Origin: a virus
DNA: 56,001 nucleotides
Virus record (IMG/VR): IMGVR_UViG_3300010375_000583
Span: 1 to 56,001 of that record
Strand: one strand, 5' to 3'
Both the position numbers and the translations under genes were made by a program. The notes under the pieces were generated by a model that saw only the letters and a list, made by a program, of their open reading frames with translations, made no database searches and was not told the DNA's origin. Numbering within the stretch: the first letter of the stretch is position 1; each line of letters begins with the position of its first letter. Of the stretch, positions 1-56,001 are shown in pieces.

Positions 1-86
1 GGCGGCGCGCTGCAGGCCGCGGCGAAGAGCGGCAGCAGCAGCATCAGCATCTGCGCGCGCCTGGGTGACTTGCTTCTCGGCTGCAT
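1..86 (-). CDS. Rz1-like outer-membrane spanin lipoprotein, embedded in Rz (partial)
   Basis: This reading frame opens inside the Rz-like gene in a different frame and runs off the left edge. It has a strong ribosome site (GGAGG, 6 nt before ATG). The 29 visible residues show basic residues, then a short hydrophobic run (MLMLLLPLFAAAC) ending in a lipobox-like FAAAC, then SAPP. This is the pattern of Rz1 outer-membrane spanins, which are lipoproteins rich in proline after the Cys. Rz1 bridges to the inner-membrane Rz to disrupt the outer membrane at lysis. The proline-rich tail and stop lie outside the window, so the call rests on the signal, the lipobox and the embedded position. Confidence 0.7.
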   Translation of the reverse strand, partial: MQPRSKSPRRAQMLMLLLPLFAAACSAP

Positions 87-306
87 GGGCGGCCTCCTGT
101 GTCGCCGCGGCGCGGCGCTGTTCTTCGGCCCGGGCGGCTTCGGTGGCCTGCAAGGCAGCCTGCGACGCCGCCGCGCTGTCGACCTGGCGGTTCAGCTTCT
201 CGGTCGCCAGCTCCGTCTGCACGTCGTGGATGCGCACCGTCTGCACGCCCAGGGCGACCAGCAGCAGCGCGAGCAGCACCGACGCGGCATAGCCGATCGG
301 ATTCAT
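1..306 (-). CDS. Rz-like inner-membrane spanin (partial)
   Basis: The ATG at 306 overlaps the stop of the DUF6527 gene (ATGA). The 102 visible residues begin with one N-terminal membrane segment (about residues 5-22, YAASVLLALLLVALGV). A long Ala/Glu/Gln/Arg-rich region with coiled-coil character follows to the window edge. This topology matches Rz-type and DUF2514-type i-spanins, which sit in the inner membrane and pair with Rz1. The position at the end of the lysis cassette, after the endolysin, supports the role. The C-terminus is cut by the window edge. Confidence 0.75.
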   Translation of the reverse strand, partial: MNPIGYAASVLLALLLVALGVQTVRIHDVQTELATEKLNRQVDSAAASQAALQATEAARAEEQRRAAATQEAAHAAEKQVTQARADADAAAAALRRGLQRAA

Positions 307-656
307 GTCCAGTCTCCGAGCTCGACGGTCTGGCCGGCGAGCGCGTGCGTGCTGTCCGCCAGAAACTGGATGCGGCCGTCCGTCACGAACGAATGGCAGA
401 CGCTTTCGACCTTCGTCTGCTCCCAGGGGCTGCGCTTCCACTCGTCAAAATTTTCGGGCGTCACCGGCGGCGTCCACGTGGGGGAGCGCACCAGGACCGA
501 TGGCGTGAAGGTCGGTCGCTCGGCGTCGCCGTTCCAACCCCACCGCGGCCCTGGGCCGTCACCGTGGTGAATCAAGTGAGGGCCGTCGCAGCCCGGGCAC
601 CAGAACATCAGGCCGCCGCCTTCCACGCCGCGGAGCTTGCGCGAAAGCTGGCTCAT
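303..656 (-). CDS. DUF6527 family protein in the lysis cassette
   Basis: The protein has 117 aa and starts at ATG 656, overlapping the endolysin stop (ATGA). Visible features are a CPGC zinc-type knuckle near residue 20, a Trp-rich middle (PRWGWNGD, RPTFTPSVL) and a C-terminal CHSFVTDGRIQFLADSTH block. These are hallmarks of DUF6527, a phage family of unknown function. The gene is coupled to the endolysin on one side and to the Rz-like spanin on the other, so the three are co-translated. A role in lysis timing or particle assembly would be inference only. Confidence 0.75.
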   Translation of the reverse strand: MSQLSRKLRGVEGGGLMFWCPGCDGPHLIHHGDGPGPRWGWNGDAERPTFTPSVLVRSPTWTPPVTPENFDEWKRSPWEQTKVESVCHSFVTDGRIQFLADSTHALAGQTVELGDWT

Positions 657-1144
657 GACGCCAGTACCCCGCCAGCCTGCCTGAAGGCCGCAACCAGGTC
701 GGTGATGCGTCGCTCCGGCTGCCCGACGCCAGCGCCTGGCAGGCTTGCCCACTCGGCGCGGCACTTCGCGATCGCAGTCTGCAGGCGGCCGGCGATAACG
801 TCGTCGAGCGCGCCGCGTTGCTCGATGAGGTACTCGGCCGCGCGATCCTGGCTGTCCTGCCCGAAGTTGGGCAGGCGCAGGCGCGTCTTGATGCCGGACC
901 AGGTCGGCTTGATCAGCTGGTAGCGCCCCGCCGCGGTGGACACGCAGCCCGGCGCGCGCCCGGCGGCGCGGCACATGGCGTCTGGTAGCTTCTCGCCCAT
1001 CCATTCGCCCGTGATGGCCGGATGGTCAGCGAAGTTCTGCACGACGTGCTTGAAGCCGAAGCAGACCGCATACGGGTTGGGTTCTCGGCTCGTGCCCTCG
1101 CTGTACGCGAGCATCGCCAGGAAGGCCTTCAGGTTGTCGCTCAT
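653..1144 (-). CDS. Lambda R-like endolysin (peptidoglycan transglycosylase)
   Basis: The protein has 163 aa, close to lambda R (158 aa). It carries the diagnostic blocks of the lambda R family: FLAMLAYSEGT near the N-terminus (the Glu at residue 16 aligns with the catalytic Glu19 of lambda R), DHP, STAAGRYQ, QRGALDD, and WASLPGAGVGQ in the C-terminal third. The enzyme cleaves the MurNAc-GlcNAc bond, forming a 1,6-anhydro product. There is no signal peptide or signal anchor, so release should need a holin. The neighbouring membrane-protein genes fit that role. Confidence 0.93.
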   Translation of the reverse strand: MSDNLKAFLAMLAYSEGTSREPNPYAVCFGFKHVVQNFADHPAITGEWMGEKLPDAMCRAAGRAPGCVSTAAGRYQLIKPTWSGIKTRLRLPNFGQDSQDRAAEYLIEQRGALDDVIAGRLQTAIAKCRAEWASLPGAGVGQPERRITDLVAAFRQAGGVLAS

Positions 1145-1503
1145 GATTTCGCCCTTCTGTCGACGCTCGGCGCATCCTCGATGTCCATCCAGTCCGTCCG
1201 GCGCCGCTGTTTTTTGGCGCCAGCCTTGGTGCGCACCAGGTAGCCGATCACGACCACGATGAGGCCGCCGTTGATCACGGCGTTCGACCGGCTCAGGTAC
1301 ACCACGTCCATGCGGTCGAGCCCGTAGATCAGGCCGTCGAAGATGCCCGCGCATCGGAAGAAGAAGCCGAGCGTCATCGCGATCAGCCCGAACTTGATGA
1401 TCACGCCATCCTTGATGCGTGGACTCATGACTAGCACGGCGAGCCCGATGCACGTCAGCGCGTAGCAAACCAGGTTGAACACGACGATGCCCTCTCCTTG
1501 CAT
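1141..1503 (-). CDS. Lysis-cassette integral membrane protein
   Basis: The protein has 120 aa. It starts at ATG 1503, preceded by AAGGAG six bases upstream, and overlaps the endolysin start by four bases. Three hydrophobic stretches are visible (about residues 5-26, 34-50 and 74-91), followed by a basic tail rich in K and R. Its position directly upstream of the endolysin suits a holin, antiholin or accessory lysis protein. No specific family was recognised. With the adjacent 113-aa protein it could form a holin/antiholin pair. Confidence 0.7.
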   Translation of the reverse strand: MQGEGIVVFNLVCYALTCIGLAVLVMSPRIKDGVIIKFGLIAMTLGFFFRCAGIFDGLIYGLDRMDVVYLSRSNAVINGGLIVVVIGYLVRTKAGAKKQRRRTDWMDIEDAPSVDRRAKS

Positions 1504-1506
1504 GAG

Positions 1507-1848
1507 CTACTCCTTCCGCCCGAAGATTCGCCCGATCAGGTCCTTCAGGACATCCGTGACTGCGCCGCTGAGCTGAGCGTCCTTGATGCCCTTCATCACA
1601 GCGTCGACAAGCGATAGGCCAAGCATTCCGGTGATGAACAGCGCGGCATCGCGCATCGCCGGACTACCCTGCGGGTACAGGTAGCTGAAGACCGCAGGCG
1701 CGACGTAGACGGCGGTTCCCACACCGCCGAGCAGGTTCAGCGCCCGCTCGGGCCATGTGGCTCCAGGCGCCCATCGCAGCGACACGAAGGCCCCCAGAGC
1801 CGCCGGGATGAATTCGCCCAAACGCGAGGCGTCGAAGTTATCCATCAC
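1507..1848 (-). CDS. Probable holin
   Basis: The protein has 113 aa with hydrophobic segments at about residues 14-25, 40-58 and 68-84, and an amphipathic basic C-terminus ending in FGRKE. Small size, several membrane spans and a charged C-terminal tail are typical of holins, which form inner-membrane holes at a set time and let the R-like endolysin reach the cell wall. It lies two genes upstream of the endolysin and overlaps the upstream membrane protein by 11 bases. The holin call rests on topology and position, not on a recognised motif. Confidence 0.65.
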   Translation of the reverse strand: MMDNFDASRLGEFIPAALGAFVSLRWAPGATWPERALNLLGGVGTAVYVAPAVFSYLYPQGSPAMRDAALFITGMLGLSLVDAVMKGIKDAQLSGAVTDVLKDLIGRIFGRKE

Positions 1849-2215
1849 TCGACCCTCGGCATCGCGTCCGCCAGATCAGTGAGACCAGTGCGCCGAGCGC
1901 CATCATGGTGATATCCGAAGGCCCCACCCCGAATTTCGCATTGCATAGTTGTTCGCCCTCGGCCATCGGCCACCAGTCGAAGATTCGCCATATCGAACAG
2001 GTCGCGACGAGCGCCTCTTCGTACAGGCACCAAAAGACGACGGCCCCAACGACAGGGCTTCGGTTCTGTATCCAGACGATCACGAGCAGTGCTGCAATCG
2101 TCAATGCTCCCGAGGCGTTCCAGACATAGGCGGCGACCTTCGGGGCGACCTTTTCATATCCGAGGTGTCTGAGGATGCCGAGCAGTAGCAGCAGCACCCC
2201 GAGCCACCACTTCAT
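1838..2215 (-). CDS. Membrane protein of the lysis region
   Basis: The protein has 125 aa and is very hydrophobic. It has an N-terminal segment (LGVLLLLLGIL), a second span near residues 35-50 (LTIAALLVIVWI), a third at about 55-75, and a C-terminal span (ITMMALGALVSLIW). The start overlaps the upstream stop (ATGA) and the end overlaps the probable holin by 11 bases, so it is translationally coupled. The family is not recognised. It could be an antiholin or an accessory membrane protein. Confidence 0.6.
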   Translation of the reverse strand: MKWWLGVLLLLLGILRHLGYEKVAPKVAAYVWNASGALTIAALLVIVWIQNRSPVVGAVVFWCLYEEALVATCSIWRIFDWWPMAEGEQLCNAKFGVGPSDITMMALGALVSLIWRTRCRGSSDG

Positions 2216-2355
2216 TTCGTGCGAGGGTCCGGGCCACCGCCGCGCTGGATCTGCTCGCGCACCGTGGTGCCCGTCGCCTTGGCGGCGCGCATGGCCTGGC
2301 CAACGATGCCGGCAACGCCGCCGGCGATGAACGAGAGTGCGATGGCCGTGAACAT
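2212..2355 (-). CDS. Small single-span membrane protein (47 aa)
   Basis: The start chosen is ATG 2355 because a good ribosome site (AAAGGAA) precedes it; the longer upstream frame has none. The N-terminus is a single membrane segment (MFTAIALSFIAGGVAGIVG) followed by a charged cytosolic tail ending in GGGPDPRTK. It is the first gene after the tail spike and overlaps the next membrane-protein gene by four bases. Tiny one-span proteins here are sometimes pinholin-like or holin regulators. The exact role is unknown. Confidence 0.6.
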   Translation of the reverse strand: MFTAIALSFIAGGVAGIVGQAMRAAKATGTTVREQIQRGGGPDPRTK

Positions 2356-2377
2356 GGCAGTTCCTTTCGCGGTTGGA

Positions 2378-4603
2378 TCAAACGAGAGTGCCGTCGGTGT
2401 CGGTAGTCGGATCGGCGTTGTACTTGTGGCGCTTCGCACCACTGGCGTCGTACCACTCACGGTGATACAGACCGATCTGCGAGCCCGGCACCAGAGTCGG
2501 GTTCAGGTAGCCTGTGCCTGAGGTCAGGAAGGCGCCACCGGCATCGGTTGCGATGGCTCCCACGTAGATGCGCTCGGGCGCGCCCGCCTTCAGCTGGTAG
2601 CCGTGGTCCACGTCCAGCGCCGGCGCAGTCGCCGAGATGTCGAGCGCCAACGCACCGAGGTTGTCGTACAGATAGACGTAGTACTTCGCCGCGGCAGCCG
2701 GAAGACCAGCATTGGACTTGCTGACGCCGCCTGAGGGCACCGAGCGCGGCACGAACTCGCCTGACGATGACGGCACACCCAGTCCGGCGCCATCCGTGGG
2801 CCCCGACAGGCGCACGGCCATCTTGTTGCCGCGGCCGACCGGGCGCACGCGAACGTCGTTGGGGCCGAGCACCGCGAGGTCACACTGCTGCGCGATGCCG
2901 TCGAACTGGATCCCGGAGAAACGCACTTGGCCGGCGGTGTTGTCGTACTGCTTCCAGTGCGTCGACCGGATGCGGATAGAGTCCCTGTCGGCATTGGAGC
3001 CCATCGCGCAGAACGCCGTGTAGTTCGGTTCTGCCGACGTCGCACGGACAGTCATCCGGGCGTCGATGTTCGAGATGACCGAGTCGGTGCCGTCCAGCAG
3101 CAGACCGTAATACGTCGCCCCACCTGCCTGCGTCGAGTTGCTGTAAATGTGCGACGAGATGAAGCTCATCTGCCGGCACCCGGTGACCAGGTAGCCGATC
3201 ATCTGCGGGTTCTCGGACGTCGTGTTGAGGAACGTCACATCACTCGGCAGGCCCGAGCCGCCACGCACGAAGTAGTTGACGTTCTTGTTGATGGTGGTGG
3301 CGCAGTTGTCGAAGAGCGCGACCTGTCCTTTCCAGCGGATGCCACCCGACGATGGCTCGACAGGGAATGCATGTCCGCCCGACGTATACGTGCTGAAGGC
3401 CGTGGTGTCGACACCGGTCAACGCAAAGGTGTTCGTCGTCGCCGCCGAAACCGTCACGCGCCGGCCGTTCACCTGCGTCATGCCACCCACGCCCTCGATG
3501 CGCAAGACCTGTCCGTTGGTGAAGCCATGGCCAGCGCAGCTCACCACGCCAGAGCTCGCCTTCGAGATCCCGGTTATCGACCGCTGCTCCGCGGTCCCGC
3601 AGTTCTGCACGAAGACCTGCTGCATTCGCGTGAAGCTGATCTCGTTGTGGACGCCGGCGTCGAAGTTGATGCCCCACCCTGCGCAGTCCGAGATGCGAAT
3701 CTCCGACCAGTCGAGCATGTTCGAGCCGTCGGCATCACCGAGGTTCATGGTCACGCGCAGCCCGTCCCCAGACAGGCCTTGAATCTCAATGCGCGAGATC
3801 ACGTTGTTGTAGCAGCCACGGATCCTCACGCCACCCGAGGCGGCCGCCGAGGCGCTCGTGATGATGGTCATGCCGCTGACCTCGGAGCCCAGCGTCGCGT
3901 GTGGGTCGGAGACGCTGGTGACGACATCGAAGTCGAAGGCGAAGCCGTTCGCCACCTGGCAATCGATGATCGTGACGCCCTCGCCGGCGCCACGGATGCG
4001 CGGGCCCGGCGCGAAGAAGTCGACACCGGCGTCGATCAGCGCCGCCACGCTGGTCAGGATCAGGAACCGGCCCGGCGGCAGGTTGATCCGCATGCCCGGG
4101 TGGGCCAGCACCGCAGCGAGGATCGCCGGGCCAGCATCGGTGGCGCCCGTCGGGTCCGCGTTGTACGGCTCCATCGTCGGGTCGATGCCGAAGTTCTGCA
4201 GGAACTTGCCGAGCGAGCCCGAGACGTAGGGGGCGTTCGTGAAGCGAATCGCACCACCGCCTTTGGTCGGGTCGGTGATGTTGGCGAAGTCGGCAGCCGT
4301 CAGACCCTGATAGATCCGCCATTTGCTGTCCTGGTCACCCGCGAACGTCGCGCCGGAGGTGTGCGCCACGACGCAGATCCACCAGGTCGACGACGACAGC
4401 ACGACATCCTTGACCGCGTACAGCGTGGCGCTGGCCCAGTTGCCGCGGATGTTGATTGTCCGGATGCTCTCGATCGCCGCGGCCAGCGTCTGCTTGACCG
4501 TGCCGAACCGATCGACGGCCGTGGGCGACAGCGAGGTCGCCACGTCTCGGATCGTGTCGAGATCGCGCTTGGCGTTGTCGAGATCCGCGATGGTGAGTGC
4601 CAT
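2378..4603 (-). CDS. Tail spike / pectate-lyase-like beta-helix protein with an FCCH-like insert
   Basis: The protein has 741 aa. ATG 4603 is chosen because an AGAGGGA ribosome site precedes it. A helical N-terminal head-binding part (about residues 1-100) contains a carbohydrate-binding-like stretch (ATLYAVKDVVL, STWWICVV). A pectate-lyase-3-like start follows (DPTGATDAGPAILAAV near 140, INLPPGRFLIL), then repeats typical of a right-handed beta-helix. At about residues 340-410 sits an inserted module (GHGFTNGQVLRIEGVGGMT, TYTSGG) resembling the E1-FCCH fold. It follows protein J, the usual place for a receptor-binding or depolymerase spike. Catalytic residues cannot be assigned by eye. Confidence 0.8.
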   Translation of the reverse strand: MALTIADLDNAKRDLDTIRDVATSLSPTAVDRFGTVKQTLAAAIESIRTINIRGNWASATLYAVKDVVLSSSTWWICVVAHTSGATFAGDQDSKWRIYQGLTAADFANITDPTKGGGAIRFTNAPYVSGSLGKFLQNFGIDPTMEPYNADPTGATDAGPAILAAVLAHPGMRINLPPGRFLILTSVAALIDAGVDFFAPGPRIRGAGEGVTIIDCQVANGFAFDFDVVTSVSDPHATLGSEVSGMTIITSASAAASGGVRIRGCYNNVISRIEIQGLSGDGLRVTMNLGDADGSNMLDWSEIRISDCAGWGINFDAGVHNEISFTRMQQVFVQNCGTAEQRSITGISKASSGVVSCAGHGFTNGQVLRIEGVGGMTQVNGRRVTVSAATTNTFALTGVDTTAFSTYTSGGHAFPVEPSSGGIRWKGQVALFDNCATTINKNVNYFVRGGSGLPSDVTFLNTTSENPQMIGYLVTGCRQMSFISSHIYSNSTQAGGATYYGLLLDGTDSVISNIDARMTVRATSAEPNYTAFCAMGSNADRDSIRIRSTHWKQYDNTAGQVRFSGIQFDGIAQQCDLAVLGPNDVRVRPVGRGNKMAVRLSGPTDGAGLGVPSSSGEFVPRSVPSGGVSKSNAGLPAAAAKYYVYLYDNLGALALDISATAPALDVDHGYQLKAGAPERIYVGAIATDAGGAFLTSGTGYLNPTLVPGSQIGLYHREWYDASGAKRHKYNADPTTDTDGTLV

Positions 4604-4664
4604 TTTTCCCTCTCGCGCACGCTTCGCCCTCCGCCGCAGCGGATGCGCCTCCGCGCCTCGTTGA

Positions 4665-7463
4665 TCAGTTGATGATTCCGGCCTTGTCCGGGATGGGCAG
4701 GTAGTCGGCTCGGTAGTAGCCGTCGCTGTAATTGACGCCCTTGACCTTGGCGTATTCCCCATCGGTCAGATCGATCTCCTGCACCAGATAGGCCATCGCG
4801 CGGCGGCGTGAATCCGAGGCAAAAGAGAACACCGTGCGGATGCCAGAGTCGCTGGGCACCGTGACGATCGCCTCGGAAGGCGCGTGGGCCAGTACGACCT
4901 GCTTGCTGGTTGGACCCGGCGTCACGGCGATGCCCTGGGCAGACCCGTCTCGGCGCATCAACACGACGCTGTGCGGCTCACCAGCGGCGAACTCGACAGC
5001 GGTGCTCAACGTGATGGTGAGCCCGGCCTGGTCGATGACTTCGCCGTCAAAGCTCTTGAAGCGCGTGTTGTCGACGATGTCGACGCGCGCGTTCGGCAGC
5101 AGTGCTCGCGCATCCATCAACGTGCCGGTCTCGATGGTCACACGCTGGCCGAAGAGCTTGTTGTACTCGCGATTGGCGCGCAGCCAGGCCTGCGCGAAGC
5201 TGCGTATGCCGGGGATCTCGAACTGCCTCGGGACACGCGCGGTGCCATCGAGCGGCAGCTTGATCGTTTCCGACTGGTTCGAATCGGGGTCCGTGTAGAT
5301 GAATTCGACGCCGTCATATTCGCCGTCGTTCGCGAACCGCCGCGTGATCGTCTCGGAGGCCGGCTGCTTGTTGCGGTGGCAGAACAGCGCCGTGCTCGAG
5401 GCCTGCTGGCGATCGAGGGCCAGCCGGATCCGACCGTTCTGGCGGTAGGCGGTGCAGAACGCCGCGTTGGCGATGATCTGCACCGTCTCCTCGAAACTCA
5501 TGTTGTCAGTGTCGAAGGTGTAGTTGAACTGGCCGGCCTCGGGATGCCACGCGTCGAGCTGCTGCTGCACCCCGTAGATCTGCAGCATGTCGAGGTCGAC
5601 ATCGACATCGCGGTCACCGATCTTCCGGTCGGCCGCGACGGCCGCGATGATGTCCACCAGCCTGCTGGTCGGCGAGATGCCGCCGGCCACGTGACGGCCG
5701 GTCTCGTCGAAGGCTCCCGACAGCGACCTGCCTGTCCACGTCGGAATGCGCCTCGAGGCGATGCAGTTGAGCTGGCGCGTCTTGACAGCCGTGCTGCGCG
5801 AAGTGGCCTGCGTGATGGTGTGGATCGTCGTCTTCGCGCCGAAATGCGCGCGATCCGTGGGCGTCACGCTGTTCAGGTCCGCCCACCGGATCTCGTCGTT
5901 GACGCGCCCCGCGAAATCGAAGTCGCGCTGGCTGGTCCGGCGCATGCGCGTCCTTGCAGCGCCGACCCATGACGTCGCCTGTTCGACGGTGACAGCGCGT
6001 TCCTGCGTCGTCGAGCCGGTGAGGGACCCCGTCGCGGTCTCCACGATGCCCGTCGGCAGCAGCGTGCTAGCGTCGAGCTTCTCGATCTCCGCCTCGAACT
6101 CCACGGTGACCGACGACATGCCGCCGTCATCCTTGCCGAGTCCGTTCGGCGCGACGATGTTGAACCAGACCTCAGTGCGATCCTTGTCGGCCAGCGTGAC
6201 CCAGTCGGTCCACTCGGTGACGGGCTCCGCGCTGACTTTGACGATCGTCGCGGCGATCGGGATGATCTGCCCGAAGGGTCCGCCCTCGCGGAACGACGAA
6301 GTGGTGAGCACGATGAAACCGTCCGCGACACCGTCGATTGTGTAGGTGCCGTCGTAGCTCAGGTCGGCCGCGAAGTTCGTAGCGACCGTCGAGGTGTTGG
6401 CGGGCGCCGGCGTCACGCCGAGGAACGCGTCGTCGATGCTGGTGATCGTGTAGGTGCCGTTGATCGTTGGATCCGCGGTCGACGAAATCGTGACCTGGTC
6501 ACCCACCAGGAACGGGTCGAGATAGCTCGGCGCCGGGCCGCCGCCGATCGGCGTTGGCCCCAGGAAGCTGCCAGCGAACCCGCTGCCGGCATGGTCTCCA
6601 GCCACATCGGCGGTGAAGGCCACATGCCCCGTCGTGGCCGAGACGATGATCTGGTCGCCAGGGTCCAGCAGCGAGTTGAAATTCGGCGCCTTGTGGTCCT
6701 GGCGGATGATGTCGCCGCCGGTGTGGTGCTCGAAGAAATACTTCTCGCCTGGCGTGAACTGCAGCGCGTTGAGCGGCTCGAGCGCCGGGCCGTCGATCTG
6801 ATTGGAGCGGCTCACCTGCAGCACAGCGTCGCTGATCGGCGTGCCGATCTGGATCACCGGAGCGCCGCTGTTGGGCGACGTGAACGGCCAGTAGACCGCC
6901 GCGCTGGCGCCGGTGATGTCGGCGATCAGCGTGTCGCCGTCCGAGATCTCGGCGGCGTCGACGTAGCCGCGCGAGATGCAGTAGTAGCCGTACTCGAACT
7001 TGATGTTGTCGATGTACTTGGTGTAGGTCGGCATCATCAGCGAGGGGGTCGCCTTGACGGTACCGAGGATGTCTTCGACGCGCTGGCCGATGCGCACCTG
7101 GTTCTCTCGGGTGCCCAGCGAGTTGTTCGGCGACTGCTGCGTTCGGTTGACGTTCGCGGGCATCGTCGGCGTCTGCGCGCTGAGCACCGAGTAGACGGTG
7201 AAAACGAAGGAGATGACCTGGAACCACGTATAGGGATCCTGGCCGGGACTTTGCAGCACCACGTACTCCGGCGCCGTGCACGCAATCGTCGCCTCGACGT
7301 TGCCCGTGATGTCGGTCTCCGCGGATGGCTCGCCGGCGAAGACCTGCACGCCAACCGACGGCGCCGGCCCGAAGCGCTCGAGCAACCACTCGCCGAGGCT
7401 GTCGACCTCGAAGATCTGGACGCTGCCGTCGAGCGGGTGCTCGTAGAGACGGACGCGAGTCAC
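4665..7463 (-). CDS. Tail tip attachment / host specificity protein J-like
   Basis: The protein has 932 aa and starts at ATG 7463, overlapping the stop of the NlpC-like gene. The N-terminal half contains a hydrophobic segment (WFQVISFVFTVYSVLSA, about residue 82-98) and blocks typical of TipJ/J proteins (GTRENQVRIGQRVEDILG; PTYTKYIDN). Later regions include a repeat-rich part (NGTYTITSID, DGTYTIDGV) and a C-terminal putative tail domain. J forms the tail tip and contacts the receptor. Its position after the DUF1833 and NlpC-like genes is the standard tail-tip order in many Burkholderiales and Pseudomonas phages. Confidence 0.85.
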   Translation of the reverse strand: MTRVRLYEHPLDGSVQIFEVDSLGEWLLERFGPAPSVGVQVFAGEPSAETDITGNVEATIACTAPEYVVLQSPGQDPYTWFQVISFVFTVYSVLSAQTPTMPANVNRTQQSPNNSLGTRENQVRIGQRVEDILGTVKATPSLMMPTYTKYIDNIKFEYGYYCISRGYVDAAEISDGDTLIADITGASAAVYWPFTSPNSGAPVIQIGTPISDAVLQVSRSNQIDGPALEPLNALQFTPGEKYFFEHHTGGDIIRQDHKAPNFNSLLDPGDQIIVSATTGHVAFTADVAGDHAGSGFAGSFLGPTPIGGGPAPSYLDPFLVGDQVTISSTADPTINGTYTITSIDDAFLGVTPAPANTSTVATNFAADLSYDGTYTIDGVADGFIVLTTSSFREGGPFGQIIPIAATIVKVSAEPVTEWTDWVTLADKDRTEVWFNIVAPNGLGKDDGGMSSVTVEFEAEIEKLDASTLLPTGIVETATGSLTGSTTQERAVTVEQATSWVGAARTRMRRTSQRDFDFAGRVNDEIRWADLNSVTPTDRAHFGAKTTIHTITQATSRSTAVKTRQLNCIASRRIPTWTGRSLSGAFDETGRHVAGGISPTSRLVDIIAAVAADRKIGDRDVDVDLDMLQIYGVQQQLDAWHPEAGQFNYTFDTDNMSFEETVQIIANAAFCTAYRQNGRIRLALDRQQASSTALFCHRNKQPASETITRRFANDGEYDGVEFIYTDPDSNQSETIKLPLDGTARVPRQFEIPGIRSFAQAWLRANREYNKLFGQRVTIETGTLMDARALLPNARVDIVDNTRFKSFDGEVIDQAGLTITLSTAVEFAAGEPHSVVLMRRDGSAQGIAVTPGPTSKQVVLAHAPSEAIVTVPSDSGIRTVFSFASDSRRRAMAYLVQEIDLTDGEYAKVKGVNYSDGYYRADYLPIPDKAGIIN

Positions 7464-7828
7464 ACGCGCCCCCAGAACTCAATCAGCCGGTACTGATCGC
7501 GGATGCTCGCCATGTCCTGGCACAGGGTGCCCGCGTCGAGAGCGTGCAGCACCGAGCCCTGCCAGTAGACACCGCAGTGATGAATGCCCAGCATCGGCGT
7601 CTTGCCGAGCAGCACGACGCACAGGTCGACAGGTTCCGAGATCTGGGTCAGGCCGTCCGGCGTCTTGTGCAAGGCCAGCCGAAAGGCCGCAGCAGCTGCC
7701 CGCACGCTGCCGTTGATGGTCTTGTAGTCCGTGCACGGGAAGCCGAGCTCCTGCTCATAGACTCGAGCGACGAGTTGCCAGCACGGCGGGTACTCGAACA
7801 CGAGGTCGAGGTAGGCGTTGACGTCCAT
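7460..7828 (-). CDS. NlpC/P60-like tail-tip peptidoglycan peptidase
   Basis: The protein has 122 aa. Its N-terminus has the catalytic-cysteine signature YPPCWQLVARVYEQELG (Cys16), and HHCGVYW (His83/84) supplies the His block, as in NlpC/P60 (C40) tail proteins. Such proteins are tail-tip cell-wall hydrolases that help the tail cross peptidoglycan. Both ends overlap neighbouring genes (DUF1833 and J), so it is co-translated with the tip complex. It is short for the family, which suggests a minimal catalytic domain. Confidence 0.8.
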   Translation of the reverse strand: MDVNAYLDLVFEYPPCWQLVARVYEQELGFPCTDYKTINGSVRAAAAAFRLALHKTPDGLTQISEPVDLCVVLLGKTPMLGIHHCGVYWQGSVLHALDAGTLCQDMASIRDQYRLIEFWGRV

Positions 7829-8337
7829 CAGGAGAAGCCTCGAAGCATGGGAATCTCGGCGGGCACGTACAACTCACCGGTCCGGCTGACGTTGAGCCGC
7901 GGCGAAGACGCCAGGATCTTGGCGGCGCCGATGTCGTAGCTGACGCTCTCCACCTGCAGGCGGCCGATCACCTGCGGATCACCGAGGTTGTCGCTGAGGT
8001 ACTCCCGGTAGACGATGACCACGAGTTCGCGCGTGTCGATCGGCACCCGATCCATCTCGTCGCGAAAATCGTCATTCGCGTCGGTCAGATCGAGGCGTAT
8101 CTCGAAAAGCTGGTCAAGGTTGGCGGCCGACCCAGCCAGCTTGATCTCGATGTTGGCTGGCTGCATTTGCACGACCTGCCACGTCTCCAGCGTCACGTCG
8201 GCAAAGTACGGCTCTCGCCACAGGTGATAGGCCCTGCTCATCGCGCTGTGGCTGATCTGCAGCGTGGCGATGGGATGGTAGCGCTGCGGCGACGAGGCAT
8301 AGAAGGTCCGCAGACGCGCTGCGAGGTCCAGGCTCAC
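7828..8337 (-). CDS. DUF1833-family tail protein
   Basis: The protein has 169 aa. It carries the DUF1833 pattern: ATLQISHSAM near residue 24, WREPYFADVTLE, then a beta-rich core and RELVVIVYREYLSD. DUF1833 proteins lie between the tape measure and the NlpC-like/J genes in many siphophages and are thought to be part of the tail tip. The start overlaps the upstream gene by four bases. The molecular function within the tip is not established. Confidence 0.8.
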   Translation of the reverse strand: MSLDLAARLRTFYASSPQRYHPIATLQISHSAMSRAYHLWREPYFADVTLETWQVVQMQPANIEIKLAGSAANLDQLFEIRLDLTDANDDFRDEMDRVPIDTRELVVIVYREYLSDNLGDPQVIGRLQVESVSYDIGAAKILASSPRLNVSRTGELYVPAEIPMLRGFS

Positions 8338-8834
8338 AGCACGAAGTTCAGCACGTTGGTGTCGCTGTTGGCGAACACGGCAAGCCGATCGAAGAGACGG
8401 CGGGTCTGGTCGCCATAGATCTCGTACAGCTCGAGCAGCGTCGCGGCAGTCGCATCGTCGAACTGGTAGGCCTGGCTCTCCGCTTCGACGGTGAACGACA
8501 CCACCGCGAATCTCTTGTTGACCGCGGACACGCTGTACGTGCCCGGGACGATCGTCACCAGATGCGGCGACTGGCCGAACCCGCTGTCCAGCGGCATGTT
8601 GAAGGAGATCGCCCCCTTCTTGATCGCGTGCAGGAAAAAGACGTTCCAGACGCTGAACTTGTCGGGCGAGTCCAGGACGATCGTCACCTGAAACGGCTGC
8701 ACGCCACGATCCCAGTCGAGCGCAGTCCGCGATGCGCCGCCGGCAACGGCCGAGCGCATCACACCGTCCGGCGCGCCGAAGCCGTAGCCTGCGACCACCG
8801 GCTGCATGCCGCGCGGGATGTTCGGACTGCTCAT
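8334..8834 (-). CDS. Putative minor tail protein
   Basis: The protein has 166 aa and is mostly beta-strand in character (FQVTIVLDSPDKFSVWNVFFL, VVSFTVEAESQAYQF). It sits directly after the tape measure and overlaps it by four bases. In this gene order the protein corresponds to a lambda M-like or distal-tail position, so it probably joins the tape measure to the tip. No conserved motif was recognised with certainty. Confidence 0.65.
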   Translation of the reverse strand: MSSPNIPRGMQPVVAGYGFGAPDGVMRSAVAGGASRTALDWDRGVQPFQVTIVLDSPDKFSVWNVFFLHAIKKGAISFNMPLDSGFGQSPHLVTIVPGTYSVSAVNKRFAVVSFTVEAESQAYQFDDATAATLLELYEIYGDQTRRLFDRLAVFANSDTNVLNFVL

Positions 8835-11233
8835 GAGCGCTTGCGCTCCGCCTTGTAGCTACGCGAGTAGCCCTGGCTGATCTTGCTGTTGGGGTCGCTC
8901 AGGTCCGCAGCCACGGTTGCGCGCACCTCCTGAAGGATCAACACGCGGTCCGTCGCCGAGATGTGGCGCTCCTCGACCTTGTCGATGCGCCCCGAGGTCT
9001 GGTTGACGATCGTGTAGTTCGTCGGTCCGGTGCTGGTCGCCGCGACGCCCAGTTTGCCGTTGGCACCGCGGCGCAGCGGCATGATCGCCTCCGGCCCGGC
9101 CTCGCCCATGACGCCCGTGCCTTTCGCGAATTTGAAGAGCGTCGGGCTGTCGAAGATGTCACCCTTCGCGAACTTCGTGATGCCAGCTGCCGAGAACACG
9201 TTGCCCTTGGCTGACGGATATAGGCGGTCGATCGACTGCGACAGGCCGACCGTGCTCGAGCTGCCGCCGCCGAATAGGCCCGCGAACTTGCCGATCAGCG
9301 AAAGCCAACCGCCTCCCGAACTGCCGCCGGCCGCCTGGCCGAGCTGCTGCAATTGCGCCAGCAGCGGCCGCACGAAGTTGACCTTCGCCGCCTCGATCGC
9401 GATGGACTGGAAGAAGTTGGCCCAGCCTGCCTTGCCCGTCACGAAGAAGGTAGCGAGCTGATCTTCGAGGCCGTTCAGCTGGTTGCTGACCAGATCCTTC
9501 GTACTGGTGCCGACATCCTTCACGCGCTCCAGGTACTCGTCGAGCGCCTGCTTCGCGCCTGCCGCCGGGTCCTGTCGCAACTGCGCCTGCTTCTGCGCGG
9601 CCTGCTGGCGCAGGGCGAGCTCCTCGCGGAGCGCATCCGCGTTCAGCTTCATCTGATCGAGGTTGGTCGCGTTCGCGTCAAAGAGTTGGATCGTGGCGAT
9701 GCGTTGGTCTTCGAGTGCGATGCGCTCTGCCAGCCTTCGCTGGGTCAGCACCTCGAGCTGGTCACGCGTAAGGCCGATCTCGTCGATGCCGTCCTGCAAG
9801 GCCTTGTTCGACAGCTGGCGGCTCTCGGTGACGCCGGCCAGCTGGCGGGCCTCGGCCTGGATGGCCTTCATGCTCTCCTGCTGCGCCTCGGCGGCTTTGG
9901 CGGTGACCAAGTACTTTTCGAGCAGCGTGGCCACGCTGGACTTCTGCGCGTCGGTCAGCTTGATCTCGTTGCCGGCCAGCTTCGTGACCACGTCGAGGGC
10001 GAATTGCTGAGAGGCCGTGAGCTTCTCGCCGGTGTCGAGTTCAGCCTGCGACGCCGTGGTCTTTTCGGTGATCTTCGCGATGAGCTCATCGTAGAGCTTG
10101 GCGGCGCGGTCGACTGGCGCCTTCACATCCTTCGTCCTGTCGAGGATCGGCGCAGCAGCCTTCGGCGTGTCACCCGGGTTGATGTTGCCGCGCCCGAGGT
10201 TCCCTTGACCGGCCTGCTGGCTGCGAAGGAACGTCTCGCGCTTCTCGAGCAGCGCGATCTGGTCACGCAGCTTCTGCATGTTCCGCTCGCTGCCGATCGA
10301 GTTGAACTGGTCGATCAGGCTGCTGCTTTTCGACCTGGCCTCCATCTCGGCAAGGTCGTCGCGCGCCTTGCGGATCTGGCCAACGGTGGCCGTCAGGTTC
10401 TCGTCGAGCGACTTCAGAGGGTTGACGTTCAAGCCGATGTCGAGCGTCGCGCTCAGGAAGCTGCCGTATGCCTTTCTGCCCTCGATCAGCTGGTTCGTGA
10501 TGCTCACCAGCGCCGGCAGCAGACTGCCCACCAAGGAGACCTTGGCCGCCTCGCTGGCGAGTTCCAGACGCTTCAGGTTGTCGTTGAAGTCGCCTGCCGC
10601 CTTGGCGACATCGTTGCCGTAGACGGCGCCGAGCTTCTCCGCCTCGCTGCGCAGTTCGATGATTCCATCGCGACCCTTGTTCAAGAACGGCAGCATCTCC
10701 GCGCCAGTCTTGCCAAATGCTTTTTGCGCCAATGCCGCCTTCTCGGTGCCGTCTTTGTAGCCGGAGAATTTGTCGGCCAAGTCGAGCAGCACGTCATCGG
10801 CGCTGCGCAACTTGCCGTTGGCATCCGCGATGCTGACGCCCAGCGCCTTGAAGAGGGCAATCTGCTCCTTGTTGCCGCCAGCCGCCGCCGTCAGGTTCTT
10901 GCCGAGCTTACTGATCCCCGTGACCAGCGCGTCGGTACTCGTGCCGGCGACCTCGCTCGCGTAACTGTACGCACTCAGATCCTTGGCGGCGATGCCGAAC
11001 TTTTCGCTGAGATCATCCAGCTTGTCGAGCGTGTCGATCGCCGCCTTGGCGCTGTTGATCTGCGATGCGACGAAAGCCGCTATGCCCAGTCCGGCAATGC
11101 TCTTCTGGAGACCCGAGAAGACCTTGTCGATGCGTGCCGCCTGCTGCTCGGCGACCCGGGCGGACTTGTCCATGCCCTCTTCGAACCGCGCGAGATTCGC
11201 GACGAGGTCGATCGAGAGGGTTGCGAGGGCCAT
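8831..11233 (-). CDS. Tail tape measure protein
   Basis: The protein has 800 aa. The N-terminus begins with the tape-measure style LSIDLVANLARFEEGMDKS and a glycine/alanine-rich hydrophobic stretch (GLGIAAFVASQ). The middle is long and helical with many KAA, EAE and QQAAQKQAQ stretches. The C-terminus has the lambda H-like block FAKGTGVMGEAGPEAIMPL followed by NGKLGV. The protein sets tail length and is injected during infection. At the usual rule of about 0.15 nm per residue it predicts a tail near 120 nm, implying a long-tailed siphovirus. Confidence 0.92.
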   Translation of the reverse strand: MALATLSIDLVANLARFEEGMDKSARVAEQQAARIDKVFSGLQKSIAGLGIAAFVASQINSAKAAIDTLDKLDDLSEKFGIAAKDLSAYSYASEVAGTSTDALVTGISKLGKNLTAAAGGNKEQIALFKALGVSIADANGKLRSADDVLLDLADKFSGYKDGTEKAALAQKAFGKTGAEMLPFLNKGRDGIIELRSEAEKLGAVYGNDVAKAAGDFNDNLKRLELASEAAKVSLVGSLLPALVSITNQLIEGRKAYGSFLSATLDIGLNVNPLKSLDENLTATVGQIRKARDDLAEMEARSKSSSLIDQFNSIGSERNMQKLRDQIALLEKRETFLRSQQAGQGNLGRGNINPGDTPKAAAPILDRTKDVKAPVDRAAKLYDELIAKITEKTTASQAELDTGEKLTASQQFALDVVTKLAGNEIKLTDAQKSSVATLLEKYLVTAKAAEAQQESMKAIQAEARQLAGVTESRQLSNKALQDGIDEIGLTRDQLEVLTQRRLAERIALEDQRIATIQLFDANATNLDQMKLNADALREELALRQQAAQKQAQLRQDPAAGAKQALDEYLERVKDVGTSTKDLVSNQLNGLEDQLATFFVTGKAGWANFFQSIAIEAAKVNFVRPLLAQLQQLGQAAGGSSGGGWLSLIGKFAGLFGGGSSSTVGLSQSIDRLYPSAKGNVFSAAGITKFAKGDIFDSPTLFKFAKGTGVMGEAGPEAIMPLRRGANGKLGVAATSTGPTNYTIVNQTSGRIDKVEERHISATDRVLILQEVRATVAADLSDPNSKISQGYSRSYKAERKRS

Positions 11234-11237
11234 GCCG

Positions 11238-11842
11238 TCAGTCCTTGGTCGGAGGCTTGTGCGTCTTGATCACGTAGAGCCGATCGAGCAGCGCGCCGGG
11301 GTCATCGATGCCGAGGTGTTCGCAGACGAACGGCACGCCAGCCCAGTCGATGCTGTCGTTGCCGTCCGCGAGGTAGTTCCAGGCCTTGATGGCCATGCGC
11401 TCGTCGCTGCTCTGCTCGGGCGGGTCTTCGCCCTCGTACTCGACGCCGCGCTGCACGTCGAGGAGGGCCGTCAGTTTTTTTCCGCCGCCTCGAAGCTCAT
11501 CTTGTGGGCCTTGATCATCTCGGCCAGCTTGTCGGTGATCAGCTTGACCCAAGCCAGCTGATCGCTGATGACCTCGGCCCACAGGCCAGCGTCGAACTCA
11601 ACGGTGTCGCTGCTGCCGACGCCGGGATCGAGCAGGTCGGCCTCGATGAACCCTTCCCAGGCGACGACCCGCTTTGCGGCGTCCTCCGGACCGGTCGATG
11701 CCGCGTAGGCGCTGAGTTCCGACTCGGTCGGCCGGCGGACCTTCACTCGCTTCGCTGGCCTGTGGCCCTTCGCGGGCTCAAGCTCGACCCAGGCTTCGCG
11801 GCGCGCGCGCATCTGCTTGATCAGAACGCCTGCTTCCATCAC
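11238..11842 (-). CDS. Tail assembly chaperone GT-type fusion made by -1 frameshift
   Basis: Ribosomes reading the G-like frame can slip back one base on A AAA AAC (bases 11480-11474) just before the TGA stop. They would then continue as KKLTALLDVQRG and end at 11238. The fusion would be about 201 aa: 123 aa of G plus 78 aa of T. The T part has no plausible start of its own in this frame except within G. This arrangement is the conserved lambda G/GT system, in which both proteins chaperone the tape measure during tail assembly. The frameshift is predicted from the sequence, not demonstrated. Confidence 0.88.
11471..11842 (-). CDS. Tail assembly chaperone, G-like product
   Basis: The protein has 123 aa and overlaps the tail-tube stop by four bases. 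It is charged, with a basic N-terminal part (KQMRARREAWVELEPAKGHR) and a helical C-terminal part ending EAAEKN immediately after the slippery heptamer. Position between tail tube and tape measure, plus the slippery site at its end, identify it as the lambda gpG counterpart, the shorter and more abundant chaperone. Confidence 0.85.
   Translation of the reverse strand: MMEAGVLIKQMRARREAWVELEPAKGHRPAKRVKVRRPTESELSAYAASTGPEDAAKRVVAWEGFIEADLLDPGVGSSDTVEFDAGLWAEVISDQLAWVKLITDKLAEMIKAHKMSFEAAEKN
11474..11480 (-). promoter_or_regulatory. Programmed -1 frameshift slippery heptamer A AAA AAC
   Basis: On the minus strand the codons are GCG GCG GAA AAA AAC TGA, so the heptamer A AAA AAC lies in the zero frame directly before the stop. 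After a -1 slip the reading continues CTG ACG GCC in the T frame. Both the heptamer type and its position match known X XXY YYZ sites of tail chaperone genes. Confidence 0.9.
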
Positions 11843-12486
11843 GGCGCTCCGTTCGTCACGAAGCCCTTGACAGTGACGCCCACCGAACCGCTGCCGACGG
11901 TGCCGAGTCCGACGTCTTCGCCGGGCAACGACGGTTGGCCGCGCCAGACTCGCGTGGCGCCATCCTTGAAAGTGATTCGGAAGACCAGGTACAGCGAACG
12001 GCGCGCAGCATCTTCGATGATGCCCATTGCCTCACCCCGAACGGTGGTGCTGCGCACCGGCAGCGTGACGCTCTGCTCCGCCAAGAGGCCGTTGATGAAC
12101 TGCTTGATGTCGTCGAGCAGCACGGTGGTCTCCTGGCGATCGGCGTCGCCGCCGCCTTTCGTGTACTGCGTGGCCTCGACCAGCGTGCTCCACGCGGTGA
12201 TCGGCACGAAGTTGCCGGCCGTGTAGTCCGGAAAGTCGGTGGTGTTGATGTCCTCCAGCTCGAATGTCAGGGAGGCAACGGCGCCAAGCCGCACCCCCTG
12301 CCCGTCGAGCTGCGACATCCCGGCGACACCAGTGAAATAGCCGACGCTCTTCGCGGACAGGCCGTGCGGCGTGGTGCCGGTCGTGGCGACGCCCGGTTTG
12401 GCCTTCGACACGGCGCTGACGGCGATGGGGCTGCCCTCCGTCTTGCCGATCTCGACGCGAATCCCGCGCCCTACGATGTAAGTCAT
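11839..12486 (-). CDS. Major tail tube protein with FCCH-like domain
   Basis: The protein has 215 aa and lies upstream of the tail chaperones, the usual place of the tail tube gene. It starts with beta-rich MTYIVGRGIRVEIGK. From about residue 22 to 95 it has a module (TPHGLSAKSVGYFTGVAGMS, TTDFPDYTAG) that resembles the E1-FCCH-like module in the tail spike. The C-terminal part (VGLGTVGSGSVGVTVKGFVT) is beta-rich, as in tube proteins. It should polymerise into hexameric rings around the tape measure. It follows an intrinsic-terminator-like hairpin and may therefore be separately dosed. Confidence 0.82.
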   Translation of the reverse strand: MTYIVGRGIRVEIGKTEGSPIAVSAVSKAKPGVATTGTTPHGLSAKSVGYFTGVAGMSQLDGQGVRLGAVASLTFELEDINTTDFPDYTAGNFVPITAWSTLVEATQYTKGGGDADRQETTVLLDDIKQFINGLLAEQSVTLPVRSTTVRGEAMGIIEDAARRSLYLVFRITFKDGATRVWRGQPSLPGEDVGLGTVGSGSVGVTVKGFVTNGAP

Positions 12487-12510
12487 GATGCTTGCCTTTC
12501 AGTTGCGGCG

Positions 12511-12540
12511 GCAGAAACGAGAAAGCCGCCCGGGGCGGCT
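12511..12540 (-). terminator. Intrinsic-terminator-like hairpin before the tail tube gene
   Basis: On the minus strand AGCCGCC and GGCGGCT (12540-12534 and 12530-12524) form a 7-bp GC-rich stem with a 3-nt loop, followed by TTTCTCGTTTC. It lies in the 77-bp gap between the DUF3168 gene and the tail tube gene. The T run is imperfect, so partial termination or mRNA end protection is more likely than full stop. Confidence 0.6.
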
Positions 12541-12563
12541 CTGGTGGGTGAAAGCTGGTCGGC

Positions 12564-12920
12564 CTACTGGTCGAAGATCTCGACGTTCAGCACGACGGCG
12601 CGAGCGCCGATCTCCGGGTCGATGGCATCGGGGTCGCCGGGGCTCGGCGGCATGCCGGCCGCGATGAGCGCGGCGATCGCGAGCTCGGCGACATCCGAGG
12701 ATTGCGAGCGATGCTCTCCCCAGCACTCAACCTGGAAGGTCTCCTTGGTGAGGTGCAGGGAGTTGTCGAGACCAAACATCGGCTCGATACCGACGCGCTT
12801 GAAGACGATGAACGGATACGCATCGGATTCGATGGCCAGGTCGGCTCGAACCGCCGTCACGGCGGCCGCCAGGTCGGCATCAGCCGTCAATACCTGGCGA
12901 AGTTCTTCGGCGGCGCTCAT
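12564..12920 (-). CDS. DUF3168-type tail completion protein
   Basis: The protein has 118 aa and matches the DUF3168 layout: short helical N-terminus (LRQVLTADADLAAAV), YPFIVFKRVG, then FQVECWGEHRSQSSDVAELA and a C-terminal strand pair. DUF3168 proteins (lambda U-like/gp17 tail terminators) cap the head-proximal end of the tail tube. The start overlaps the gp10-like stop by four bases. Confidence 0.8.
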   Translation of the reverse strand: MSAAEELRQVLTADADLAAAVTAVRADLAIESDAYPFIVFKRVGIEPMFGLDNSLHLTKETFQVECWGEHRSQSSDVAELAIAALIAAGMPPSPGDPDAIDPEIGARAVVLNVEIFDQ

Positions 12921-13408
12921 GGTTCTGCCTTCGGGGTGTTCAATCTCGCAATGGCCGGTCCCAGCGTCTTCTCGAACTTGCTGAGCGCCTCACCGGATTT
13001 CGAGGTCGCGGCGTTCCGCAGGAAGTGCGACGCCGGCGTGACCACGTGAAACGCGTTCTTTCGGGCGCCGAACTCCAGCCACCGCCAGTAGTACGGATCA
13101 GTCGGGCTCTTGGCGCCACGCGCCGCGCCTTTGGCCGGCCTGACATTGACGAAGACACCGATGTCGCCGGCGCGGCGCGCCACCTTGCTGTTGCGCACGC
13201 TGATGGCGTTGCGCACGGTACCGGCGCGCCTGAACTGGTTCGGTGTCTTCAGCATCGGTGCGCCGGCGCGCGCGGCGTCGCGGATGATCCGCGCCGCGGC
13301 CGCCAGGGCGTTGCGGACGGCGCGCTTGCGCAACTTCGGGCCGAGTTCCAGGAGCGCGGCCTTGAGCTCCTCGAGGCCGCGAATCTCCACGCTGAAATCA
13401 CCGGCCAT
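12917..13408 (-). CDS. HK97 gp10-like tail/neck protein
   Basis: The protein has 163 aa with the HK97-gp10 signature: VEIRGLEELKAALLELGPKL at the N-terminus followed by AVRNALAAAARIIRDAARAGAP, and YYWRWLEFGARK in the middle. The family links head completion with tail completion. It overlaps the head-tail adaptor gene by 11 bases and the DUF3168 gene by four. Confidence 0.87.
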   Translation of the reverse strand: MAGDFSVEIRGLEELKAALLELGPKLRKRAVRNALAAAARIIRDAARAGAPMLKTPNQFRRAGTVRNAISVRNSKVARRAGDIGVFVNVRPAKGAARGAKSPTDPYYWRWLEFGARKNAFHVVTPASHFLRNAATSKSGEALSKFEKTLGPAIARLNTPKAEP

Positions 13409-13757
13409 CGCGCTGCCCTTTCACCACCATCAGTTCGAGCGTGTGGCGGCCGCCGTCGACGTTGATCGGCTCGCCGACGATGTCGTAGGGCTCGCCCCGC
13501 CAGATCAATCGCATGGCCGCCCTGATATCCGCGCGCCAGTAGATGGAGACGCGCGCATCGAGCGTCTGTTGCGCCTGGCTGGCGGCGAAGAACTCGCGGG
13601 CGCGCAGCGGCTGCACCTTGGCCCACACTGTCGGCCGCACCGCGATGTTCGTCCAGGTCTTGACGCGTTCGCCCAGCGAGTTGTCGACCTCGCCGGCCGC
13701 TTGGAACGTCACGCGCTGATCCATCTCGCCGGCACTCAGGCGAGCCGTCTTTGGCAT
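13398..13757 (-). CDS. Head-tail adaptor (head closure) protein
   Basis: ATG 13757 gives a 119-aa protein (MPKTARLSAGEMDQRVTFQ). The LDQRV-like N-terminus, a VWAKVQPL stretch and a GEPYDIVGEP block near the C-terminus are typical of the phage head-tail joining family (SPP1 gp16-like). It closes the portal after packaging. Upstream lies the fibre/lectin cassette rather than the usual connector, so it is separated from its normal partner (19,997-20,599) by over 6 kb. Confidence 0.85.
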   Translation of the reverse strand: MPKTARLSAGEMDQRVTFQAAGEVDNSLGERVKTWTNIAVRPTVWAKVQPLRAREFFAASQAQQTLDARVSIYWRADIRAAMRLIWRGEPYDIVGEPINVDGGRHTLELMVVKGQRDGR

Positions 13758-13768
13758 CGTCGCGCTCC

Positions 13769-15520
13769 CTATTCGCCGCAGGCCGAGATCGGGTCGTAGA
13801 ACAACGCCGTGCCGGTCATCTGCGCGACATTCGCGAAGTCGTTGCCGGTGTTCGTCACGTTCGAGCATGCCGGCGTACCGCCGCCTATTTCCAACCCCGC
13901 TGCGGCGCCGGTGCCGGTGAAGTACCAGACCAACCCTCTGCCCTTGTTGTTGGTCAAGGTGATGTTCGTGCAGGTTCGGTTGTAGTAGTTGCGGTAGGTG
14001 AAGGCCGGCCCGGTGTTCGTGGTTGTGTCCTCACCGGCGTTGTCGACGAAGTTGCCGTCGACGATGTAGTCGTGGCCGCCAGAGATCGCGATGCCATGAC
14101 CATTGGTGCGGGCAATGCGATTGCCGCGAACATCGATCCAGCCGACATCGCCTGTTCCGTCGTAGTCGCCAAGCTGCAGGCCGGCGGCAGAGTTGCCGCC
14201 GTAGAAGGGGCCGATGATTCGGTTGTTCCAGATCTTGAGCGGTTTGTCCGGGCTGGCGATGATCGGGCCGGCGATATTGATCTTGTCTTCGATTGCACCG
14301 TCAGAAGTGCCGGTGTTCTCGGTCTGAGGCTTCGGGACACGCACCTGACCAACGGTGTAGCGACCGTGGTACTTGTTGCAGCTGATCGACGACTGATCGG
14401 TGTTCGACGTGATCGAAAGGACTTGGATGGCGTTGCCGCCCCACCTGGGACCGAGCACATTGAAGACGAAGTTCTTTTCGATCACCACCGCCTCGGCGCT
14501 CTGCACGTACATGCCCCACGAGCCGTCGTGAATGACGTTGCCGGTGATCGTCGTCACGCCCGTCGCGCCGTTGACGTAGATGGGCCGATCGTTGAGGCCG
14601 TTGTGATTGTCGTCACCGCTGGGGTCGATGACTGCCGGCGTGCTCGGGCCGATCTCGTTGTTCCGAATCGTTGGGTTGCTGATGCCGTTGGCCAAGATGC
14701 ATGCGCCACCACCGGCCGGGCACCTGATGCGCTTGTTCTCCAGCACCTGGTTGTCTGTCATGACGATCGGGCCCGTCACGTCGGTCATGTCGGTCCGCAT
14801 CGCCATCGATAGCGGGGTCGGGACGTCCGAGGCGCCGCGGGTCGACACCGTCGCCGGCGCGATGCCGGCCACTGTCCTGCCGGCGAACGAATGGCCGAGC
14901 GCGGCACGCGAAGTGTCGGAGGCCAGCGCGCAATATCCCCCCGACCGGAAAGCGTTGCAACTGAGCGCCGTTCCTGCGGCTACCGTGACCCCGGATACCC
15001 GCGCGCCCAAAGCACCCGACGTGATCGCGAACACCGGCACGGTGGTCGCTGTCGTCGATTGCGTCCTCGCGTACTCCAGATCCATCGACCATTCGACCGA
15101 CGGGTTGATGCACTCGACAACCGCGATTGCGGTCCCCGATGTCTGCAGGCCATTGCCCTGCACGCCCAGGCAAAGCGGCAGGCCGGCCGTCGAGAGGTCC
15201 GATTGAAATTGCCGCGTCGCGCTGCCAATGCTTGCCTTGTAGGCCGTCCAAAGCTGGCCAGCCGCCGTCGAGCAAGTCGCCAGCGAGACATCGGCATCGA
15301 CCGCGGCGCTGGACGCCTCCAGGCACTGGCTGCCGATCTTCAGCCGGTACTTGCCACCCGAGCGCGGGTCGAATATCACGTCCTGCGTGCTGCTCGCCGC
15401 ACAACCCACCTGCGTCATGGTCGACGCCATGCAGTAGCCGCTGTGGACGTTCTGCAGATGCGTCGCGCGCGCACCGAGCGCCGAAAGCGCCAGCAGCACC
15501 AGGATGAAGAGTTGTCGCAT
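13769..15520 (-). CDS. Secreted ricin-type lectin plus parallel beta-helix protein
   Basis: The protein has 583 aa from ATG 15520; a TTG six bases upstream overlaps the previous stop and is an alternative. Residues 1-19 (MRQLFILVLLALSALGARA) are a classic Sec signal peptide. Residues about 20-130 look like a ricin-B/beta-trefoil (HLQNVHSGYCMAST, GGKYRLKIGSQCLEA). Residues about 190-560 show PbH1-type repeats (RNNEIGP, TGNVIHDGSWGMYV, VRGNRIARTNGHGIAISGG, VDGNFVDNAGE) of a right-handed beta-helix. Several cysteines fit an extracytoplasmic protein. It lies in the late operon, so it could be a secreted glycan-binding or hydrolytic factor, or a spike with an unusual export route. Activity is not predictable by eye. 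Confidence 0.78.
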   Translation of the reverse strand: MRQLFILVLLALSALGARATHLQNVHSGYCMASTMTQVGCAASSTQDVIFDPRSGGKYRLKIGSQCLEASSAAVDADVSLATCSTAAGQLWTAYKASIGSATRQFQSDLSTAGLPLCLGVQGNGLQTSGTAIAVVECINPSVEWSMDLEYARTQSTTATTVPVFAITSGALGARVSGVTVAAGTALSCNAFRSGGYCALASDTSRAALGHSFAGRTVAGIAPATVSTRGASDVPTPLSMAMRTDMTDVTGPIVMTDNQVLENKRIRCPAGGGACILANGISNPTIRNNEIGPSTPAVIDPSGDDNHNGLNDRPIYVNGATGVTTITGNVIHDGSWGMYVQSAEAVVIEKNFVFNVLGPRWGGNAIQVLSITSNTDQSSISCNKYHGRYTVGQVRVPKPQTENTGTSDGAIEDKINIAGPIIASPDKPLKIWNNRIIGPFYGGNSAAGLQLGDYDGTGDVGWIDVRGNRIARTNGHGIAISGGHDYIVDGNFVDNAGEDTTTNTGPAFTYRNYYNRTCTNITLTNNKGRGLVWYFTGTGAAAGLEIGGGTPACSNVTNTGNDFANVAQMTGTALFYDPISACGE

Positions 15521-15522
15521 CG

Positions 15523-15837
15523 TCAAAGGACGGTGAAAGTGAGACTGCCGACGGCGTCCGCCCAGTCGACTCGGTACGCATTGATGTCGGACGGCAACGA
15601 GATGACGAAGCTCTCACCGACGGTGCCCGAGATATCGCCAATAGGGGTACCGTCGCTCGCATAGACGCGACCTGTCGCGCTCCCCGATGTCGCGAGAATC
15701 GTGAACGTCAGCGCAGCGCCGAATGTCGCCGTGATCGCGCCTGTCGTCGTGAGCAAATTGCTCAGCGTCCACACGCCCGCCGCGGGGGGCGTCGCGGTGG
15801 CACTGCGCGAGATGACAGCCAGGGCGGCAGGAGTCAT
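15523..15837 (-). CDS. Small beta-rich protein of the fibre cassette
   Basis: The protein has 104 aa, rich in Thr, Ala, Ser and Gly with alternating hydrophobic residues (LTFTILATSGSATGRVYA, GDISGTVGESFVISLP), suggesting a beta-sandwich. No family was recognised. It lies 6 bp after the SGNH tail protein and overlaps the putative TTG start of the lectin gene (TTGA). A fibre-tip or accessory adhesion domain is a reasonable inference. Confidence 0.6.
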   Translation of the reverse strand: MTPAALAVISRSATATPPAAGVWTLSNLLTTTGAITATFGAALTFTILATSGSATGRVYASDGTPIGDISGTVGESFVISLPSDINAYRVDWADAVGSLTFTVL

Positions 15838-15843
15838 TGCCGA

Positions 15844-17310
15844 TCAGGCGATGCGGACGATGCCGGCGCGACCGATCGCGATGCGAGCCGTGCCGGCGCC
15901 TGCGAAGCAGCCGCCGAAGTTGATGCGGAAGACCGTTGGGGTGCCGCTGCCGGGGATCACGATCGGCCGGCTCTTCGCGACGTAGGTGAACGACTCCGGA
16001 TAGGGGCCGTCCGTCGCCGTCGAGTACGCGTTTTCGTAGACGAAAAAGTTGGTCGTGCCGTCGTTGTATTGAAGGTAGAACTGCATGCCAGATAGGTTCG
16101 CGGCGGCGGTAAGCGCCGCACCGCCGGCGCCGGAGGCGTTCAATTCGGCAACGATGATGTACGTCCCACCCTGGACCGCGCTCGCATGCATGCTGGGGAA
16201 GCGCGCCTCGAAGCTGTCACCGGCGGCCGTCGCGGTGATCTCCATAATGAAGTCTTGGCCCTTGCCGTCGGCACGCGCCGCCACCGATGCAACCATGGTC
16301 GGCGTGCCGCCGCGGGCGAAGGTGATTGAGCCCGTCGGCATGTTCCCGGACACACCCGTGCCCGTGGCCGTCTGCGAGCCCGTCATCAGCGGGTTGACCA
16401 TCACCTGCGTGATGGCGCTGTCGTAGGCAATCGTCGCTGCGTTGCTGGCGGGCAAAAAGTCGATGGCCTTCGGCACGATGCTGTTGATCCACGCAGCCAC
16501 GGGCTTGGCTTCTACGTAACCGCCCACGTTGCCCTCGTGGACACCTGGCGAGTCGCGGAAATAGTTCGTCGTCGACTCGATGTTGCTCGATGTCGGGTTG
16601 AGCATCGGGTTGCAAAGCTCGATGAACTCCACGCCAGGCGTCGATGCGGCGTAGTTCCGAATCAACTTGTTCAGGTTGTCGAGTTCACGGCACTTGGCAA
16701 CCGTCGAAGCCGCGAATGCCGGGAATGGAATGGAGCACGCAACCGGCGTGATGCCAGCAGCCAGCGCGCGCTTGTACATGGTGATGAGCTTCGGCATCGT
16801 CACCGCGGCGGTGGCACCGTTCGTGATGATGTCGTTGAACCCTGAGTTGATGATGCAATACTTTGGCGCCAGCGGGATTACGCCCGGCGCAGTCGTCACG
16901 GCGCTCGACTGCGAGCCGATGCCGCCGAAGCCGGCGCCCGCGGTGGCGTTGCCGAACCGCGTCAACATGTCGTCCACGGCTTCCCCGTTGACACCCGCAT
17001 TGCCCACCAGCGTCAGCTTCTGGCGGGCCATGCCGTTCCCGAGCGTGAACCAACGCGGGCGGCCGGTTATGGCTGTCGTGCTCTGGTCGTAGCATTGCTG
17101 GGTCCGGCTGTCACCGATGATGACCGCCGTCGCGCAGGCAGCCGCATTGCGTGCTGACGCGTACGGCAACGCCGTCCATGTCGACGTGCCGTCACCGACC
17201 TTCGACAAGCCGGTGTCGATCTCCAGGGCCATCTCGCCTTGCGCGAGAACAGGATTCACGGATAGCCAAGTGGCAGCCGTGTCGTTTCTGAGTTGGATCT
17301 TCTGGACCAT
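15844..17310 (-). CDS. Tail-associated SGNH hydrolase with Mtd-like N-terminal anchor
   Basis: The protein has 488 aa. Residues 1-50 form an anchor resembling the major-tropism-determinant N-terminal domain (KIQLRNDTAATWLSVNPVLA, DTGLSKVGDGTSTW). An SGNH domain follows: block I VIIGDSRT near residue 64, an NSGFNDI block, and a His in GVHEGN near 270. The Asp usually three residues before that His is absent (an Asp occurs five before). Residues about 300-488 are beta-rich and may bind carbohydrate. SGNH enzymes deacylate sugars, so it may modify surface polysaccharide during adsorption. The anchor suggests it is virion-bound. Confidence 0.8.
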   Translation of the reverse strand: MVQKIQLRNDTAATWLSVNPVLAQGEMALEIDTGLSKVGDGTSTWTALPYASARNAAACATAVIIGDSRTQQCYDQSTTAITGRPRWFTLGNGMARQKLTLVGNAGVNGEAVDDMLTRFGNATAGAGFGGIGSQSSAVTTAPGVIPLAPKYCIINSGFNDIITNGATAAVTMPKLITMYKRALAAGITPVACSIPFPAFAASTVAKCRELDNLNKLIRNYAASTPGVEFIELCNPMLNPTSSNIESTTNYFRDSPGVHEGNVGGYVEAKPVAAWINSIVPKAIDFLPASNAATIAYDSAITQVMVNPLMTGSQTATGTGVSGNMPTGSITFARGGTPTMVASVAARADGKGQDFIMEITATAAGDSFEARFPSMHASAVQGGTYIIVAELNASGAGGAALTAAANLSGMQFYLQYNDGTTNFFVYENAYSTATDGPYPESFTYVAKSRPIVIPGSGTPTVFRINFGGCFAGAGTARIAIGRAGIVRIA

Positions 17311-18144
17311 TTAAGCGCCCCCGCCATTGATGTTCGTTGTGCCACCGTAAGAGCTGTTCGCCTTGCCGCCGTCGACTGCGCCGGCGCCAGCGCCGGCCGA
17401 GGCCGCTGACGTGTTGAACTGGTACTTGTTCGTCGTCGCGCTGAAGATCCACGTGACCAGGCCGGACGACGCACTTGTCACGCCGCCGTCGACCTGCGCG
17501 CCGCCTGGCATGCCGGCACCGGCAACCGAGGACACGGGGCCGCCGTTGACCTCACCGAGGATCTCCGAGTTGGTGGCCATGCCGGGCATCACGGTGACAG
17601 CGCAGCCGGCGACGTTGCTGAAGGACAGCTTGCGGTCAGTCGGCTTCAGCGTGTATGTCGTTCCCGGAACGTCGACCCAATTGGTCGCGTCCGAGTAGTT
17701 GTCGGTCAGTGGCCAGGTCGTGCCGTTGCTGGTGTAGACCAGCTTCTCGGCTCGGTTGATCGCGATGTTCCCGCTCAGCGCGGCGCCGGTGGGCGCGACG
17801 GTCGCAGCGGTCGCGGTGTTGGCGTCGGCACCCAGGATCTTTGCGAAGGACGACGTGATCGCGACCGTGCGCGCGTGGCTGTTGGCAGCCCTGGTCGCAT
17901 CAACGACGTCTGCCGCGAGGGACCAGATGCGTTCGCCCTCCTCGCCGAGAATCTTCCAGCGCTCGCCGTTGGGCAAGATGCCGATCGCATTGTTGGTGAT
18001 GCGCAGTCGTTCCGCCGCCACCCGCGCGTCATGCTCCGCACGACTGAGTTGCAGGACAACGCCCGCGGCTTGCTGAAGCGCTGCACGTTGGATGAGGCCG
18101 GTCCCGTCCTCGCCCTTCGTGAGAGATGATGCTATCCCGGTCAT
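17311..18144 (-). CDS. Fibre-cassette structural protein
   Basis: The protein has 277 aa. The N-terminal 120 residues are helical and charged (AEHDARVAAERLRITNNAI). The middle has a carbohydrate-protein-like block (NRAEKLVYTSNGTTWPLTDN), and the C-terminus is glycine/alanine/serine rich (SAGAGAGAVDGGKANSS). The stop adjoins the SGNH gene directly. A trimeric fibre segment is plausible, but no defined family was recognised. Confidence 0.6.
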   Translation of the reverse strand: MTGIASSLTKGEDGTGLIQRAALQQAAGVVLQLSRAEHDARVAAERLRITNNAIGILPNGERWKILGEEGERIWSLAADVVDATRAANSHARTVAITSSFAKILGADANTATAATVAPTGAALSGNIAINRAEKLVYTSNGTTWPLTDNYSDATNWVDVPGTTYTLKPTDRKLSFSNVAGCAVTVMPGMATNSEILGEVNGGPVSSVAGAGMPGGAQVDGGVTSASSGLVTWIFSATTNKYQFNTSAASAGAGAGAVDGGKANSSYGGTTNINGGGA

Positions 18145-18156
18145 GTTTCGCCCCGC

Positions 18157-19911
18157 TTAGGAAGTCGTGTAGCGGCCGGCAAAGGTCGCTGCCTTGCCAT
18201 TGCTGCGGTAGACGTGCCACGTCGTCCCCGAGGCCGCGTTCGTGTAGGTGTGCCGCACGGTGATAGGGCTGGCGGGATCCCCGTCCGGATTGATGCCCGC
18301 ATAAGTCGCACCAGAGAATCCACCGGTGCCCGCACCGTCGTTGACCACGAGGCCGCTGCTGTCCGCACCCGAGGGAATGAAAATCCACGTGTAATCGGTG
18401 GCACTCGGCGACGGGCTTTGGAAGGTCGTGAAGCTGCCAGCCTTGCCGCCGGCCGGCGCGCCACCGGCGCCGATCTGGCCGCCGCTCGCACCGGTGACGT
18501 CCATCGGGACGCGCGCGGCGAAGATCGTGTCGAAGGTGGCCGTCGTGCCGCTCGGATTCGCGATCCCGTAGCTGAACGCCGGCCGCGTGTCGGGTGGCGG
18601 CGCGGCCGTGACGGCGTCGTTGAGCAGACCCGGAGTACCTGATCCGGCCGAGTTGACCGGCGTGATCTGATAGTCGTAGGCCGTGCTTGCGGCCAGTCCG
18701 GTGACAGTCGACGCCGTGCCGGTCACGCCAGTCGCGAACGTCGTGTAGGCGCCTGTCGAGCTGCCGAGGCGGTAGCCGACGGTGTAGGTGATGGGCGTCG
18801 TGCCGGTGGTCGGCGCCGTCCAGGTCAAGGGCTGCGTGCTGCTCGTCGCCGTGCCGGGCGTCACGCCGGTGACTGCGCCCGGCGCCACTGCCGCCGCGCT
18901 CACCGTGAGCGTTGCCGCATTGCTGGTGACCGAGCCGGCGGGGTTCGTGACGACGCAGCGGTAGGCGTCGCCGTTGTTCGCGGCGCCACCGGTCACCGCA
19001 GTCGCGGGCGTCGTGTAGCTTGCGGCAGTCGCGCCGCCGATGTTCGTGCCGTTGCGCTGCCACTGGTAGGTCAGCGTGCCGCCGCCAGTGGTCGCCGCCA
19101 CCGTGAAGGTAGCTGTCGCCGGCTCGGTAACCGTGGCCGCGGCAGGCTGGCTGGTGATCGTCGGCGCCACGACACCCGAGGTGACCGTCAGCGTGGCGGC
19201 GTTGCTTGTCACGCTGCCCGCCGAGTTCGTGACCACGCAGCGATAAGAGGAGCCGGTGTCGCCGGTCGTGGTGGCGGGCGTCGTGTAGTTGTTCGAATTC
19301 GCTCCGGAGACGTTGCTGAAGCCGCCGCCCGTGTCCCGCTGCCATTGGTAGCTCAGCGTCCCGCCGCCCGTCGTCGCGGAGACCGTGAAGGTTGCCGTGT
19401 TGGGAGCGACGACAGAAGCGGATGCCGGCTGAGACGTGATCGTCGGAGCCACCACGCTCGAGCCGGACGTGATGACGATCGCCGCGAGCGCCAGGTTCGC
19501 GGAGGCGCCGAGTGCATCGACGACATGCAGCACGACACCTGTGTACGTGGCCGGCGAGCCGACCAGCATGCCGCTGACCATGCCGGTCGCCGCATTGACG
19601 ATGCTCGTGCCTTCGGGCAGCGCGGCGCCGGTGCTGGTGACCGTGTATGGGCCGGTGCCGCCGGCGATGGTCGGCGTGAACGACCAAGTGGAGCCGATCG
19701 TGCCACCTGACGGCGTGCCGGTGATGGTCAGCGTCACGACATCCGATGTCGGCACGCGTACATAGCCCAGCGCGTTCCACGGCGTGCTGCCGTCGCCGAA
19801 CTTCAGATACCGCGTGTCGACCTCGATCGCGAGTTCGCCGTCACCGAGCACTGGATTCACCGACGCCCATACGGCGGCGAGATCGCGCCGGGTCTGGATC
19901 TTGTTGGCCAT
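18157..19911 (-). CDS. Multidomain Ig/fibronectin-type III fibre protein with Mtd-like anchor
   Basis: ATG 19911 gives 584 aa. Residues 1-52 repeat the anchor of the SGNH protein (KIQTRRDLAAVWASVNPVLG, YLKFGDGSTPWNALGY). A He_PIG-like Ig domain follows (about 55-150), then two tandem Ig repeats of about 90 aa (each APTITSQPA ... YQWQR ... YRCVVTN.AGSVTSNAATLTV). A fibronectin-III-like domain comes next (PGAVTGVTPGTA, YTVGYRLGS), then a C-terminal domain ending in WHVYRSNGKAATFAGRYTTS. Ig and FN3 domains on tailed phages usually promote weak surface adhesion. Confidence 0.8.
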   Translation of the reverse strand: MANKIQTRRDLAAVWASVNPVLGDGELAIEVDTRYLKFGDGSTPWNALGYVRVPTSDVVTLTITGTPSGGTIGSTWSFTPTIAGGTGPYTVTSTGAALPEGTSIVNAATGMVSGMLVGSPATYTGVVLHVVDALGASANLALAAIVITSGSSVVAPTITSQPASASVVAPNTATFTVSATTGGGTLSYQWQRDTGGGFSNVSGANSNNYTTPATTTGDTGSSYRCVVTNSAGSVTSNAATLTVTSGVVAPTITSQPAAATVTEPATATFTVAATTGGGTLTYQWQRNGTNIGGATAASYTTPATAVTGGAANNGDAYRCVVTNPAGSVTSNAATLTVSAAAVAPGAVTGVTPGTATSSTQPLTWTAPTTGTTPITYTVGYRLGSSTGAYTTFATGVTGTASTVTGLAASTAYDYQITPVNSAGSGTPGLLNDAVTAAPPPDTRPAFSYGIANPSGTTATFDTIFAARVPMDVTGASGGQIGAGGAPAGGKAGSFTTFQSPSPSATDYTWIFIPSGADSSGLVVNDGAGTGGFSGATYAGINPDGDPASPITVRHTYTNAASGTTWHVYRSNGKAATFAGRYTTS

Positions 19912-19996
19912 GAGATGCCTTTGGTTGATGAGGCAATGCCGCGGCTCCGGCTGTGCCGGCGCGGCGGTCAGGAGAAGCGCGTTTGCGTGGTGCCCG

Positions 19997-20599
19997 TCAG
20001 GCGAAGCCGAGGCGGGTCTTGATCGGATAGAGCTGGGCGCTGGCGCCGAGCGGGACTGACTGCATCGTCTCGACGGTCGTGTCTTCGCGATTGCGGTAAC
20101 GGTGCGCGATGACGAGCAACATCGCGGCGACGATCGAATTCGGCAATGGCTTTGTCTGGTCGTCATCGTTGACGGCCGAGTAGCCGAGCGTGTAGCGAAT
20201 GACCACAGCGCTCGGCGAAATGCTGGTCGCCGGCCATGAATGACTTGGCGCCAGGCGAAGCAAAGCCGGCGTCGGGTTGTCGTCGACTGCGTAAGTGCCC
20301 GCGTCCAGCGTCTGCTGCACGCCATCCTGGTCGAGATACTTCACGGAGTCGACGCCGAACAGCGGGCCGCTCTCCAGTTCGATGTCTCCGGACGGGAACG
20401 CAGGGAGCGCCGTCTCGACGACTACCTTCGCCACGCGGTGGCCGAGCATGGTCTCGGCATACTCGCGCGCATCGCCGATGTAGATCTTCAACAGCGGATC
20501 GTCTGGATGGCTGGGCGGATCGCCCTCTGCATCCAGCTTGCACTGCAGGCGCGCCAGCGCGAGAGACACCGGCTCGACGGGTGCCGTGATGATGTTCAA
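19997..20599 (-). CDS. gp6-like head-tail connector protein
   Basis: The protein has 200 aa with the HK97 gp6/DUF-connector pattern: SLALARLQCKLDAEGD at the N-terminus, LLKIYIGDAREYAETMLGH, and LPNSIVAAMLLVIAHRYRNRE near residue 160. These proteins attach to the portal and form the neck. The start overlaps the collagen-like gene stop by four bases. The next connector gene lies beyond the 6-kb fibre cassette. Confidence 0.85.
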   Translation of the reverse strand: MNIITAPVEPVSLALARLQCKLDAEGDPPSHPDDPLLKIYIGDAREYAETMLGHRVAKVVVETALPAFPSGDIELESGPLFGVDSVKYLDQDGVQQTLDAGTYAVDDNPTPALLRLAPSHSWPATSISPSAVVIRYTLGYSAVNDDDQTKPLPNSIVAAMLLVIAHRYRNREDTTVETMQSVPLGASAQLYPIKTRLGFA

Positions 20600-21468
20600 T
20601 GCGTTGCCCTCGCGTCCGCGCCGCGTTCGCCTTTGGCTCCCGGCAAGCCATCCTTTCCATCGCGGCCGCGCTTCGCCGCGAGGCGCCAGGCCTTGCTGCC
20701 TTCGCCGGGCTTCTCGGTCGTGGGGTCATCGCAATGCCAGAGCGAGCCGCCCCACGTAGTCGTGTCGCCGCGGTCATACTGCTGGCCGTCGACGAACACG
20801 CCCCGGTAGACCATCACGGGAAGCCGGAACGACTTGGCCTCGCCTCGCCCGAACGCCGTGATGCCGCGCATCGAGAAGACTCTGGCATCGGAGGCGCTCT
20901 GCACGACTTCGATGTCGACAACGGGATCGATGAGGATCTGCCAGCCGGCGTCGGCGACGTTGCCGGTGATGGGGTCGGTCTTGCGGGCCGCGCGGATCAG
21001 GCCGCCGCGATGCCGCGCGTAGGTACCGCGCGCATAACCGCGCTGCTCGTCGATCGAGTCGAGCACCTCGATGTGCAGCGCGTCGCGACCAGGTGGTCCC
21101 TCTTTTCCGTCGCGGCCGTCGCGGCCAGCTTCACCTGGCGCGCCGGGGAAGCCGTCGTCGCCCTGCGGACCGGACTCTCCATCCTTACCGGGTGCTCCGT
21201 CTTTGCCGTCGACTCCATCGCTACCACGCTCGCCGGCCGGTCCTTGCAGGCCCTGCTCGCCGCGATCGCCCTTCTCACCCTCCTGGCCACGCTCGCCGGC
21301 GCGACCATCATCGCCGCGATCGCCCTTCTCGCCCGCGGCCGGCATCGGCATCGACTTCAGCTGCTCTTCGAGCGGCTTGATGGCTGCCTGCACGTGCTTG
21401 GCCAACTGCTCATCGCAGTAGGCCTTCACGGATGCGAACACGGCTTCGGCGAGGGCGTCAATGTCCAT
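20596..21468 (-). CDS. Collagen-like structural protein B
   Basis: ATG 21468 gives 290 aa; a GTG nine bases upstream that overlaps the preceding stop is an alternative. A helical N-terminal region (ALAEAVFASVKAYCDEQLA) precedes about 25 Gly-X-Y triplets (GEKGDRGDDGRAGERGQEG), then a globular region with a WHCDD motif and a second short collagen-like tail (GRDGKDGLPGAKGERG). The central fold resembles carbohydrate-binding modules seen after collagen repeats in phage fibre proteins (GVFVDGQQYDRGDTTTWGG). Location beside the portal suggests a head or neck fibre. Confidence 0.8.
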   Translation of the reverse strand: MDIDALAEAVFASVKAYCDEQLAKHVQAAIKPLEEQLKSMPMPAAGEKGDRGDDGRAGERGQEGEKGDRGEQGLQGPAGERGSDGVDGKDGAPGKDGESGPQGDDGFPGAPGEAGRDGRDGKEGPPGRDALHIEVLDSIDEQRGYARGTYARHRGGLIRAARKTDPITGNVADAGWQILIDPVVDIEVVQSASDARVFSMRGITAFGRGEAKSFRLPVMVYRGVFVDGQQYDRGDTTTWGGSLWHCDDPTTEKPGEGSKAWRLAAKRGRDGKDGLPGAKGERGADARATH

Positions 21469-21473
21469 GGGAT

Positions 21474-22160
21474 TCACGCCGACCGTCCCCCGTTGAAAGT
21501 CCTGGCCGCGTACACCGTCGCGGCACCACCGCCGCCAACGCCGATGACGCCAGTGAAGTCCGTTGCCGCGAACTGGCCGTCCAGATTGGTGTCTTCGTCG
21601 AAGGCGCCCCCACCGTCGAGCTTGATATTTCGGGTCGAGCCACCACCGCTGCTCGTGCCGTTGGCGCCGCGCTGACCTTGCAGGTCGATCCAAGGTCCCC
21701 AGCTGCCGTCGTCCTGCTCGAAGCGGATGGATGTGCCCCGCCATTCGTGACGCGGTGGCGGCCCGGCTTCGCCGCGCTCACCGTGCGAGCCATCGATACC
21801 GTTCGTGCCATCGCGGCCGCGGTCACCTTTCGGACCCTGCTGCCCGTCCTGGCCCTGCTGGCCACGCTCGCCGTCCTTGCCGTCACGGCCATCGCGGCCA
21901 TCGCGCCCGGCCGGCCCTTGACTCCCGTCGCGGCCATCCTTGCCGTCGGCACCGTCTTTGCCGTCCTTGCCATCGCGACCTGCGTCACCGGTTGCACCGC
22001 GCTCGCCCTGGAATCCGCGCTCACCGCGCGCGCCGTCGGTGCCGTCCGCCCCGTTGGTGCCGTCACGGCCATCCCGGCCGTCCTTCGCGTGCGGCGCCGA
22101 GTTGAGCCGCGACTCGACCGAAATCAAGCGCTCGAGCAGCGCCTTGACTTCAGGCAGCAT
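21474..22160 (-). CDS. Collagen-like structural protein A
   Basis: The protein has 228 aa. A short helical start (LPEVKALLERLISVESRL) precedes about 35 Gly-X-Y triplets dominated by GRDG, GKDG and GERG. A W-rich stretch follows (HEWRGTSIRFEQDDGSWGPW), then glycine-rich repeats. Phage collagen-like repeats form trimeric rods on heads, necks or tail fibres. It overlaps the portal C-terminus by 11 bases and precedes collagen-like protein B, making a tandem pair. Confidence 0.8.
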   Translation of the reverse strand: MLPEVKALLERLISVESRLNSAPHAKDGRDGRDGTNGADGTDGARGERGFQGERGATGDAGRDGKDGKDGADGKDGRDGSQGPAGRDGRDGRDGKDGERGQQGQDGQQGPKGDRGRDGTNGIDGSHGERGEAGPPPRHEWRGTSIRFEQDDGSWGPWIDLQGQRGANGTSSGGGSTRNIKLDGGGAFDEDTNLDGQFAATDFTGVIGVGGGGAATVYAARTFNGGRSA

Positions 22161-23889
22161 CGCGGACTCCCGAGAACTTGCGCATCAGCGCTTCGGCCAT
22201 GGCCTTCGATGCCTCGAACGCCTCCGCCTGCCGGCGCTGCTCGTCATCGACAAGCGCCTGGGCGTCGCGCGCCTCGGCTTCCAGCTGCTGGCGGGCGTCG
22301 GCCTGCTTCTGCAGTTCAGCGAGCTGCGCGAGTGCGACGGCCAACGCGTCCGCCTGCCGTTGAGCCGCGTCTTCCGCGGCGCGACGAACCGACTCGAGCT
22401 CGGCTCGCGCAGCTTCTCGGTCGCCGGCCAACTTCTCGGCGATCGCCGTCAGGATGTGTTCGCCGAAGGTGCGCAGTTGCTCGGAAGCCTCGGCCTTTTG
22501 CGCGTTCTGCGCGTCTGCAGTCTTCGCGTGGCTCGCGTCGAGCACGCGGAGCGCAACCTCCTCGACGGCTTTGGCGGCGTCCGCAGCAGGATCTGCAGGA
22601 GGATCCGCCGGATCGGCCGCAGCAGGCGCGGGCGCGGCGGTATCCGGAGCCGGCCGATCGTTCAGCGCCTCGAGAGAGTAGTTCTGCTGCTGCATGTAGA
22701 TCGTGTCGCCGCCGTCGACCGGCGGCAGGTTCATGACCTTGCGCGCCTCGTTCGTCTTCATCACGCTGCCGCCGACAGCCGCGGCGAGCGCTTCGATCTG
22801 CGTCTTCGCATCCATCCGCAGCAAGCCGGTCAGGTCGAGCTCGACGCCCAGGGTGCGGCCGTCCTTCGGCGACCCCAGCAGGCCAAGGCCATCGTCGAGC
22901 GACTCTTCCATGTGCTCGATGTGCGTCTGCAGGCACTGGCTGTAGTAGAGGCCGGCGCGGGTCTCGCCGTTGCCGTACGTCGGTTCTTTGCCGAGGCCGA
23001 TCATGAAAGCCGGCACGTGGAACGTCGAGCAGATCACCTGCGCCGACAGATCGAGCTGTTCGGTGAGCTGGGACTCGACGGCCGTCATGCGCATGCGCTC
23101 GAACTTCAGGCCGTCGCCCAGCACGGCGACGCGGCCCGCATTCGTGCCGCTGTAGTTCTTCTCCCAGTGATCCTTCATGCGCTTCGCGTTGTCGTCGCTG
23201 ATCGTGCCGGGCGCCGTGAGCACGCCGCCCGGGCTGCTGCTGTTTGCAAAGAACCGGCTGGAGTCGTTCTGCATGCGCAGACCCTGCTCTGCCGTGGCAC
23301 CCGACGCGTAGATCGGCGGGATGCCGACGAGCGGATGGAACAGGCAGTTCATGCGATCGTGGATGACCTCGCTGGCCGGCACGACGATGCTAGCGGCATC
23401 GATGCCCGCCAGGTTGTCCTCGCGCAGCTCGTAGTAGACGGCGCCGTCCGGCGCCACCAGCGGCGTCACGCACAGCCAATTCAGGATGTACAGCGCCACG
23501 ACGACGCCGCGGGCATCGCGCTCCTTGAGGGCGACGGTATTGCCGTGCAGCAGCTTGGACGTCGTCCAGCACTCCTTGAACTGGATATGGTTCTGGAAGC
23601 GGTTTGGCTTGCGCAGCACCGGCGAGAAGGCCGGACTCGTCGTCTCCGTCCAGATGCCGTCGGCGGACAGCTCCACCAGCTTCGGCCGCAGCTTCCCGAT
23701 GTCGGAGGCGATCAGCGTCACGCATGCGAAGAACGCGTTGTTGCGGAGGATCGATTCGACAGGCTTCGGGCTGTCGGCCTGCCAGGCCTCTGGCGACCAG
23801 GCGAAGGACGACACTGGAAACCAGCCGCCCCCACCACCGATCGGCAAAGGCCTGGCGGCCTTCTGTTTGCGCTCGCGCCGCTTGCTCAT
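22150..23889 (-). CDS. HK97-family portal protein with C-terminal coiled-coil extension
   Basis: The protein has 579 aa. Residues about 40-420 carry the portal fold (NNAFFACVTLIASDIGKL, FHVPAFMIGLGKEPTYGNGE). About 150 residues after 430 are alanine/glutamate-rich and heptad-like (AAARAELESVRRAAEDAAQ, LAELQKQADARQQLE). This is longer than the usual 400-450-aa HK97 portal. The start is ATG 23889, overlapping the stop of the 92-aa gene (GTG 23892 possible). The portal gene comes after the capsid here rather than before the protease. Confidence 0.92.
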   Translation of the reverse strand: MSKRRERKQKAARPLPIGGGGGWFPVSSFAWSPEAWQADSPKPVESILRNNAFFACVTLIASDIGKLRPKLVELSADGIWTETTSPAFSPVLRKPNRFQNHIQFKECWTTSKLLHGNTVALKERDARGVVVALYILNWLCVTPLVAPDGAVYYELREDNLAGIDAASIVVPASEVIHDRMNCLFHPLVGIPPIYASGATAEQGLRMQNDSSRFFANSSSPGGVLTAPGTISDDNAKRMKDHWEKNYSGTNAGRVAVLGDGLKFERMRMTAVESQLTEQLDLSAQVICSTFHVPAFMIGLGKEPTYGNGETRAGLYYSQCLQTHIEHMEESLDDGLGLLGSPKDGRTLGVELDLTGLLRMDAKTQIEALAAAVGGSVMKTNEARKVMNLPPVDGGDTIYMQQQNYSLEALNDRPAPDTAAPAPAAADPADPPADPAADAAKAVEEVALRVLDASHAKTADAQNAQKAEASEQLRTFGEHILTAIAEKLAGDREAARAELESVRRAAEDAAQRQADALAVALAQLAELQKQADARQQLEAEARDAQALVDDEQRRQAEAFEASKAMAEALMRKFSGVRDAA

Positions 23890-24167
23890 CACTCGGCCTT
23901 CAGGTCGCGCCGCTTGTACGTGCGCTTCGCCTTGGCTTCCGGGCTTTCGTCTGGCGGCGCTGCAGCTTCTTCGCTCTCCGCCTGGCCGATCGGCGCGGCA
24001 GGCGGCGCCGGAGCCGCAGGCGCAGCAGTCGCCGCGGCAGGCTGGTCCGACGCCTTGCCGATCGCTACCAGCACGCGCGCGTGCTTGTGTGATGCGTCGA
24101 AAGGGTCGCCGGGCTTCAGCGATTTGCCGCCGAAGGACATGGCCTTGTTCGCAATCAGTTTGCGCAT
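23889..24167 (-). CDS. Small protein between capsid and portal
   Basis: The protein has 92 aa: MRKLIANKAMSFGGKSLKPG at the N-terminus, followed by a flexible Ala/Pro-rich region (APAAPAPPAAP) and a basic tail (KAKRTYKRRDLKAE). The flexible tail and position next to the capsid fit a head accessory or packaging-associated protein. No named family was recognised. Confidence 0.6.
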   Translation of the reverse strand: MRKLIANKAMSFGGKSLKPGDPFDASHKHARVLVAIGKASDQPAAATAAPAAPAPPAAPIGQAESEEAAAPPDESPEAKAKRTYKRRDLKAE

Positions 24168-24217
24168 GGGTTCTCCAGATGGTGGCCCGGGCCGCTCGGA
24201 CCCGGGCCTTGCCCTGG

Positions 24218-25585
24218 TTAGGCGTAGGCAGCGCCAGTGATCAACGACACCGCCGAGGCGCGGCGCTTCGCGAAGTTGATGCGCCGCACCACCTTGATCG
24301 CCGTCGATTCGCTCTGGAACATCGACGTGAATGCCTGCGATGCGGCGACCGGCGTATCGGTGGCGCCAGTCGGCACGGTGCTTTGCTCGATCATCGTTTC
24401 GCGCGACACCGACACTTCGACCCCGGTATCCCCGATGCGATAGATATCGCTGGGCTTCAGCAGGATCAGCTGGCCGGCCGTCACGTTCTCGCCGGTCACG
24501 GCCGGATCGCCGAACAAGTCGCCGCCGGTGGCCTTCAGGCCCGTGAACTCGGTTTGGCCGAGCGCATTGACCATCAGCGAGATCGACTTCGCCAACGATG
24601 GGTTCAGAACCAGCATCAGGTCGGTGGCGTTCTTGGCGGCGATGAAGGGCGCGTACAGCGCCTTGTTGTCGACGCGCATGGCATCGGAATCGGTACCGGA
24701 CGCCGTGACACCCGTGACGCCGTTCAGAATGCCGGCGGGTGCGACCCCGGCGACGGCCGCGGCTGCCGACAGGAAGGTGAGGTCGATACGCTGCGACGAC
24801 GCCTGCACCAGAGCATCGCGGACCATCATCTCGGCATCCGGCGACGAATCCTTGATCAGCTCGTTCGAGATCACGGCCAGCGCTGCAACCTTCAGCGGCA
24901 AGAGGTTGACGTCCATGAAGTCGGCGGTGGTCGCCGGGATCGCCTTCGACTCGCCGACCCAGTAGCCGGTTGCCGCGCCGTCCTGGCCTTTGATGGTGAT
25001 GTTCGCCGGCACTCGACGCAGCGGCAGCTGATCGTAGATCGTGCGCGAGTACAGGTACTCGATGAAGTCGGCGGTGTACAGCGCGTTGGTGGTGACCAGT
25101 TCGTGGCCCCACTCGGCGGCGCCGGTGCCGCCGCCGGCCACCTCGTTGGCCTTGATGATGCTGACGAGGGTCGGGTTTGACTTGCCCCAGCGCGCCACGG
25201 CGACGTTGATCGGGCTGGTGTCATCCAGGCGAGCCACAGCCTTCGCGATGATCTGGCGCACGAAGTTCTGGCCTTTGAACTTCTCGGCAGCGTCGCCGCT
25301 GCGCATGACGATCGTCGGGCCGCCACGCGAGGCGGCGCCGCGGTCGGCGTTCGTGCCGTCGACGCCTTTGGCGCGTTCGATGTTGCGGCGCTCCATATTC
25401 TTCAGGCGTACCAAGTCGGCATCAATTTGCTTCAGCTCGAGCTCGATCTCGTCGACCTCGTCGCCCTCTTCCGTGTTCGTTGAGCGACCTTCCTCGATGG
25501 ATTTGCTCATGATGGTGTCCTGGCGCGCCACCTTGGCGGCGCGAGTGTTTTCCAGGTCGGCGATCTGTTCGGTGATGGTCTTCAT
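24218..25585 (-). CDS. HK97-fold major capsid protein
   Basis: The protein has 455 aa. The first ~110 residues form a charged helical delta-like scaffolding domain (EEGDEVDEIELELKQIDADL), which the prohead protease would remove. The rest is the HK97 fold: TLVSIIKANEVAGGGTGAAE, NITIKGQDGAATGYWVGESK, AVISNELIKDSSPDAEMMVR, and an E-loop/P-domain region. The start overlaps the protease stop by four bases, so both are co-translated. Confidence 0.95.
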   Translation of the reverse strand: MKTITEQIADLENTRAAKVARQDTIMSKSIEEGRSTNTEEGDEVDEIELELKQIDADLVRLKNMERRNIERAKGVDGTNADRGAASRGGPTIVMRSGDAAEKFKGQNFVRQIIAKAVARLDDTSPINVAVARWGKSNPTLVSIIKANEVAGGGTGAAEWGHELVTTNALYTADFIEYLYSRTIYDQLPLRRVPANITIKGQDGAATGYWVGESKAIPATTADFMDVNLLPLKVAALAVISNELIKDSSPDAEMMVRDALVQASSQRIDLTFLSAAAAVAGVAPAGILNGVTGVTASGTDSDAMRVDNKALYAPFIAAKNATDLMLVLNPSLAKSISLMVNALGQTEFTGLKATGGDLFGDPAVTGENVTAGQLILLKPSDIYRIGDTGVEVSVSRETMIEQSTVPTGATDTPVAASQAFTSMFQSESTAIKVVRRINFAKRRASAVSLITGAAYA

Positions 25586-26184
25586 TGCTTGGCTTTCGGG
25601 ATGAGTTGAACGGCGCCGCGGCGGGCGCCATGGATTGCGTTTCCCGAAGCGCCGGGAGACTTCGAAATCAGCTGCACGCCCTTGCGATGCAGGCCAAGCG
25701 CGGCCCTTGCAGAGTCGTCAGCCGACTTGATTGCAGTGATGGAGGCATCGGAGTTCGCCGGAATCGTCACGGCCGACAACTCCAGCCATTCCCACTTCAC
25801 GAACCGCACGCCCCACGTGCCGTCGATCTGTGCGTGCTCGATGGCGTTGAAGCCGATCGACAGGCCGCGGACCAACTTGGACTTGATCGACTGCCAGGCC
25901 GTGGCCAGGCGCGTCTTGAGCTCGCCGTCTTCGGGCACATCGGCGACCTCGCCGCTGATCTCGATGCCCTTGCTGGTGACGGTGGCGGCCGTGACCCAGC
26001 CGATCGGCTGGCGGCTGTCGTGCTGCCAGAGCAACGGAATCGGCAGCTTGAACTGCGCCCCCTTCGGCTCGACGATGTCGCCCATGCGATCGGTGCTCGG
26101 CGTGGAAGCGATGCCCGAGAAGGTTCGCTTCTCGTCGCCGCCGTCGACGGCCTTGATCTCGAGAGTTGAATAGGCGCGCTGCAT
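25582..26184 (-). CDS. HK97-type prohead protease
   Basis: The protein has 200 aa. It shows the serine protease pattern of the HK97 prohead protease: GIASTPSTDRMGD, LWQHDSRQPIGW (candidate catalytic His), and RGLSIGFN (candidate Ser), then EWLELSAVTIPANSDA. It cleaves the capsid delta domain during maturation. The upstream gap to the large terminase holds a strong hairpin, so its level may be controlled separately. Confidence 0.94.
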   Translation of the reverse strand: MQRAYSTLEIKAVDGGDEKRTFSGIASTPSTDRMGDIVEPKGAQFKLPIPLLWQHDSRQPIGWVTAATVTSKGIEISGEVADVPEDGELKTRLATAWQSIKSKLVRGLSIGFNAIEHAQIDGTWGVRFVKWEWLELSAVTIPANSDASITAIKSADDSARAALGLHRKGVQLISKSPGASGNAIHGARRGAVQLIPKAKQ

Positions 26185-26200
26185 GGCGTCTCCAGAAACA

Positions 26201-26224
26201 GAAAAGCCCGCGTGCGGCGGGCTT
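26201..26224 (-). terminator. Intrinsic-terminator-like hairpin between terminase and protease
   Basis: On the minus strand AAGCCCGC (26224-26217) and its complement (26211-26204) make an 8-bp stem with a 5-nt loop, followed by TTTTCTGTTTCTGG. It lies in the 60-bp gap after the large terminase and before the protease gene, inside what is otherwise a continuous late operon. Readthrough would need antitermination by the Q-like protein. Confidence 0.7.
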
Positions 26225-26244
26225 CGGTATGGTGTTGCGGCTGG

Positions 26245-27939
26245 TCAGACGAAGAACATCTGGTACAGCTTGGGCTTGATGACGGGGTTGCGGGACATCA
26301 ACTCGACGGCATTGAAGAAGGACATCAGCGGGTCGATCTTTGCGGTGCCTGACGCCTGCTTCGTGATCAACACGGCATTGCCGCGCGGTTCGACCTTCGC
26401 GTTGCCAGCGCACCACGCCATCAACGGGCAGCCCGCGTGCACGATCTCTCCGGCGGCTAGCTTCCTCTCCGCCGTCTTGATCGCGCCGGCGAGGCGCCAT
26501 CCTTGGCTGATGGCGACAATTTGGTCCTCAGCGATGCCGCGACTGACGAGCTCATCGACGATGGCCCCGATGCCGACAGCGTCCACACCGATCGCGCCGC
26601 GCTGCGACTCCTCGCGCTCGAGCAACCCGGCCGCCGCGACACGGGCCACGATGTCGCCTACTTCCTTGACGTCTGCGCCGATGCGGTCGACCAGGACGAG
26701 GTCGCCGTCATCGGCGAAGTCGTGAAAGCGCGAGGCCTCGGACTTGCGCCTGGTCAGCACCGATGGGTGGGCCCAGGCTTTCGACCAAGTCAACCACTTT
26801 CCGATGCCGCGCTCGCGGCCAACGACCGTCAGGCCCAGCAAGTCGTCGAGGCCGCCGCCGTCGATGCCGATCGTCGCGACCTCGCAACGTCGGATGAGCT
26901 CTTCGAGTGTCACCCACTCTGCGCCCTGTGCTTCCCAGAATTCGGCGCCAGCCCAGCCATTCGACATCAGCGCCAGGCCGATCTCGACGTTCAGGTGCTG
27001 CGAAGCCCAGGCGCGGAACTCCGCCTCGCTTGTCTCCTCGGCGACCTTCGCCTCCTCGACCAGCCGCTCGACGGTGATGGACTTGCCGGCATTCGGCGTG
27101 ACCATGTGCCAGATCGCCGCGTCGCGCCAGGCCTTGTCGGTCGAGCGCTGCACGTCGGCCGGGAATTCGTAGAGCACCGGCAGCATGGCGCCCTGGCGTT
27201 TGCCGTCGCGGATGTCGCGCGCCTTCTGCAGTTCGTCGCGGAAGATGCCCACCGGCGCGTCGTCGCTCTGTGTCGTGATGAACGCCAGGAACGCCTCGGG
27301 GTACGGCAGCATGCCGCCGCGCAGCTGGCGCAGCGCCTTGTCGGCCTTGGCCATCTTCGCGGCGACGTGGAGCTCATCGATGAGGGCGCCTACCACCTTG
27401 CGGCCGGTTACCACGGCGGGATCGAACGTCATGATTTCCAGCGTCGCTTTCGTCTCGCGATGCACGATCGTCTTGAGGTGCTCGCGCACGTGGAATTTCG
27501 CGTCGAGCACCGGGTCGAGGCCGATCGCGCCGGCCACCGCCGAGAATGCCAGGTCGGCCACGTCCTGCACCGGCGCCGTCATCAGGAACGGCGCGCGCGG
27601 CCGCTGGTTGAGCAGCAGCGCCGTCAGCATGAGCAGCGCCCCGTTCGTCGTCTTGGAGTTCTTCTTCGGCACCAGCAGCAGCAGCTCGCGGATCATGCGA
27701 GCCTTCGTCCACGGGTCGAGCGAGCCGAACAATGCCCGCACGATCTCGCGGAACCACTGGCCGCCCGCCTCTTCAAGTGTGGGCGTGCCCGGCACGTCCG
27801 CCAGCCTGAGGCGGTTGTAAACCGCGACGGCACGATCGCCGGCGGCCACGTCCAGGTGCGGAAGGTCAGGCACCAGCGAGCGACCCGAGCGCAACCGGTC
27901 TGCCCAGTCTGGGCAACTTAGGTCCCATGCCGCGCTCAT
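26245..27939 (-). CDS. Terminase large subunit
   Basis: ATG 27939 overlaps the small terminase stop (ATGA) and gives 564 aa. The ATPase region has the terminase-type P-loop LLLVPKKNSKTTNG and Walker B GALIDELHVAAK. The C-terminal nuclease region has GIDGGGLDDLLGL, DLVLVDRIGADVKE and GVDAVGIGAIVDE, with acidic residues expected to bind two metals. The enzyme packages DNA through the portal. The HNH neighbour suggests a cos-type packaging strategy. Confidence 0.95.
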   Translation of the reverse strand: MSAAWDLSCPDWADRLRSGRSLVPDLPHLDVAAGDRAVAVYNRLRLADVPGTPTLEEAGGQWFREIVRALFGSLDPWTKARMIRELLLLVPKKNSKTTNGALLMLTALLLNQRPRAPFLMTAPVQDVADLAFSAVAGAIGLDPVLDAKFHVREHLKTIVHRETKATLEIMTFDPAVVTGRKVVGALIDELHVAAKMAKADKALRQLRGGMLPYPEAFLAFITTQSDDAPVGIFRDELQKARDIRDGKRQGAMLPVLYEFPADVQRSTDKAWRDAAIWHMVTPNAGKSITVERLVEEAKVAEETSEAEFRAWASQHLNVEIGLALMSNGWAGAEFWEAQGAEWVTLEELIRRCEVATIGIDGGGLDDLLGLTVVGRERGIGKWLTWSKAWAHPSVLTRRKSEASRFHDFADDGDLVLVDRIGADVKEVGDIVARVAAAGLLEREESQRGAIGVDAVGIGAIVDELVSRGIAEDQIVAISQGWRLAGAIKTAERKLAAGEIVHAGCPLMAWCAGNAKVEPRGNAVLITKQASGTAKIDPLMSFFNAVELMSRNPVIKPKLYQMFFV

Positions 27940-28394
27940 TGCAACGGCACTCCGGGCAGAAGCCCTTCCCACCCGGTGCCGACCTGAGCCGTCGTCGCGT
28001 CGATCGCCGCCTGCTCTTTCTTGCCCACGGCGGCCAACGGTTGCGGCGCTGGCGCGACTTTCGGCTGTGGTGCAGGCGTCGACACCGGCGCGCCGCTCGC
28101 GGCCCCCAGCGGCTCGAATTCCGGCGGCGTCGCCGTGTAGGCCTTCGCCGCGCTCACGTTGCCGCGCTTGGCCGCAGCGTGCAGGCCCTGCAGCGCCTCC
28201 ATGCGCCGCTGGTAGGCCACCACCGACAGCTCTCGCTCGAAGTGCTTGCGTAGCGTTGGCGTCGTGATGCCCAGCGCCAGCGCGATGTGCTCATGCGGCA
28301 TGCCGGCGCCGGCGGCGATCGATACCTGGCGACGCACCGCGGCCGTGGGCTTGTATGCGGGTCGGCCGGGCGGGTTCCCAGTTCTTTTCGACAT
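27936..28394 (-). CDS. Terminase small subunit
   Basis: ATG 28394 gives 152 aa (the codon before it is TTG). The N-terminal half has a helix-turn-helix (EHIALALGITTPTLRKHFER) preceded by a basic GRPAYKP segment. The C-terminal half is Ala/Pro-rich (APVSTPAPQPKVAPAPQP), typical of the oligomerisation/large-subunit contact region. It recognises the packaging start on DNA. Its stop overlaps the large terminase start. Confidence 0.87.
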   Translation of the reverse strand: MSKRTGNPPGRPAYKPTAAVRRQVSIAAGAGMPHEHIALALGITTPTLRKHFERELSVVAYQRRMEALQGLHAAAKRGNVSAAKAYTATPPEFEPLGAASGAPVSTPAPQPKVAPAPQPLAAVGKKEQAAIDATTAQVGTGWEGLLPGVPLQ

Positions 28395-28816
28395 CAACGG
28401 TCAGCCGTGTTTCGCATGGCGGAAAAAAACCCGCGAATGGGGTCCAGTGCGGTTTCCGGTCCCCCAGCCCCTGGAGATTCGACCCACCCCCCCACCTTCG
28501 CGGATCGGCCGCCACCCTGCCGCGCCCGCTGCTCGTCGGCCGTCTTCGCCGCGTGGCAGTCGTGACACAGGCCCTGCAGATTGCTGTCGTCGTCGCTGCC
28601 ACCCTGCTCGACGGGCACGATGTGGTCCACCTCGACGGCAGCGATGGTGACGCCCTTGCGCAGGCAGTGCTTGCACAGCGGGTCACGCAGCAGGATGCCC
28701 TCGCGCTTCCGTGCCCATGGCCTGCCACGCAGGCGCTCGCGCACCTGCACGGGTGCGTCGCTCAGTCGCTTGCCGAGTGCCGCGGTGCGCGGCTTCAGAG
28801 CGGTGAGGCGTCCCAT
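28394..28816 (-). CDS. HNH endonuclease next to the terminase
   Basis: The protein has 140 aa with the HNH motif in order: CKHC zinc knuckle, EVDHIVPVEQGGSDDDSNLQ (DH pair), and CHDCHAAKT as the second zinc pair. HNH proteins beside the terminase (as in HK97 gp74) stimulate cos cleavage by the large subunit. Its stop overlaps the small terminase start by one base. Confidence 0.93.
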   Translation of the reverse strand: MGRLTALKPRTAALGKRLSDAPVQVRERLRGRPWARKREGILLRDPLCKHCLRKGVTIAAVEVDHIVPVEQGGSDDDSNLQGLCHDCHAAKTADEQRARQGGGRSAKVGGWVESPGAGGPETALDPIRGFFSAMRNTADR

Positions 28817-28840
28817 GGGTGCAGGTGCAGGAGCAGTTGC

Positions 28841-29278
28841 TCAGACCGCCGTCGGCTCGGCCGGCGGCTCGGCAGGGGCCGGCGCCGGTTCGGGCGCGGG
28901 AGCCGGCGCCGGGCTCAGGGCCGCATCGTCTTGTGCACTCTGCTCGGTGAGGCCAGCGGTGACGGCGTCGATGCCCGACTTGATCGCCGCCAGGTCAGCC
29001 TCGCTGACGCCGTTGCCGTTGGCGATCTGCGCTTGCAGGGCAGCGACCTGCGCGCTGAGGTCGGCACTCTGCGTGGCCAGCGCCGCATTGCCAGCGATGA
29101 GGGCATCGGCCTTCGCGTTGGCGGCGTCGGCGGCCGCGGTCAGGTTGGCGACGGACGCCTGAAGATCTTCGAGTGCGTTCATGATGCGTTCCAGTTGGTG
29201 GTTGAGGTGGCTCTGGTGACCCTCGGCGAGTCGCTCGGCGAAGGCGATGAGGTCACTCACGTTGCCGATGAACATCAC
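28841..29278 (-). CDS. Coiled-coil protein at the start of the late operon
   Basis: The protein has 145 aa. GTG 29278 (GGAG about 10 nt upstream) or ATG 29275 may be the start. After MFIGNVSDLIAFAERL comes an uninterrupted Ala/Gln/Glu heptad region (LEDLQASVANLTAAADAANA) and a C-terminal tail of Ala-Pro repeats. It is the first gene after the Q-like region. No family was recognised; similar genes open late operons in other Burkholderiales prophages. Confidence 0.6.
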   Translation of the reverse strand: MMFIGNVSDLIAFAERLAEGHQSHLNHQLERIMNALEDLQASVANLTAAADAANAKADALIAGNAALATQSADLSAQVAALQAQIANGNGVSEADLAAIKSGIDAVTAGLTEQSAQDDAALSPAPAPAPEPAPAPAEPPAEPTAV

Positions 29279-29307
29279 GATGGGGAATCTCCTGCTGCAG
29301 AAGCGCC

Positions 29308-29341
29308 GAAGCCCGCCGCGGCATTGACCTCGGCGGGCTTC
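29308..29341. repeat. Perfect 11-bp inverted repeat upstream of the late operon
   Basis: GAAGCCCGCCG (29308-29318) and CGGCGGGCTTC (29331-29341) are perfect complements separated by 12 bases. No T run follows on either strand, so it is not a typical intrinsic terminator. It sits between the Q-like gene and the first late gene, where a late promoter and its early pause or terminator (pR'/tR'-like) would be expected. Confidence 0.6.
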
Positions 29342-29411
29342 CTGTGGACGGGACGAATACCAGAGTGCCTGAACTGTGCATTGAATCTATAACGCGTGAA
29401 ACCGGGCCAGA

Positions 29412-29645
29412 ATGGCGTCCATGACGATCACCATCATGAAGGCCGCAGATGGGACGACGACCATTGGCGGCGTAAAGGTCATTTATGCGCGGCCGCAGTC
29501 CGTGATGAACAGCGGGGTGCTGATCGTGCGTTCGGCTGCAGAGCTGCCAGGCTTGTTCGTGGGCTACGTGTCACGGGCAGTTGGCAGCGCTCCCGACGAG
29601 TACGTCTACTATCTTGATGATTGGGAAGAAGTACTAGTTTCCTAG
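29412..29645 (+). CDS. Small antisense accessory gene (77 aa)
   Basis: This plus-strand gene lies against the leftward operon and overlaps the 3' end of the Q-like gene by 12 bases. The 77-aa protein (ATG 29412, or ATG 29421) is mixed alpha/beta with an acidic C-terminus (EYVYYLDDWEEVLVS). A TATAAC box (29388-29393) is a possible -10 for its own promoter. No family was recognised. A moron is the likeliest explanation. Confidence 0.55.
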   Translation: MASMTITIMKAADGTTTIGGVKVIYARPQSVMNSGVLIVRSAAELPGLFVGYVSRAVGSAPDEYVYYLDDWEEVLVS

Positions 29646-30020
29646 GCCGAGACTCGCGACGCCGCCTCTGCGCGCATTCAACGCCTCGGCCAGTAGTCGA
29701 TGGGCATCCTCGATGCGCGCATGCACCGTCGAGACGCCGCATCTCAAGGCCTTCGCGTCGTCGGTGACGGTGCCCGTCGTCAAGTAGCGCTGCTCGACGG
29801 TGTCCTTCAGGATCGCCGGCAACCCGCCGATGCATTGCTCCATCGTCCAGGCCTCGGCCTCATCGACGGGCAAGATCGCCACGGCCTCGCGGTAGCGCGG
29901 CGGCTGCCAGAACCTGGCGAGCACGTTCTGCTTGGGAAAGCCGAGCGCATGCCCTGAACGCTTCAGCCGCCAGCGTGCCCAGTTCTCCAAACGCCTTTCG
30001 ATCCATTCGATCTTCGCCAT
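29634..30020 (-). CDS. Q-like late antiterminator (DUF1133-type)
   Basis: ATG 30020 overlaps the preceding stop and gives 128 aa. The N-terminus KIEWIERRLENWARWRLKRS is characteristic of Q-like/antitermination proteins. The C-terminal part (DDAKALRCGVSTVHARIEDA) looks like a sigma4/HTH domain. It is placed last in the early operon and just before the late genes, as Q is in lambda. It should let RNA polymerase read through terminators in the late operon. Confidence 0.8.
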   Translation of the reverse strand: MAKIEWIERRLENWARWRLKRSGHALGFPKQNVLARFWQPPRYREAVAILPVDEAEAWTMEQCIGGLPAILKDTVEQRYLTTGTVTDDAKALRCGVSTVHARIEDAHRLLAEALNARRGGVASLGLGN

Positions 30021-30310
30021 CAAGTCTGCGCGCCGGTGCGCGACGGAAAGAAGTACAGATGCAGCTGGGCGCCTGGGGCTTCCGGCTGCTGTTCAAGGTT
30101 TTGGGTGATCGCGTAGACCGGCACGGGACGCTTGACGCCGGCGACGCGCTTGCGCTCGACGACCGTGATCTGGCCGCTGCGCCGCATGTTGTCGAGAGTG
30201 CGCCGCGTGTGCTCGACGGCGAGCTGCGCGCGCTGCGCGAGGTCACGCGTCATGCCGGGTTCGTCGAGCACGACACCGATGGCTTGCCGGACTGGTCCGC
30301 GCGGTCTCAT
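30020..30310 (-). CDS. Small winged-helix-like DNA-binding protein
   Basis: The protein has 96 aa with a helix-turn-helix/wing pattern (MTRDLAQRAQLAVEHTRRTL, MRRSGQITVVERKRV, VPVYAIT). It overlaps the Q-like start by one base and the DUF4406 stop by four. It may regulate early-to-late switching, but the target is unknown. Confidence 0.65.
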   Translation of the reverse strand: MRPRGPVRQAIGVVLDEPGMTRDLAQRAQLAVEHTRRTLDNMRRSGQITVVERKRVAGVKRPVPVYAITQNLEQQPEAPGAQLHLYFFPSRTGAQT

Positions 30311-30612
30311 GCTGTTTCGAGGATCTCGGCCGCCATCTGCACGCGCATGCCGAGCGCCTTCGCAATGTGGTGCTCCAGCGCAGCGCCGCGCGACCGCTCC
30401 CAGTTCGGCAGCAGGGCGATGCCGTCACACGTCACGAGCTCGACGATGTCGGCGCGCATGCAATCCTCCCATCGAGCGCTCGGATTGGCATTGATCTCGG
30501 CGGGATTCACGACTTCGTGACCGAGGCCACGCAGGCGCCTGGCCTCGCGGTGAAAGGCCGGAAAGTTCAAGCCTGGATACCCGGTCATGGGCCCGGCGAT
30601 GTACCAGCGCAT
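30307..30612 (-). CDS. DUF4406 family, nucleoside 2-deoxyribosyltransferase-like
   Basis: The protein has 101 aa from ATG 30612; a TTG at 30621 that overlaps the upstream stop and has GGAGG seven bases before it is an alternative. It begins WYIAGPMTGYPGLNFPAFHR and continues with EVVNPAEIN and RADIVELVTCDGIALLPNWE, the DUF4406 signature with a Rossmann-like fold. Related proteins act on nucleosides. The role in the phage is inferred as nucleotide metabolism. Confidence 0.85.
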   Translation of the reverse strand: MRWYIAGPMTGYPGLNFPAFHREARRLRGLGHEVVNPAEINANPSARWEDCMRADIVELVTCDGIALLPNWERSRGAALEHHIAKALGMRVQMAAEILETA

Positions 30613-30617
30613 CGGCT

Positions 30618-31157
30618 TCAAAACGCTGCCTCCTCTTCCTCTTCTTCGGCAGTCGCGAATACGGGCTGCTCGTCGTCCTCGAACATCGAGGCCTGCTGCA
30701 TCTCCAGCGGCCAGGCCTCGAGCTCGACGCGCGGGTTCACCTTGTCGATGTGGTGCGTCGTGTGCCGGTCGCGGACCTGGCGGTCGTTCAGGTAGACGCC
30801 GCGCTGCACGAGGTCGCGGATTCGCACGCCCTTGGCATCCAGCACCGGCCTGCCATCGGCGAGCCGCCGCGTCTTGAATCGTGTCTGCAGGATGTCCAGC
30901 ACCAGGCTCTCGTCCATGTCCGGGAGCTGCGTGGCGTAGTACATGCGGATGCGCATGCCAACGGGACCCCTGAGCTCGACGCGGCAGCGCGGCGGGATCT
31001 GCTGCAGCGCGCTGGCCTCGTAGGCGAGCGCCTCCTTGGACTTGATGACGGCGCGCCGCGTGACGCCGCGCTGGCCGCGCACCGGCAGATCGACGATCTT
31101 GCGGCTGTTGGCCTTGCTGAAGGCCTGGCCGAGGATGGTGAAGGCGATGACGGTCAT
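30618..31157 (-). CDS. RusA-like Holliday junction resolvase
   Basis: ATG 31157 overlaps the upstream stop (ATGA) and gives 179 aa. RusA features are visible: a beta start (TVIAFTILGQAFSKANSRK), a DMDESLVLDILQ acidic block and DLVQRGVYLNDRQVRD with acidic/basic residues near 130. The C-terminus is unusually acidic (EDDEQPVF, EEEEEEAAF). It cleaves four-way junctions made during replication or recombination. Confidence 0.82.
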   Translation of the reverse strand: MTVIAFTILGQAFSKANSRKIVDLPVRGQRGVTRRAVIKSKEALAYEASALQQIPPRCRVELRGPVGMRIRMYYATQLPDMDESLVLDILQTRFKTRRLADGRPVLDAKGVRIRDLVQRGVYLNDRQVRDRHTTHHIDKVNPRVELEAWPLEMQQASMFEDDEQPVFATAEEEEEEAAF

Positions 31158-31345
31158 CGACGTCCCCAGGCGAGCACCACCAGCGCGGCCAGCAGCGGGG
31201 CGACGACGACAATCAGCCGAGGTCGGCGGCGCACGTAGCCGGCGGCACGCGCGATGGACTCGATGTCGAGGAAGATGTGACCGCCGCCGTCGGCGCGCTC
31301 GATGGCGACGTGATCGCCTGCCCTGAAGTCTGGTCGGCTCACCAT
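31154..31345 (-). CDS. Small membrane protein (63 aa)
   Basis: ATG 31345 gives 63 aa: a polar N-terminal half (FRAGDHVAIERADGGGHIF) and one C-terminal membrane span (RLIVVVAPLLAALVVLAW). Both ends overlap neighbours. It belongs to a run of tiny one-span proteins in the early operon. Function is unknown. Confidence 0.6.
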   Translation of the reverse strand: MVSRPDFRAGDHVAIERADGGGHIFLDIESIARAAGYVRRRPRLIVVVAPLLAALVVLAWGRR

Positions 31346-31554
31346 GTCTTGGCTCCGTATCGGACCACCGCGACGAAGGCGATGACGGCAAGCGGCGCGA
31401 GGGCAAGCACCAGCATCCACCACGCCGACGCCGCGCTTACCGGCCGCTCGCGGCGCGGGCAGAGCCGGCCCTGGTTGCACTGCTGATCGCAACAGTCGTC
31501 CAGCATGTCGACCTGGCTGTCGACGGCCTCGTAGCCCCGGGTTTCGATGCTCAT
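31339..31554 (-). CDS. Small membrane protein with cysteine cluster (71 aa)
   Basis: ATG 31554 gives 71 aa. The N-terminal half holds CCDQQC and a further Cys, followed by one membrane span (AWWMLVLALAPLAVIAFVAVV). Its end overlaps the next membrane-protein gene by seven bases. Function is unknown. Confidence 0.6.
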   Translation of the reverse strand: MSIETRGYEAVDSQVDMLDDCCDQQCNQGRLCPRRERPVSAASAWWMLVLALAPLAVIAFVAVVRYGAKTW

Positions 31555-31781
31555 CGCGTCGCCCTTTCGAACATTGCGCACCGCATGCGCGTCTTCGCGA
31601 TCGACGCGCCGACCGGCACGCGCCTGGCGATCGACGCGTCGAGCAGCACCGTGTAGGGCCGCTCTTCGGCGTCGTCGGGATGGTGGGGCTGGTATCGCGC
31701 GCAGCTGGAGCATTCGGCAGCCTTGCGGCTCGGCGAGCAAGGGTCCACGCCGGCGCGCGGCGGGCAGGAATGGGTGCTCAC
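31551..31781 (-). CDS. Small cysteine-containing protein (76 aa)
   Basis: GTG 31781 overlaps the upstream stop (GTGA) and gives 76 aa with four cysteines in the first 27 residues (SCPP, DPCSP, ECSSC). The cysteines could form a zinc site. The rest (LLDASIARRVPVGASIAKTR) shows no clear fold. It lies between the lambda P-like gene and the membrane proteins. Confidence 0.55.
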   Translation of the reverse strand: MSTHSCPPRAGVDPCSPSRKAAECSSCARYQPHHPDDAEERPYTVLLDASIARRVPVGASIAKTRMRCAMFERATR

Positions 31782-32422
31782 AGCTGTTCTCCAGTCCGAT
31801 CGGCGTAGCGCTGCGCGAGCGCGGCGCGGGTCTCGCGCATCGAGTCGACAGCGCGCTGCCGCGCCTGCGGGTCCAGCAGGCCGTCGCCGGCTCGCATCGC
31901 GATGGCACGCACCGTCGGGTCCGGCGGTGACGCCCATGCTCCGAGCTCCCATTGCTCGAGCATCAACCGCGTCCAGCGCTTGCGCTGCGCCGCGAAATTG
32001 CTGCCGCGCAGCTCGACCTGCATCTGCCGCGCCGCCCAGTAGACCGCCGGGTGCGACCACGCAAAGCACTGGCCGCCGGCGTGAATCGGCATGCCCTGCT
32101 CCGCCTCGAGCCAAGCCGTCTCGGGGTCGAGCGCCGGCCGGCAGAGCATCAGGAACTCGCCGAGGTTCGGCGCGAAGGCCCGCGTGCGGCAGGCACCGAG
32201 GCCGCGCTCCACCTCGGCGTCGGCGTAGCTGCGCAATGCCTCCGCCCACTCGCGGCGCACGATCTCCGGCTTGGCGCCGGCGTACAGGTCGGCGAGCTTC
32301 GAGCCGAAGCAGGCGTGCAGGCGGTCGAAGAGCCAGCGCACCCACTCGTCGGGGATCGGCTCGACGGCTGCCGGCTTAGCGGATGACACGGGCAGCGACA
32401 TCGATGAAATCGGGTTCTGCAT
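31778..32422 (-). CDS. Lambda P-like helicase loader
   Basis: ATG 32422 gives 214 aa. The central region follows the lambda P pattern: LFDRLHACFGSKLADLYAG, VRREWAEALRSYADAEVERG, FAPNLGEFLMLC, and HPAVYWAARQMQVELRG. P recruits the host DnaB helicase to the phage origin. It overlaps the O-like gene by 47 bases, so the two are coupled, as O and P are in lambda. Confidence 0.8.
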   Translation of the reverse strand: MQNPISSMSLPVSSAKPAAVEPIPDEWVRWLFDRLHACFGSKLADLYAGAKPEIVRREWAEALRSYADAEVERGLGACRTRAFAPNLGEFLMLCRPALDPETAWLEAEQGMPIHAGGQCFAWSHPAVYWAARQMQVELRGSNFAAQRKRWTRLMLEQWELGAWASPPDPTVRAIAMRAGDGLLDPQARQRAVDSMRETRAALAQRYADRTGEQL

Positions 32423-33332
32423 GGCTTGTCCTCTGGGGTTGCGTGGTGAGGCCGGCGATGGTCTCGGCGCGCTGCTCGGCACGGCTTGTCGCAGGTGCTG
32501 GCCCCTTCGGGGCGAGGCGAACGGCTGCCGCGTCGGCGCGTCGGCCGATCAACGTCGCCGTGACCCACGGCAGCGGCTTGCCGATGCCCTTGCGAATCGC
32601 TTCGCGGGCAAGAGCCTCGAGCTCGTCCGGCTCGGCGCCCTGGCGGACGAGCTCGACGAGCACCTGGTCCTCGGGGTTGTAGGTCGCCGGATGGATGCCG
32701 CCGCGCTTCAGCGCCATCCGGGCTTCGGCGAGAGGCGTCGGCGGGTCTCGCGCGACTTCGGTGGAGTCCGAGTGCGCGCGCTTGTCTTCTTCTTTTACTT
32801 CTGGTGTCTGGGTATTGGTGTCTGGTGTCTGGGTAGCCGTGACAGGCGTTACAGGTGCCGTTGCAGGTTGCGTGTCAGGCGTTGCAGGCGCCGGGCCTGT
32901 AATGCGCTGCACGAGTTCGCGGAGATCGCTGATCGGGATGTTCCAGGCCGCGTGCTCGCCGGCGTCGGTCAGCACCTTGAAGAGGCGAGCACGCTCCTCG
33001 CGATGGCGCTTCGATCGGTTGTCCTCGTTCGCCTTCTTCACTTCGCGCTCGGGCTCGCCGGCCTGGTAGGCGTTGATCACCTCGTCGCAGGTCTTCTGGT
33101 GCCAGCCATCGGGCTCCAGCACGAAGAACTCACGCAGCACCGACGCAACGGCGTCACGCTGGGGCTTCGAGACGGCGCGAACCTGGCGGCAGGCCTCGGC
33201 CAGCTCGGCGGGTATCGGCTGCTCTTTCCGGTAGTACCAGCGCATGAGGCGCGTGTACGCCATGTCCTCGTCCCAGGTTAGATGGGCCGTGGCGGCGTCG
33301 TAGTCGCGGATGTGATGCTCGTAGTAGTTCAT
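32376..33332 (-). CDS. DUF1376/O-like replication initiation protein
   Basis: The protein has 318 aa. The N-terminal ~100 residues are a DUF1376 domain (YYEHHIRDYDAATAHLTWDE, RLMRWYYRKEQPIP, KTCDEVINAYQAG). A Pro/Thr/Gln-rich linker (about 145-185) follows, then a C-terminal domain with ALAREAIRKGIGKPLPWVTA. DUF1376 proteins replace lambda O in many phages and bind the origin. No iteron cluster could be confirmed in this gene by eye. Confidence 0.8.
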   Translation of the reverse strand: MNYYEHHIRDYDAATAHLTWDEDMAYTRLMRWYYRKEQPIPAELAEACRQVRAVSKPQRDAVASVLREFFVLEPDGWHQKTCDEVINAYQAGEPEREVKKANEDNRSKRHREERARLFKVLTDAGEHAAWNIPISDLRELVQRITGPAPATPDTQPATAPVTPVTATQTPDTNTQTPEVKEEDKRAHSDSTEVARDPPTPLAEARMALKRGGIHPATYNPEDQVLVELVRQGAEPDELEALAREAIRKGIGKPLPWVTATLIGRRADAAAVRLAPKGPAPATSRAEQRAETIAGLTTQPQRTSHAEPDFIDVAARVIR

Positions 33333-33378
33333 CGAGCCGCCTTCTCCCGCGCGAGCGAATGTGGCAGCGCGGCGTCGG

Positions 33379-33969
33379 TCACGCGTTCACCTGCCTGAGA
33401 TAGTCGATCAGCTGCCGCGTCTCGTCGCCGCTCAGCACCGCGATGTCAACGTCGCTTCGGCGCAATTGCAGCGCGCCGTCCGACCACAAGGCGATTCGCA
33501 AGCCTGCTGATGCGCTCGCTGCTGACAGCACCTCGCCGCCGTCTGCCTCGACCGTTTCGGCAATTGCCGATTCCGTCGCAAGAATTGGCGAAGGCGTCTC
33601 GGCAACTGACGAAATCGTTCCCGCATCTGGCGGAGTGATCTCGCCCACTTCCGGCCAGGCGGCGCCCCTCGCCGGCACGGTGTCGGCGCTCACATTGACG
33701 ACGCGCTGCACGATGGGATCGTCGTCATGGTCGTCGGGCGCCGGCGGCGCACCGTCGCCGAGCGACCAACACAGCACGCCGTTGATGGTCTCCCGCCTGA
33801 CGGCGCCGAAGCGCACGGCGGTCGATAGCGACGCTGAGATGGCGCCCGAATCGGCGTCGATGGCGTCCGCCAGCGGCACGTTGGCAGTCAGGCCATGGGC
33901 CTTCAGATGCGCCATCGCACGATCGGCGATGCTGCCGGGCCGCGGGTTGTAGATGGGGTTCAGGATCAT
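33379..33969 (-). CDS. Putative replication-region regulator
   Basis: ATG 33969 gives 196 aa. Residues 1-75 look like a winged-helix (SIADRAMAHLKAHGLTANVP, DSGAISASLSTAVRFGAVRR). A disordered acidic/Ser-rich region follows and the end has a beta/alpha block (LQLRRSDVDIAVLSGDETRQ). It overlaps the nuclease gene by four bases and precedes the O-like gene. A DNA-binding regulator is inferred. Confidence 0.6.
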   Translation of the reverse strand: MILNPIYNPRPGSIADRAMAHLKAHGLTANVPLADAIDADSGAISASLSTAVRFGAVRRETINGVLCWSLGDGAPPAPDDHDDDPIVQRVVNVSADTVPARGAAWPEVGEITPPDAGTISSVAETPSPILATESAIAETVEADGGEVLSAASASAGLRIALWSDGALQLRRSDVDIAVLSGDETRQLIDYLRQVNA

Positions 33970-34523
33970 GCGATCTCCTGGATGCTTTGGCGAGCCGCGC
34001 CCTGCTCGAGCTGCTTGTAGGCGTCCCACATGCGCAGGTTGGCGAGCCGCGCGATGTCGACGGCGGCTGCGGCGCTGATGGCCTTGGCGTCCCGGTTCGG
34101 CGTGGCGCGGCGCACGCACTCGACGCTCAGCACGTCGGTGCCGCGCTGCTCGCGCACCAGCAGGACACCACTGGCCGACGATGCCAGCAGGGGCAGCAGC
34201 TCGGGCTTCCAGATGTCGGCGGGGGCCGCGTAGTAGTGCTTCCAGACCTTGGGCGGCCAGTCGCGGTGCGCAGCTTCGGGCTGACGCTCGCCGGATCGCC
34301 AGCTGCCGCGGCGGCTCCACCACTTGTCCTTACGGGCGTCGGCCTTCAGGTCGGCGCGGCTGATCTTGATCTCGACGTCGATGAGCCGCAGGTCCTGCGT
34401 CACGCCGAGCACGTCGCACTCGTGGCCTGTCCAGTTGCAGCGGTCGACGAGCACGACGCACTTGCTGGCCAGGGTCTGGCGGGCAATGGCGCGGGCAATC
34501 CGGCCTTCGCTCCAGGTCACCAT
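33966..34523 (-). CDS. PD-(D/E)XK-like nuclease
   Basis: The protein has 185 aa. The nuclease signature appears as GHECDVLGVTQDLRLIDVEI and K within IDVEIKISRADLKAD, followed by basic DARKDKWWSRRGSW. It resembles the MmcB/VRR-type DNA repair nuclease superfamily. A candidate substrate is branched or damaged replication DNA. The gene overlaps the next gene (ATGA). Confidence 0.72.
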   Translation of the reverse strand: MVTWSEGRIARAIARQTLASKCVVLVDRCNWTGHECDVLGVTQDLRLIDVEIKISRADLKADARKDKWWSRRGSWRSGERQPEAAHRDWPPKVWKHYYAAPADIWKPELLPLLASSASGVLLVREQRGTDVLSVECVRRATPNRDAKAISAAAAVDIARLANLRMWDAYKQLEQGAARQSIQEIA

Positions 34524-34570
34524 ACGGCCAACTCCACCGCGCCGCAGTACCAGGCCGGTGTCGAAGCCAA

Positions 34571-34590
34571 GCAGCGTGCGAGTACGCTGC
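34571..34590. repeat. Inverted repeat in the divergent 34.5-kb intergenic region
   Basis: GCAGCGT (34571-34577) and ACGCTGC (34584-34590) are perfect complements separated by 6 bases. They lie between the leftward nuclease gene and the rightward DUF6680-like gene, 35 bp upstream of the latter. The position suits an operator for a private promoter of the plus-strand gene. Confidence 0.5.
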
Positions 34591-34624
34591 CAGTAACATA
34601 CCGGGAAAAATCGAGGACAGATAA

Positions 34625-35293
34625 ATGAATATCTCTGACATGGGCGCGAACGAATGGCTGCTGATTGCAGCTGCAGTCGTGGGACCTATCCTGGCTGTGC
34701 AGGCCCAGAAAGCTGTTGAACGCGCACGCGACAAATCGTTGCGACGTGACCACGTGTTTCGCGTTCTCATGGCAACCAGGCAGGCGCGCTTGTCGCCTGA
34801 CCATGTACAGGCTCTGAATTCGATAGACTTGGCTTTCTATGGACGTAGGGTCCTGGGTCGCGCCATTCGCGGAACAGCCTCGCAAACCGTGATTGACAAC
34901 TGGGATACGTATCGGCGACATCTCAGTCCGACCGGAGAAGCACGGCCCACAACGCCCGAGCAACATGCAGCCTGGAGAGCCAAAGGTGACGAGCTCTTTG
35001 TCAATCTCCTTGAAAGCATTGCTCTGGCCAATCGTTATAAGTTCGACCGGCAATCGCTGCAGACTGGAAGCTATAGCCCGCAGGCCCACGAAGACCTCGA
35101 AATACAGCAACGAATGACCCAAATTGCGCTGCTTGAAGTCCTCAGCGGCCAGCGACCAATGCCGATGGAGATTCGCCAGTGGCCAATTGACCCAGCCGTT
35201 GGGAATCGCGCACGCGACGTTCAGGAAGCGATTAGCAGAGCGCTGACCAGACTGGCCGACAAGTTTGATCCTCAACAAGGCGACGCGCAGTAG
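34625..35293 (+). CDS. DUF6680-like membrane-anchored accessory protein
   Basis: The protein has 222 aa and is encoded opposite to the surrounding early operon. Residues 11-26 are an N-terminal hydrophobic anchor (LLIAAAVVGPILAVQ). RDHVFRVLMATRQARLSPDH and VQALNSIDLAFYG follow, then NWDTYRRHL and a helical C-terminus, a pattern I associate with DUF6680. A GAGGA ribosome site lies 7 nt before ATG. Base composition is visibly less G+C rich than its neighbours, a sign of separate acquisition. A moron function such as superinfection exclusion or defence is inferred. Confidence 0.75.
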   Translation: MNISDMGANEWLLIAAAVVGPILAVQAQKAVERARDKSLRRDHVFRVLMATRQARLSPDHVQALNSIDLAFYGRRVLGRAIRGTASQTVIDNWDTYRRHLSPTGEARPTTPEQHAAWRAKGDELFVNLLESIALANRYKFDRQSLQTGSYSPQAHEDLEIQQRMTQIALLEVLSGQRPMPMEIRQWPIDPAVGNRARDVQEAISRALTRLADKFDPQQGDAQ

Positions 35294-35301
35294 GCTGTTC
35301 A

Positions 35302-37845
35302 TCACGCCGCCAACTCTTCGAAGTCGAACAGCGAGGGCGTGCTCAGCTCCAGCTCTGCCTGCTTCGCATAGATCGCGCTGTCGGCGAAGTACGAGGGGCT
35401 GAGCTCACAGCCGCGGCCGCGGCGGCCGAGCTTGACCGCGCGGTAGACAACCGTCCCGATGCCATTGAAGGGGTCGTAGATCTCCTCGCCCGGCATGCTG
35501 TACTGCTCGATCGCCCTGTCGGCGATGTCGAACTGCATCGGGCACAGATGCATCTCGCGCTGGGCGGCGGACTGCGCGCCGTTGAGCGTCAGCATGCGCG
35601 TGATGTCGGTCCACACGTCAGGTCGCCAGGACTGAGGCTGCAGCAACATGAAGGTCGACGGCAGCATGCCCTGCTCGTCGAGCGCGTCGGCGATGCGCAC
35701 GTCGTGCTCGAAGTCGAAGACCGATTCGAGCGAATGCTTGCGGAACAGCTGGAAGATCGCGGCGTGCGGCAGGCCCTGCAGCTCTTCGGGTGTCAACAGC
35801 CTGTCCCCGCTCGACCGGGTGAAGCCGTGGGCATCGAACTGCCAGCGGGCCCGCGTGTAGCTCCCCTTCTCTTTGACCACCGGCAGATCCGCATAGCCGC
35901 GGCTCGCGTCGGTCGGCGCTTTGCGGAAGATCAGCAGGTACTCGTTCAGGCCAAACCCCATGCGCGAGCCGTCCTTGCATTGCTCGCTCCAGCCCAGCCG
36001 GTACGTCTGGTTGTTCTCGCGCACGACATCCGTGACGATCGTCTTGCGGCCGACGAAGTGGAAGCCGTGGCGACGGAAGCAGGCGACGGTGTCGAGATCG
36101 AAGGGGTATTCGGTTTGAAAGCCGACGCCTTCGACCATGCCGCTCGGCACGATGCGGTTCTTGACGTGAATGGCGGCTACCCTGCCCGGCTGCAGCACGC
36201 GCAGCAGCTCCGGTACCAGGAAGTCCATCTGCGCGAAGAAGTGGCAGTTGTTGTCGGTGTGCCCGAAGTCGGCGTAGTTCGGCGAGTACTCGTATTGCGT
36301 GCTGAACGGTATCGACGTCAGGATCAGCCCGACGCTGTCACCGACCATGCGCCGCGTCTCCTTGACGCAGTCCTCGTTGACCAGCACATAGCCCTTGCCG
36401 CGCACCTCTACGCGCTCGACGCCGAGCTTGCGGGCCAGTACCTGGGCCATCGCGATCTGCGACAGGCCGAACTCACGGATGATCTCCGCCATCTTGGCCA
36501 CCATTTCCTTGTGCTGGGCCCACTTGCGCTCCAACTGCCGGCGCACCTCGCGCTCGGCTTCCGTGTAGATGAGGTCGATGCGCACGCGGCCCGATTGCAG
36601 GAACCGATGCAAGCGGTGGATCGCCTGAATGAAGTCGGCGAACTTGAAGCCGATGCCGAGAAAGATCGCCCACGAGCAGTGCCGCTGCAGGTTGCAGCCG
36701 CTGCCGAGCAGCACCGGCTTGCTCGCGAGCTCGCGGATCTCGCCGTCGCTGAAGCCGATGACCGCTGCCTCGCGTTCCTCGAGATCCTGGCTGCCATAGA
36801 CGCTCACGACTGCAGGCGCGGCACGCTCGATGGCGCGGCGCTCGTCTTCGAGGTCGTGCCACAGCAAGCGGTGTGCGTCCGGATCCTCGGCGCGGAGCTC
36901 GAGCATCTTCGCGATGCGCGCCAGCAGACTCTCGCGCTTCTCTCGCGCCGCGTCGACGACGCCAATCGCCTGCTGCGAAAACATGCGCGCTTGGCCGGAG
37001 TGGTCACAGCCGGCGGCCATTGGGTCGCCGGGGATCTCGTGCCAGCGCACGTCGAGCGGCGGCAGCTCGTAGCCCTCGTCGCTGAACCCGAGGTCCGACG
37101 GCCGCTGCACAAAGAGCGCCCAGCTGGCCACCCAGAGCCAGAACTCACGCTCCTTGTGCGGATGGATCGTCAGCTTGTCGGCCTTCGTGCTGTCGCGTTT
37201 GAAGAATCGCGTCTTGGCCTGGCCGACATCCATGACGCCGAGGAACGCGCAGTAGGCGAGCAGTTCCACATATTCGTTGGGACTCGGTGTCGCCGTCGCG
37301 ACGAAGCGGTAGCGCACGCCGGCGCCGCGCACGCGCTCGTGCATGTCGCGCCGATCGTCGCCCGCAAAGAGCGCCATGAACTCGCGGAACGTCTTGCTGC
37401 CGCCGAAGCCGCGCAAGCAAGCCGCCTCGTCGAGCAGCGCGACGCCGAACAGTCGCGGGTCGAGCTTGCCATCGCGGATGGTCTCGTAGTTCGTCAGGTA
37501 GATGCCATGCGGGTCGTCGCATTCCTCGATGCGACGCACGAACTTGACGGTGATGCCGAGCATCGCGGCGTCGCGCATGAACTCTTGGCGGACGCCGAGG
37601 GGGATCACGATCAGCGCCATGCCACCAGCGCGAGCTCGTGTGATGCGTACCGTCTCCAGGCCGATCACGGTCTTGCCGAGCCCGAAAGCCGCGAAGATGG
37701 CCCGCCGGCCACCGCCGACTGCCCAGCAGACCATCGCGACCTGGTGCGGCTTCAGAATCGGGTTGACCTCCGCGGGATCAATCTCGAAGCCGAAGGACTC
37801 GGCCATCTGGACTTTGGCGCGGAGAAAAGCGTCGTAGTCGCTCAA
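35302..37845 (-). CDS. SF2 helicase fused to a DNA methyltransferase
   Basis: A TTG start (37845) is chosen because it overlaps the stop of the 32-aa gene (TTGA) and has AGGGG seven bases upstream; it gives 847 aa. The N-terminal helicase shows Walker A AAFGLGKTVIG near 55, LLDEAACLRGF near 140, VATATPSPNEY, and motif VI AIHRLHRFLQSGR near 430. The C-terminal half has a DNA-methyltransferase motif IV-like TSIPFSTQYEYSPNYADF near 520 and a late motif I (YDPFNGIGTVVYRAVKLG) near the end. This IV-before-I order resembles beta-class amino-methyltransferases. It may modify phage DNA to escape host restriction while remodelling it. No cognate nuclease is adjacent. Confidence 0.85.
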   Translation of the reverse strand: MSDYDAFLRAKVQMAESFGFEIDPAEVNPILKPHQVAMVCWAVGGGRRAIFAAFGLGKTVIGLETVRITRARAGGMALIVIPLGVRQEFMRDAAMLGITVKFVRRIEECDDPHGIYLTNYETIRDGKLDPRLFGVALLDEAACLRGFGGSKTFREFMALFAGDDRRDMHERVRGAGVRYRFVATATPSPNEYVELLAYCAFLGVMDVGQAKTRFFKRDSTKADKLTIHPHKEREFWLWVASWALFVQRPSDLGFSDEGYELPPLDVRWHEIPGDPMAAGCDHSGQARMFSQQAIGVVDAAREKRESLLARIAKMLELRAEDPDAHRLLWHDLEDERRAIERAAPAVVSVYGSQDLEEREAAVIGFSDGEIRELASKPVLLGSGCNLQRHCSWAIFLGIGFKFADFIQAIHRLHRFLQSGRVRIDLIYTEAEREVRRQLERKWAQHKEMVAKMAEIIREFGLSQIAMAQVLARKLGVERVEVRGKGYVLVNEDCVKETRRMVGDSVGLILTSIPFSTQYEYSPNYADFGHTDNNCHFFAQMDFLVPELLRVLQPGRVAAIHVKNRIVPSGMVEGVGFQTEYPFDLDTVACFRRHGFHFVGRKTIVTDVVRENNQTYRLGWSEQCKDGSRMGFGLNEYLLIFRKAPTDASRGYADLPVVKEKGSYTRARWQFDAHGFTRSSGDRLLTPEELQGLPHAAIFQLFRKHSLESVFDFEHDVRIADALDEQGMLPSTFMLLQPQSWRPDVWTDITRMLTLNGAQSAAQREMHLCPMQFDIADRAIEQYSMPGEEIYDPFNGIGTVVYRAVKLGRRGRGCELSPSYFADSAIYAKQAELELSTPSLFDFEELAA

Positions 37846-37940
37846 AGCCACGCCCCTACACGCAGGCCGATCGTCACGACGGCGAGGCCACCGACGATGC
37901 ACACCGCGGCCCGCAGCAGGTCAAACGCGATGGCCTTCAT
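37842..37940 (-). CDS. Very small membrane protein (32 aa)
   Basis: ATG 37940 overlaps the upstream stop (ATGA) and the TGA overlaps the helicase-methyltransferase start (TTGA). The 32-aa product is almost one membrane span (RAAVCIVGGLAVVTIGL). The tight overlaps at both ends support a translated gene used for coupling. Function is unknown. Confidence 0.5.
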   Translation of the reverse strand: MKAIAFDLLRAAVCIVGGLAVVTIGLRVGAWL

Positions 37941-38257
37941 ACCCGCGGTTCCCCGCAGAACGCGATGACCTCGGGCTCGAACTTTCGGGCGTCGTCAACG
38001 CCCGCCGCTGGCCGCCCGCGGATCGGCTGCAGGTCGGCATCGAAGAGCCAGTCAACCTGCTGACCGCAACACGGGCACGGGTATGGCGTCTTCAGTGTCC
38101 AGGCATCGGCGGCCGAGAGCGTCGACGTCCGCAAGTCGAAGATCGGGATGACCACCCGCCGTTCGACGTGCACGATCTGGCCGACCATCAGGCGGATCTG
38201 CGGGATGCCGTAGGTGTCTCGGACCAATGCCGCCATCTCACCGTGCTTGCAGTTCAT
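37937..38257 (-). CDS. Small zinc-finger-like protein
   Basis: The protein has 106 aa. It starts MNCKHGEMAALVRDTYGIPQ, has a beta-rich middle (VVIPIFDLRTSTL) and a zinc pair CPCCGQQVDWLF near residue 65. It lies between the CII-like gene and the 32-aa gene with ATGA overlaps on both sides. A DNA-binding or regulatory role is possible. The family is not recognised. Confidence 0.65.
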   Translation of the reverse strand: MNCKHGEMAALVRDTYGIPQIRLMVGQIVHVERRVVIPIFDLRTSTLSAADAWTLKTPYPCPCCGQQVDWLFDADLQPIRGRPAAGVDDARKFEPEVIAFCGEPRV

Positions 38258-38757
38258 GCAGCCACCCGACGCACAGCCGCGCTATGAGCGCCCCGCCCTT
38301 CCTGACCCCTTGGCTTGGCCTCCTCGTGCAAGGCGGCGAGATGCGCCAGCATGCGCTGGCAGACCGCTGTCATTTCGGCATAGCTGTGGTTCACGCGGGC
38401 CAACTCGTTGGCTGAGACGTGGCCATCGGAAACGCTGGTGGCGACCTCCGCCATGAGCTCGCCGAACTCTGCGGCGACGCGCGCCACGTGGTGTGCGCTG
38501 CCGTCGCTGTCGTCGATCTGCGGCATCGGGATGACGATGCAATTCAGGCGGCCGGCGATCGCGTTCAGGATTCTCCTGTCGCCGCTGAGCTCCATGGCGG
38601 TCACGGCGTCGAGCAATCCGAACTTCGCCGAGCTGCCGACCGGCGGCCGCACTTCATGGCTCAGCGAGGAGCCGCGCTTGCCGAGGCGCACGGCCAGCGC
38701 TTCGGCGCCGCCGGGGTAGTCGTGCACGGTGTGGTAGGCGGCGTCAGCAATGTCCAT
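38254..38757 (-). CDS. CII-like (CP76 family) phage regulatory protein
   Basis: ATG 38757 gives 167 aa. The N-terminus DIADAAYHTVHDYPGGAEAL and the block KFGLLDAVTAMELSGDRRIL are the signature of the CP76/CII family (PF06892). These proteins activate lysogenic promoters in related phages. It is the first gene of the main early operon after the Cro-like region. Direct repeats and an inverted repeat lie in the 260-bp region upstream. Confidence 0.82.
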   Translation of the reverse strand: MDIADAAYHTVHDYPGGAEALAVRLGKRGSSLSHEVRPPVGSSAKFGLLDAVTAMELSGDRRILNAIAGRLNCIVIPMPQIDDSDGSAHHVARVAAEFGELMAEVATSVSDGHVSANELARVNHSYAEMTAVCQRMLAHLAALHEEAKPRGQEGRGAHSAAVRRVAA

Positions 38758-38816
38758 GGCAACTCCGGGTTGTCGTTGTGATGGACCACCTGCGCGGCAT
38801 TCGCGACGATGGCGGC

Positions 38817-38906
38817 CAGGGAGGAACGGCGCGATGTGCACCGCAGGGAGGAACGGCCAAAACGGCCGCAAGACAGATCGGCGCGGGCCCGGTGGTGATC
38901 ACCGGG
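38817..38906. repeat. Direct repeats and inverted repeat in the 38.8-kb regulatory region
   Basis: The 14-mer CAGGGAGGAACGGC occurs at 38817-38830 and 38844-38857, 27 bases apart. Further right GGCCCGGTG (38884-38892) pairs with CACCGGGCC (38898-38906), with the palindrome GGTGATCACC inside. All lie between the CII-like start and the plus-strand gene at 39018. They could be operators. The first repeat could also be a ribosome site for a doubtful ORF starting at 38834. Confidence 0.5.
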
Positions 38907-39017
38907 CCGCAGTCGGCGACGAAAGGCAAGAGCACTCGGGCCCTGCCCTGCCGACACGCGTGCTGCTGCTCGACGAGCACATCACGCGAACCTTCGAGCC
39001 CGACGGCGGAGGTCCGC

Positions 39018-39221
39018 ATGGCCGCTGAAGAAAAAGACGCCGAGTCCCCGAAGGAACCCGGCGCCAAGCCCGCCGCTGGTGCGGCTGAGGAGACAAACGA
39101 TGAAGCCGCGGCGCGGGCGCTGAGCGCGTGGCTGCGCCGCGTGCTGCTCGTGTTGGCAGCGGACTGCGACGCCGTGGAAGCTGAGAGGTTCATGCGAGCG
39201 GCTCGAAGGTATGGCTCGTGA
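39018..39221 (+). CDS. Small plus-strand gene of the immunity region (67 aa)
   Basis: ATG 39018 is preceded by GGAGG five bases upstream. The product is acidic at the N-terminus (AAEEKDAESPKEPGAKPAAG) with a helical C-terminal half (AAARALSAWLRRVLLVLAAD, AERFMRAARRYGS). It lies against the direction of the early operon. The family is unknown, and translation is plausible but not certain. Confidence 0.45.
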   Translation: MAAEEKDAESPKEPGAKPAAGAAEETNDEAAARALSAWLRRVLLVLAADCDAVEAERFMRAARRYGS

Positions 39222-39223
39222 CG

Positions 39224-39358
39224 TCAGAACTCGCGCCGCCGGTCGCGGCGGCTGAAGCGGCCGGCCGTGATCAGGTCGAACAGGCAGATGCAGGCATAGC
39301 TGCCGATGGCTGTGCAGATCAGCAGGCCGGCTGCGACATCGACGGCGAAGGTGCGCAT
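39224..39358 (-). CDS. Small membrane protein (44 aa)
   Basis: ATG 39358 to TGA 39224. The product has one membrane span (VAAGLLICTAIGSYACICLF) and an arginine-rich tail (RFSRRDRRREF). It starts three bases after the preceding small gene. Too small for family assignment; topology suggests an inner-membrane peptide. Confidence 0.45.
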   Translation of the reverse strand: MRTFAVDVAAGLLICTAIGSYACICLFDLITAGRFSRRDRRREF

Positions 39359-39361
39359 GGT

Positions 39362-39502
39362 TCAGTCCCCCTTGTCGACGAGGGCCGAGCCAATTCGGGC
39401 TGCGGCGAGGCAGATCAGCGCGAAGGTGATTACCGGGCTTGCCTCGGGAAATTTCGAGGCGAGCCCAGCGGCGATGACGATGAGGGCGACTGCGTGGCGC
39501 AT
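39362..39502 (-). CDS. Small membrane protein (46 aa)
   Basis: ATG 39502 to TGA 39362. Two short hydrophobic segments (AVALIVIAAGLAS and VITFALICLAAARIG) flank a polar turn. It is paired with the 44-aa membrane protein downstream, as expected for a two-gene unit. Function is unknown. Confidence 0.45.
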   Translation of the reverse strand: MRHAVALIVIAAGLASKFPEASPVITFALICLAAARIGSALVDKGD

Positions 39503-39545
39503 CACCTAGCGCTCCGCGTCGGCCGTCGACTTGCCGACGATGGGC

Positions 39546-39608
39546 GGGAGCCCTATGCCGTGGCACGATCCCGTCACCACAACTCGACGTGCCACGGCAC
39601 GGGCTCCC
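39546..39608. repeat. Large two-part hairpin ending at a start codon
   Basis: GGGAGCCC (39546-39553) pairs with GGGCTCCC (39601-39608), and TGCCGTGGCACG (39556-39567) pairs perfectly with CGTGCCACGGCA (39588-39599). Together this is 20 bp of stem with a small 2:1 internal bulge and a 20-nt loop. The next base (39609) is the A of the ATG of the plus-strand gene. No T run follows, so it is not an ordinary terminator. Confidence 0.85.
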
Positions 39609-39848
39609 ATGGAAATCGAATACAGCGTCGACAAGATCAAAGGCTTGAAGGACGAGCGCTGGCTGTATGCCTTCGTAGAGGTGTCGGTCAGCCAAGACGA
39701 AGGTTCTGGCTTGCCGGCGTTCGAGCTCACTCTCGAACTGCCGCTGCCGCAGGACTTCAATCGCTCGATCGAAGCCGTACACGACCTGGCTCTCGCGGCG
39801 GCGCGAACCGTCGTCAACGAGGCCGCCCTGGCCGCGCTGATCAAGTAG
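39609..39848 (+). CDS. Orphan small gene behind a large hairpin (79 aa)
   Basis: ATG 39609 begins directly after the hairpin and gives 79 aa: an N-terminal beta part (EIEYSVDKIKGLKDERWLYA) and a helical C-terminus (SIEAVHDLALAAARTVVNEA). A longer start at 39531 would place the hairpin inside the coding region. The codon pattern and amphipathic helix look genuine, but no ribosome site is visible at 39609. The gene runs against the early operon. Confidence 0.55.
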   Translation: MEIEYSVDKIKGLKDERWLYAFVEVSVSQDEGSGLPAFELTLELPLPQDFNRSIEAVHDLALAAARTVVNEAALAALIK

Positions 39849-39855
39849 CGCTCCA

Positions 39856-40221
39856 TCAATCTCTCACCCTCCGGGCCGCTCGAACGATGGCTCGGGAGAT
39901 GCCGCTGTTGCGGTCTTCGACCTTCTTCACCAGATCGCTCTCGGTGAGAACGGCGTGCACGCGGGCGCCGTCGTGACGTGCTGCCTCAGGAAACTTGTGC
40001 GCGATCGTTTCGCCAATCAGGTCGCGATCTCCTGGGGCGTCGCAGACGCAGCAACGGTCGCGCATGCCGAGGTCCTCGAAGCGAAAGAGATGGCCAAGGC
40101 TGCCGCACTTGACGCGGACCCTGGCGATCTCGTCGTCGCGCAGCTTGTTGATCTCGTTCTTCTGCCGGTTGGTCTCGCGGTAGATCTCAGCGAGCTCGTC
40201 GAGGATGGCTTGATGAGTCAT
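39856..40221 (-). CDS. Zinc-finger-containing protein after the Cro-like gene
   Basis: ATG 40221 overlaps the Cro-like stop and gives 121 aa. The N-terminal third is helical and charged (RETNRQKNEINKLRDDEIAR), with CCVCDAP as a likely zinc site near 60. The C-terminal part (ESDLVKKVEDRNSGISRAIV) is helical and basic. It is the second gene of the Cro operon and may be a regulator. Confidence 0.6.
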   Translation of the reverse strand: MTHQAILDELAEIYRETNRQKNEINKLRDDEIARVRVKCGSLGHLFRFEDLGMRDRCCVCDAPGDRDLIGETIAHKFPEAARHDGARVHAVLTESDLVKKVEDRNSGISRAIVRAARRVRD

Positions 40222-40508
40222 GCGGCCTCCTGCGAGGGAGCGGGGGTGGCTTGGACGCATGGCGTCTTGTCTATCAGCGGCTTTCCGTTGGGCCAACCTT
40301 CGTCGGGGACTCTTTGCCATTTGGTCTTCGGGCACATCGTCTCGACAGGCACTTGGAAGCCAGTCTCGAACTCCAAAGCCGGGGCTCGATCCTCTGGGAT
40401 GGGGCGCGCGCCGGATGCCCATTGCGAAATGAGCACTGGCGGGATGGCGAGAGCGCGAGCCAAGCGCGCGGCAACGCCCCGCTGTTCGACGTATTCCTTG
40501 AGTTCCAT
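40218..40508 (-). CDS. YdaS-family Cro-like regulator
   Basis: The protein has 96 aa. Its N-terminal 60 residues match the YdaS/Cro pattern: ELKEYVEQRGVAARLARALA, PPVLISQWASGARPIPEDRA. YdaS-type proteins bind DNA as Cro repressors and divert lysogeny to lysis. It is transcribed leftwards away from the CI-like gene. Its -10-like TAATAT (40515-40520) lies only six bases from its ATG, so the transcript would be leaderless or nearly so. Confidence 0.85.
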   Translation of the reverse strand: MELKEYVEQRGVAARLARALAIPPVLISQWASGARPIPEDRAPALEFETGFQVPVETMCPKTKWQRVPDEGWPNGKPLIDKTPCVQATPAPSQEAA

Positions 40509-40591
40509 CCACCCATATTAGCGCCATGCTTTCAGAAAAGCTAGCGCTGCGCGAATGGCCTTTGATAGCTGACTGCTATCGAATGTCTTCT
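40509..40591. promoter_or_regulatory. Divergent Cro/CI control region with operator
   Basis: The 83-bp region between the Cro-like and CI-like starts holds a perfect inverted repeat, GATAGC (40564-40569) and GCTATC (40575-40580), with a 5-bp spacer. It also contains a -10-like TAATAT (40515-40520) on the minus strand for the Cro-like gene. TAGCG words also occur at 40519 and 40542. No convincing -35 could be defined. This is the OR-like immunity region. Confidence 0.65.
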
Positions 40592-41125
40592 ATGCGCACC
40601 ATCGAGGAAATTCGTCACGCCCGGCTGATCCAACTACTGGAGTTGCCTGAGTACCCGACCGTGCAATCGCTCGCCGACAAGATCGAGCGGGTCAATGCGC
40701 AGGTCAGTCAATGGAAGAACCGTAGCGAGCGCAAAAACAAGGCCGGAAAGGTGACCGGCCTTTCCAACATCGATAGCGTCAGTGCACGCTGGATCGAGAA
40801 GAAGGTCGGCAAGCCGCCTGGATGGATGGACAACGATCCGAAATTTGATGTACCTGAGACCTCCGATGCGGCGACTGATCACGCCCCGGCGGGGTCGAAT
40901 CTCAGAGAGGTCAAGGCTGCGCGGAACTCCAACCCACCATCCAACCCAATGAACGCCGAAGAAGTCATTGTTCGACTCGGAACCCTCCTCGCAGAGGTCC
41001 CAAGGTCGACGAGGCGCGGCGCGTTGGGCCTGCTGTCGGGACTTGAGGATGACCCAGCCAGTGCAGCGAGTCTCGGTCGACAGCTTGCCGCAATGCTAGA
41101 CGCCGCAAAGGACAAGGCAGCATGA
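40592..41125 (+). CDS. CI-like repressor lacking a visible self-cleavage domain
   Basis: ATG 40592 gives 177 aa (ATG 40583 adds three). Residues 1-60 form a helix-turn-helix (TVQSLADKIERVNAQVSQWK, IEKKVGKPPGWMD). The remainder is short and helical (EEVIVRLGTLLAEVPRSTRR, LGRQLAAMLDAA). The LexA/S24 Ser-Lys peptidase domain of lambda CI is absent. Divergent pairing with the Cro-like gene and adjacent operators identify it as the lysogeny repressor. Without self-cleavage, its removal at induction probably needs another factor. Confidence 0.78.
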   Translation: MRTIEEIRHARLIQLLELPEYPTVQSLADKIERVNAQVSQWKNRSERKNKAGKVTGLSNIDSVSARWIEKKVGKPPGWMDNDPKFDVPETSDAATDHAPAGSNLREVKAARNSNPPSNPMNAEEVIVRLGTLLAEVPRSTRRGALGLLSGLEDDPASAASLGRQLAAMLDAAKDKAA

Positions 41126-41212
41126 GCCCACTTCGCCCCGCCAAAGTCTTTCAGTTCATACCGCGTAACCAGTCCCCTCGCCCCGAGGGCCGACCGTCCC
41201 AATGGGGAGACT

Positions 41213-41226
41213 TGTGAAGATTCACA
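41213..41226. repeat. Palindrome TGTGAA-GA-TTCACA upstream of the lipoprotein gene
   Basis: TGTGAA (41213-41218) and TTCACA (41221-41226) are perfect complements separated by GA, 45 bp before the lipoprotein ATG. Between the repressor stop and this site a CCCTCG-CCC-CGAGGG hairpin (ending about 41189) is also present, without a T run. The palindrome may be a regulator site for the lipoprotein promoter. Confidence 0.5.
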
Positions 41227-41270
41227 GCTTACCAACGGCTGAGTAGCACAACCGAACAATCCACTTCAAA

Positions 41271-41654
41271 ATGAAATCGCAATACAGACTTCTTGTCGTG
41301 CTCAGCTTTTTACTAACGGGATGCGCGGGCGGCCCAATACGCGGCAAGAGTTTCGAGTATTGCGCTTTCAAAGAGCAGTGCGACTATGTATGGCAACGTG
41401 CTCAAGTGTGGATAGCACAAAATAGTAGGTACCGAATACAGACGGCAACTGATTCGCTTATTCAAACCTTCGGGCCGTGCTGCAGCAGTGTCGATTTAGC
41501 TTTCACCGTGACTCGACTTCCGGAACCCAATGGCAGAGCCCAGCTTCAGTTGCTGACAGGATGCGACAACATTTTCGGGTGTGGCCGCAATCCGGATCAG
41601 GCAACGAATGACTTCCGCGTGTTTATATGGACTGGAGCCCCAGTAGGGAACTAA
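41271..41654 (+). CDS. Prophage lipoprotein (lysogenic conversion candidate)
   Basis: The protein has 127 aa with a signal peptide and lipobox (MKSQYRLLVVLSFLLTGCAG), so the mature N-terminus is an acylated Cys17. The mature part has eight further cysteines (EYCAFKEQC, PCCSS, GCDN, GCGRN), compatible with disulfides. The composition is less G+C rich than the neighbours. It sits between the CI-like gene and the P63C gene, a common place for superinfection-exclusion lipoproteins. Function is inferred from type and location only. Confidence 0.72.
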   Translation: MKSQYRLLVVLSFLLTGCAGGPIRGKSFEYCAFKEQCDYVWQRAQVWIAQNSRYRIQTATDSLIQTFGPCCSSVDLAFTVTRLPEPNGRAQLQLLTGCDNIFGCGRNPDQATNDFRVFIWTGAPVGN

Positions 41655-41735
41655 CTATCATGGTTGCCGGTACGTCTACAACGGCATCCTGACCGCGACT
41701 CAGAACTGACCCGGTCAGAGTTGCGGATTACCCGC

Positions 41736-42776
41736 TCATGCAGGGGGCTCATCCGGAATTGCGAGCGGCAACTCGTACTGAAGCTGGCCACCAAATCTGT
41801 CAGTCACCTTCGTCTCATACTCAATCTTCGCCTTCGACGACTCGGCCATTTCGGTGAGTCTGCCGATGTGAAGTCGCAACGCGCGCGTGCCGATATCAGT
41901 CAAGAACTGATGCAGTTTCTTTCTTCGTTCGCCCTCATCCTTGGACTGCGCATCGCGGAGCAGTTCAAGAATCTTGCCTCGGCTCTTAGCGAGGGGGATA
42001 TAGACATGCTTGAGAGTCAGTTCCTTGAACAACCAGGGGCGCCCGCGAGCAAACACGGGAATCTTGTACAGTCGATGCCATGCGGCGTATAACTCTGGCG
42101 GAAACTCTTGCTCGTACTTCTTGGCCTCTTCCTTGACGTAGGCCTTGAAAGCATGGATGACCTCTTCGGTCGTTGGGCTGTAACCGGCGAGAGCATAGAC
42201 GAGTGAGCGAATTCCCGACTTGGCGGATGCACCAGTGATGATCGCCGCCTGCTGAACGACTTTCTCGTAGCGCTTGCCAAGTTTCCCGGCCGCGTTGGCA
42301 ACGGCGATCGCATTGCATAGGTCGATCAGGAGGGCGGCGTCGAAGCCCTTGCCGGACGCTGGGGGAACCACCTTAGTGGTCGCTGACGGCGTTTCGGCCA
42401 GTGCGCTATCCCATTGAAACGAAAGCGGATTTCGTAGCTTGTCGGCGAGTTCGGCCACCACGAAGTCGGCCATAGCCTTGGTACTTATAAAGCGCTCAAG
42501 CACGTTGCCGCGCATGGTCAGGCCCAGCGCTTCCGCCATGCCCGTCTGGCTGATAACCGCGGTCCTGCCTGCGTCGTTGAGGACATAGCACTCGACATCA
42601 ATGCCGAGTTGTGCTTTGAAGTTTCCCTTGTGCGTGGCGGCGAGTTGCTTTTTCCACCTCGCCGCCGCACCTTTGGACGCGCGCAGTCGGCGCTCATCAG
42701 GCGTCAATTTCTCCGCTAGAGCAAGCGCACCTCTGGCGCGCCCAACTGGTTCCTTTGGGTCAATCATTGCAAGCAT
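41736..42776 (-). CDS. P63C-domain phage protein, likely immunity regulator
   Basis: The protein has 346 aa; ATG 42776 is used, and ATG 42767 is a close alternative. The N-terminal region includes ERRLRASKGAAARWKKQLAA and AVISQTGMAEALGLTMRG, suggestive of DNA binding. The C-terminal ~120 residues carry the P63C pattern (LYAAWHRLYKIPVFARGRPW, KELTLKHVYIPLAK). P63C proteins are found in phages and are often linked with antirepressor/KilA-N type regulators. It runs opposite to the neighbouring genes, and ATGCAAGCA-type half-sites surround its start, suggesting autoregulation. Confidence 0.82.
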   Translation of the reverse strand: MLAMIDPKEPVGRARGALALAEKLTPDERRLRASKGAAARWKKQLAATHKGNFKAQLGIDVECYVLNDAGRTAVISQTGMAEALGLTMRGNVLERFISTKAMADFVVAELADKLRNPLSFQWDSALAETPSATTKVVPPASGKGFDAALLIDLCNAIAVANAAGKLGKRYEKVVQQAAIITGASAKSGIRSLVYALAGYSPTTEEVIHAFKAYVKEEAKKYEQEFPPELYAAWHRLYKIPVFARGRPWLFKELTLKHVYIPLAKSRGKILELLRDAQSKDEGERRKKLHQFLTDIGTRALRLHIGRLTEMAESSKAKIEYETKVTDRFGGQLQYELPLAIPDEPPA

Positions 42777-42830
42777 TCATACGAGTTGATGTGCTTGCAT
42801 TGTTATGCAAGCATCCGCGTAATGCAAGCA
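42768..42830. repeat. Four ATGCAAGCA-type half-sites at the P63C start
   Basis: TGCAAGCAT (42768-42776) overlaps the P63C ATG. TGCTTGCAT (42792-42800) and ATGCAAGCA (42805-42813) form a perfect 9-bp inverted repeat with a 4-bp spacer. ATGCAAGCA recurs at 42822-42830. The dense array and overlap with the start codon suggest operators of a dedicated regulator, most simply the P63C protein itself. Confidence 0.8.
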
Positions 42831-42917
42831 TGGACGGGCAGGCAGCAGCCTCCACGCAAGGCCCGCATCGCGCGAGCTTTTTCTCGTACCGGTGTCGGCT
42901 CGACAACTTATTCGCAT

Positions 42918-42953
42918 CACGCTATTGACATCTCATAGCGTGTCGCTAATACT
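42918..42953 (+). promoter_or_regulatory. pL-like sigma70 promoter overlapped by an operator
   Basis: TTGACA (42925-42930) is a perfect -35. TAATACT begins at 42947, giving TAATAC with 16-bp or AATACT with 17-bp spacing. CACGCTAT (42918-42925) and ATAGCGTG (42935-42942) form a perfect 8-bp inverted repeat over the -35 and spacer. A second TAGCG-TGT-CGCTA repeat overlaps the spacer and -10. The first downstream gene is the SGNH lipoprotein at 42984. The TAGCG words recall those in the Cro/CI region. Confidence 0.8.
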
Positions 42954-42983
42954 GTCTTCACACCCCCAACCCGTGGAGACACC

Positions 42984-43748
42984 ATGACAGCAGCCGAAGC
43001 CCGTGCCGCCGGGCGCACCCTCATCGCCGCGATCGCCCTCGCTGTGCTCACCGCCTGCGGAGGCGGCGGAGGTGGATCCGGCGAGACAGCGCCCACACCA
43101 GTCGGCACCACGCCGGTGGTCACGCCACCAGCAGTCGCAACCCCGATCCCGCCCGCCACGCCGCTGCAGCCCTGCTTGCCCCAAGTCGTCTATCTGCAGC
43201 TCTTCGGCGACAGCCTCGCCAACCGACTGGCCGCGACAGGCGCCCTGCAGGCCGACCTGATCGCGCGCTACGGCAGCGGCGCCATCGTCTTCCAGAACCG
43301 TGCCGTCGAAGGCGCGAACACCGACCAGCTGCGCGGCGGCACTGATGGCCGCAACAAGCCATGGCCTGGCTCAGTGGATTCCGACGTTGTCATCGTCGAA
43401 GGCGGCATCACCGAGCGCGCGCCGTGGGCACCTGCCTTCAGCGTCGACGCGTTCCGCGCCAACTTCGAGGCCTTCGCGACGGCGCCGGCCAAGGTGGTCT
43501 TCATGACGCCCAGCAGCCAGCGCACGTGGGCCGCCGGCAGTCCGCTGCCGCAGGTCATCCGCGACGTGTCGGCCGCCCATGCGATCCCCGTCGCTGACGC
43601 CGACGCCTACGTACGCACGCTCCCGGGCTGGGAGTCGATGGTCCCGGATGGCGTGCACCCGAACGACGCCCTCTACCACCTCATCGCCAGCGACGTGCTG
43701 ATGCCGGCCCTGCAACCGCTTATCGACCCGCTGCGCTGCCACACCTGA
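42984..43748 (+). CDS. SGNH-hydrolase lipoprotein, first gene of the pL-like operon
   Basis: The protein has 254 aa. A signal peptide with lipobox (LIAAIALAVLTAC) is followed by a glycine and Pro/Thr-rich linker. The SGNH domain has block I LQLFGDSLANRL and block V VPDGVHPNDA with the Asp-X-X-His pair. The usual block III GxND is replaced by EGGITERA. The enzyme would act in the periplasm or at the outer membrane on an acylated sugar, possibly altering the cell surface against superinfection. Expression should follow the early promoter. Confidence 0.85.
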   Translation: MTAAEARAAGRTLIAAIALAVLTACGGGGGGSGETAPTPVGTTPVVTPPAVATPIPPATPLQPCLPQVVYLQLFGDSLANRLAATGALQADLIARYGSGAIVFQNRAVEGANTDQLRGGTDGRNKPWPGSVDSDVVIVEGGITERAPWAPAFSVDAFRANFEAFATAPAKVVFMTPSSQRTWAAGSPLPQVIRDVSAAHAIPVADADAYVRTLPGWESMVPDGVHPNDALYHLIASDVLMPALQPLIDPLRCHT

Positions 43749-43772
43749 CCCACCGACCTCGAGGAGACCAGC

Positions 43773-44090
43773 ATGGAGACCATCGAAGCCCTGGACGAGG
43801 CGCTGACGGCCGGCCTGATCACGGCAACGCAGCACGCGGCCGCCCAGCGGCCGCCACGCGCCAAGTTCGTCAACTTTGGCGAGGTGACCGCCACCGCGCT
43901 GCTGTCGCATCGTCCGCTGCTCACCGTCGCCAACCACGACGGCAATCCCGTCGTCTCGCTGCATGCCTCCGGCGCCGGCTTCACGCTGGTGGCCAGCCTG
44001 CGGCCGGCGGAAGCGGTGGCGCTGGCCGACGCCTTGACTCGCGCCGCGGTCTACGCGGCCGTGATCGAACTCGAAGGGAGCGCATCGTGA
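43773..44090 (+). CDS. Small early-operon protein (105 aa)
   Basis: The protein has 105 aa: a helical N-terminus (TIEALDEALTAGLITATQHA), a beta middle (PVVSLHASGAGFTLVASLRP), and a helical C-terminus. GAGGAGACC precedes ATG. It overlaps the next gene by a GTGA. No family was recognised. Confidence 0.65.
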   Translation: METIEALDEALTAGLITATQHAAAQRPPRAKFVNFGEVTATALLSHRPLLTVANHDGNPVVSLHASGAGFTLVASLRPAEAVALADALTRAAVYAAVIELEGSAS

Positions 44091-44395
44091 GCCGCCGCGC
44101 CTGCATCGTGACCACGCGGACCGGCATCGTCATCGGCGGCGCCTATGTGCCGGCGCCGCCCGCGCCGACCGCGGACGCCGAGGAGATCCAGCGCGTGCTG
44201 CTTCGGCGCCGCCTCATCGTCTCGCCGGAGTTCGTCGCGCAGCGCGTGGACAAGCAACGTGCCGCTGCGAGCAACGTCGGCGCGGAACCCGAGTGGCCGC
44301 CGCTGACCACCAAGACCTTGGCCATCGCGCTGGCCGCCATCGCTGCCGCGGTGCTGATCTCGGCTTGCCTTCCGATGGGAGTCCTGACGCGATGA
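44087..44395 (+). CDS. Small protein with C-terminal membrane anchor
   Basis: GTG 44087 overlaps the previous stop and gives 102 aa. The N-terminal part is soluble (TTRTGIVIGGAYVPAPPAPT, LRRRLIVSPEFVAQRVD). A single membrane segment near the C-terminus (IALAAIAAAVLISACLPMG) suggests a tail-anchored protein. Function is unknown. Confidence 0.65.
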   Translation: MSRRACIVTTRTGIVIGGAYVPAPPAPTADAEEIQRVLLRRRLIVSPEFVAQRVDKQRAAASNVGAEPEWPPLTTKTLAIALAAIAAAVLISACLPMGVLTR

Positions 44396-44649
44396 GCACT
44401 CAGCAACACCCATGGTGGGCAGAGCCCGCGATGAACACGAAGTGGCAGGTGCAGTGCTTCGACGGCCACAACCGACCCATCTCCAGGCCGGTCTTCGTTT
44501 CCGCTCGCTCTGCCAAGAGGGCGATCGCCACTGGCAAGTTTTGGATGCGCGTCGTCGGCATCAAGCGCCGCGGCACTGTCGTGGCCAGCCGCTACTACCG
44601 CGAACGCGATCCCGAGTTGCGTGGCTATGTCGTGAGGACTTCGTCATGA
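44392..44649 (+). CDS. Small basic protein (85 aa)
   Basis: ATG 44392 overlaps the upstream stop (ATGA) and gives 85 aa. The WQVQCFDGHNRPISRPVFVS block and a basic core (FWMRVVGIKRRGTVVASRYY) suggest a small beta-rich nucleic-acid-binding protein. The family is not recognised. Confidence 0.6.
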   Translation: MSTQQHPWWAEPAMNTKWQVQCFDGHNRPISRPVFVSARSAKRAIATGKFWMRVVGIKRRGTVVASRYYRERDPELRGYVVRTSS

Positions 44650-44930
44650 GGCGCCGCATCATCCGCGTCGACGGCACCGTCGAGACCCTCGACCGCGCAA
44701 AGCGCATGGAGGAACTCCGCCAGCTGATCGGCGCCGCAGGCCTCGACACCGTCGCATTGCGTCACCTCGGCACCCCGCTGCAGGTCATGCTCGTCGACGA
44801 TACGGGACTCGTCGGTGGCAAGCCTGTGAACGACCAGGCGACGAAGCTCTATCACGCCAACTGCCGGCCGGGCGTGACGCACCCGATCTGCGGCGACGTG
44901 GCGATCGTGTTCGGCGGGGACTTCGCGTGA
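44646..44930 (+). CDS. DUF3846-like protein
   Basis: ATG 44646 overlaps the previous stop and gives 94 aa. The pattern LQVMLVDDTGLVGGKPVNDQ, ATKLYHANCRPG and ICGDVAIVFGG resembles DUF3846-type phage proteins, in which a small beta domain ends in GDV. The function of the family is unknown. Confidence 0.6.
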   Translation: MRRRIIRVDGTVETLDRAKRMEELRQLIGAAGLDTVALRHLGTPLQVMLVDDTGLVGGKPVNDQATKLYHANCRPGVTHPICGDVAIVFGGDFA

Positions 44931-45166
44931 GCGCAGCACAGACCCCGCTATCCGACCTGCTGCCGGTTCTGCGCGAACTGCTCGCCGTCAAAGAGATGCG
45001 CGAGGAAATTCTGCGGCGCAAAGCTCGGCGTGCGCACTCGATCCTTCGCAACCCAAGCGAAGTGCGTGCTGTTGCTGACCTACACGCCGATTGGAAAGTT
45101 CGCGACCGGCGGGCGTGGAACGCGGCCCGCATCGCCGTCGCCAAGGCCACAAGGCGGACAGCATGA
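44927..45166 (+). CDS. Small helical protein before the exonuclease (79 aa)
   Basis: GTG 44927 overlaps the previous stop. The product is strongly helical and basic (LLPVLRELLAVKEMREEILR, AWNAARIAVAKATRRTA). It is coupled to the exonuclease gene by an ATGA overlap. It might assist the recombination genes, by position only. Confidence 0.6.
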   Translation: MSAAQTPLSDLLPVLRELLAVKEMREEILRRKARRAHSILRNPSEVRAVADLHADWKVRDRRAWNAARIAVAKATRRTA

Positions 45167-46101
45167 GCGCCCATCACGATCGCTCGCAGTTCCTCGGCGG
45201 ATCGGACGCGGCTGCTGTCGTCGGTCTAAGCCCATGGGCGACACCGGTCGAGCTTTGGCGTCAGAAGACAGGCCGGTCGGATCGTGGCACGCCCGACAAG
45301 GCACGCCAGCGGATGTTCGACCGTGGCCACAAGCTCGAGCCTTTCATTCGCGAAATGGTCATCGACAAACTGCGAGACCGCGGCCACGAGGTCGAACTGC
45401 TGGCGATCAATCAGCGATACGTCGACGCCGAGCATGCATTCCTGTCGTGCGAGATCGACTTCGAGCTGCTGCTCGACGGCGAGCACATCAACTGCGACGC
45501 GAAGTCGGTCACCGGCTTCGCCCGCAAGAAGTGGGGCGAGGAAGGAAGCGAGGACGTGCCCATCGAGTACGCCGCGCAGTTCATGCACGGCCTGATGATC
45601 ACCGGCCGCCGCCGCTGCTTGGTGGCAGCGCTCTGCAGCTTCGACGATGTCGACATCTTCTGGGTGCTGCGCGACGAAGAGACGATCGCCGGGATGCGGC
45701 CTCTGTTGGTCGACTTCTGGCTTGACCACGTGCTGGCCGATGTGCCGCCCGACCCCATCAAGTTCTCCGACATCAAACTGCTCTATCCGGCAGACAACGG
45801 CGACGCGACGGAGGCCACGGAGGCGATTGCCAGCAAGGTCGCACAGCTCGCCGACGTACGCGCGCGGCGCGCCGCGCTGGAAGACGCCGAGGAAGCCCTG
45901 TCGTTCTTGATCGGCGACTTCATCAGCCCCAACGCGCGCCTGACCTTCCGCGGCAAGGACATCGCTACTTGGAAGGGGCAGAGCGATACGCGTCTCGATG
46001 CCGACAGGCTGCGCGACGAACAGCCAGCGATCCACGCCGACTACCTGCGGACCAAAACCATCCGCGTCCTTCGCATTCCCAAGCCCAAGAAAGGCATTTG
46101 A
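45163..46101 (+). CDS. YqaJ/lambda-Exo-type recombination exonuclease
   Basis: ATG 45163 gives 312 aa. The YqaJ pattern is present: FLGGSDAAAVVGLSPWATPV, GHKLEPFIREMV (Glu), FLSCEIDFELLLDGEHINCD followed by AKS (Asp-X-Lys of the PD-DExK core), and EYAAQFMHGLMITG. It digests one strand from double-strand ends, producing single strands for the RecT annealase encoded three bases downstream. The pair is a Red-like system. Confidence 0.92.
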   Translation: MSAHHDRSQFLGGSDAAAVVGLSPWATPVELWRQKTGRSDRGTPDKARQRMFDRGHKLEPFIREMVIDKLRDRGHEVELLAINQRYVDAEHAFLSCEIDFELLLDGEHINCDAKSVTGFARKKWGEEGSEDVPIEYAAQFMHGLMITGRRRCLVAALCSFDDVDIFWVLRDEETIAGMRPLLVDFWLDHVLADVPPDPIKFSDIKLLYPADNGDATEATEAIASKVAQLADVRARRAALEDAEEALSFLIGDFISPNARLTFRGKDIATWKGQSDTRLDADRLRDEQPAIHADYLRTKTIRVLRIPKPKKGI

Positions 46102-46104
46102 CCC

Positions 46105-47100
46105 ATGTCCTCAACGAACCTTCGCGCGGCCGTCACCGGCCAGCCGCCAGCCGAGTCGAAGAATCCGGTCGCGGCGTTCTCTCGCTTCATGGACAACTTC
46201 AAGCCGCAGATCGCGCTGGCGCTGCCGAAGCACCTGAATGCCGACCGCATGACGCGACTCGCGCTCACCGAGTTCAGCAAGTCAGAGAAGCTGCAGCAGT
46301 GCGACCCCAAGTCGATCGTCGCGTCGATCATCACGTCAAGCCAGCTGGGGCTGGAGATCGGCGTCAACGGCCAGGGATTCCTCGTGCCCTATGGGCGCAC
46401 CGCGACGTTCGTACCAGGCTGGAAGGGACTCGTCGACTTGGCCAATCGCAGCGGGCGTTCGAGCGTCTGGACGGGCGCAGTTTTCCAGGGCGACGAGTTC
46501 GACTACCAACTCGGCGACTCGCCGTTCGTGCACCACCGGCCTGGCGACGAAGATGATCCGAAGCGCCTGACGCACGTCTACTCGATTGGCCGCGTAAACG
46601 GATCCAACTGGCCGGTGATCGAGGTCTGGACGATGTCCAAGGTCTGGAAGCACAGAGACCAGTACAACAAGGTCGGCACCAAGCACTACAGCTATCGCGA
46701 CCCAGAGATGTACGCCCGCAAGGTGCCGCTGCTGCAGGTGCTGAAGTACATGCCGATGTCGATCGAGTTGTCGAACGCGATCGCCGTATCGAACGCCGCT
46801 GAGGCGGGCCAGAGTGCGGCGATCCACGGCGATTGGGTGACGGTGGGCGACATCGATATGGAGACTGGCGAGATCACGGCCGCCCAGCCTCAGCAGTCGC
46901 AGCGGCCGACGACACAGTCGCGGCCTACGGCGCGCGTCGAATCTGAGGACGACGGGCCGCAGTCCGAGTGGGAGCCAACGGACGAAGAGCTCGCCGAAAT
47001 CAAGCAGCGCGAGATGGCTGAAGCCAGCCGGGACACGTCCGCGCAATCCGCTGCGCCGGCCAGCCGCCGCACCCGCGGCGCCCAGCAATCCATCGAGTGA
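46105..47100 (+). CDS. RecT-type single-strand annealing protein
   Basis: The protein has 331 aa. RecT blocks are clear: FSRFMDNFKPQIALALPKHL, SIVASIITSSQLGLEIG, GFLVPYGRTATFVPGWKGLV, and YNKVGTKHYSYRDPEMYARK. The C-terminal ~80 residues are low-complexity and acidic. RecT anneals and pairs complementary strands. It is partnered with the exonuclease upstream and an ATPase downstream. Confidence 0.95.
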   Translation: MSSTNLRAAVTGQPPAESKNPVAAFSRFMDNFKPQIALALPKHLNADRMTRLALTEFSKSEKLQQCDPKSIVASIITSSQLGLEIGVNGQGFLVPYGRTATFVPGWKGLVDLANRSGRSSVWTGAVFQGDEFDYQLGDSPFVHHRPGDEDDPKRLTHVYSIGRVNGSNWPVIEVWTMSKVWKHRDQYNKVGTKHYSYRDPEMYARKVPLLQVLKYMPMSIELSNAIAVSNAAEAGQSAAIHGDWVTVGDIDMETGEITAAQPQQSQRPTTQSRPTARVESEDDGPQSEWEPTDEELAEIKQREMAEASRDTSAQSAAPASRRTRGAQQSIE

Positions 47101-47109
47101 CAGCCAGCC

Positions 47110-47319
47110 ATGATCGACACCAGCATGCAAGGCCGCGACATATTTGTCCGGTCGACCGACGAGAACGGCGCAGTCACGCATTCGCATCACCGCGTCTGGG
47201 ACGTCGGCCTGTTCATGGCCGCCCGCGAGCGCGACGCCGCCAAGCTGAACGCGGACAAGGGCTCGAAGAAGGCCAGCGTGGCGCAGATCACCGATGACCA
47301 ATACCGGGCGCGCGCATGA
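47110..47319 (+). CDS. Small protein between RecT and the ATPase (69 aa)
   Basis: The protein has 69 aa with a compact alpha/beta look (RDIFVRSTDENGAVTHSHHR, VWDVGLFMAARERDAAKLN). The stop overlaps the ATPase start (ATGA). No family was recognised; it is probably an accessory to the recombination genes. Confidence 0.55.
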   Translation: MIDTSMQGRDIFVRSTDENGAVTHSHHRVWDVGLFMAARERDAAKLNADKGSKKASVAQITDDQYRARA

Positions 47320-49115
47320 AGATCACCCACATCGAAGCCGAGAACTTCCTGGGCCTGCGGCGCGCCAGTATCGACGTGCGCACGCCTGTCGTGCTGTTCG
47401 CCGGCGCCAACTTCGCCGGCAAGAGCAGCCTGCAGGAAGCCGTGCGCATGGCCCTCACCGGCGAGACGGTGCGCGTCGACAAGAAGAAGGACTACGGGTC
47501 GCTCGTCAGCGACGGCGAGAAGAGCGGTTTCGTCGAGGTCAGTCTCGACAAGGGCGGCACCGAGGGCTCGGTCACCGTCGTGCTACCGAAGGGCAACACG
47601 TCGACCGTCAGCTACAGCGTCCCGCACGCCCTTACCTACCTGCTGGATGCCCAGCGCTTCGCTTCGCTGGATGGCAAGGCGCGCCGCGCCTTCCTGTTCG
47701 GCCTGATGGGCGTGAAGACCGACATGGCGTCGGTCACCGCGAAGCTGCTCGAGCGCGGTCTGGCCAAAGCCAAGATCGATCGCGTCGTGCCGCTGCTGCG
47801 AGGCGGCTTCGACGGCGCCAGCGCGGAGGCCAAGGCCAAGGCGACCGAAGCGAAAGGCGCGTGGCGCGCGCTGACCGGCGAGACCTACGGCAGCGAGAAA
47901 GCGAAGACCTGGCGAGCGCCGGTGCCGGCCTTCGATGCGGCTGCCGCCGCGACCCTGGCTACCGAGCTCAAGCATTGCGACACGGCGCTCGAAAGCTGGC
48001 AGAAGGAGATCGGCAAGCTGCAGGCCGAGCTCGACCGCCGCGAGGTGCTGCGCAAGAAGCTGCCGGGCCTGGCCGAGGCAGCGGATCGGATCGTGCGCGC
48101 CCGCGTCAAGCTGGGCGTCGACGAGGCCGAGCTGCATCGGATCACCGAGGAGATCGCCAGGGCCGAGGCCGCCGCCGGCACCGGGCCGCGCAAGGGCCTG
48201 GTGCACGAGCTCGCTGCCGGCCTGGCCTGGGCCATCAGCTTCGCGCCGGCCGATGTGTCGCCGCAGTACGAGGACGCCGACAAGGCGCTCGGCCTGTACG
48301 AGGCCGCGCACGGCAAGCTCGACGCGGCGGCGAGCGGTGACCCGGAGGCATTGACGCGACTCGCTGCGCTGAAGCCGGCCCTGGCCACGTGCACGAGCGC
48401 CGTCGCCAATGATCGCCGCGACATCGACGCAGCGATCCACGCGGCCGCCGAGGCCGACACCATCAAAGCCGATCTGACTGCCGAGTTCGACGACAAGGCG
48501 CTGGCTGCCGCCCAGCAGCAGGCCGACGAGCTGAAGCGCACGCGCATCGCACTGGTCGCGAAGGCCGACGCTCACAAGGCGGCGAAGGCACAGGCCGATG
48601 CCGCCGACAAGAAGACGAAGGACGCTGCCGTCCACCACGTCGATGTCATGCAGTGGGACGCCATCGGCGACGCGCTGGCGCCGGACGGCATCCCCGGCGA
48701 GCTGCTGGCGGCCGCGCTGGAACCGATCAACGCGCGTCTCGCGCAGTCTGCCGCCGACGCCGAGTGGCTGCACATCAGCATCGGCGCCGACATGACGATC
48801 GCATGCGGCGCCCGCCCCTACGCGATGCTCAGCGAGTCCGAGCGCTGGCGCGTCGACGCCATGATCGCCGAGGCTGTGTCGCACCTGTCGGGACTGAGGC
48901 TGCTCGTTCTGGACCGCTTCGACGTTCTCGACCAGCGGGGTCGCGGCGACCTGCTGGCGTGGCTCGACATCCTGGCCAGCAATGGCGAGATCGACAGCGC
49001 GCTGATCTTCGGCACGCTGAAGCAGCTGCCGACTCAGCTACCGCCGACTGTGTCGGCCGTCTGGATCGAGGCCGGCGTCGCGCAGCAGGCGGCACGGCTA
49101 GCCGAGGCGGCTTGA
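47316..49115 (+). CDS. SMC/RecF-like AAA ATPase of the recombination module
   Basis: The protein has 599 aa. The N-terminus is an AAA_23-type head (MKITHIEAENFLGLRRASID) with Walker A FAGANFAGKSSLQEA. The middle (about 270-450) has long Ala/Glu/Lys helical stretches of coiled-coil type. The C-terminus carries an ABC-type end: LSESERWRVDAMIAEAVS (signature-like) and LRLLVLDRFDVLDQRGRGDL (Walker B/D-loop). RecF/Rad50-type proteins hold and process DNA ends. It is coupled to RecT and Exo. Confidence 0.85.
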   Translation: MKITHIEAENFLGLRRASIDVRTPVVLFAGANFAGKSSLQEAVRMALTGETVRVDKKKDYGSLVSDGEKSGFVEVSLDKGGTEGSVTVVLPKGNTSTVSYSVPHALTYLLDAQRFASLDGKARRAFLFGLMGVKTDMASVTAKLLERGLAKAKIDRVVPLLRGGFDGASAEAKAKATEAKGAWRALTGETYGSEKAKTWRAPVPAFDAAAAATLATELKHCDTALESWQKEIGKLQAELDRREVLRKKLPGLAEAADRIVRARVKLGVDEAELHRITEEIARAEAAAGTGPRKGLVHELAAGLAWAISFAPADVSPQYEDADKALGLYEAAHGKLDAAASGDPEALTRLAALKPALATCTSAVANDRRDIDAAIHAAAEADTIKADLTAEFDDKALAAAQQQADELKRTRIALVAKADAHKAAKAQADAADKKTKDAAVHHVDVMQWDAIGDALAPDGIPGELLAAALEPINARLAQSAADAEWLHISIGADMTIACGARPYAMLSESERWRVDAMIAEAVSHLSGLRLLVLDRFDVLDQRGRGDLLAWLDILASNGEIDSALIFGTLKQLPTQLPPTVSAVWIEAGVAQQAARLAEAA

Positions 49116-49140
49116 GCTTCTACACAACCGAAAGGCACCA

Positions 49141-49548
49141 ATGAACGAATCCCAGTCCGCGCAAGAAAGCCCGCGGCGCCTGTTCGCCATCGTCGAACTG
49201 TTTGGCCACGCGCGCATCGCTGGCCAGGTCAGCGAGCAGACCTTCGGCGGCTCGACCTTCATGCGCGTCGACGTGCCCGAAGTCATCGTCTCGGGCTACC
49301 GCTACGACGACGGCGAGCGCGTCGCGACACGGCGCGTCATCGCGGCGCACACGCGCAGCTTTGGCGGCGGCGCGATCTACGCGATCAACTGGTGCGACGA
49401 GATGACCGCGACCATCGCGGCGCAGCAAATCGAGGACGAGCCAATGCGGCCGTACAGCGTCGCCGACGCGCTCAGGCACCTGCCGGACTCAGACCGCACG
49501 CGTCTCCTCGGCTCAGCCAAGGAGACGGACGAAGACGACCCGCTCTGA
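49141..49548 (+). CDS. Conserved phage protein after the ATPase (135 aa)
   Basis: The protein has 135 aa. The block LFAIVELFGHARIAGQVSEQ and GGSTFMRVDVPEV near the N-terminus recurs in phage recombination islands. It continues with a beta-rich core (SFGGGAIYAINWCDEM) and an acidic tail. CCGAAAGG precedes its ATG. Function is unknown. Confidence 0.7.
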   Translation: MNESQSAQESPRRLFAIVELFGHARIAGQVSEQTFGGSTFMRVDVPEVIVSGYRYDDGERVATRRVIAAHTRSFGGGAIYAINWCDEMTATIAAQQIEDEPMRPYSVADALRHLPDSDRTRLLGSAKETDEDDPL

Positions 49549-49580
49549 TCCCCACCAACCCGCATCACCGAAAGTCCACC

Positions 49581-50318
49581 ATGCTCGAGCTCGAAACCCT
49601 CACCAAGACCAAGGTCCTGGACGTGCGCGTCCTATCCTCGAAGGACCGCAAGCCGGACGAGCCGCCCGGCGCGCAGCTGCTGATGCAGGCCAACCTATCG
49701 AGCGATGCGCTGTCGATGCTCGACGGCCGGCTCAAGGCCATGCTCTTCAGCAAGGTGACCGGCAAGAAGCAGGGCGAGATCGAAGGCCTGGAGAGCGCGG
49801 CACGCACCTCGATCGGCGACCACATCAAGCGGCTGCGCTGGGAGTACGAGCAGACCGGCTGTCGGGTGACGATCGACCGCGGCATGGGCGGCCGCAGCAA
49901 CATCGAGCTCGCGGATTGCAAAGTCCATCGCGTGTCGATCAGTCCGCTCGAGGGAGACAGCGTGGTAATGCAGTGGACCGTCGACGCGCCCGGCCTGTCC
50001 GACGCCACGTGGGCGAAGCTGCCGGGTCTGAAGTCCACGGAGATCGAGATCCTGCTGGCCGGCCCCCAGGTCGATGACGACGACGGCCAGCAGGACATCG
50101 AGAGCAAGCCGGCGGCGCGCACGCGCGCGGCGGCGCCTGCCCCGGCCGCGGCGGTCGAGCCGGACCCTGCCCCTTCTCCCGCGGCCGCCAAGCAGCCCGC
50201 CAGCCGCCGCGGCAAGGGCAAAGGCCCATGGCCGTTCGGCGACCAGGGCGAGGACAACAAGCCGGCGACCGAGGCTGGCGACGCCACGGGCGCCTTCGTG
50301 GCCGCGCACACACACTGA
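49581..50318 (+). CDS. Protein of the recombination region (245 aa)
   Basis: ATG 49581 gives 245 aa. The N-terminal ~165 residues form a compact domain (TKTKVLDVRVLSSKDRKPDE, GLESAARTSIGDHIKRLRWE, VDAPGLSDATWAKLPG). A disordered Ala/Pro/Lys-rich tail ends in a tryptophan-bearing RRGKGKGPWPFGDQGED. The tail resembles those of single-strand-binding proteins, but no OB-fold motif was certain. Confidence 0.6.
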   Translation: MLELETLTKTKVLDVRVLSSKDRKPDEPPGAQLLMQANLSSDALSMLDGRLKAMLFSKVTGKKQGEIEGLESAARTSIGDHIKRLRWEYEQTGCRVTIDRGMGGRSNIELADCKVHRVSISPLEGDSVVMQWTVDAPGLSDATWAKLPGLKSTEIEILLAGPQVDDDDGQQDIESKPAARTRAAAPAPAAAVEPDPAPSPAAAKQPASRRGKGKGPWPFGDQGEDNKPATEAGDATGAFVAAHTH

Positions 50319-50321
50319 GCC

Positions 50322-50717
50322 ATGAAACACCTGACGGAAGCAGAGCACGCCGACCTCGTTCGCAGGGCCGGCGAAGGCGATATGCTGAGCGCGCTCATCA
50401 ACAAGCCCCAGACCGCCGAGTTCATCAGCGCCGTGCGCGCCGAGATGGCTCACCAGGTACAGCGCTGGGGCGAGGCACACGACCGTGACAAGAGCGCACA
50501 GGCCTGGTACTGGCTACTCGGTTACCTGGCGGGCAAGGCACTGCGGGCCGCCATCACGGGCGATAGCGAGAAGGCCTTGCACCATTGCGTGAGTAGCGCG
50601 GCGGCACTCGGCAACTGGTTCGCGGCGATCCAGGCCGACACCAGCGGGTGCGGCGCCGGCGCGGATCTCGACATCGCGCCGCTCGATAGTGACAGCGAAG
50701 GCGGTGAGCCTGTATGA
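50322..50717 (+). CDS. MazG-like or dNTP-metabolism protein (131 aa)
   Basis: The protein has 131 aa. The conserved stretch MAHQVQRWGEAHDRDKSAQA, YWLLGYLAGKALRAAITG, and KALHHCVSSAAALGNWFAAI recurs in phage genomes and resembles all-helical MazG-like proteins that hydrolyse dNTPs. The EExxE motif of MazG is not evident. A metabolic role is tentative. Confidence 0.6.
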   Translation: MKHLTEAEHADLVRRAGEGDMLSALINKPQTAEFISAVRAEMAHQVQRWGEAHDRDKSAQAWYWLLGYLAGKALRAAITGDSEKALHHCVSSAAALGNWFAAIQADTSGCGAGADLDIAPLDSDSEGGEPV

Positions 50718-51100
50718 CCGTCACCTGCTCCTACTGCGATCGCCCCGCCGAGCCCGTGAAGGGCTCGGCGATCTACCCGCATCGCCGCGACTTGGTGCGC
50801 CACAACTTCTGGCGCTGCGTGCCGTGCGGCGCGCATGTCGGATGCCATCCGAAAGGAAATGGCGACGGCACCAAGCCTCTCGGCCGCCTGGCGAATGCCG
50901 AGCTGCGACGCGCGAAGCAAGCCGCCCACGCCGCGTTCGATCCGATCTGGAAGGCGAGGCACATGAATCGCCGCGAGGCCTACGCATGGCTCGCTGGAGA
51001 ACTCGGCATCAGCACCGCCAATTGCCACATCGGGATGTTCGACCTGGATGGCTGCCGCGCAGTGGTCGCGGCAGTCGACGCATGGAGTATGGCAGCGTGA
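50714..51100 (+). CDS. DUF3268-like zinc-finger protein
   Basis: The protein has 128 aa. TCSYCDRPAEPVKGSAIYPH and RCVPCGAHVGCHPKGN are two zinc pairs followed by GDGTKPLGRLANAELRRAKQ, the DUF3268 pattern. The C-terminus has AYAWLAGELGISTANCHIGM, an HTH-like stretch. The family is common in phages, probably nucleic-acid binding. Confidence 0.8.
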   Translation: MTVTCSYCDRPAEPVKGSAIYPHRRDLVRHNFWRCVPCGAHVGCHPKGNGDGTKPLGRLANAELRRAKQAAHAAFDPIWKARHMNRREAYAWLAGELGISTANCHIGMFDLDGCRAVVAAVDAWSMAA

Positions 51101-51705
51101 CGATCAACGCATACCCCTTGGCCTGGCCGACGGGCTGGAAACGCGCTGCCGCCCGCAAGGAAGCTCGCTTCGCAACCACACGCAACAGCCGGCGCGCAAC
51201 TTCGCTCAACGTCGCCGACGGCGTCGAGCGAGTGCTGATCGAACTGGACCGCATGGGCTACGGTCGCGACGACATCGTGATCAGCACGAACGTGCCTCTG
51301 CGCCTCGATGGCCTGCCGCGGTCCGATCGCGGCGAGCCAGGCGATCCCGGCGCCGCCGTCTACTGGCGGACGCGCAAGGGCGAGCACAAGGTGATGGCGA
51401 TCGACATCTACGACCGCGTCGCCGACAACCTGGCCGCCATCGCAGCGACGCTGGACGCAATGCGCGCGATCGAGCGCCACGGCGGCGCCGCGATTCTTGA
51501 CCGCGCGTTCACCGGCTTCACGGCGCTACCGGCGCCCGCTGCCGCACGCGACTGGTGGGACGTGCTGCAGGTACGGCGCGACGCGAGTCCGGTGGTGATT
51601 CGGGAGGCCTACCGCCGGCTGCGCAGCGATCACCATCCGGACAAGGGTGGCAGGGCCGAGCGGTTCGACGAGATCGAGCAGGCCTACCGAAGGGCGACAG
51701 CGTGA
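51097..51705 (+). CDS. J-domain (DnaJ-like) phage protein
   Basis: GTG 51097 overlaps the upstream stop (GTGA) and gives 202 aa. It starts TINAYPLAWPTGWKRAAARK. The C-terminal ~55 residues are a J domain (WWDVLQVRRDASPVVIREAY, RSDHHPDKGGRA with the HPD tripeptide). J domains stimulate Hsp70/DnaK. The N-terminal region resembles phage proteins with a hydrolytic or nuclease-like core, but no catalytic motif is certain. Confidence 0.82.
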   Translation: MTINAYPLAWPTGWKRAAARKEARFATTRNSRRATSLNVADGVERVLIELDRMGYGRDDIVISTNVPLRLDGLPRSDRGEPGDPGAAVYWRTRKGEHKVMAIDIYDRVADNLAAIAATLDAMRAIERHGGAAILDRAFTGFTALPAPAAARDWWDVLQVRRDASPVVIREAYRRLRSDHHPDKGGRAERFDEIEQAYRRATA

Positions 51706-52238
51706 TGGCCATCCGAGACCTGCAGCTGCAGCGCAGCGCCGTCATCAGCGAATGCGGCCGCTTCCGGTACCGCCTCGGCCGGCGCTGGGGCGCCGGCAAG
51801 CCGCTGGTGTTCGTCATGCTCAACCCGAGCGTCGCCGACGCCGAGGTCGACGACGCGACTATCCGCCGCTGCATGACCTTCGCCCTGGCCCATGGCTTCG
51901 AGGCGATCGACGTGGTCAACCTCTTCGCGTACCGAGCGACGGATCCGCAGGATCTGCGGCGCGCCCGCTACCCGGTTGGGCCCGAGAACGACGAGCACAT
52001 CGCCGCCGCGGCGCACGGTGCCGGCGTGGTGTGCGTGGCATGGGGTTCCAAGGTCGCCGGCCTTGAGCGGCCGCAGATCGTCCTGCCGATGCTGCGCAGC
52101 CTCGGCGTCGAGCCGCAGTGCTTGCGCATCACGCGCAGCGGCCATCCGCAGCACCCGCTGATGCTGTTGTCCAACTGCCGCCTGCAGCCCTTCACGCCCC
52201 GGGCGATCGAGGATGCCATGTTCGGAGCGGCGGCATGA
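51705..52238 (+). CDS. DUF1643 family protein
   Basis: ATG 51705 (GTG three bases upstream also possible) gives 177 aa. The DUF1643 pattern is clear: FRYRLGRRW, PLVFVMLNPSVADAEVDDAT, VVNLFAYRATDP, VVCVAWGSK and ITRSGHPQHPL. Its biochemical function is not established. It is coupled to the J-domain gene. Confidence 0.87.
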   Translation: MAIRDLQLQRSAVISECGRFRYRLGRRWGAGKPLVFVMLNPSVADAEVDDATIRRCMTFALAHGFEAIDVVNLFAYRATDPQDLRRARYPVGPENDEHIAAAAHGAGVVCVAWGSKVAGLERPQIVLPMLRSLGVEPQCLRITRSGHPQHPLMLLSNCRLQPFTPRAIEDAMFGAAA

Positions 52239-52351
52239 CCTTTGACGAACTGTTTGCGGAGCATCGGCTGACGCCCGACGAGCGCGCCGCGCTGGTGCGC
52301 TACCTGGCGCTGCTCAGGTACGAGGCAACGATCAAGGCCCTATCGAAATGA
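52235..52351 (+). CDS. Very small protein (38 aa)
   Basis: ATG 52235 overlaps the DUF1643 stop and the TGA overlaps the following start (ATGA). The 38-aa product is helical (FDELFAEHRLTPDERAALVR). Tight overlaps on both sides support expression. Function is unknown. Confidence 0.5.
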   Translation: MTFDELFAEHRLTPDERAALVRYLALLRYEATIKALSK

Positions 52352-52524
52352 GCCAGGCCAACCCCGATCCGATCACCTGTGCCGCAGGCTGCAAACGCAT
52401 CGTGGCCGACGAAGACGCCGCGGCTTTCGCCGGCTGGGAGTACCTCCCGATCACGCAGCGCTGGCGCTGCCCGGCCTGCTGGCGCGAGTTGCAGGCTGTC
52501 AACTTCCCGGACAGAACCAAATGA
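52348..52524 (+). CDS. Small zinc-ribbon protein (58 aa)
   Basis: ATG 52348 to TGA 52524, overlapping genes on both sides. Two cysteine pairs (TCAAGCKRIV and WRCPACWREL) fit a zinc ribbon. It is likely a small nucleic-acid or protein-interaction module. The short length hides it from length-filtered gene calls. Confidence 0.65.
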   Translation: MSQANPDPITCAAGCKRIVADEDAAAFAGWEYLPITQRWRCPACWRELQAVNFPDRTK

Positions 52525-53132
52525 GTGATCGGCCCATCCTGTTCAGCGCGCCGATGGTCCGCTCGCTGCTCGACGGCACGAAGACGCAGACGCGGCGCAT
52601 CGTGAAGTGGCGCGACTTGGCCCCAGGCCTCAATCTCGGCTTCTCGGGACTCAGCGCACACCGGTACATGGGTGGCTGGGTGCTCGAATCGCCGACTAGA
52701 ACATCGAGCGAATGGCGTTGCGAGCCGACGCCGTGCCCCTACGGCGAAGCCGGCGATCGGCTGTGGGTGCGTGAGACGTGGGCGCCGGTGACGGTGGGCT
52801 ACGCCTACGCCGCCGACCCGTTCTGGAACGCCTCTCCGGCCGGCAGGTGGCGACCGAGCATCCACATGCCGCGCGGAGCTTCGCGCATCACGCTGGAGAT
52901 CGCAGCCGTGCGCGTCGAGCGGCTGCAGGACATTAGCGAATCCGACGCGCGAGCCGAGGGCATCGTGGCCCTGCACGGCGGAGGGTTCGGCCTGCCCGAT
53001 GGCAGTCACTTCCATGCCGTCGACCCGCGCATCAGCTACTGGTCGCTGTGGGACGCCATCAACGGCGCGGGCGCTGTCGAAGCGAACCCGTGGGCCTGGT
53101 GTGTGTCGTTCTCGGTTGGGAGCAAGACGTGA
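52521..53132 (+). CDS. ASCH-like phage protein
   Basis: The protein has 203 aa. PILFSAPMVRSLLDGTKTQT followed by RRIVK, CPYGEAGDRLWVRETWAPV and SRITLEIAAVRVERLQDISE are hallmarks of ASCH-like (PUA-fold) phage proteins. These are suspected RNA-binding proteins. It is coupled to the DUF5131 gene by a GTGA overlap. Confidence 0.8.
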   Translation: MSDRPILFSAPMVRSLLDGTKTQTRRIVKWRDLAPGLNLGFSGLSAHRYMGGWVLESPTRTSSEWRCEPTPCPYGEAGDRLWVRETWAPVTVGYAYAADPFWNASPAGRWRPSIHMPRGASRITLEIAAVRVERLQDISESDARAEGIVALHGGGFGLPDGSHFHAVDPRISYWSLWDAINGAGAVEANPWAWCVSFSVGSKT

Positions 53133-54118
53133 GCGTGAACAGCAACATCGAATGGACCGACTCGACCTTCAATCCCTGGGAGGGTTGCCAGAAGGTAGGG
53201 CCGGGCTGCGACAACTGCTATGCGGAGGCGCGGAACGCGCGCTTCGGCGGCGGCGCAGCGCCGAACTGGGGTCCAGGCGCGCCGCGGCGCCGCACCAGCG
53301 CCGCGAACTGGCAACTACCGCTGCGCTGGGAGCGCCAAGCCGAGGCCTTCAAGGCCACGCACGGCCGGCGGCAGCGCGTGTTCTGCGCGAGCCTGGCCGA
53401 CGTGTTCGACAACGCAGTCGATCCGCAATGGCGCGTCGACCTATTCGCCCTGATCGCTCGAACACCTTCGCTGGACTGGCTCCTGCTTACGAAGCGGATC
53501 GGCAACGTCGCGGCCATGCTCGGCAACTACAAGACGGTGCCGCTGCTGCCGAACATCTGGATCGGCGCGACGATCGTCAACCAGGAAGAGGCTGATCGCG
53601 ACATCCCGAAGCTGCTGGCGGTGCCGGCACGCGTGCGCTTTCTGAGCATGGAGCCCCTGCTCGGGCCGGTAGACCTCACGAATATCCCGGTCGGCGGTGG
53701 GCATGGCCACCACGAGTTCGATCCCATCATCACCGGAAACGCACTGCAGCGAGTTGACGCTGCTGCACCGCATGTCCACTGGGTGATCGTCGGCGGCGAG
53801 AGCGGCCCGCACGCGCGGCCGATGCATCCGCAGTGGGCTCGCGACATCCGCGACCAGTGCGACGCCGCCGGCGTGCCGCTGCTGTTCAAGCAGTGGGGCG
53901 AGTGGCTGCCCTGTGCCGGCGATGACCAGCGAGCACACCCCGACACCATCCGCGAGCGCATCGAGAACCACACGCCGGCCTGGCCAGACGGGTCCGTCGG
54001 CCACGGCCACTTCAAGCTGAATGGCGGGGTCGGCTTCCCGCTGCTACGCGTGGGCAAGAATGCCGCAGGCCGCCTGCTCGACGGCGTGCAGCACGACGGG
54101 TTCCCGGAGGCGCACTGA
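53129..54118 (+). CDS. DUF5131 (phage Gp37/Gp68 family) protein
   Basis: GTG 53129 gives 329 aa. The family signature is NIEWTDSTFNPWEGCQKVGP followed by GCDNCYAE, a CxxxxxxCxxC-type cluster. It continues with RVFCASLADVFDN, WLLLTKRIGNV, IWIGATIVNQEEAD and WVIVGGESGPHARPMHP. The Cys spacing suggests a radical-SAM-like or iron-sulfur protein. Its substrate is unknown. Confidence 0.9.
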   Translation: MSVNSNIEWTDSTFNPWEGCQKVGPGCDNCYAEARNARFGGGAAPNWGPGAPRRRTSAANWQLPLRWERQAEAFKATHGRRQRVFCASLADVFDNAVDPQWRVDLFALIARTPSLDWLLLTKRIGNVAAMLGNYKTVPLLPNIWIGATIVNQEEADRDIPKLLAVPARVRFLSMEPLLGPVDLTNIPVGGGHGHHEFDPIITGNALQRVDAAAPHVHWVIVGGESGPHARPMHPQWARDIRDQCDAAGVPLLFKQWGEWLPCAGDDQRAHPDTIRERIENHTPAWPDGSVGHGHFKLNGGVGFPLLRVGKNAAGRLLDGVQHDGFPEAH

Positions 54119-54390
54119 TGCCCACCTATCGCGTCGAGGGCATGCTCATGCATCTGAAGCTCGGCAAGAGCAAGCGCCCGCCGCCGGTGCCGTGCGCAGC
54201 CCGCATCCCGAACGGCTCTCCGGTGCTCGGCAGCACCATGCGGTGCTGCGCCATCAGCTCCTACCTTTGCGACTGGCAACTGCCCGGCGGCGGCACCTGC
54301 GACGCGCCGCTGTGCGTAGACCACCCGCAGGAGGTCGGGCCGGACCGCCACCTGTGCCCCACCCATGCGGCGCAGCGGGAGGAGACCTGA
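54118..54390 (+). CDS. Small cysteine-rich protein (90 aa)
   Basis: ATG 54118 overlaps the previous stop. Cysteine-rich stretches (PCAARIP, RCCAISSYLCDWQLPGG, TCDAPLCVDH, HLCPTHA) form a likely zinc-binding fold. It is coupled to the next gene. A small regulatory or metal-binding role is inferred. Confidence 0.65.
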   Translation: MPTYRVEGMLMHLKLGKSKRPPPVPCAARIPNGSPVLGSTMRCCAISSYLCDWQLPGGGTCDAPLCVDHPQEVGPDRHLCPTHAAQREET

Positions 54391-54659
54391 TGTCCAGGAG
54401 CATCATCCCGATCGCGAATTTGCAGCGATCCGGTGCAAAACTGCTGACCTGCCACGGCTGCCGGCACAACTGGTACTCGGCCCGCGACGGCCTGAAGGGT
54501 GGCGACTACCCAGGTCGGCCGGCGATCCTTTCGAAACCGCATTCGCGCTGCACCGCGCTTGCCGTCTACGTGCCAATGATCATCGGCCAGCGCGGCGAAT
54601 GGCTCGGCAGCGAGGTGCCCAAGGAGTGCCCGGAGCACCAGCAGCAGGAGATGTTCTGA
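54390..54659 (+). CDS. Small zinc-binding-like protein (89 aa)
   Basis: ATG 54390 gives 89 aa with LLTCHGCRHNWYSARDGLKG and a C-terminal CPEH. The Cys/His spacing suggests zinc binding. It precedes the DUF4224 gene. The family is not recognised. Confidence 0.6.
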   Translation: MSRSIIPIANLQRSGAKLLTCHGCRHNWYSARDGLKGGDYPGRPAILSKPHSRCTALAVYVPMIIGQRGEWLGSEVPKECPEHQQQEMF

Positions 54660-54661
54660 CG

Positions 54662-54892
54662 ATGGATCTGCTCCTCACCCGCGACGATCTCACGGCCCTT
54701 ACTGGCACCAAGCAGCCGAAGCGCATGTGCGACTGGCTGGCTGCCCGCCATTGGGTCTTCGAGTTGCCGGCGCGCCGCGGCGACGTGCCGAAGGTCGCGC
54801 GCGCCTACTACGATGCCCGGATGACGGGCCGCCCCTTGACCGAGTCCGCACCGCGTATCGGCCCGCGAGTCGACTTCTTCGCCGAGGCATGA
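54662..54892 (+). CDS. DUF4224 protein, excisionase-like partner of the integrase
   Basis: The protein has 76 aa with the DUF4224 pattern LLTRDDLTALTGTKQPKRMC followed by DWLAARHWVF. DUF4224 proteins commonly sit immediately upstream of phage tyrosine recombinases and may bind attachment-site DNA. It overlaps the integrase start by four bases. Confidence 0.83.
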   Translation: MDLLLTRDDLTALTGTKQPKRMCDWLAARHWVFELPARRGDVPKVARAYYDARMTGRPLTESAPRIGPRVDFFAEA

Positions 54893-56001
54893 TCAAGCGT
54901 CGCAAGCGGCCAGACGGGCTGCCATTCCGCGTATACGAGCGCCACGGCGTGCGCGCCTACTCGATCGGCTACAAGATGCCCGACGGCACGTGGTCTTTCC
55001 GGCTTTCCTGCCCGGCTGACGATCTGTCGAAGGTCGCTGAGACGCGGGCCGACGCGATTCGCCGCGCAGGACAGCTTGAGCGCGGCGCGCCGGCCGTGGA
55101 TTCGATCGAGGCGCTCATCGCGGCGTGGTTCGTGCGACAGAGGTCAATGCCCATCGGTACTCCATCGCGGCGCGCCGACAGCTCACTGGACGAGAACGAG
55201 CGAGAGGCGAAGAACCTCTTGAAGGCCTTCGGTCACATGCGCGTCAAGGAGCTGCGCAAGGCCGACGCTTACGTCTATCAGGACGGCAGCCTGCGAAGCA
55301 AACGGCCACGCGCGGCGAAGGCGAACAAGGAGCTCGCCCTGATGCACGTCATCCTTGAGCACGGCGTGCGCGTCGGCATGATCGAGACCAACCCGTTCGA
55401 CGGCATCGAGAAGCTGCCGACCGTCAAGCACGAGCGCTACGTCACCGATGACGAGCTGCAGCTGGCAATCGACATGGGGAGGGAAATGGGCGGCCCGCAG
55501 CTGATCGTCGCGCTGGCGCTGAAGACGGCGTGGCTGTGCGTGCGCCGCTCCGTCGAGGTGCGGGCGTTCACGCGCGAGCAGATCACGGCCGAGGGCATCG
55601 TGTGGACCGCAGCCAAACGACAGCGCGGCCAAGCCGAACGGCATGGCCTCATCGAGTGGAGCCCTGCATTGCGCGAGACGATCGACGAGGCCCTTGCAGT
55701 GCCGCGCTACGAGATGGCAGGCGAAGAGCTCGTCTTCGGGAATCTGAGCGGCCAGCGCTACACGAAGGGCGGCTGGAAGGCGACGCTGGCAAAGCTGATG
55801 AAGCGCTGCGTCACCGAAGCGAAGGAACGTGGCATCAAGTTCAAGCCGTTCAGCCTGCAGGACTGCCGGCCGAAAGGCGTCACGGACAAGCTGGGCCAGG
55901 GAGATACGGACACCGTCGACGCTACGCTGCACACGTCGGAACGCATGGTGCGTCAGGTATACGACCGGCGCCGAACAAGGACTGCAAAGCCCGTCAAATA
56001 A
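54889..56001 (+). CDS. Tyrosine recombinase integrase
   Basis: ATG 54889 gives 370 aa. The N-terminal ~180 residues are arm- and core-binding parts. The catalytic domain has Arg219/220 in LCVRRSVEVRAF, the second Arg block as Gln324-Asp-Cys-Arg327 (QDCRPKGVTD) where HxxR is usual, His348 in LHTSERMVRQVY, and the nucleophile Tyr358. It integrates and excises the phage at attachment sites. The stop TAA ends exactly at the window end, so attP is likely just beyond it. Confidence 0.93.
   Translation: MIKRRKRPDGLPFRVYERHGVRAYSIGYKMPDGTWSFRLSCPADDLSKVAETRADAIRRAGQLERGAPAVDSIEALIAAWFVRQRSMPIGTPSRRADSSLDENEREAKNLLKAFGHMRVKELRKADAYVYQDGSLRSKRPRAAKANKELALMHVILEHGVRVGMIETNPFDGIEKLPTVKHERYVTDDELQLAIDMGREMGGPQLIVALALKTAWLCVRRSVEVRAFTREQITAEGIVWTAAKRQRGQAERHGLIEWSPALRETIDEALAVPRYEMAGEELVFGNLSGQRYTKGGWKATLAKLMKRCVTEAKERGIKFKPFSLQDCRPKGVTDKLGQGDTDTVDATLHTSERMVRQVYDRRRTRTAKPVK

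Follow-up and report, generated by a model that had tools for sequence, protein, structure and literature searches.

We analysed a stretch of viral DNA of 56,001 nucleotides (IMG/VR record IMGVR_UViG_3300010375_000583), referred to as the window, which belongs to a temperate siphophage clade with an HK97-type portal. All genes given with coordinates lie on the minus strand. Five tightly packed genes occupy 6.2 kb between a gp6-like head-tail adaptor (Ad1, positions 19997–20599) and the head-closure protein Hc1 (13398–13757), with 6239 bp separating the stop of gp6 from the start of Hc1. A first-pass annotation had placed five genes between these two connector genes, and we found all five open reading frames and both flanking genes again at the same positions. 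From gp6 to Hc1 the intergenic gaps measure 85, 12, 0, 6, ~2 and 11 bp, a spacing as tight as in a single operon.

Both border genes are full length and recognizable, which identifies the surroundings as the connector block of an HK97-type siphophage (portal, adaptor, closure, gp10 and terminator). The adaptor at the right border matches Phage_connect_1 (31.9 bits, cutoff 21.2) as well as phrog_442 (7e-20) and phrog_40, and its C-terminus aligns with that of the relative L082. At the left border, Hc1 matches Phage_HCP (1.6e-24) and phrog_25 (2.6e-22) and has its own ribosome-binding site (GGGAG). Both junctions recur in two independently assembled IMG/VR fragments, which makes a chimeric assembly unlikely. 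One of them (L002, 3300009093_000761) is 100% identical to the window over positions 19767–25226 and crosses the junction of gp6 with the first cassette gene; the other (L085, 3300009545_000292) is 100% identical over 12972–17331 and crosses the junction of the last cassette gene with Hc1. An assembly artefact was rejected on these grounds.

Two collagen-like genes are located near the portal gene. The first (20596–21369; Collagen, 2.8e-17) lies between portal and gp6 and encodes a conserved C-terminal domain matched by phrog_1289 (2.6e-53), with homologues in many relatives and in gp07 of phage PAJU2; its start is uncertain, the reading frame being open from 21744. The second (21474–22160; Collagen, 2.6e-18) follows the portal gene. 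A candidate distal spike or fibre (2378–4726, an internal start being assumed) is found where such a gene is usually located, with the tail tip on one side and the lysis genes on the other; it comes after a phrog_469 tail protein and has weak matches to phrog_14251 and phrog_13362.

The GC content of the cassette (0.64–0.69) and its codon use match the rest of the phage, and no compositional foreignness was seen. A search with simple sigma-70 and terminator patterns found no promoter-like or terminator-like site on the coding strand within the cassette. The classical picture of a moron, with its own promoter and terminator and a deviating base composition, thus does not apply as far as these simple patterns go. 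Insertion by a homing endonuclease or transposon was rejected, as there was no such Pfam match among the five genes and there were no convincing border repeats.

Proteins encoded by the cassette

The gene next to gp6 (18157–19911) encodes a fibre, termed IgF, with an N-terminal Mtd_N anchor (2.6e-10), two Ig domains (Ig_3, 7.6e-12; I-set) and an FN3-like domain slightly below the fn3 cutoff. It also matches the tail protein family phrog_3995 (1.1e-37). A second Mtd_N protein (15844–17310; Mtd_N, 1.1e-11) carries an SGNH/GDSL hydrolase domain (Lipase_GDSL_2, 9.4e-11) and is a putative polysaccharide esterase or deacetylase fibre. The Mtd_N domains of both proteins score above the curated cutoff (44.9 and 40.5 bits, cutoff 26.3). 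In the hydrolase, blocks I and III are present (GDS at residues 66–68 and GFND at 157–160). Block V (DxxH) corresponds to RDSPGVH with the histidine at position 258, which aligns to RD--GVH of 4iyj and 9hi5 with a two-residue insertion in the Asp-His motif, so the activity of the protein is not certain. In searches of viral sequences with both proteins, full matches were obtained only to the phage's own fragments.

The Mtd_N domain suggested a diversity-generating retroelement of the BPP-1 type. This candidate was rejected, because there was neither a reverse transcriptase nor a long template repeat: a search for RT motifs in a reverse-transcriptase context gave no hit, and the only long repeat pair in the region was that of the Ig domains.

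Two proteins are unassigned. The 277-residue product of 17311–18144 had been called a fibre, but searches of Pfam and PHROGs and by tblastn gave no match that would support this label. The 104-residue product of 15523–15837 is related to the C-terminal domain of a 369-residue protein encoded upstream of a lectin gene in phage L279 (phmmer, 44% over 54 residues, 2e-16).

The gene next to Hc1 (13769–15520) encodes a protein with a signal-peptide-like N-terminus followed by Ricin-B-like and right-handed β-helix regions. Its start is most likely the ATG at 15520 and not the TTG at 15526. Both domain matches lie slightly below their curated cutoffs (Ricin_B_lectin, 8.7e-6, 26.4 bits, cutoff 29; Beta_helix, 1.6e-5, 25 bits, cutoff 25.9). 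AlphaFold gave a poor, unreliable model for the two lectins (pLDDT 33), and a sequence search of the PDB gave no match. Homologues in L279 and L278 are 80–82% identical, and no homologue was found in 768 bacterial genomes or in the phage collection. In L279 the lectin gene adjoins a phage lysozyme and other lysis genes, and the DNA similarity to the window (80% identity) is limited to the gene. This confinement, together with the position beside lysis genes in another phage, is direct evidence of exchange between phages and bears out, for at least one gene, the earlier suggestion that the cargo is exchangeable. Judged by its signal-peptide-like N-terminus, which both homologues retain despite their diverged sequence, the lectin probably undergoes export instead of forming part of the virion.

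The gp6–Hc1 junction in related phages

The expectation that gp6 and Hc1 are usually adjacent holds among relatives: the gap is below 150 bp in 128 of 178 portal-related loci. After removal of near-duplicates 147 relatives remained; here the gap is below 150 bp in 101, at least 600 bp in 23 and above 4 kb in three, the window included. From this distribution we conclude that the junction is a recurrent cargo site. The two genes abut in L176, the sister of the window in the portal tree (support 0.995), and also in the closest connector relatives L086 and L082 and in L087. These comparisons support an insertion in the window with respect to its nearest relatives and a changing cargo between conserved border genes; the five genes are not a constant feature of close relatives.

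Other phages carry different cargo at this junction (L186 with 6.2 kb, L172 with 4.2 kb, and others), and the presence of cargo requires at least 15 parsimony changes across 145 phages. No cassette like that of the window was found at the junction in other dereplicated relatives, nor did we find a close relative with an otherwise near-identical genome and a different cassette; exchange at the junction itself is therefore inferred across distant relatives.

The site had been regarded as unusual. Within the clade it is not, since extra genes occur at the portal–gp6, gp6–Hc1 or Hc1–gp10 junction in 62 of 128 relatives, and named phages offer precedents. The cargo at these three junctions consists mostly of sialyltransferase-like proteins, glycosyltransferases and methyltransferases, with occasional collagen or PKD fibres. 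That of the window is different: besides two Mtd_N fibres, one of them with Ig/FN3 domains and the other with an SGNH hydrolase, it comprises two proteins without assignment and a lectin/β-helix protein with a signal peptide.

Interpretation of the cassette and comparison with known systems

Based on the sequence comparisons we consider it fairly probable that the gp6–Hc1 interval is a recurrent late-operon cargo site which here holds proteins engaging host surface glycans. It resembles a cargo site for surface-interaction genes more than a novel type of system. The term receptor-binding, used in the first-pass annotation, is not supported as put; a candidate distal spike also occupies the ordinary place.

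We infer virion assembly and position, substrates, export and the mode of recombination as follows. Late transcription would pass through portal, collagen-like genes, gp6, cassette, Hc1 and tail genes. Via their common Mtd_N domain, IgF and the hydrolase would attach to the same type of site on the virion, where the Ig/FN3 fibre may bind surface polysaccharide and the SGNH fibre may deacylate it. The lectin/β-helix protein would be exported by the Sec pathway or freed at lysis, and would bind or cut extracellular polysaccharide. Cassettes may enter and leave by illegitimate or short-homology recombination, and we propose that they do so at gene boundaries, given that clean boundaries are tolerated in a tightly packed operon.

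The cassette could instead be part of a second adsorption apparatus, in which Mtd_N fibres and portal-adjacent collagen-like proteins sit on the head-tail joint or capsid and not on the tail tip. Consistent with this are the location of the cassette amid genes for portal, adaptor and closure, the occurrence also in relatives and PAJU2 of the collagen-like gene that follows the portal and precedes gp6, and matches of the Ig part of IgF to Hoc-like and head-protein PHROGs. The first ~105 positions of PHROG 10356 match Hc1 and a later part matches a LamG-like fibre domain, which suggests Hc1–fibre fusions, and cyanophage KBS-S-2A has the fibre domain of this family directly upstream of Hc1. However, none of the sequences examined directly showed such a fusion, the order of genes is no proof of the order of assembly, and the Mtd_N proteins of the relatives L229 and L230 and of Arthrobacter phages are encoded within the tail region or at its end. 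Furthermore, the Ig-like domain of the R4C adaptor is structural in its authors' view and does not serve adsorption (PMC10276861). We regard a neck apparatus as doubtful.

Slightly less likely still, the connector block would be an exchange site between two strategies: cassettes that dress the virion with glycans (sialyltransferase-like, glycosyltransferase, methyltransferase), and a second, enzyme-bearing fibre set near the neck together with an exported lectin moving between connector and lysis sites.

The proteins might also be morons that, in the manner of the exported lectin and of the glycosyltransferases in relatives, act on the host cell, by surface modification, superinfection exclusion or release from polysaccharide at lysis, with the late operon serving for expression only. 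The conserved signal-peptide-like N-terminus of the lectins, the lysozyme next to the L279 homologue and the enzymes, rather than structural proteins, at equivalent sites of relatives point in this direction. Against it stand the fibre-anchoring Mtd_N domain of two cassette proteins, Ig/FN3 fibres being typical virion proteins, the phage-like composition and the lack of an own promoter or terminator (by simple patterns), and we rate non-virion cargo as improbable. An ordinary difference in gene order, the fibre genes having always been here in the lineage, would fit the matching GC content and codon use and the two invariant fragments, but is highly improbable given the abutting gp6 and Hc1 in L176, L086, L082 and L087, the foreign relatedness of the lectin and the lack of a similar cassette at the junction in other dereplicated relatives.

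If the cargo-site reading is right, the stretch from portal to tail terminator would be, besides the tail end, a predictable place for host-surface-facing phage genes. The clade would offer a natural comparison set, its related head and neck machinery being combined with an empty site, with glycan-modifying cargo or with fibres and a hydrolase; here neck-mounted fibres, and virion glycosylation versus glycan-binding fibres as alternatives, could be tested.

A literature search on neck fibres with collagen or Ig domains and on interrupted connector genes yielded nothing specific; precedents are offered by mycobacteriophages with published insertions among their virion genes and by cyanophage KBS-S-2A. 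In cyanophage P-SS2, as a precedent only, mass spectrometry identified the products of fibre genes upstream of the tape-measure gene as virion proteins (PMC2784084). In Arthrobacter phages (Popper gp30 and others), minor tail proteins annotated as esterases have an Mtd_N domain ~56% identical to that of the window, but only the N-terminal 50 residues align and the genes are close to the lysis genes, where the tail region ends. SGNH-type genes occur in head modules, between portal and protease in Gordonia phage Ranch (gp5 lipase, a homologue of the window's hydrolase; 26%, 4e-17) and between capsid and portal in Rhizobium phage RHph_X2_26 (no detectable homology); both are at other junctions than in the window and had no detected Mtd_N domain. 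Pseudomonas phage PAJU2 (NC_011373) resembles the window in its portal (43%), in having a collagen-like gene that separates portal from Ad1 and in its connector-block cargo, but its Ad1 and Hc1 are adjacent, and sialyltransferase-like and methyltransferase genes follow Hc1. In mycobacteriophages of clusters J and O, glycosyltransferase/methyltransferase blocks interrupt the virion genes (PMC3706429, PMC4351075). As in our clade, variable blocks lie among capsid, portal and connector genes and differ between related phages. Their cargo, however, has a sugar- or methyl-modifying role and is placed at capsid–connector or portal–protease sites, whereas the window has fibres, an SGNH hydrolase and a predicted exported lectin precisely at the junction of adaptor and head closure. 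This very junction is split by ~4.6 kb with seven genes in KBS-S-2A (NC_020854). The cargo there comprises fibre-like and LamG-like proteins, one of them in PHROG 10356 ('virion structural protein'), and an HNH-type endonuclease gene; it has no detectable homology to the cassette of the window and, unlike the latter, contains no Mtd_N, SGNH or signal-peptide lectin protein.

Content and borders of the island

A single IMG/VR virus record of 56,001 bases makes up the window, which is assigned to a temperate tailed phage by its integrase (54727–56001) and a repressor-like gene (40526–41125). At 40526–43000, around the latter and a divergent 346-aa gene (phrog_2384), the GC content dips to 0.55–0.60, compared to about 0.66 elsewhere. 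The late genes lie on the minus strand in the order terminase (26245–27972), protease, capsid, portal, two collagen-like genes (20596–22160), the gp6-like head-tail adaptor gene (gp6, Ad1; 19997–20599), the cassette and the head-closure gene Hc1 (13398–13757), followed by gp10, terminator and tail tube and, further on, tape measure, tail tip and lysis genes. One of the collagen-like proteins has a C-terminal domain that is matched by the 'portal' profiles PHROG 1289 and 2271, is common to many relatives and to gp07 of Pseudomonas phage PAJU2, and by eye resembles a carbohydrate-binding module.

The five genes reported between gp6 and Hc1 by the first-pass annotation were confirmed: five ORFs occupy the 6239 bp from the gp6 stop to the Hc1 start, with successive gaps of 85, 12, 0, 6, about 2 and 11 bp. 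Two further IMG/VR records, 100% identical, extend across the island's borders, one on the right and one on the left. Since gp6 and Hc1 are both full length, the island is located at a gene boundary. The Ig/FN3 fibre (18157–19911) carries Mtd_N at its N-terminus, along with two Ig domains and one FN3-like domain. For the product of 17311–18144 no relative was found in any library searched. The SGNH protein (15844–17310) combines a GDSL hydrolase domain with its own Mtd_N domain, which is 58% identical to that of the fibre over about 50 residues. The remaining genes encode a 104-aa protein (15523–15837) and the lectin (13769–15520), with a signal-peptide-like N-terminus and Ricin-B-like and beta-helix regions that both score slightly below the Pfam cutoffs.

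The connector junctions in related phages

Searching IMG/VR and 84,980 genomes of bacteria and archaea by portal yielded 248 loci, 178 of them with both gp6 and Hc1. These genes are usually adjacent, as had been claimed: they lie less than 150 bp apart in 128 of the 178 loci and, after dereplication at 95% portal identity, in 101 of 147. Within the dereplicated set the distance is at least 600 bp in 23 loci and exceeds 4 kb in three, namely the window, L186 (6.2 kb) and L172 (4.2 kb). The gap is 3 bp in L176, the sister of the window in the portal tree (support 0.995); gp6 directly abuts Hc1 in the closest relative by Hc1 (L086), and the two overlap by 4 bp in the most similar relative across the head genes (L082).

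Cargo at this junction in L186, L172, L187, L124 and others includes MptE-like/PHROG 4603 'alpha-2,3-sialyltransferase' proteins, glycosyltransferases and methyltransferases. Mapped on the portal tree, its presence requires 15 or more changes; cargo therefore comes and goes. Similar cargo occurs at the next junction, Hc1-gp10, in 34 of 128 relatives (about a quarter) and likewise in PAJU2. Extra genes at any of the three junctions (portal-gp6, gp6-Hc1, Hc1-gp10) were found in 62 of 128 relatives, a count somewhat inflated by a few distant members with the portal before the capsid gene. Fibre-like cargo in the connector block, such as a collagen protein (L118) or a PKD/Ig-type protein (L083), is rarer than the sialyltransferase-like, glycosyltransferase and methyltransferase type.

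In L176, the closest portal relative, a GT/MT cassette (1856–6360; sialyltransferase-like, methyltransferase and others) occupies the junction immediately upstream of the one used in the window, separating a collagen-like gene from gp6. Large islands fill the portal-gp6 gaps of L149 (6.6 kb), L161 (4.5 kb) and L164 (8.7 kb). Immediately after Hc1, L078 (8679–10574; also L040 and L043) encodes a 631-aa sialyltransferase-like/collagen-repeat/PKD fusion with a PHROG 10356 virion-structural C-terminus, which joins enzyme to fibre.

Exchange of the lectin gene

The suggested exchange of cargo between phages held for the lectin gene. A homologue in L279/L278 is 80% identical in DNA and 82% in protein, and the similarity is limited to window positions 13773–15470. 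There it is flanked on one side by the gene for a 369-aa protein that resembles, at its C-terminus, the 104-aa protein of the window, and on the other by small genes running into a phage lysozyme. No head or tail gene of the window was found in the 25.9-kb contig of the lectin-sharing phage. The comparison shows that the lectin gene has passed from one phage to another and between genomic sites. The two homologues have almost nothing in common in their first 19 residues, but each has kept a signal-peptide-like N-terminus that stops at the same point, before THLQN; this supports export as a selected property. L279/L282 also have an early-region gene in common with the window (phrog_2045, 53048–54118, about 59% protein identity; shared early region entered as 52348–54108).

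Predicted functions and known systems

The Mtd_N domains imply two putative fibres with the same kind of mounting; Mtd_N-esterases of Arthrobacter phages are annotated as tail proteins. GDS and GxND motifs are present in the SGNH protein but its Asp-His block is interrupted by a two-residue insertion, so that the predicted hydrolase activity is likely, though unproven. As a separate candidate spike (2378–4726) already occupies the usual tail-end place, the cassette is probably additional equipment. Fibre genes located ahead of the tape-measure gene can have virion proteins as their products, as mass spectrometry showed for cyanophage P-SS2 (PMC2784084).

The observation of the island is real, and its interpretation as an unusual, perhaps exchangeable cargo island is partly supported: cargo at gp6-Hc1 is gained and lost, but the site has clear precedents. 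In mycobacteriophage clusters J and O, glycosyltransferase/methyltransferase gene blocks interrupt the capsid-connector genes (PMC3706429, PMC4351075). In its public record, cyanophage KBS-S-2A (NC_020854, 27069–31606) carries an unremarked seven-gene island between Ad1 and Hc1 that includes fibre-like and LamG-like proteins, labels based on a reading of the sequences and PHROG 10356, as Pfam gave no match for them; within this island gp50 and gp51 form a duplicated pair (46% identical), and an HNH-type endonuclease is encoded there too. In view of these precedents, the novelty of the window is its own cargo of fibre, hydrolase and exported lectin at an already known sort of site.
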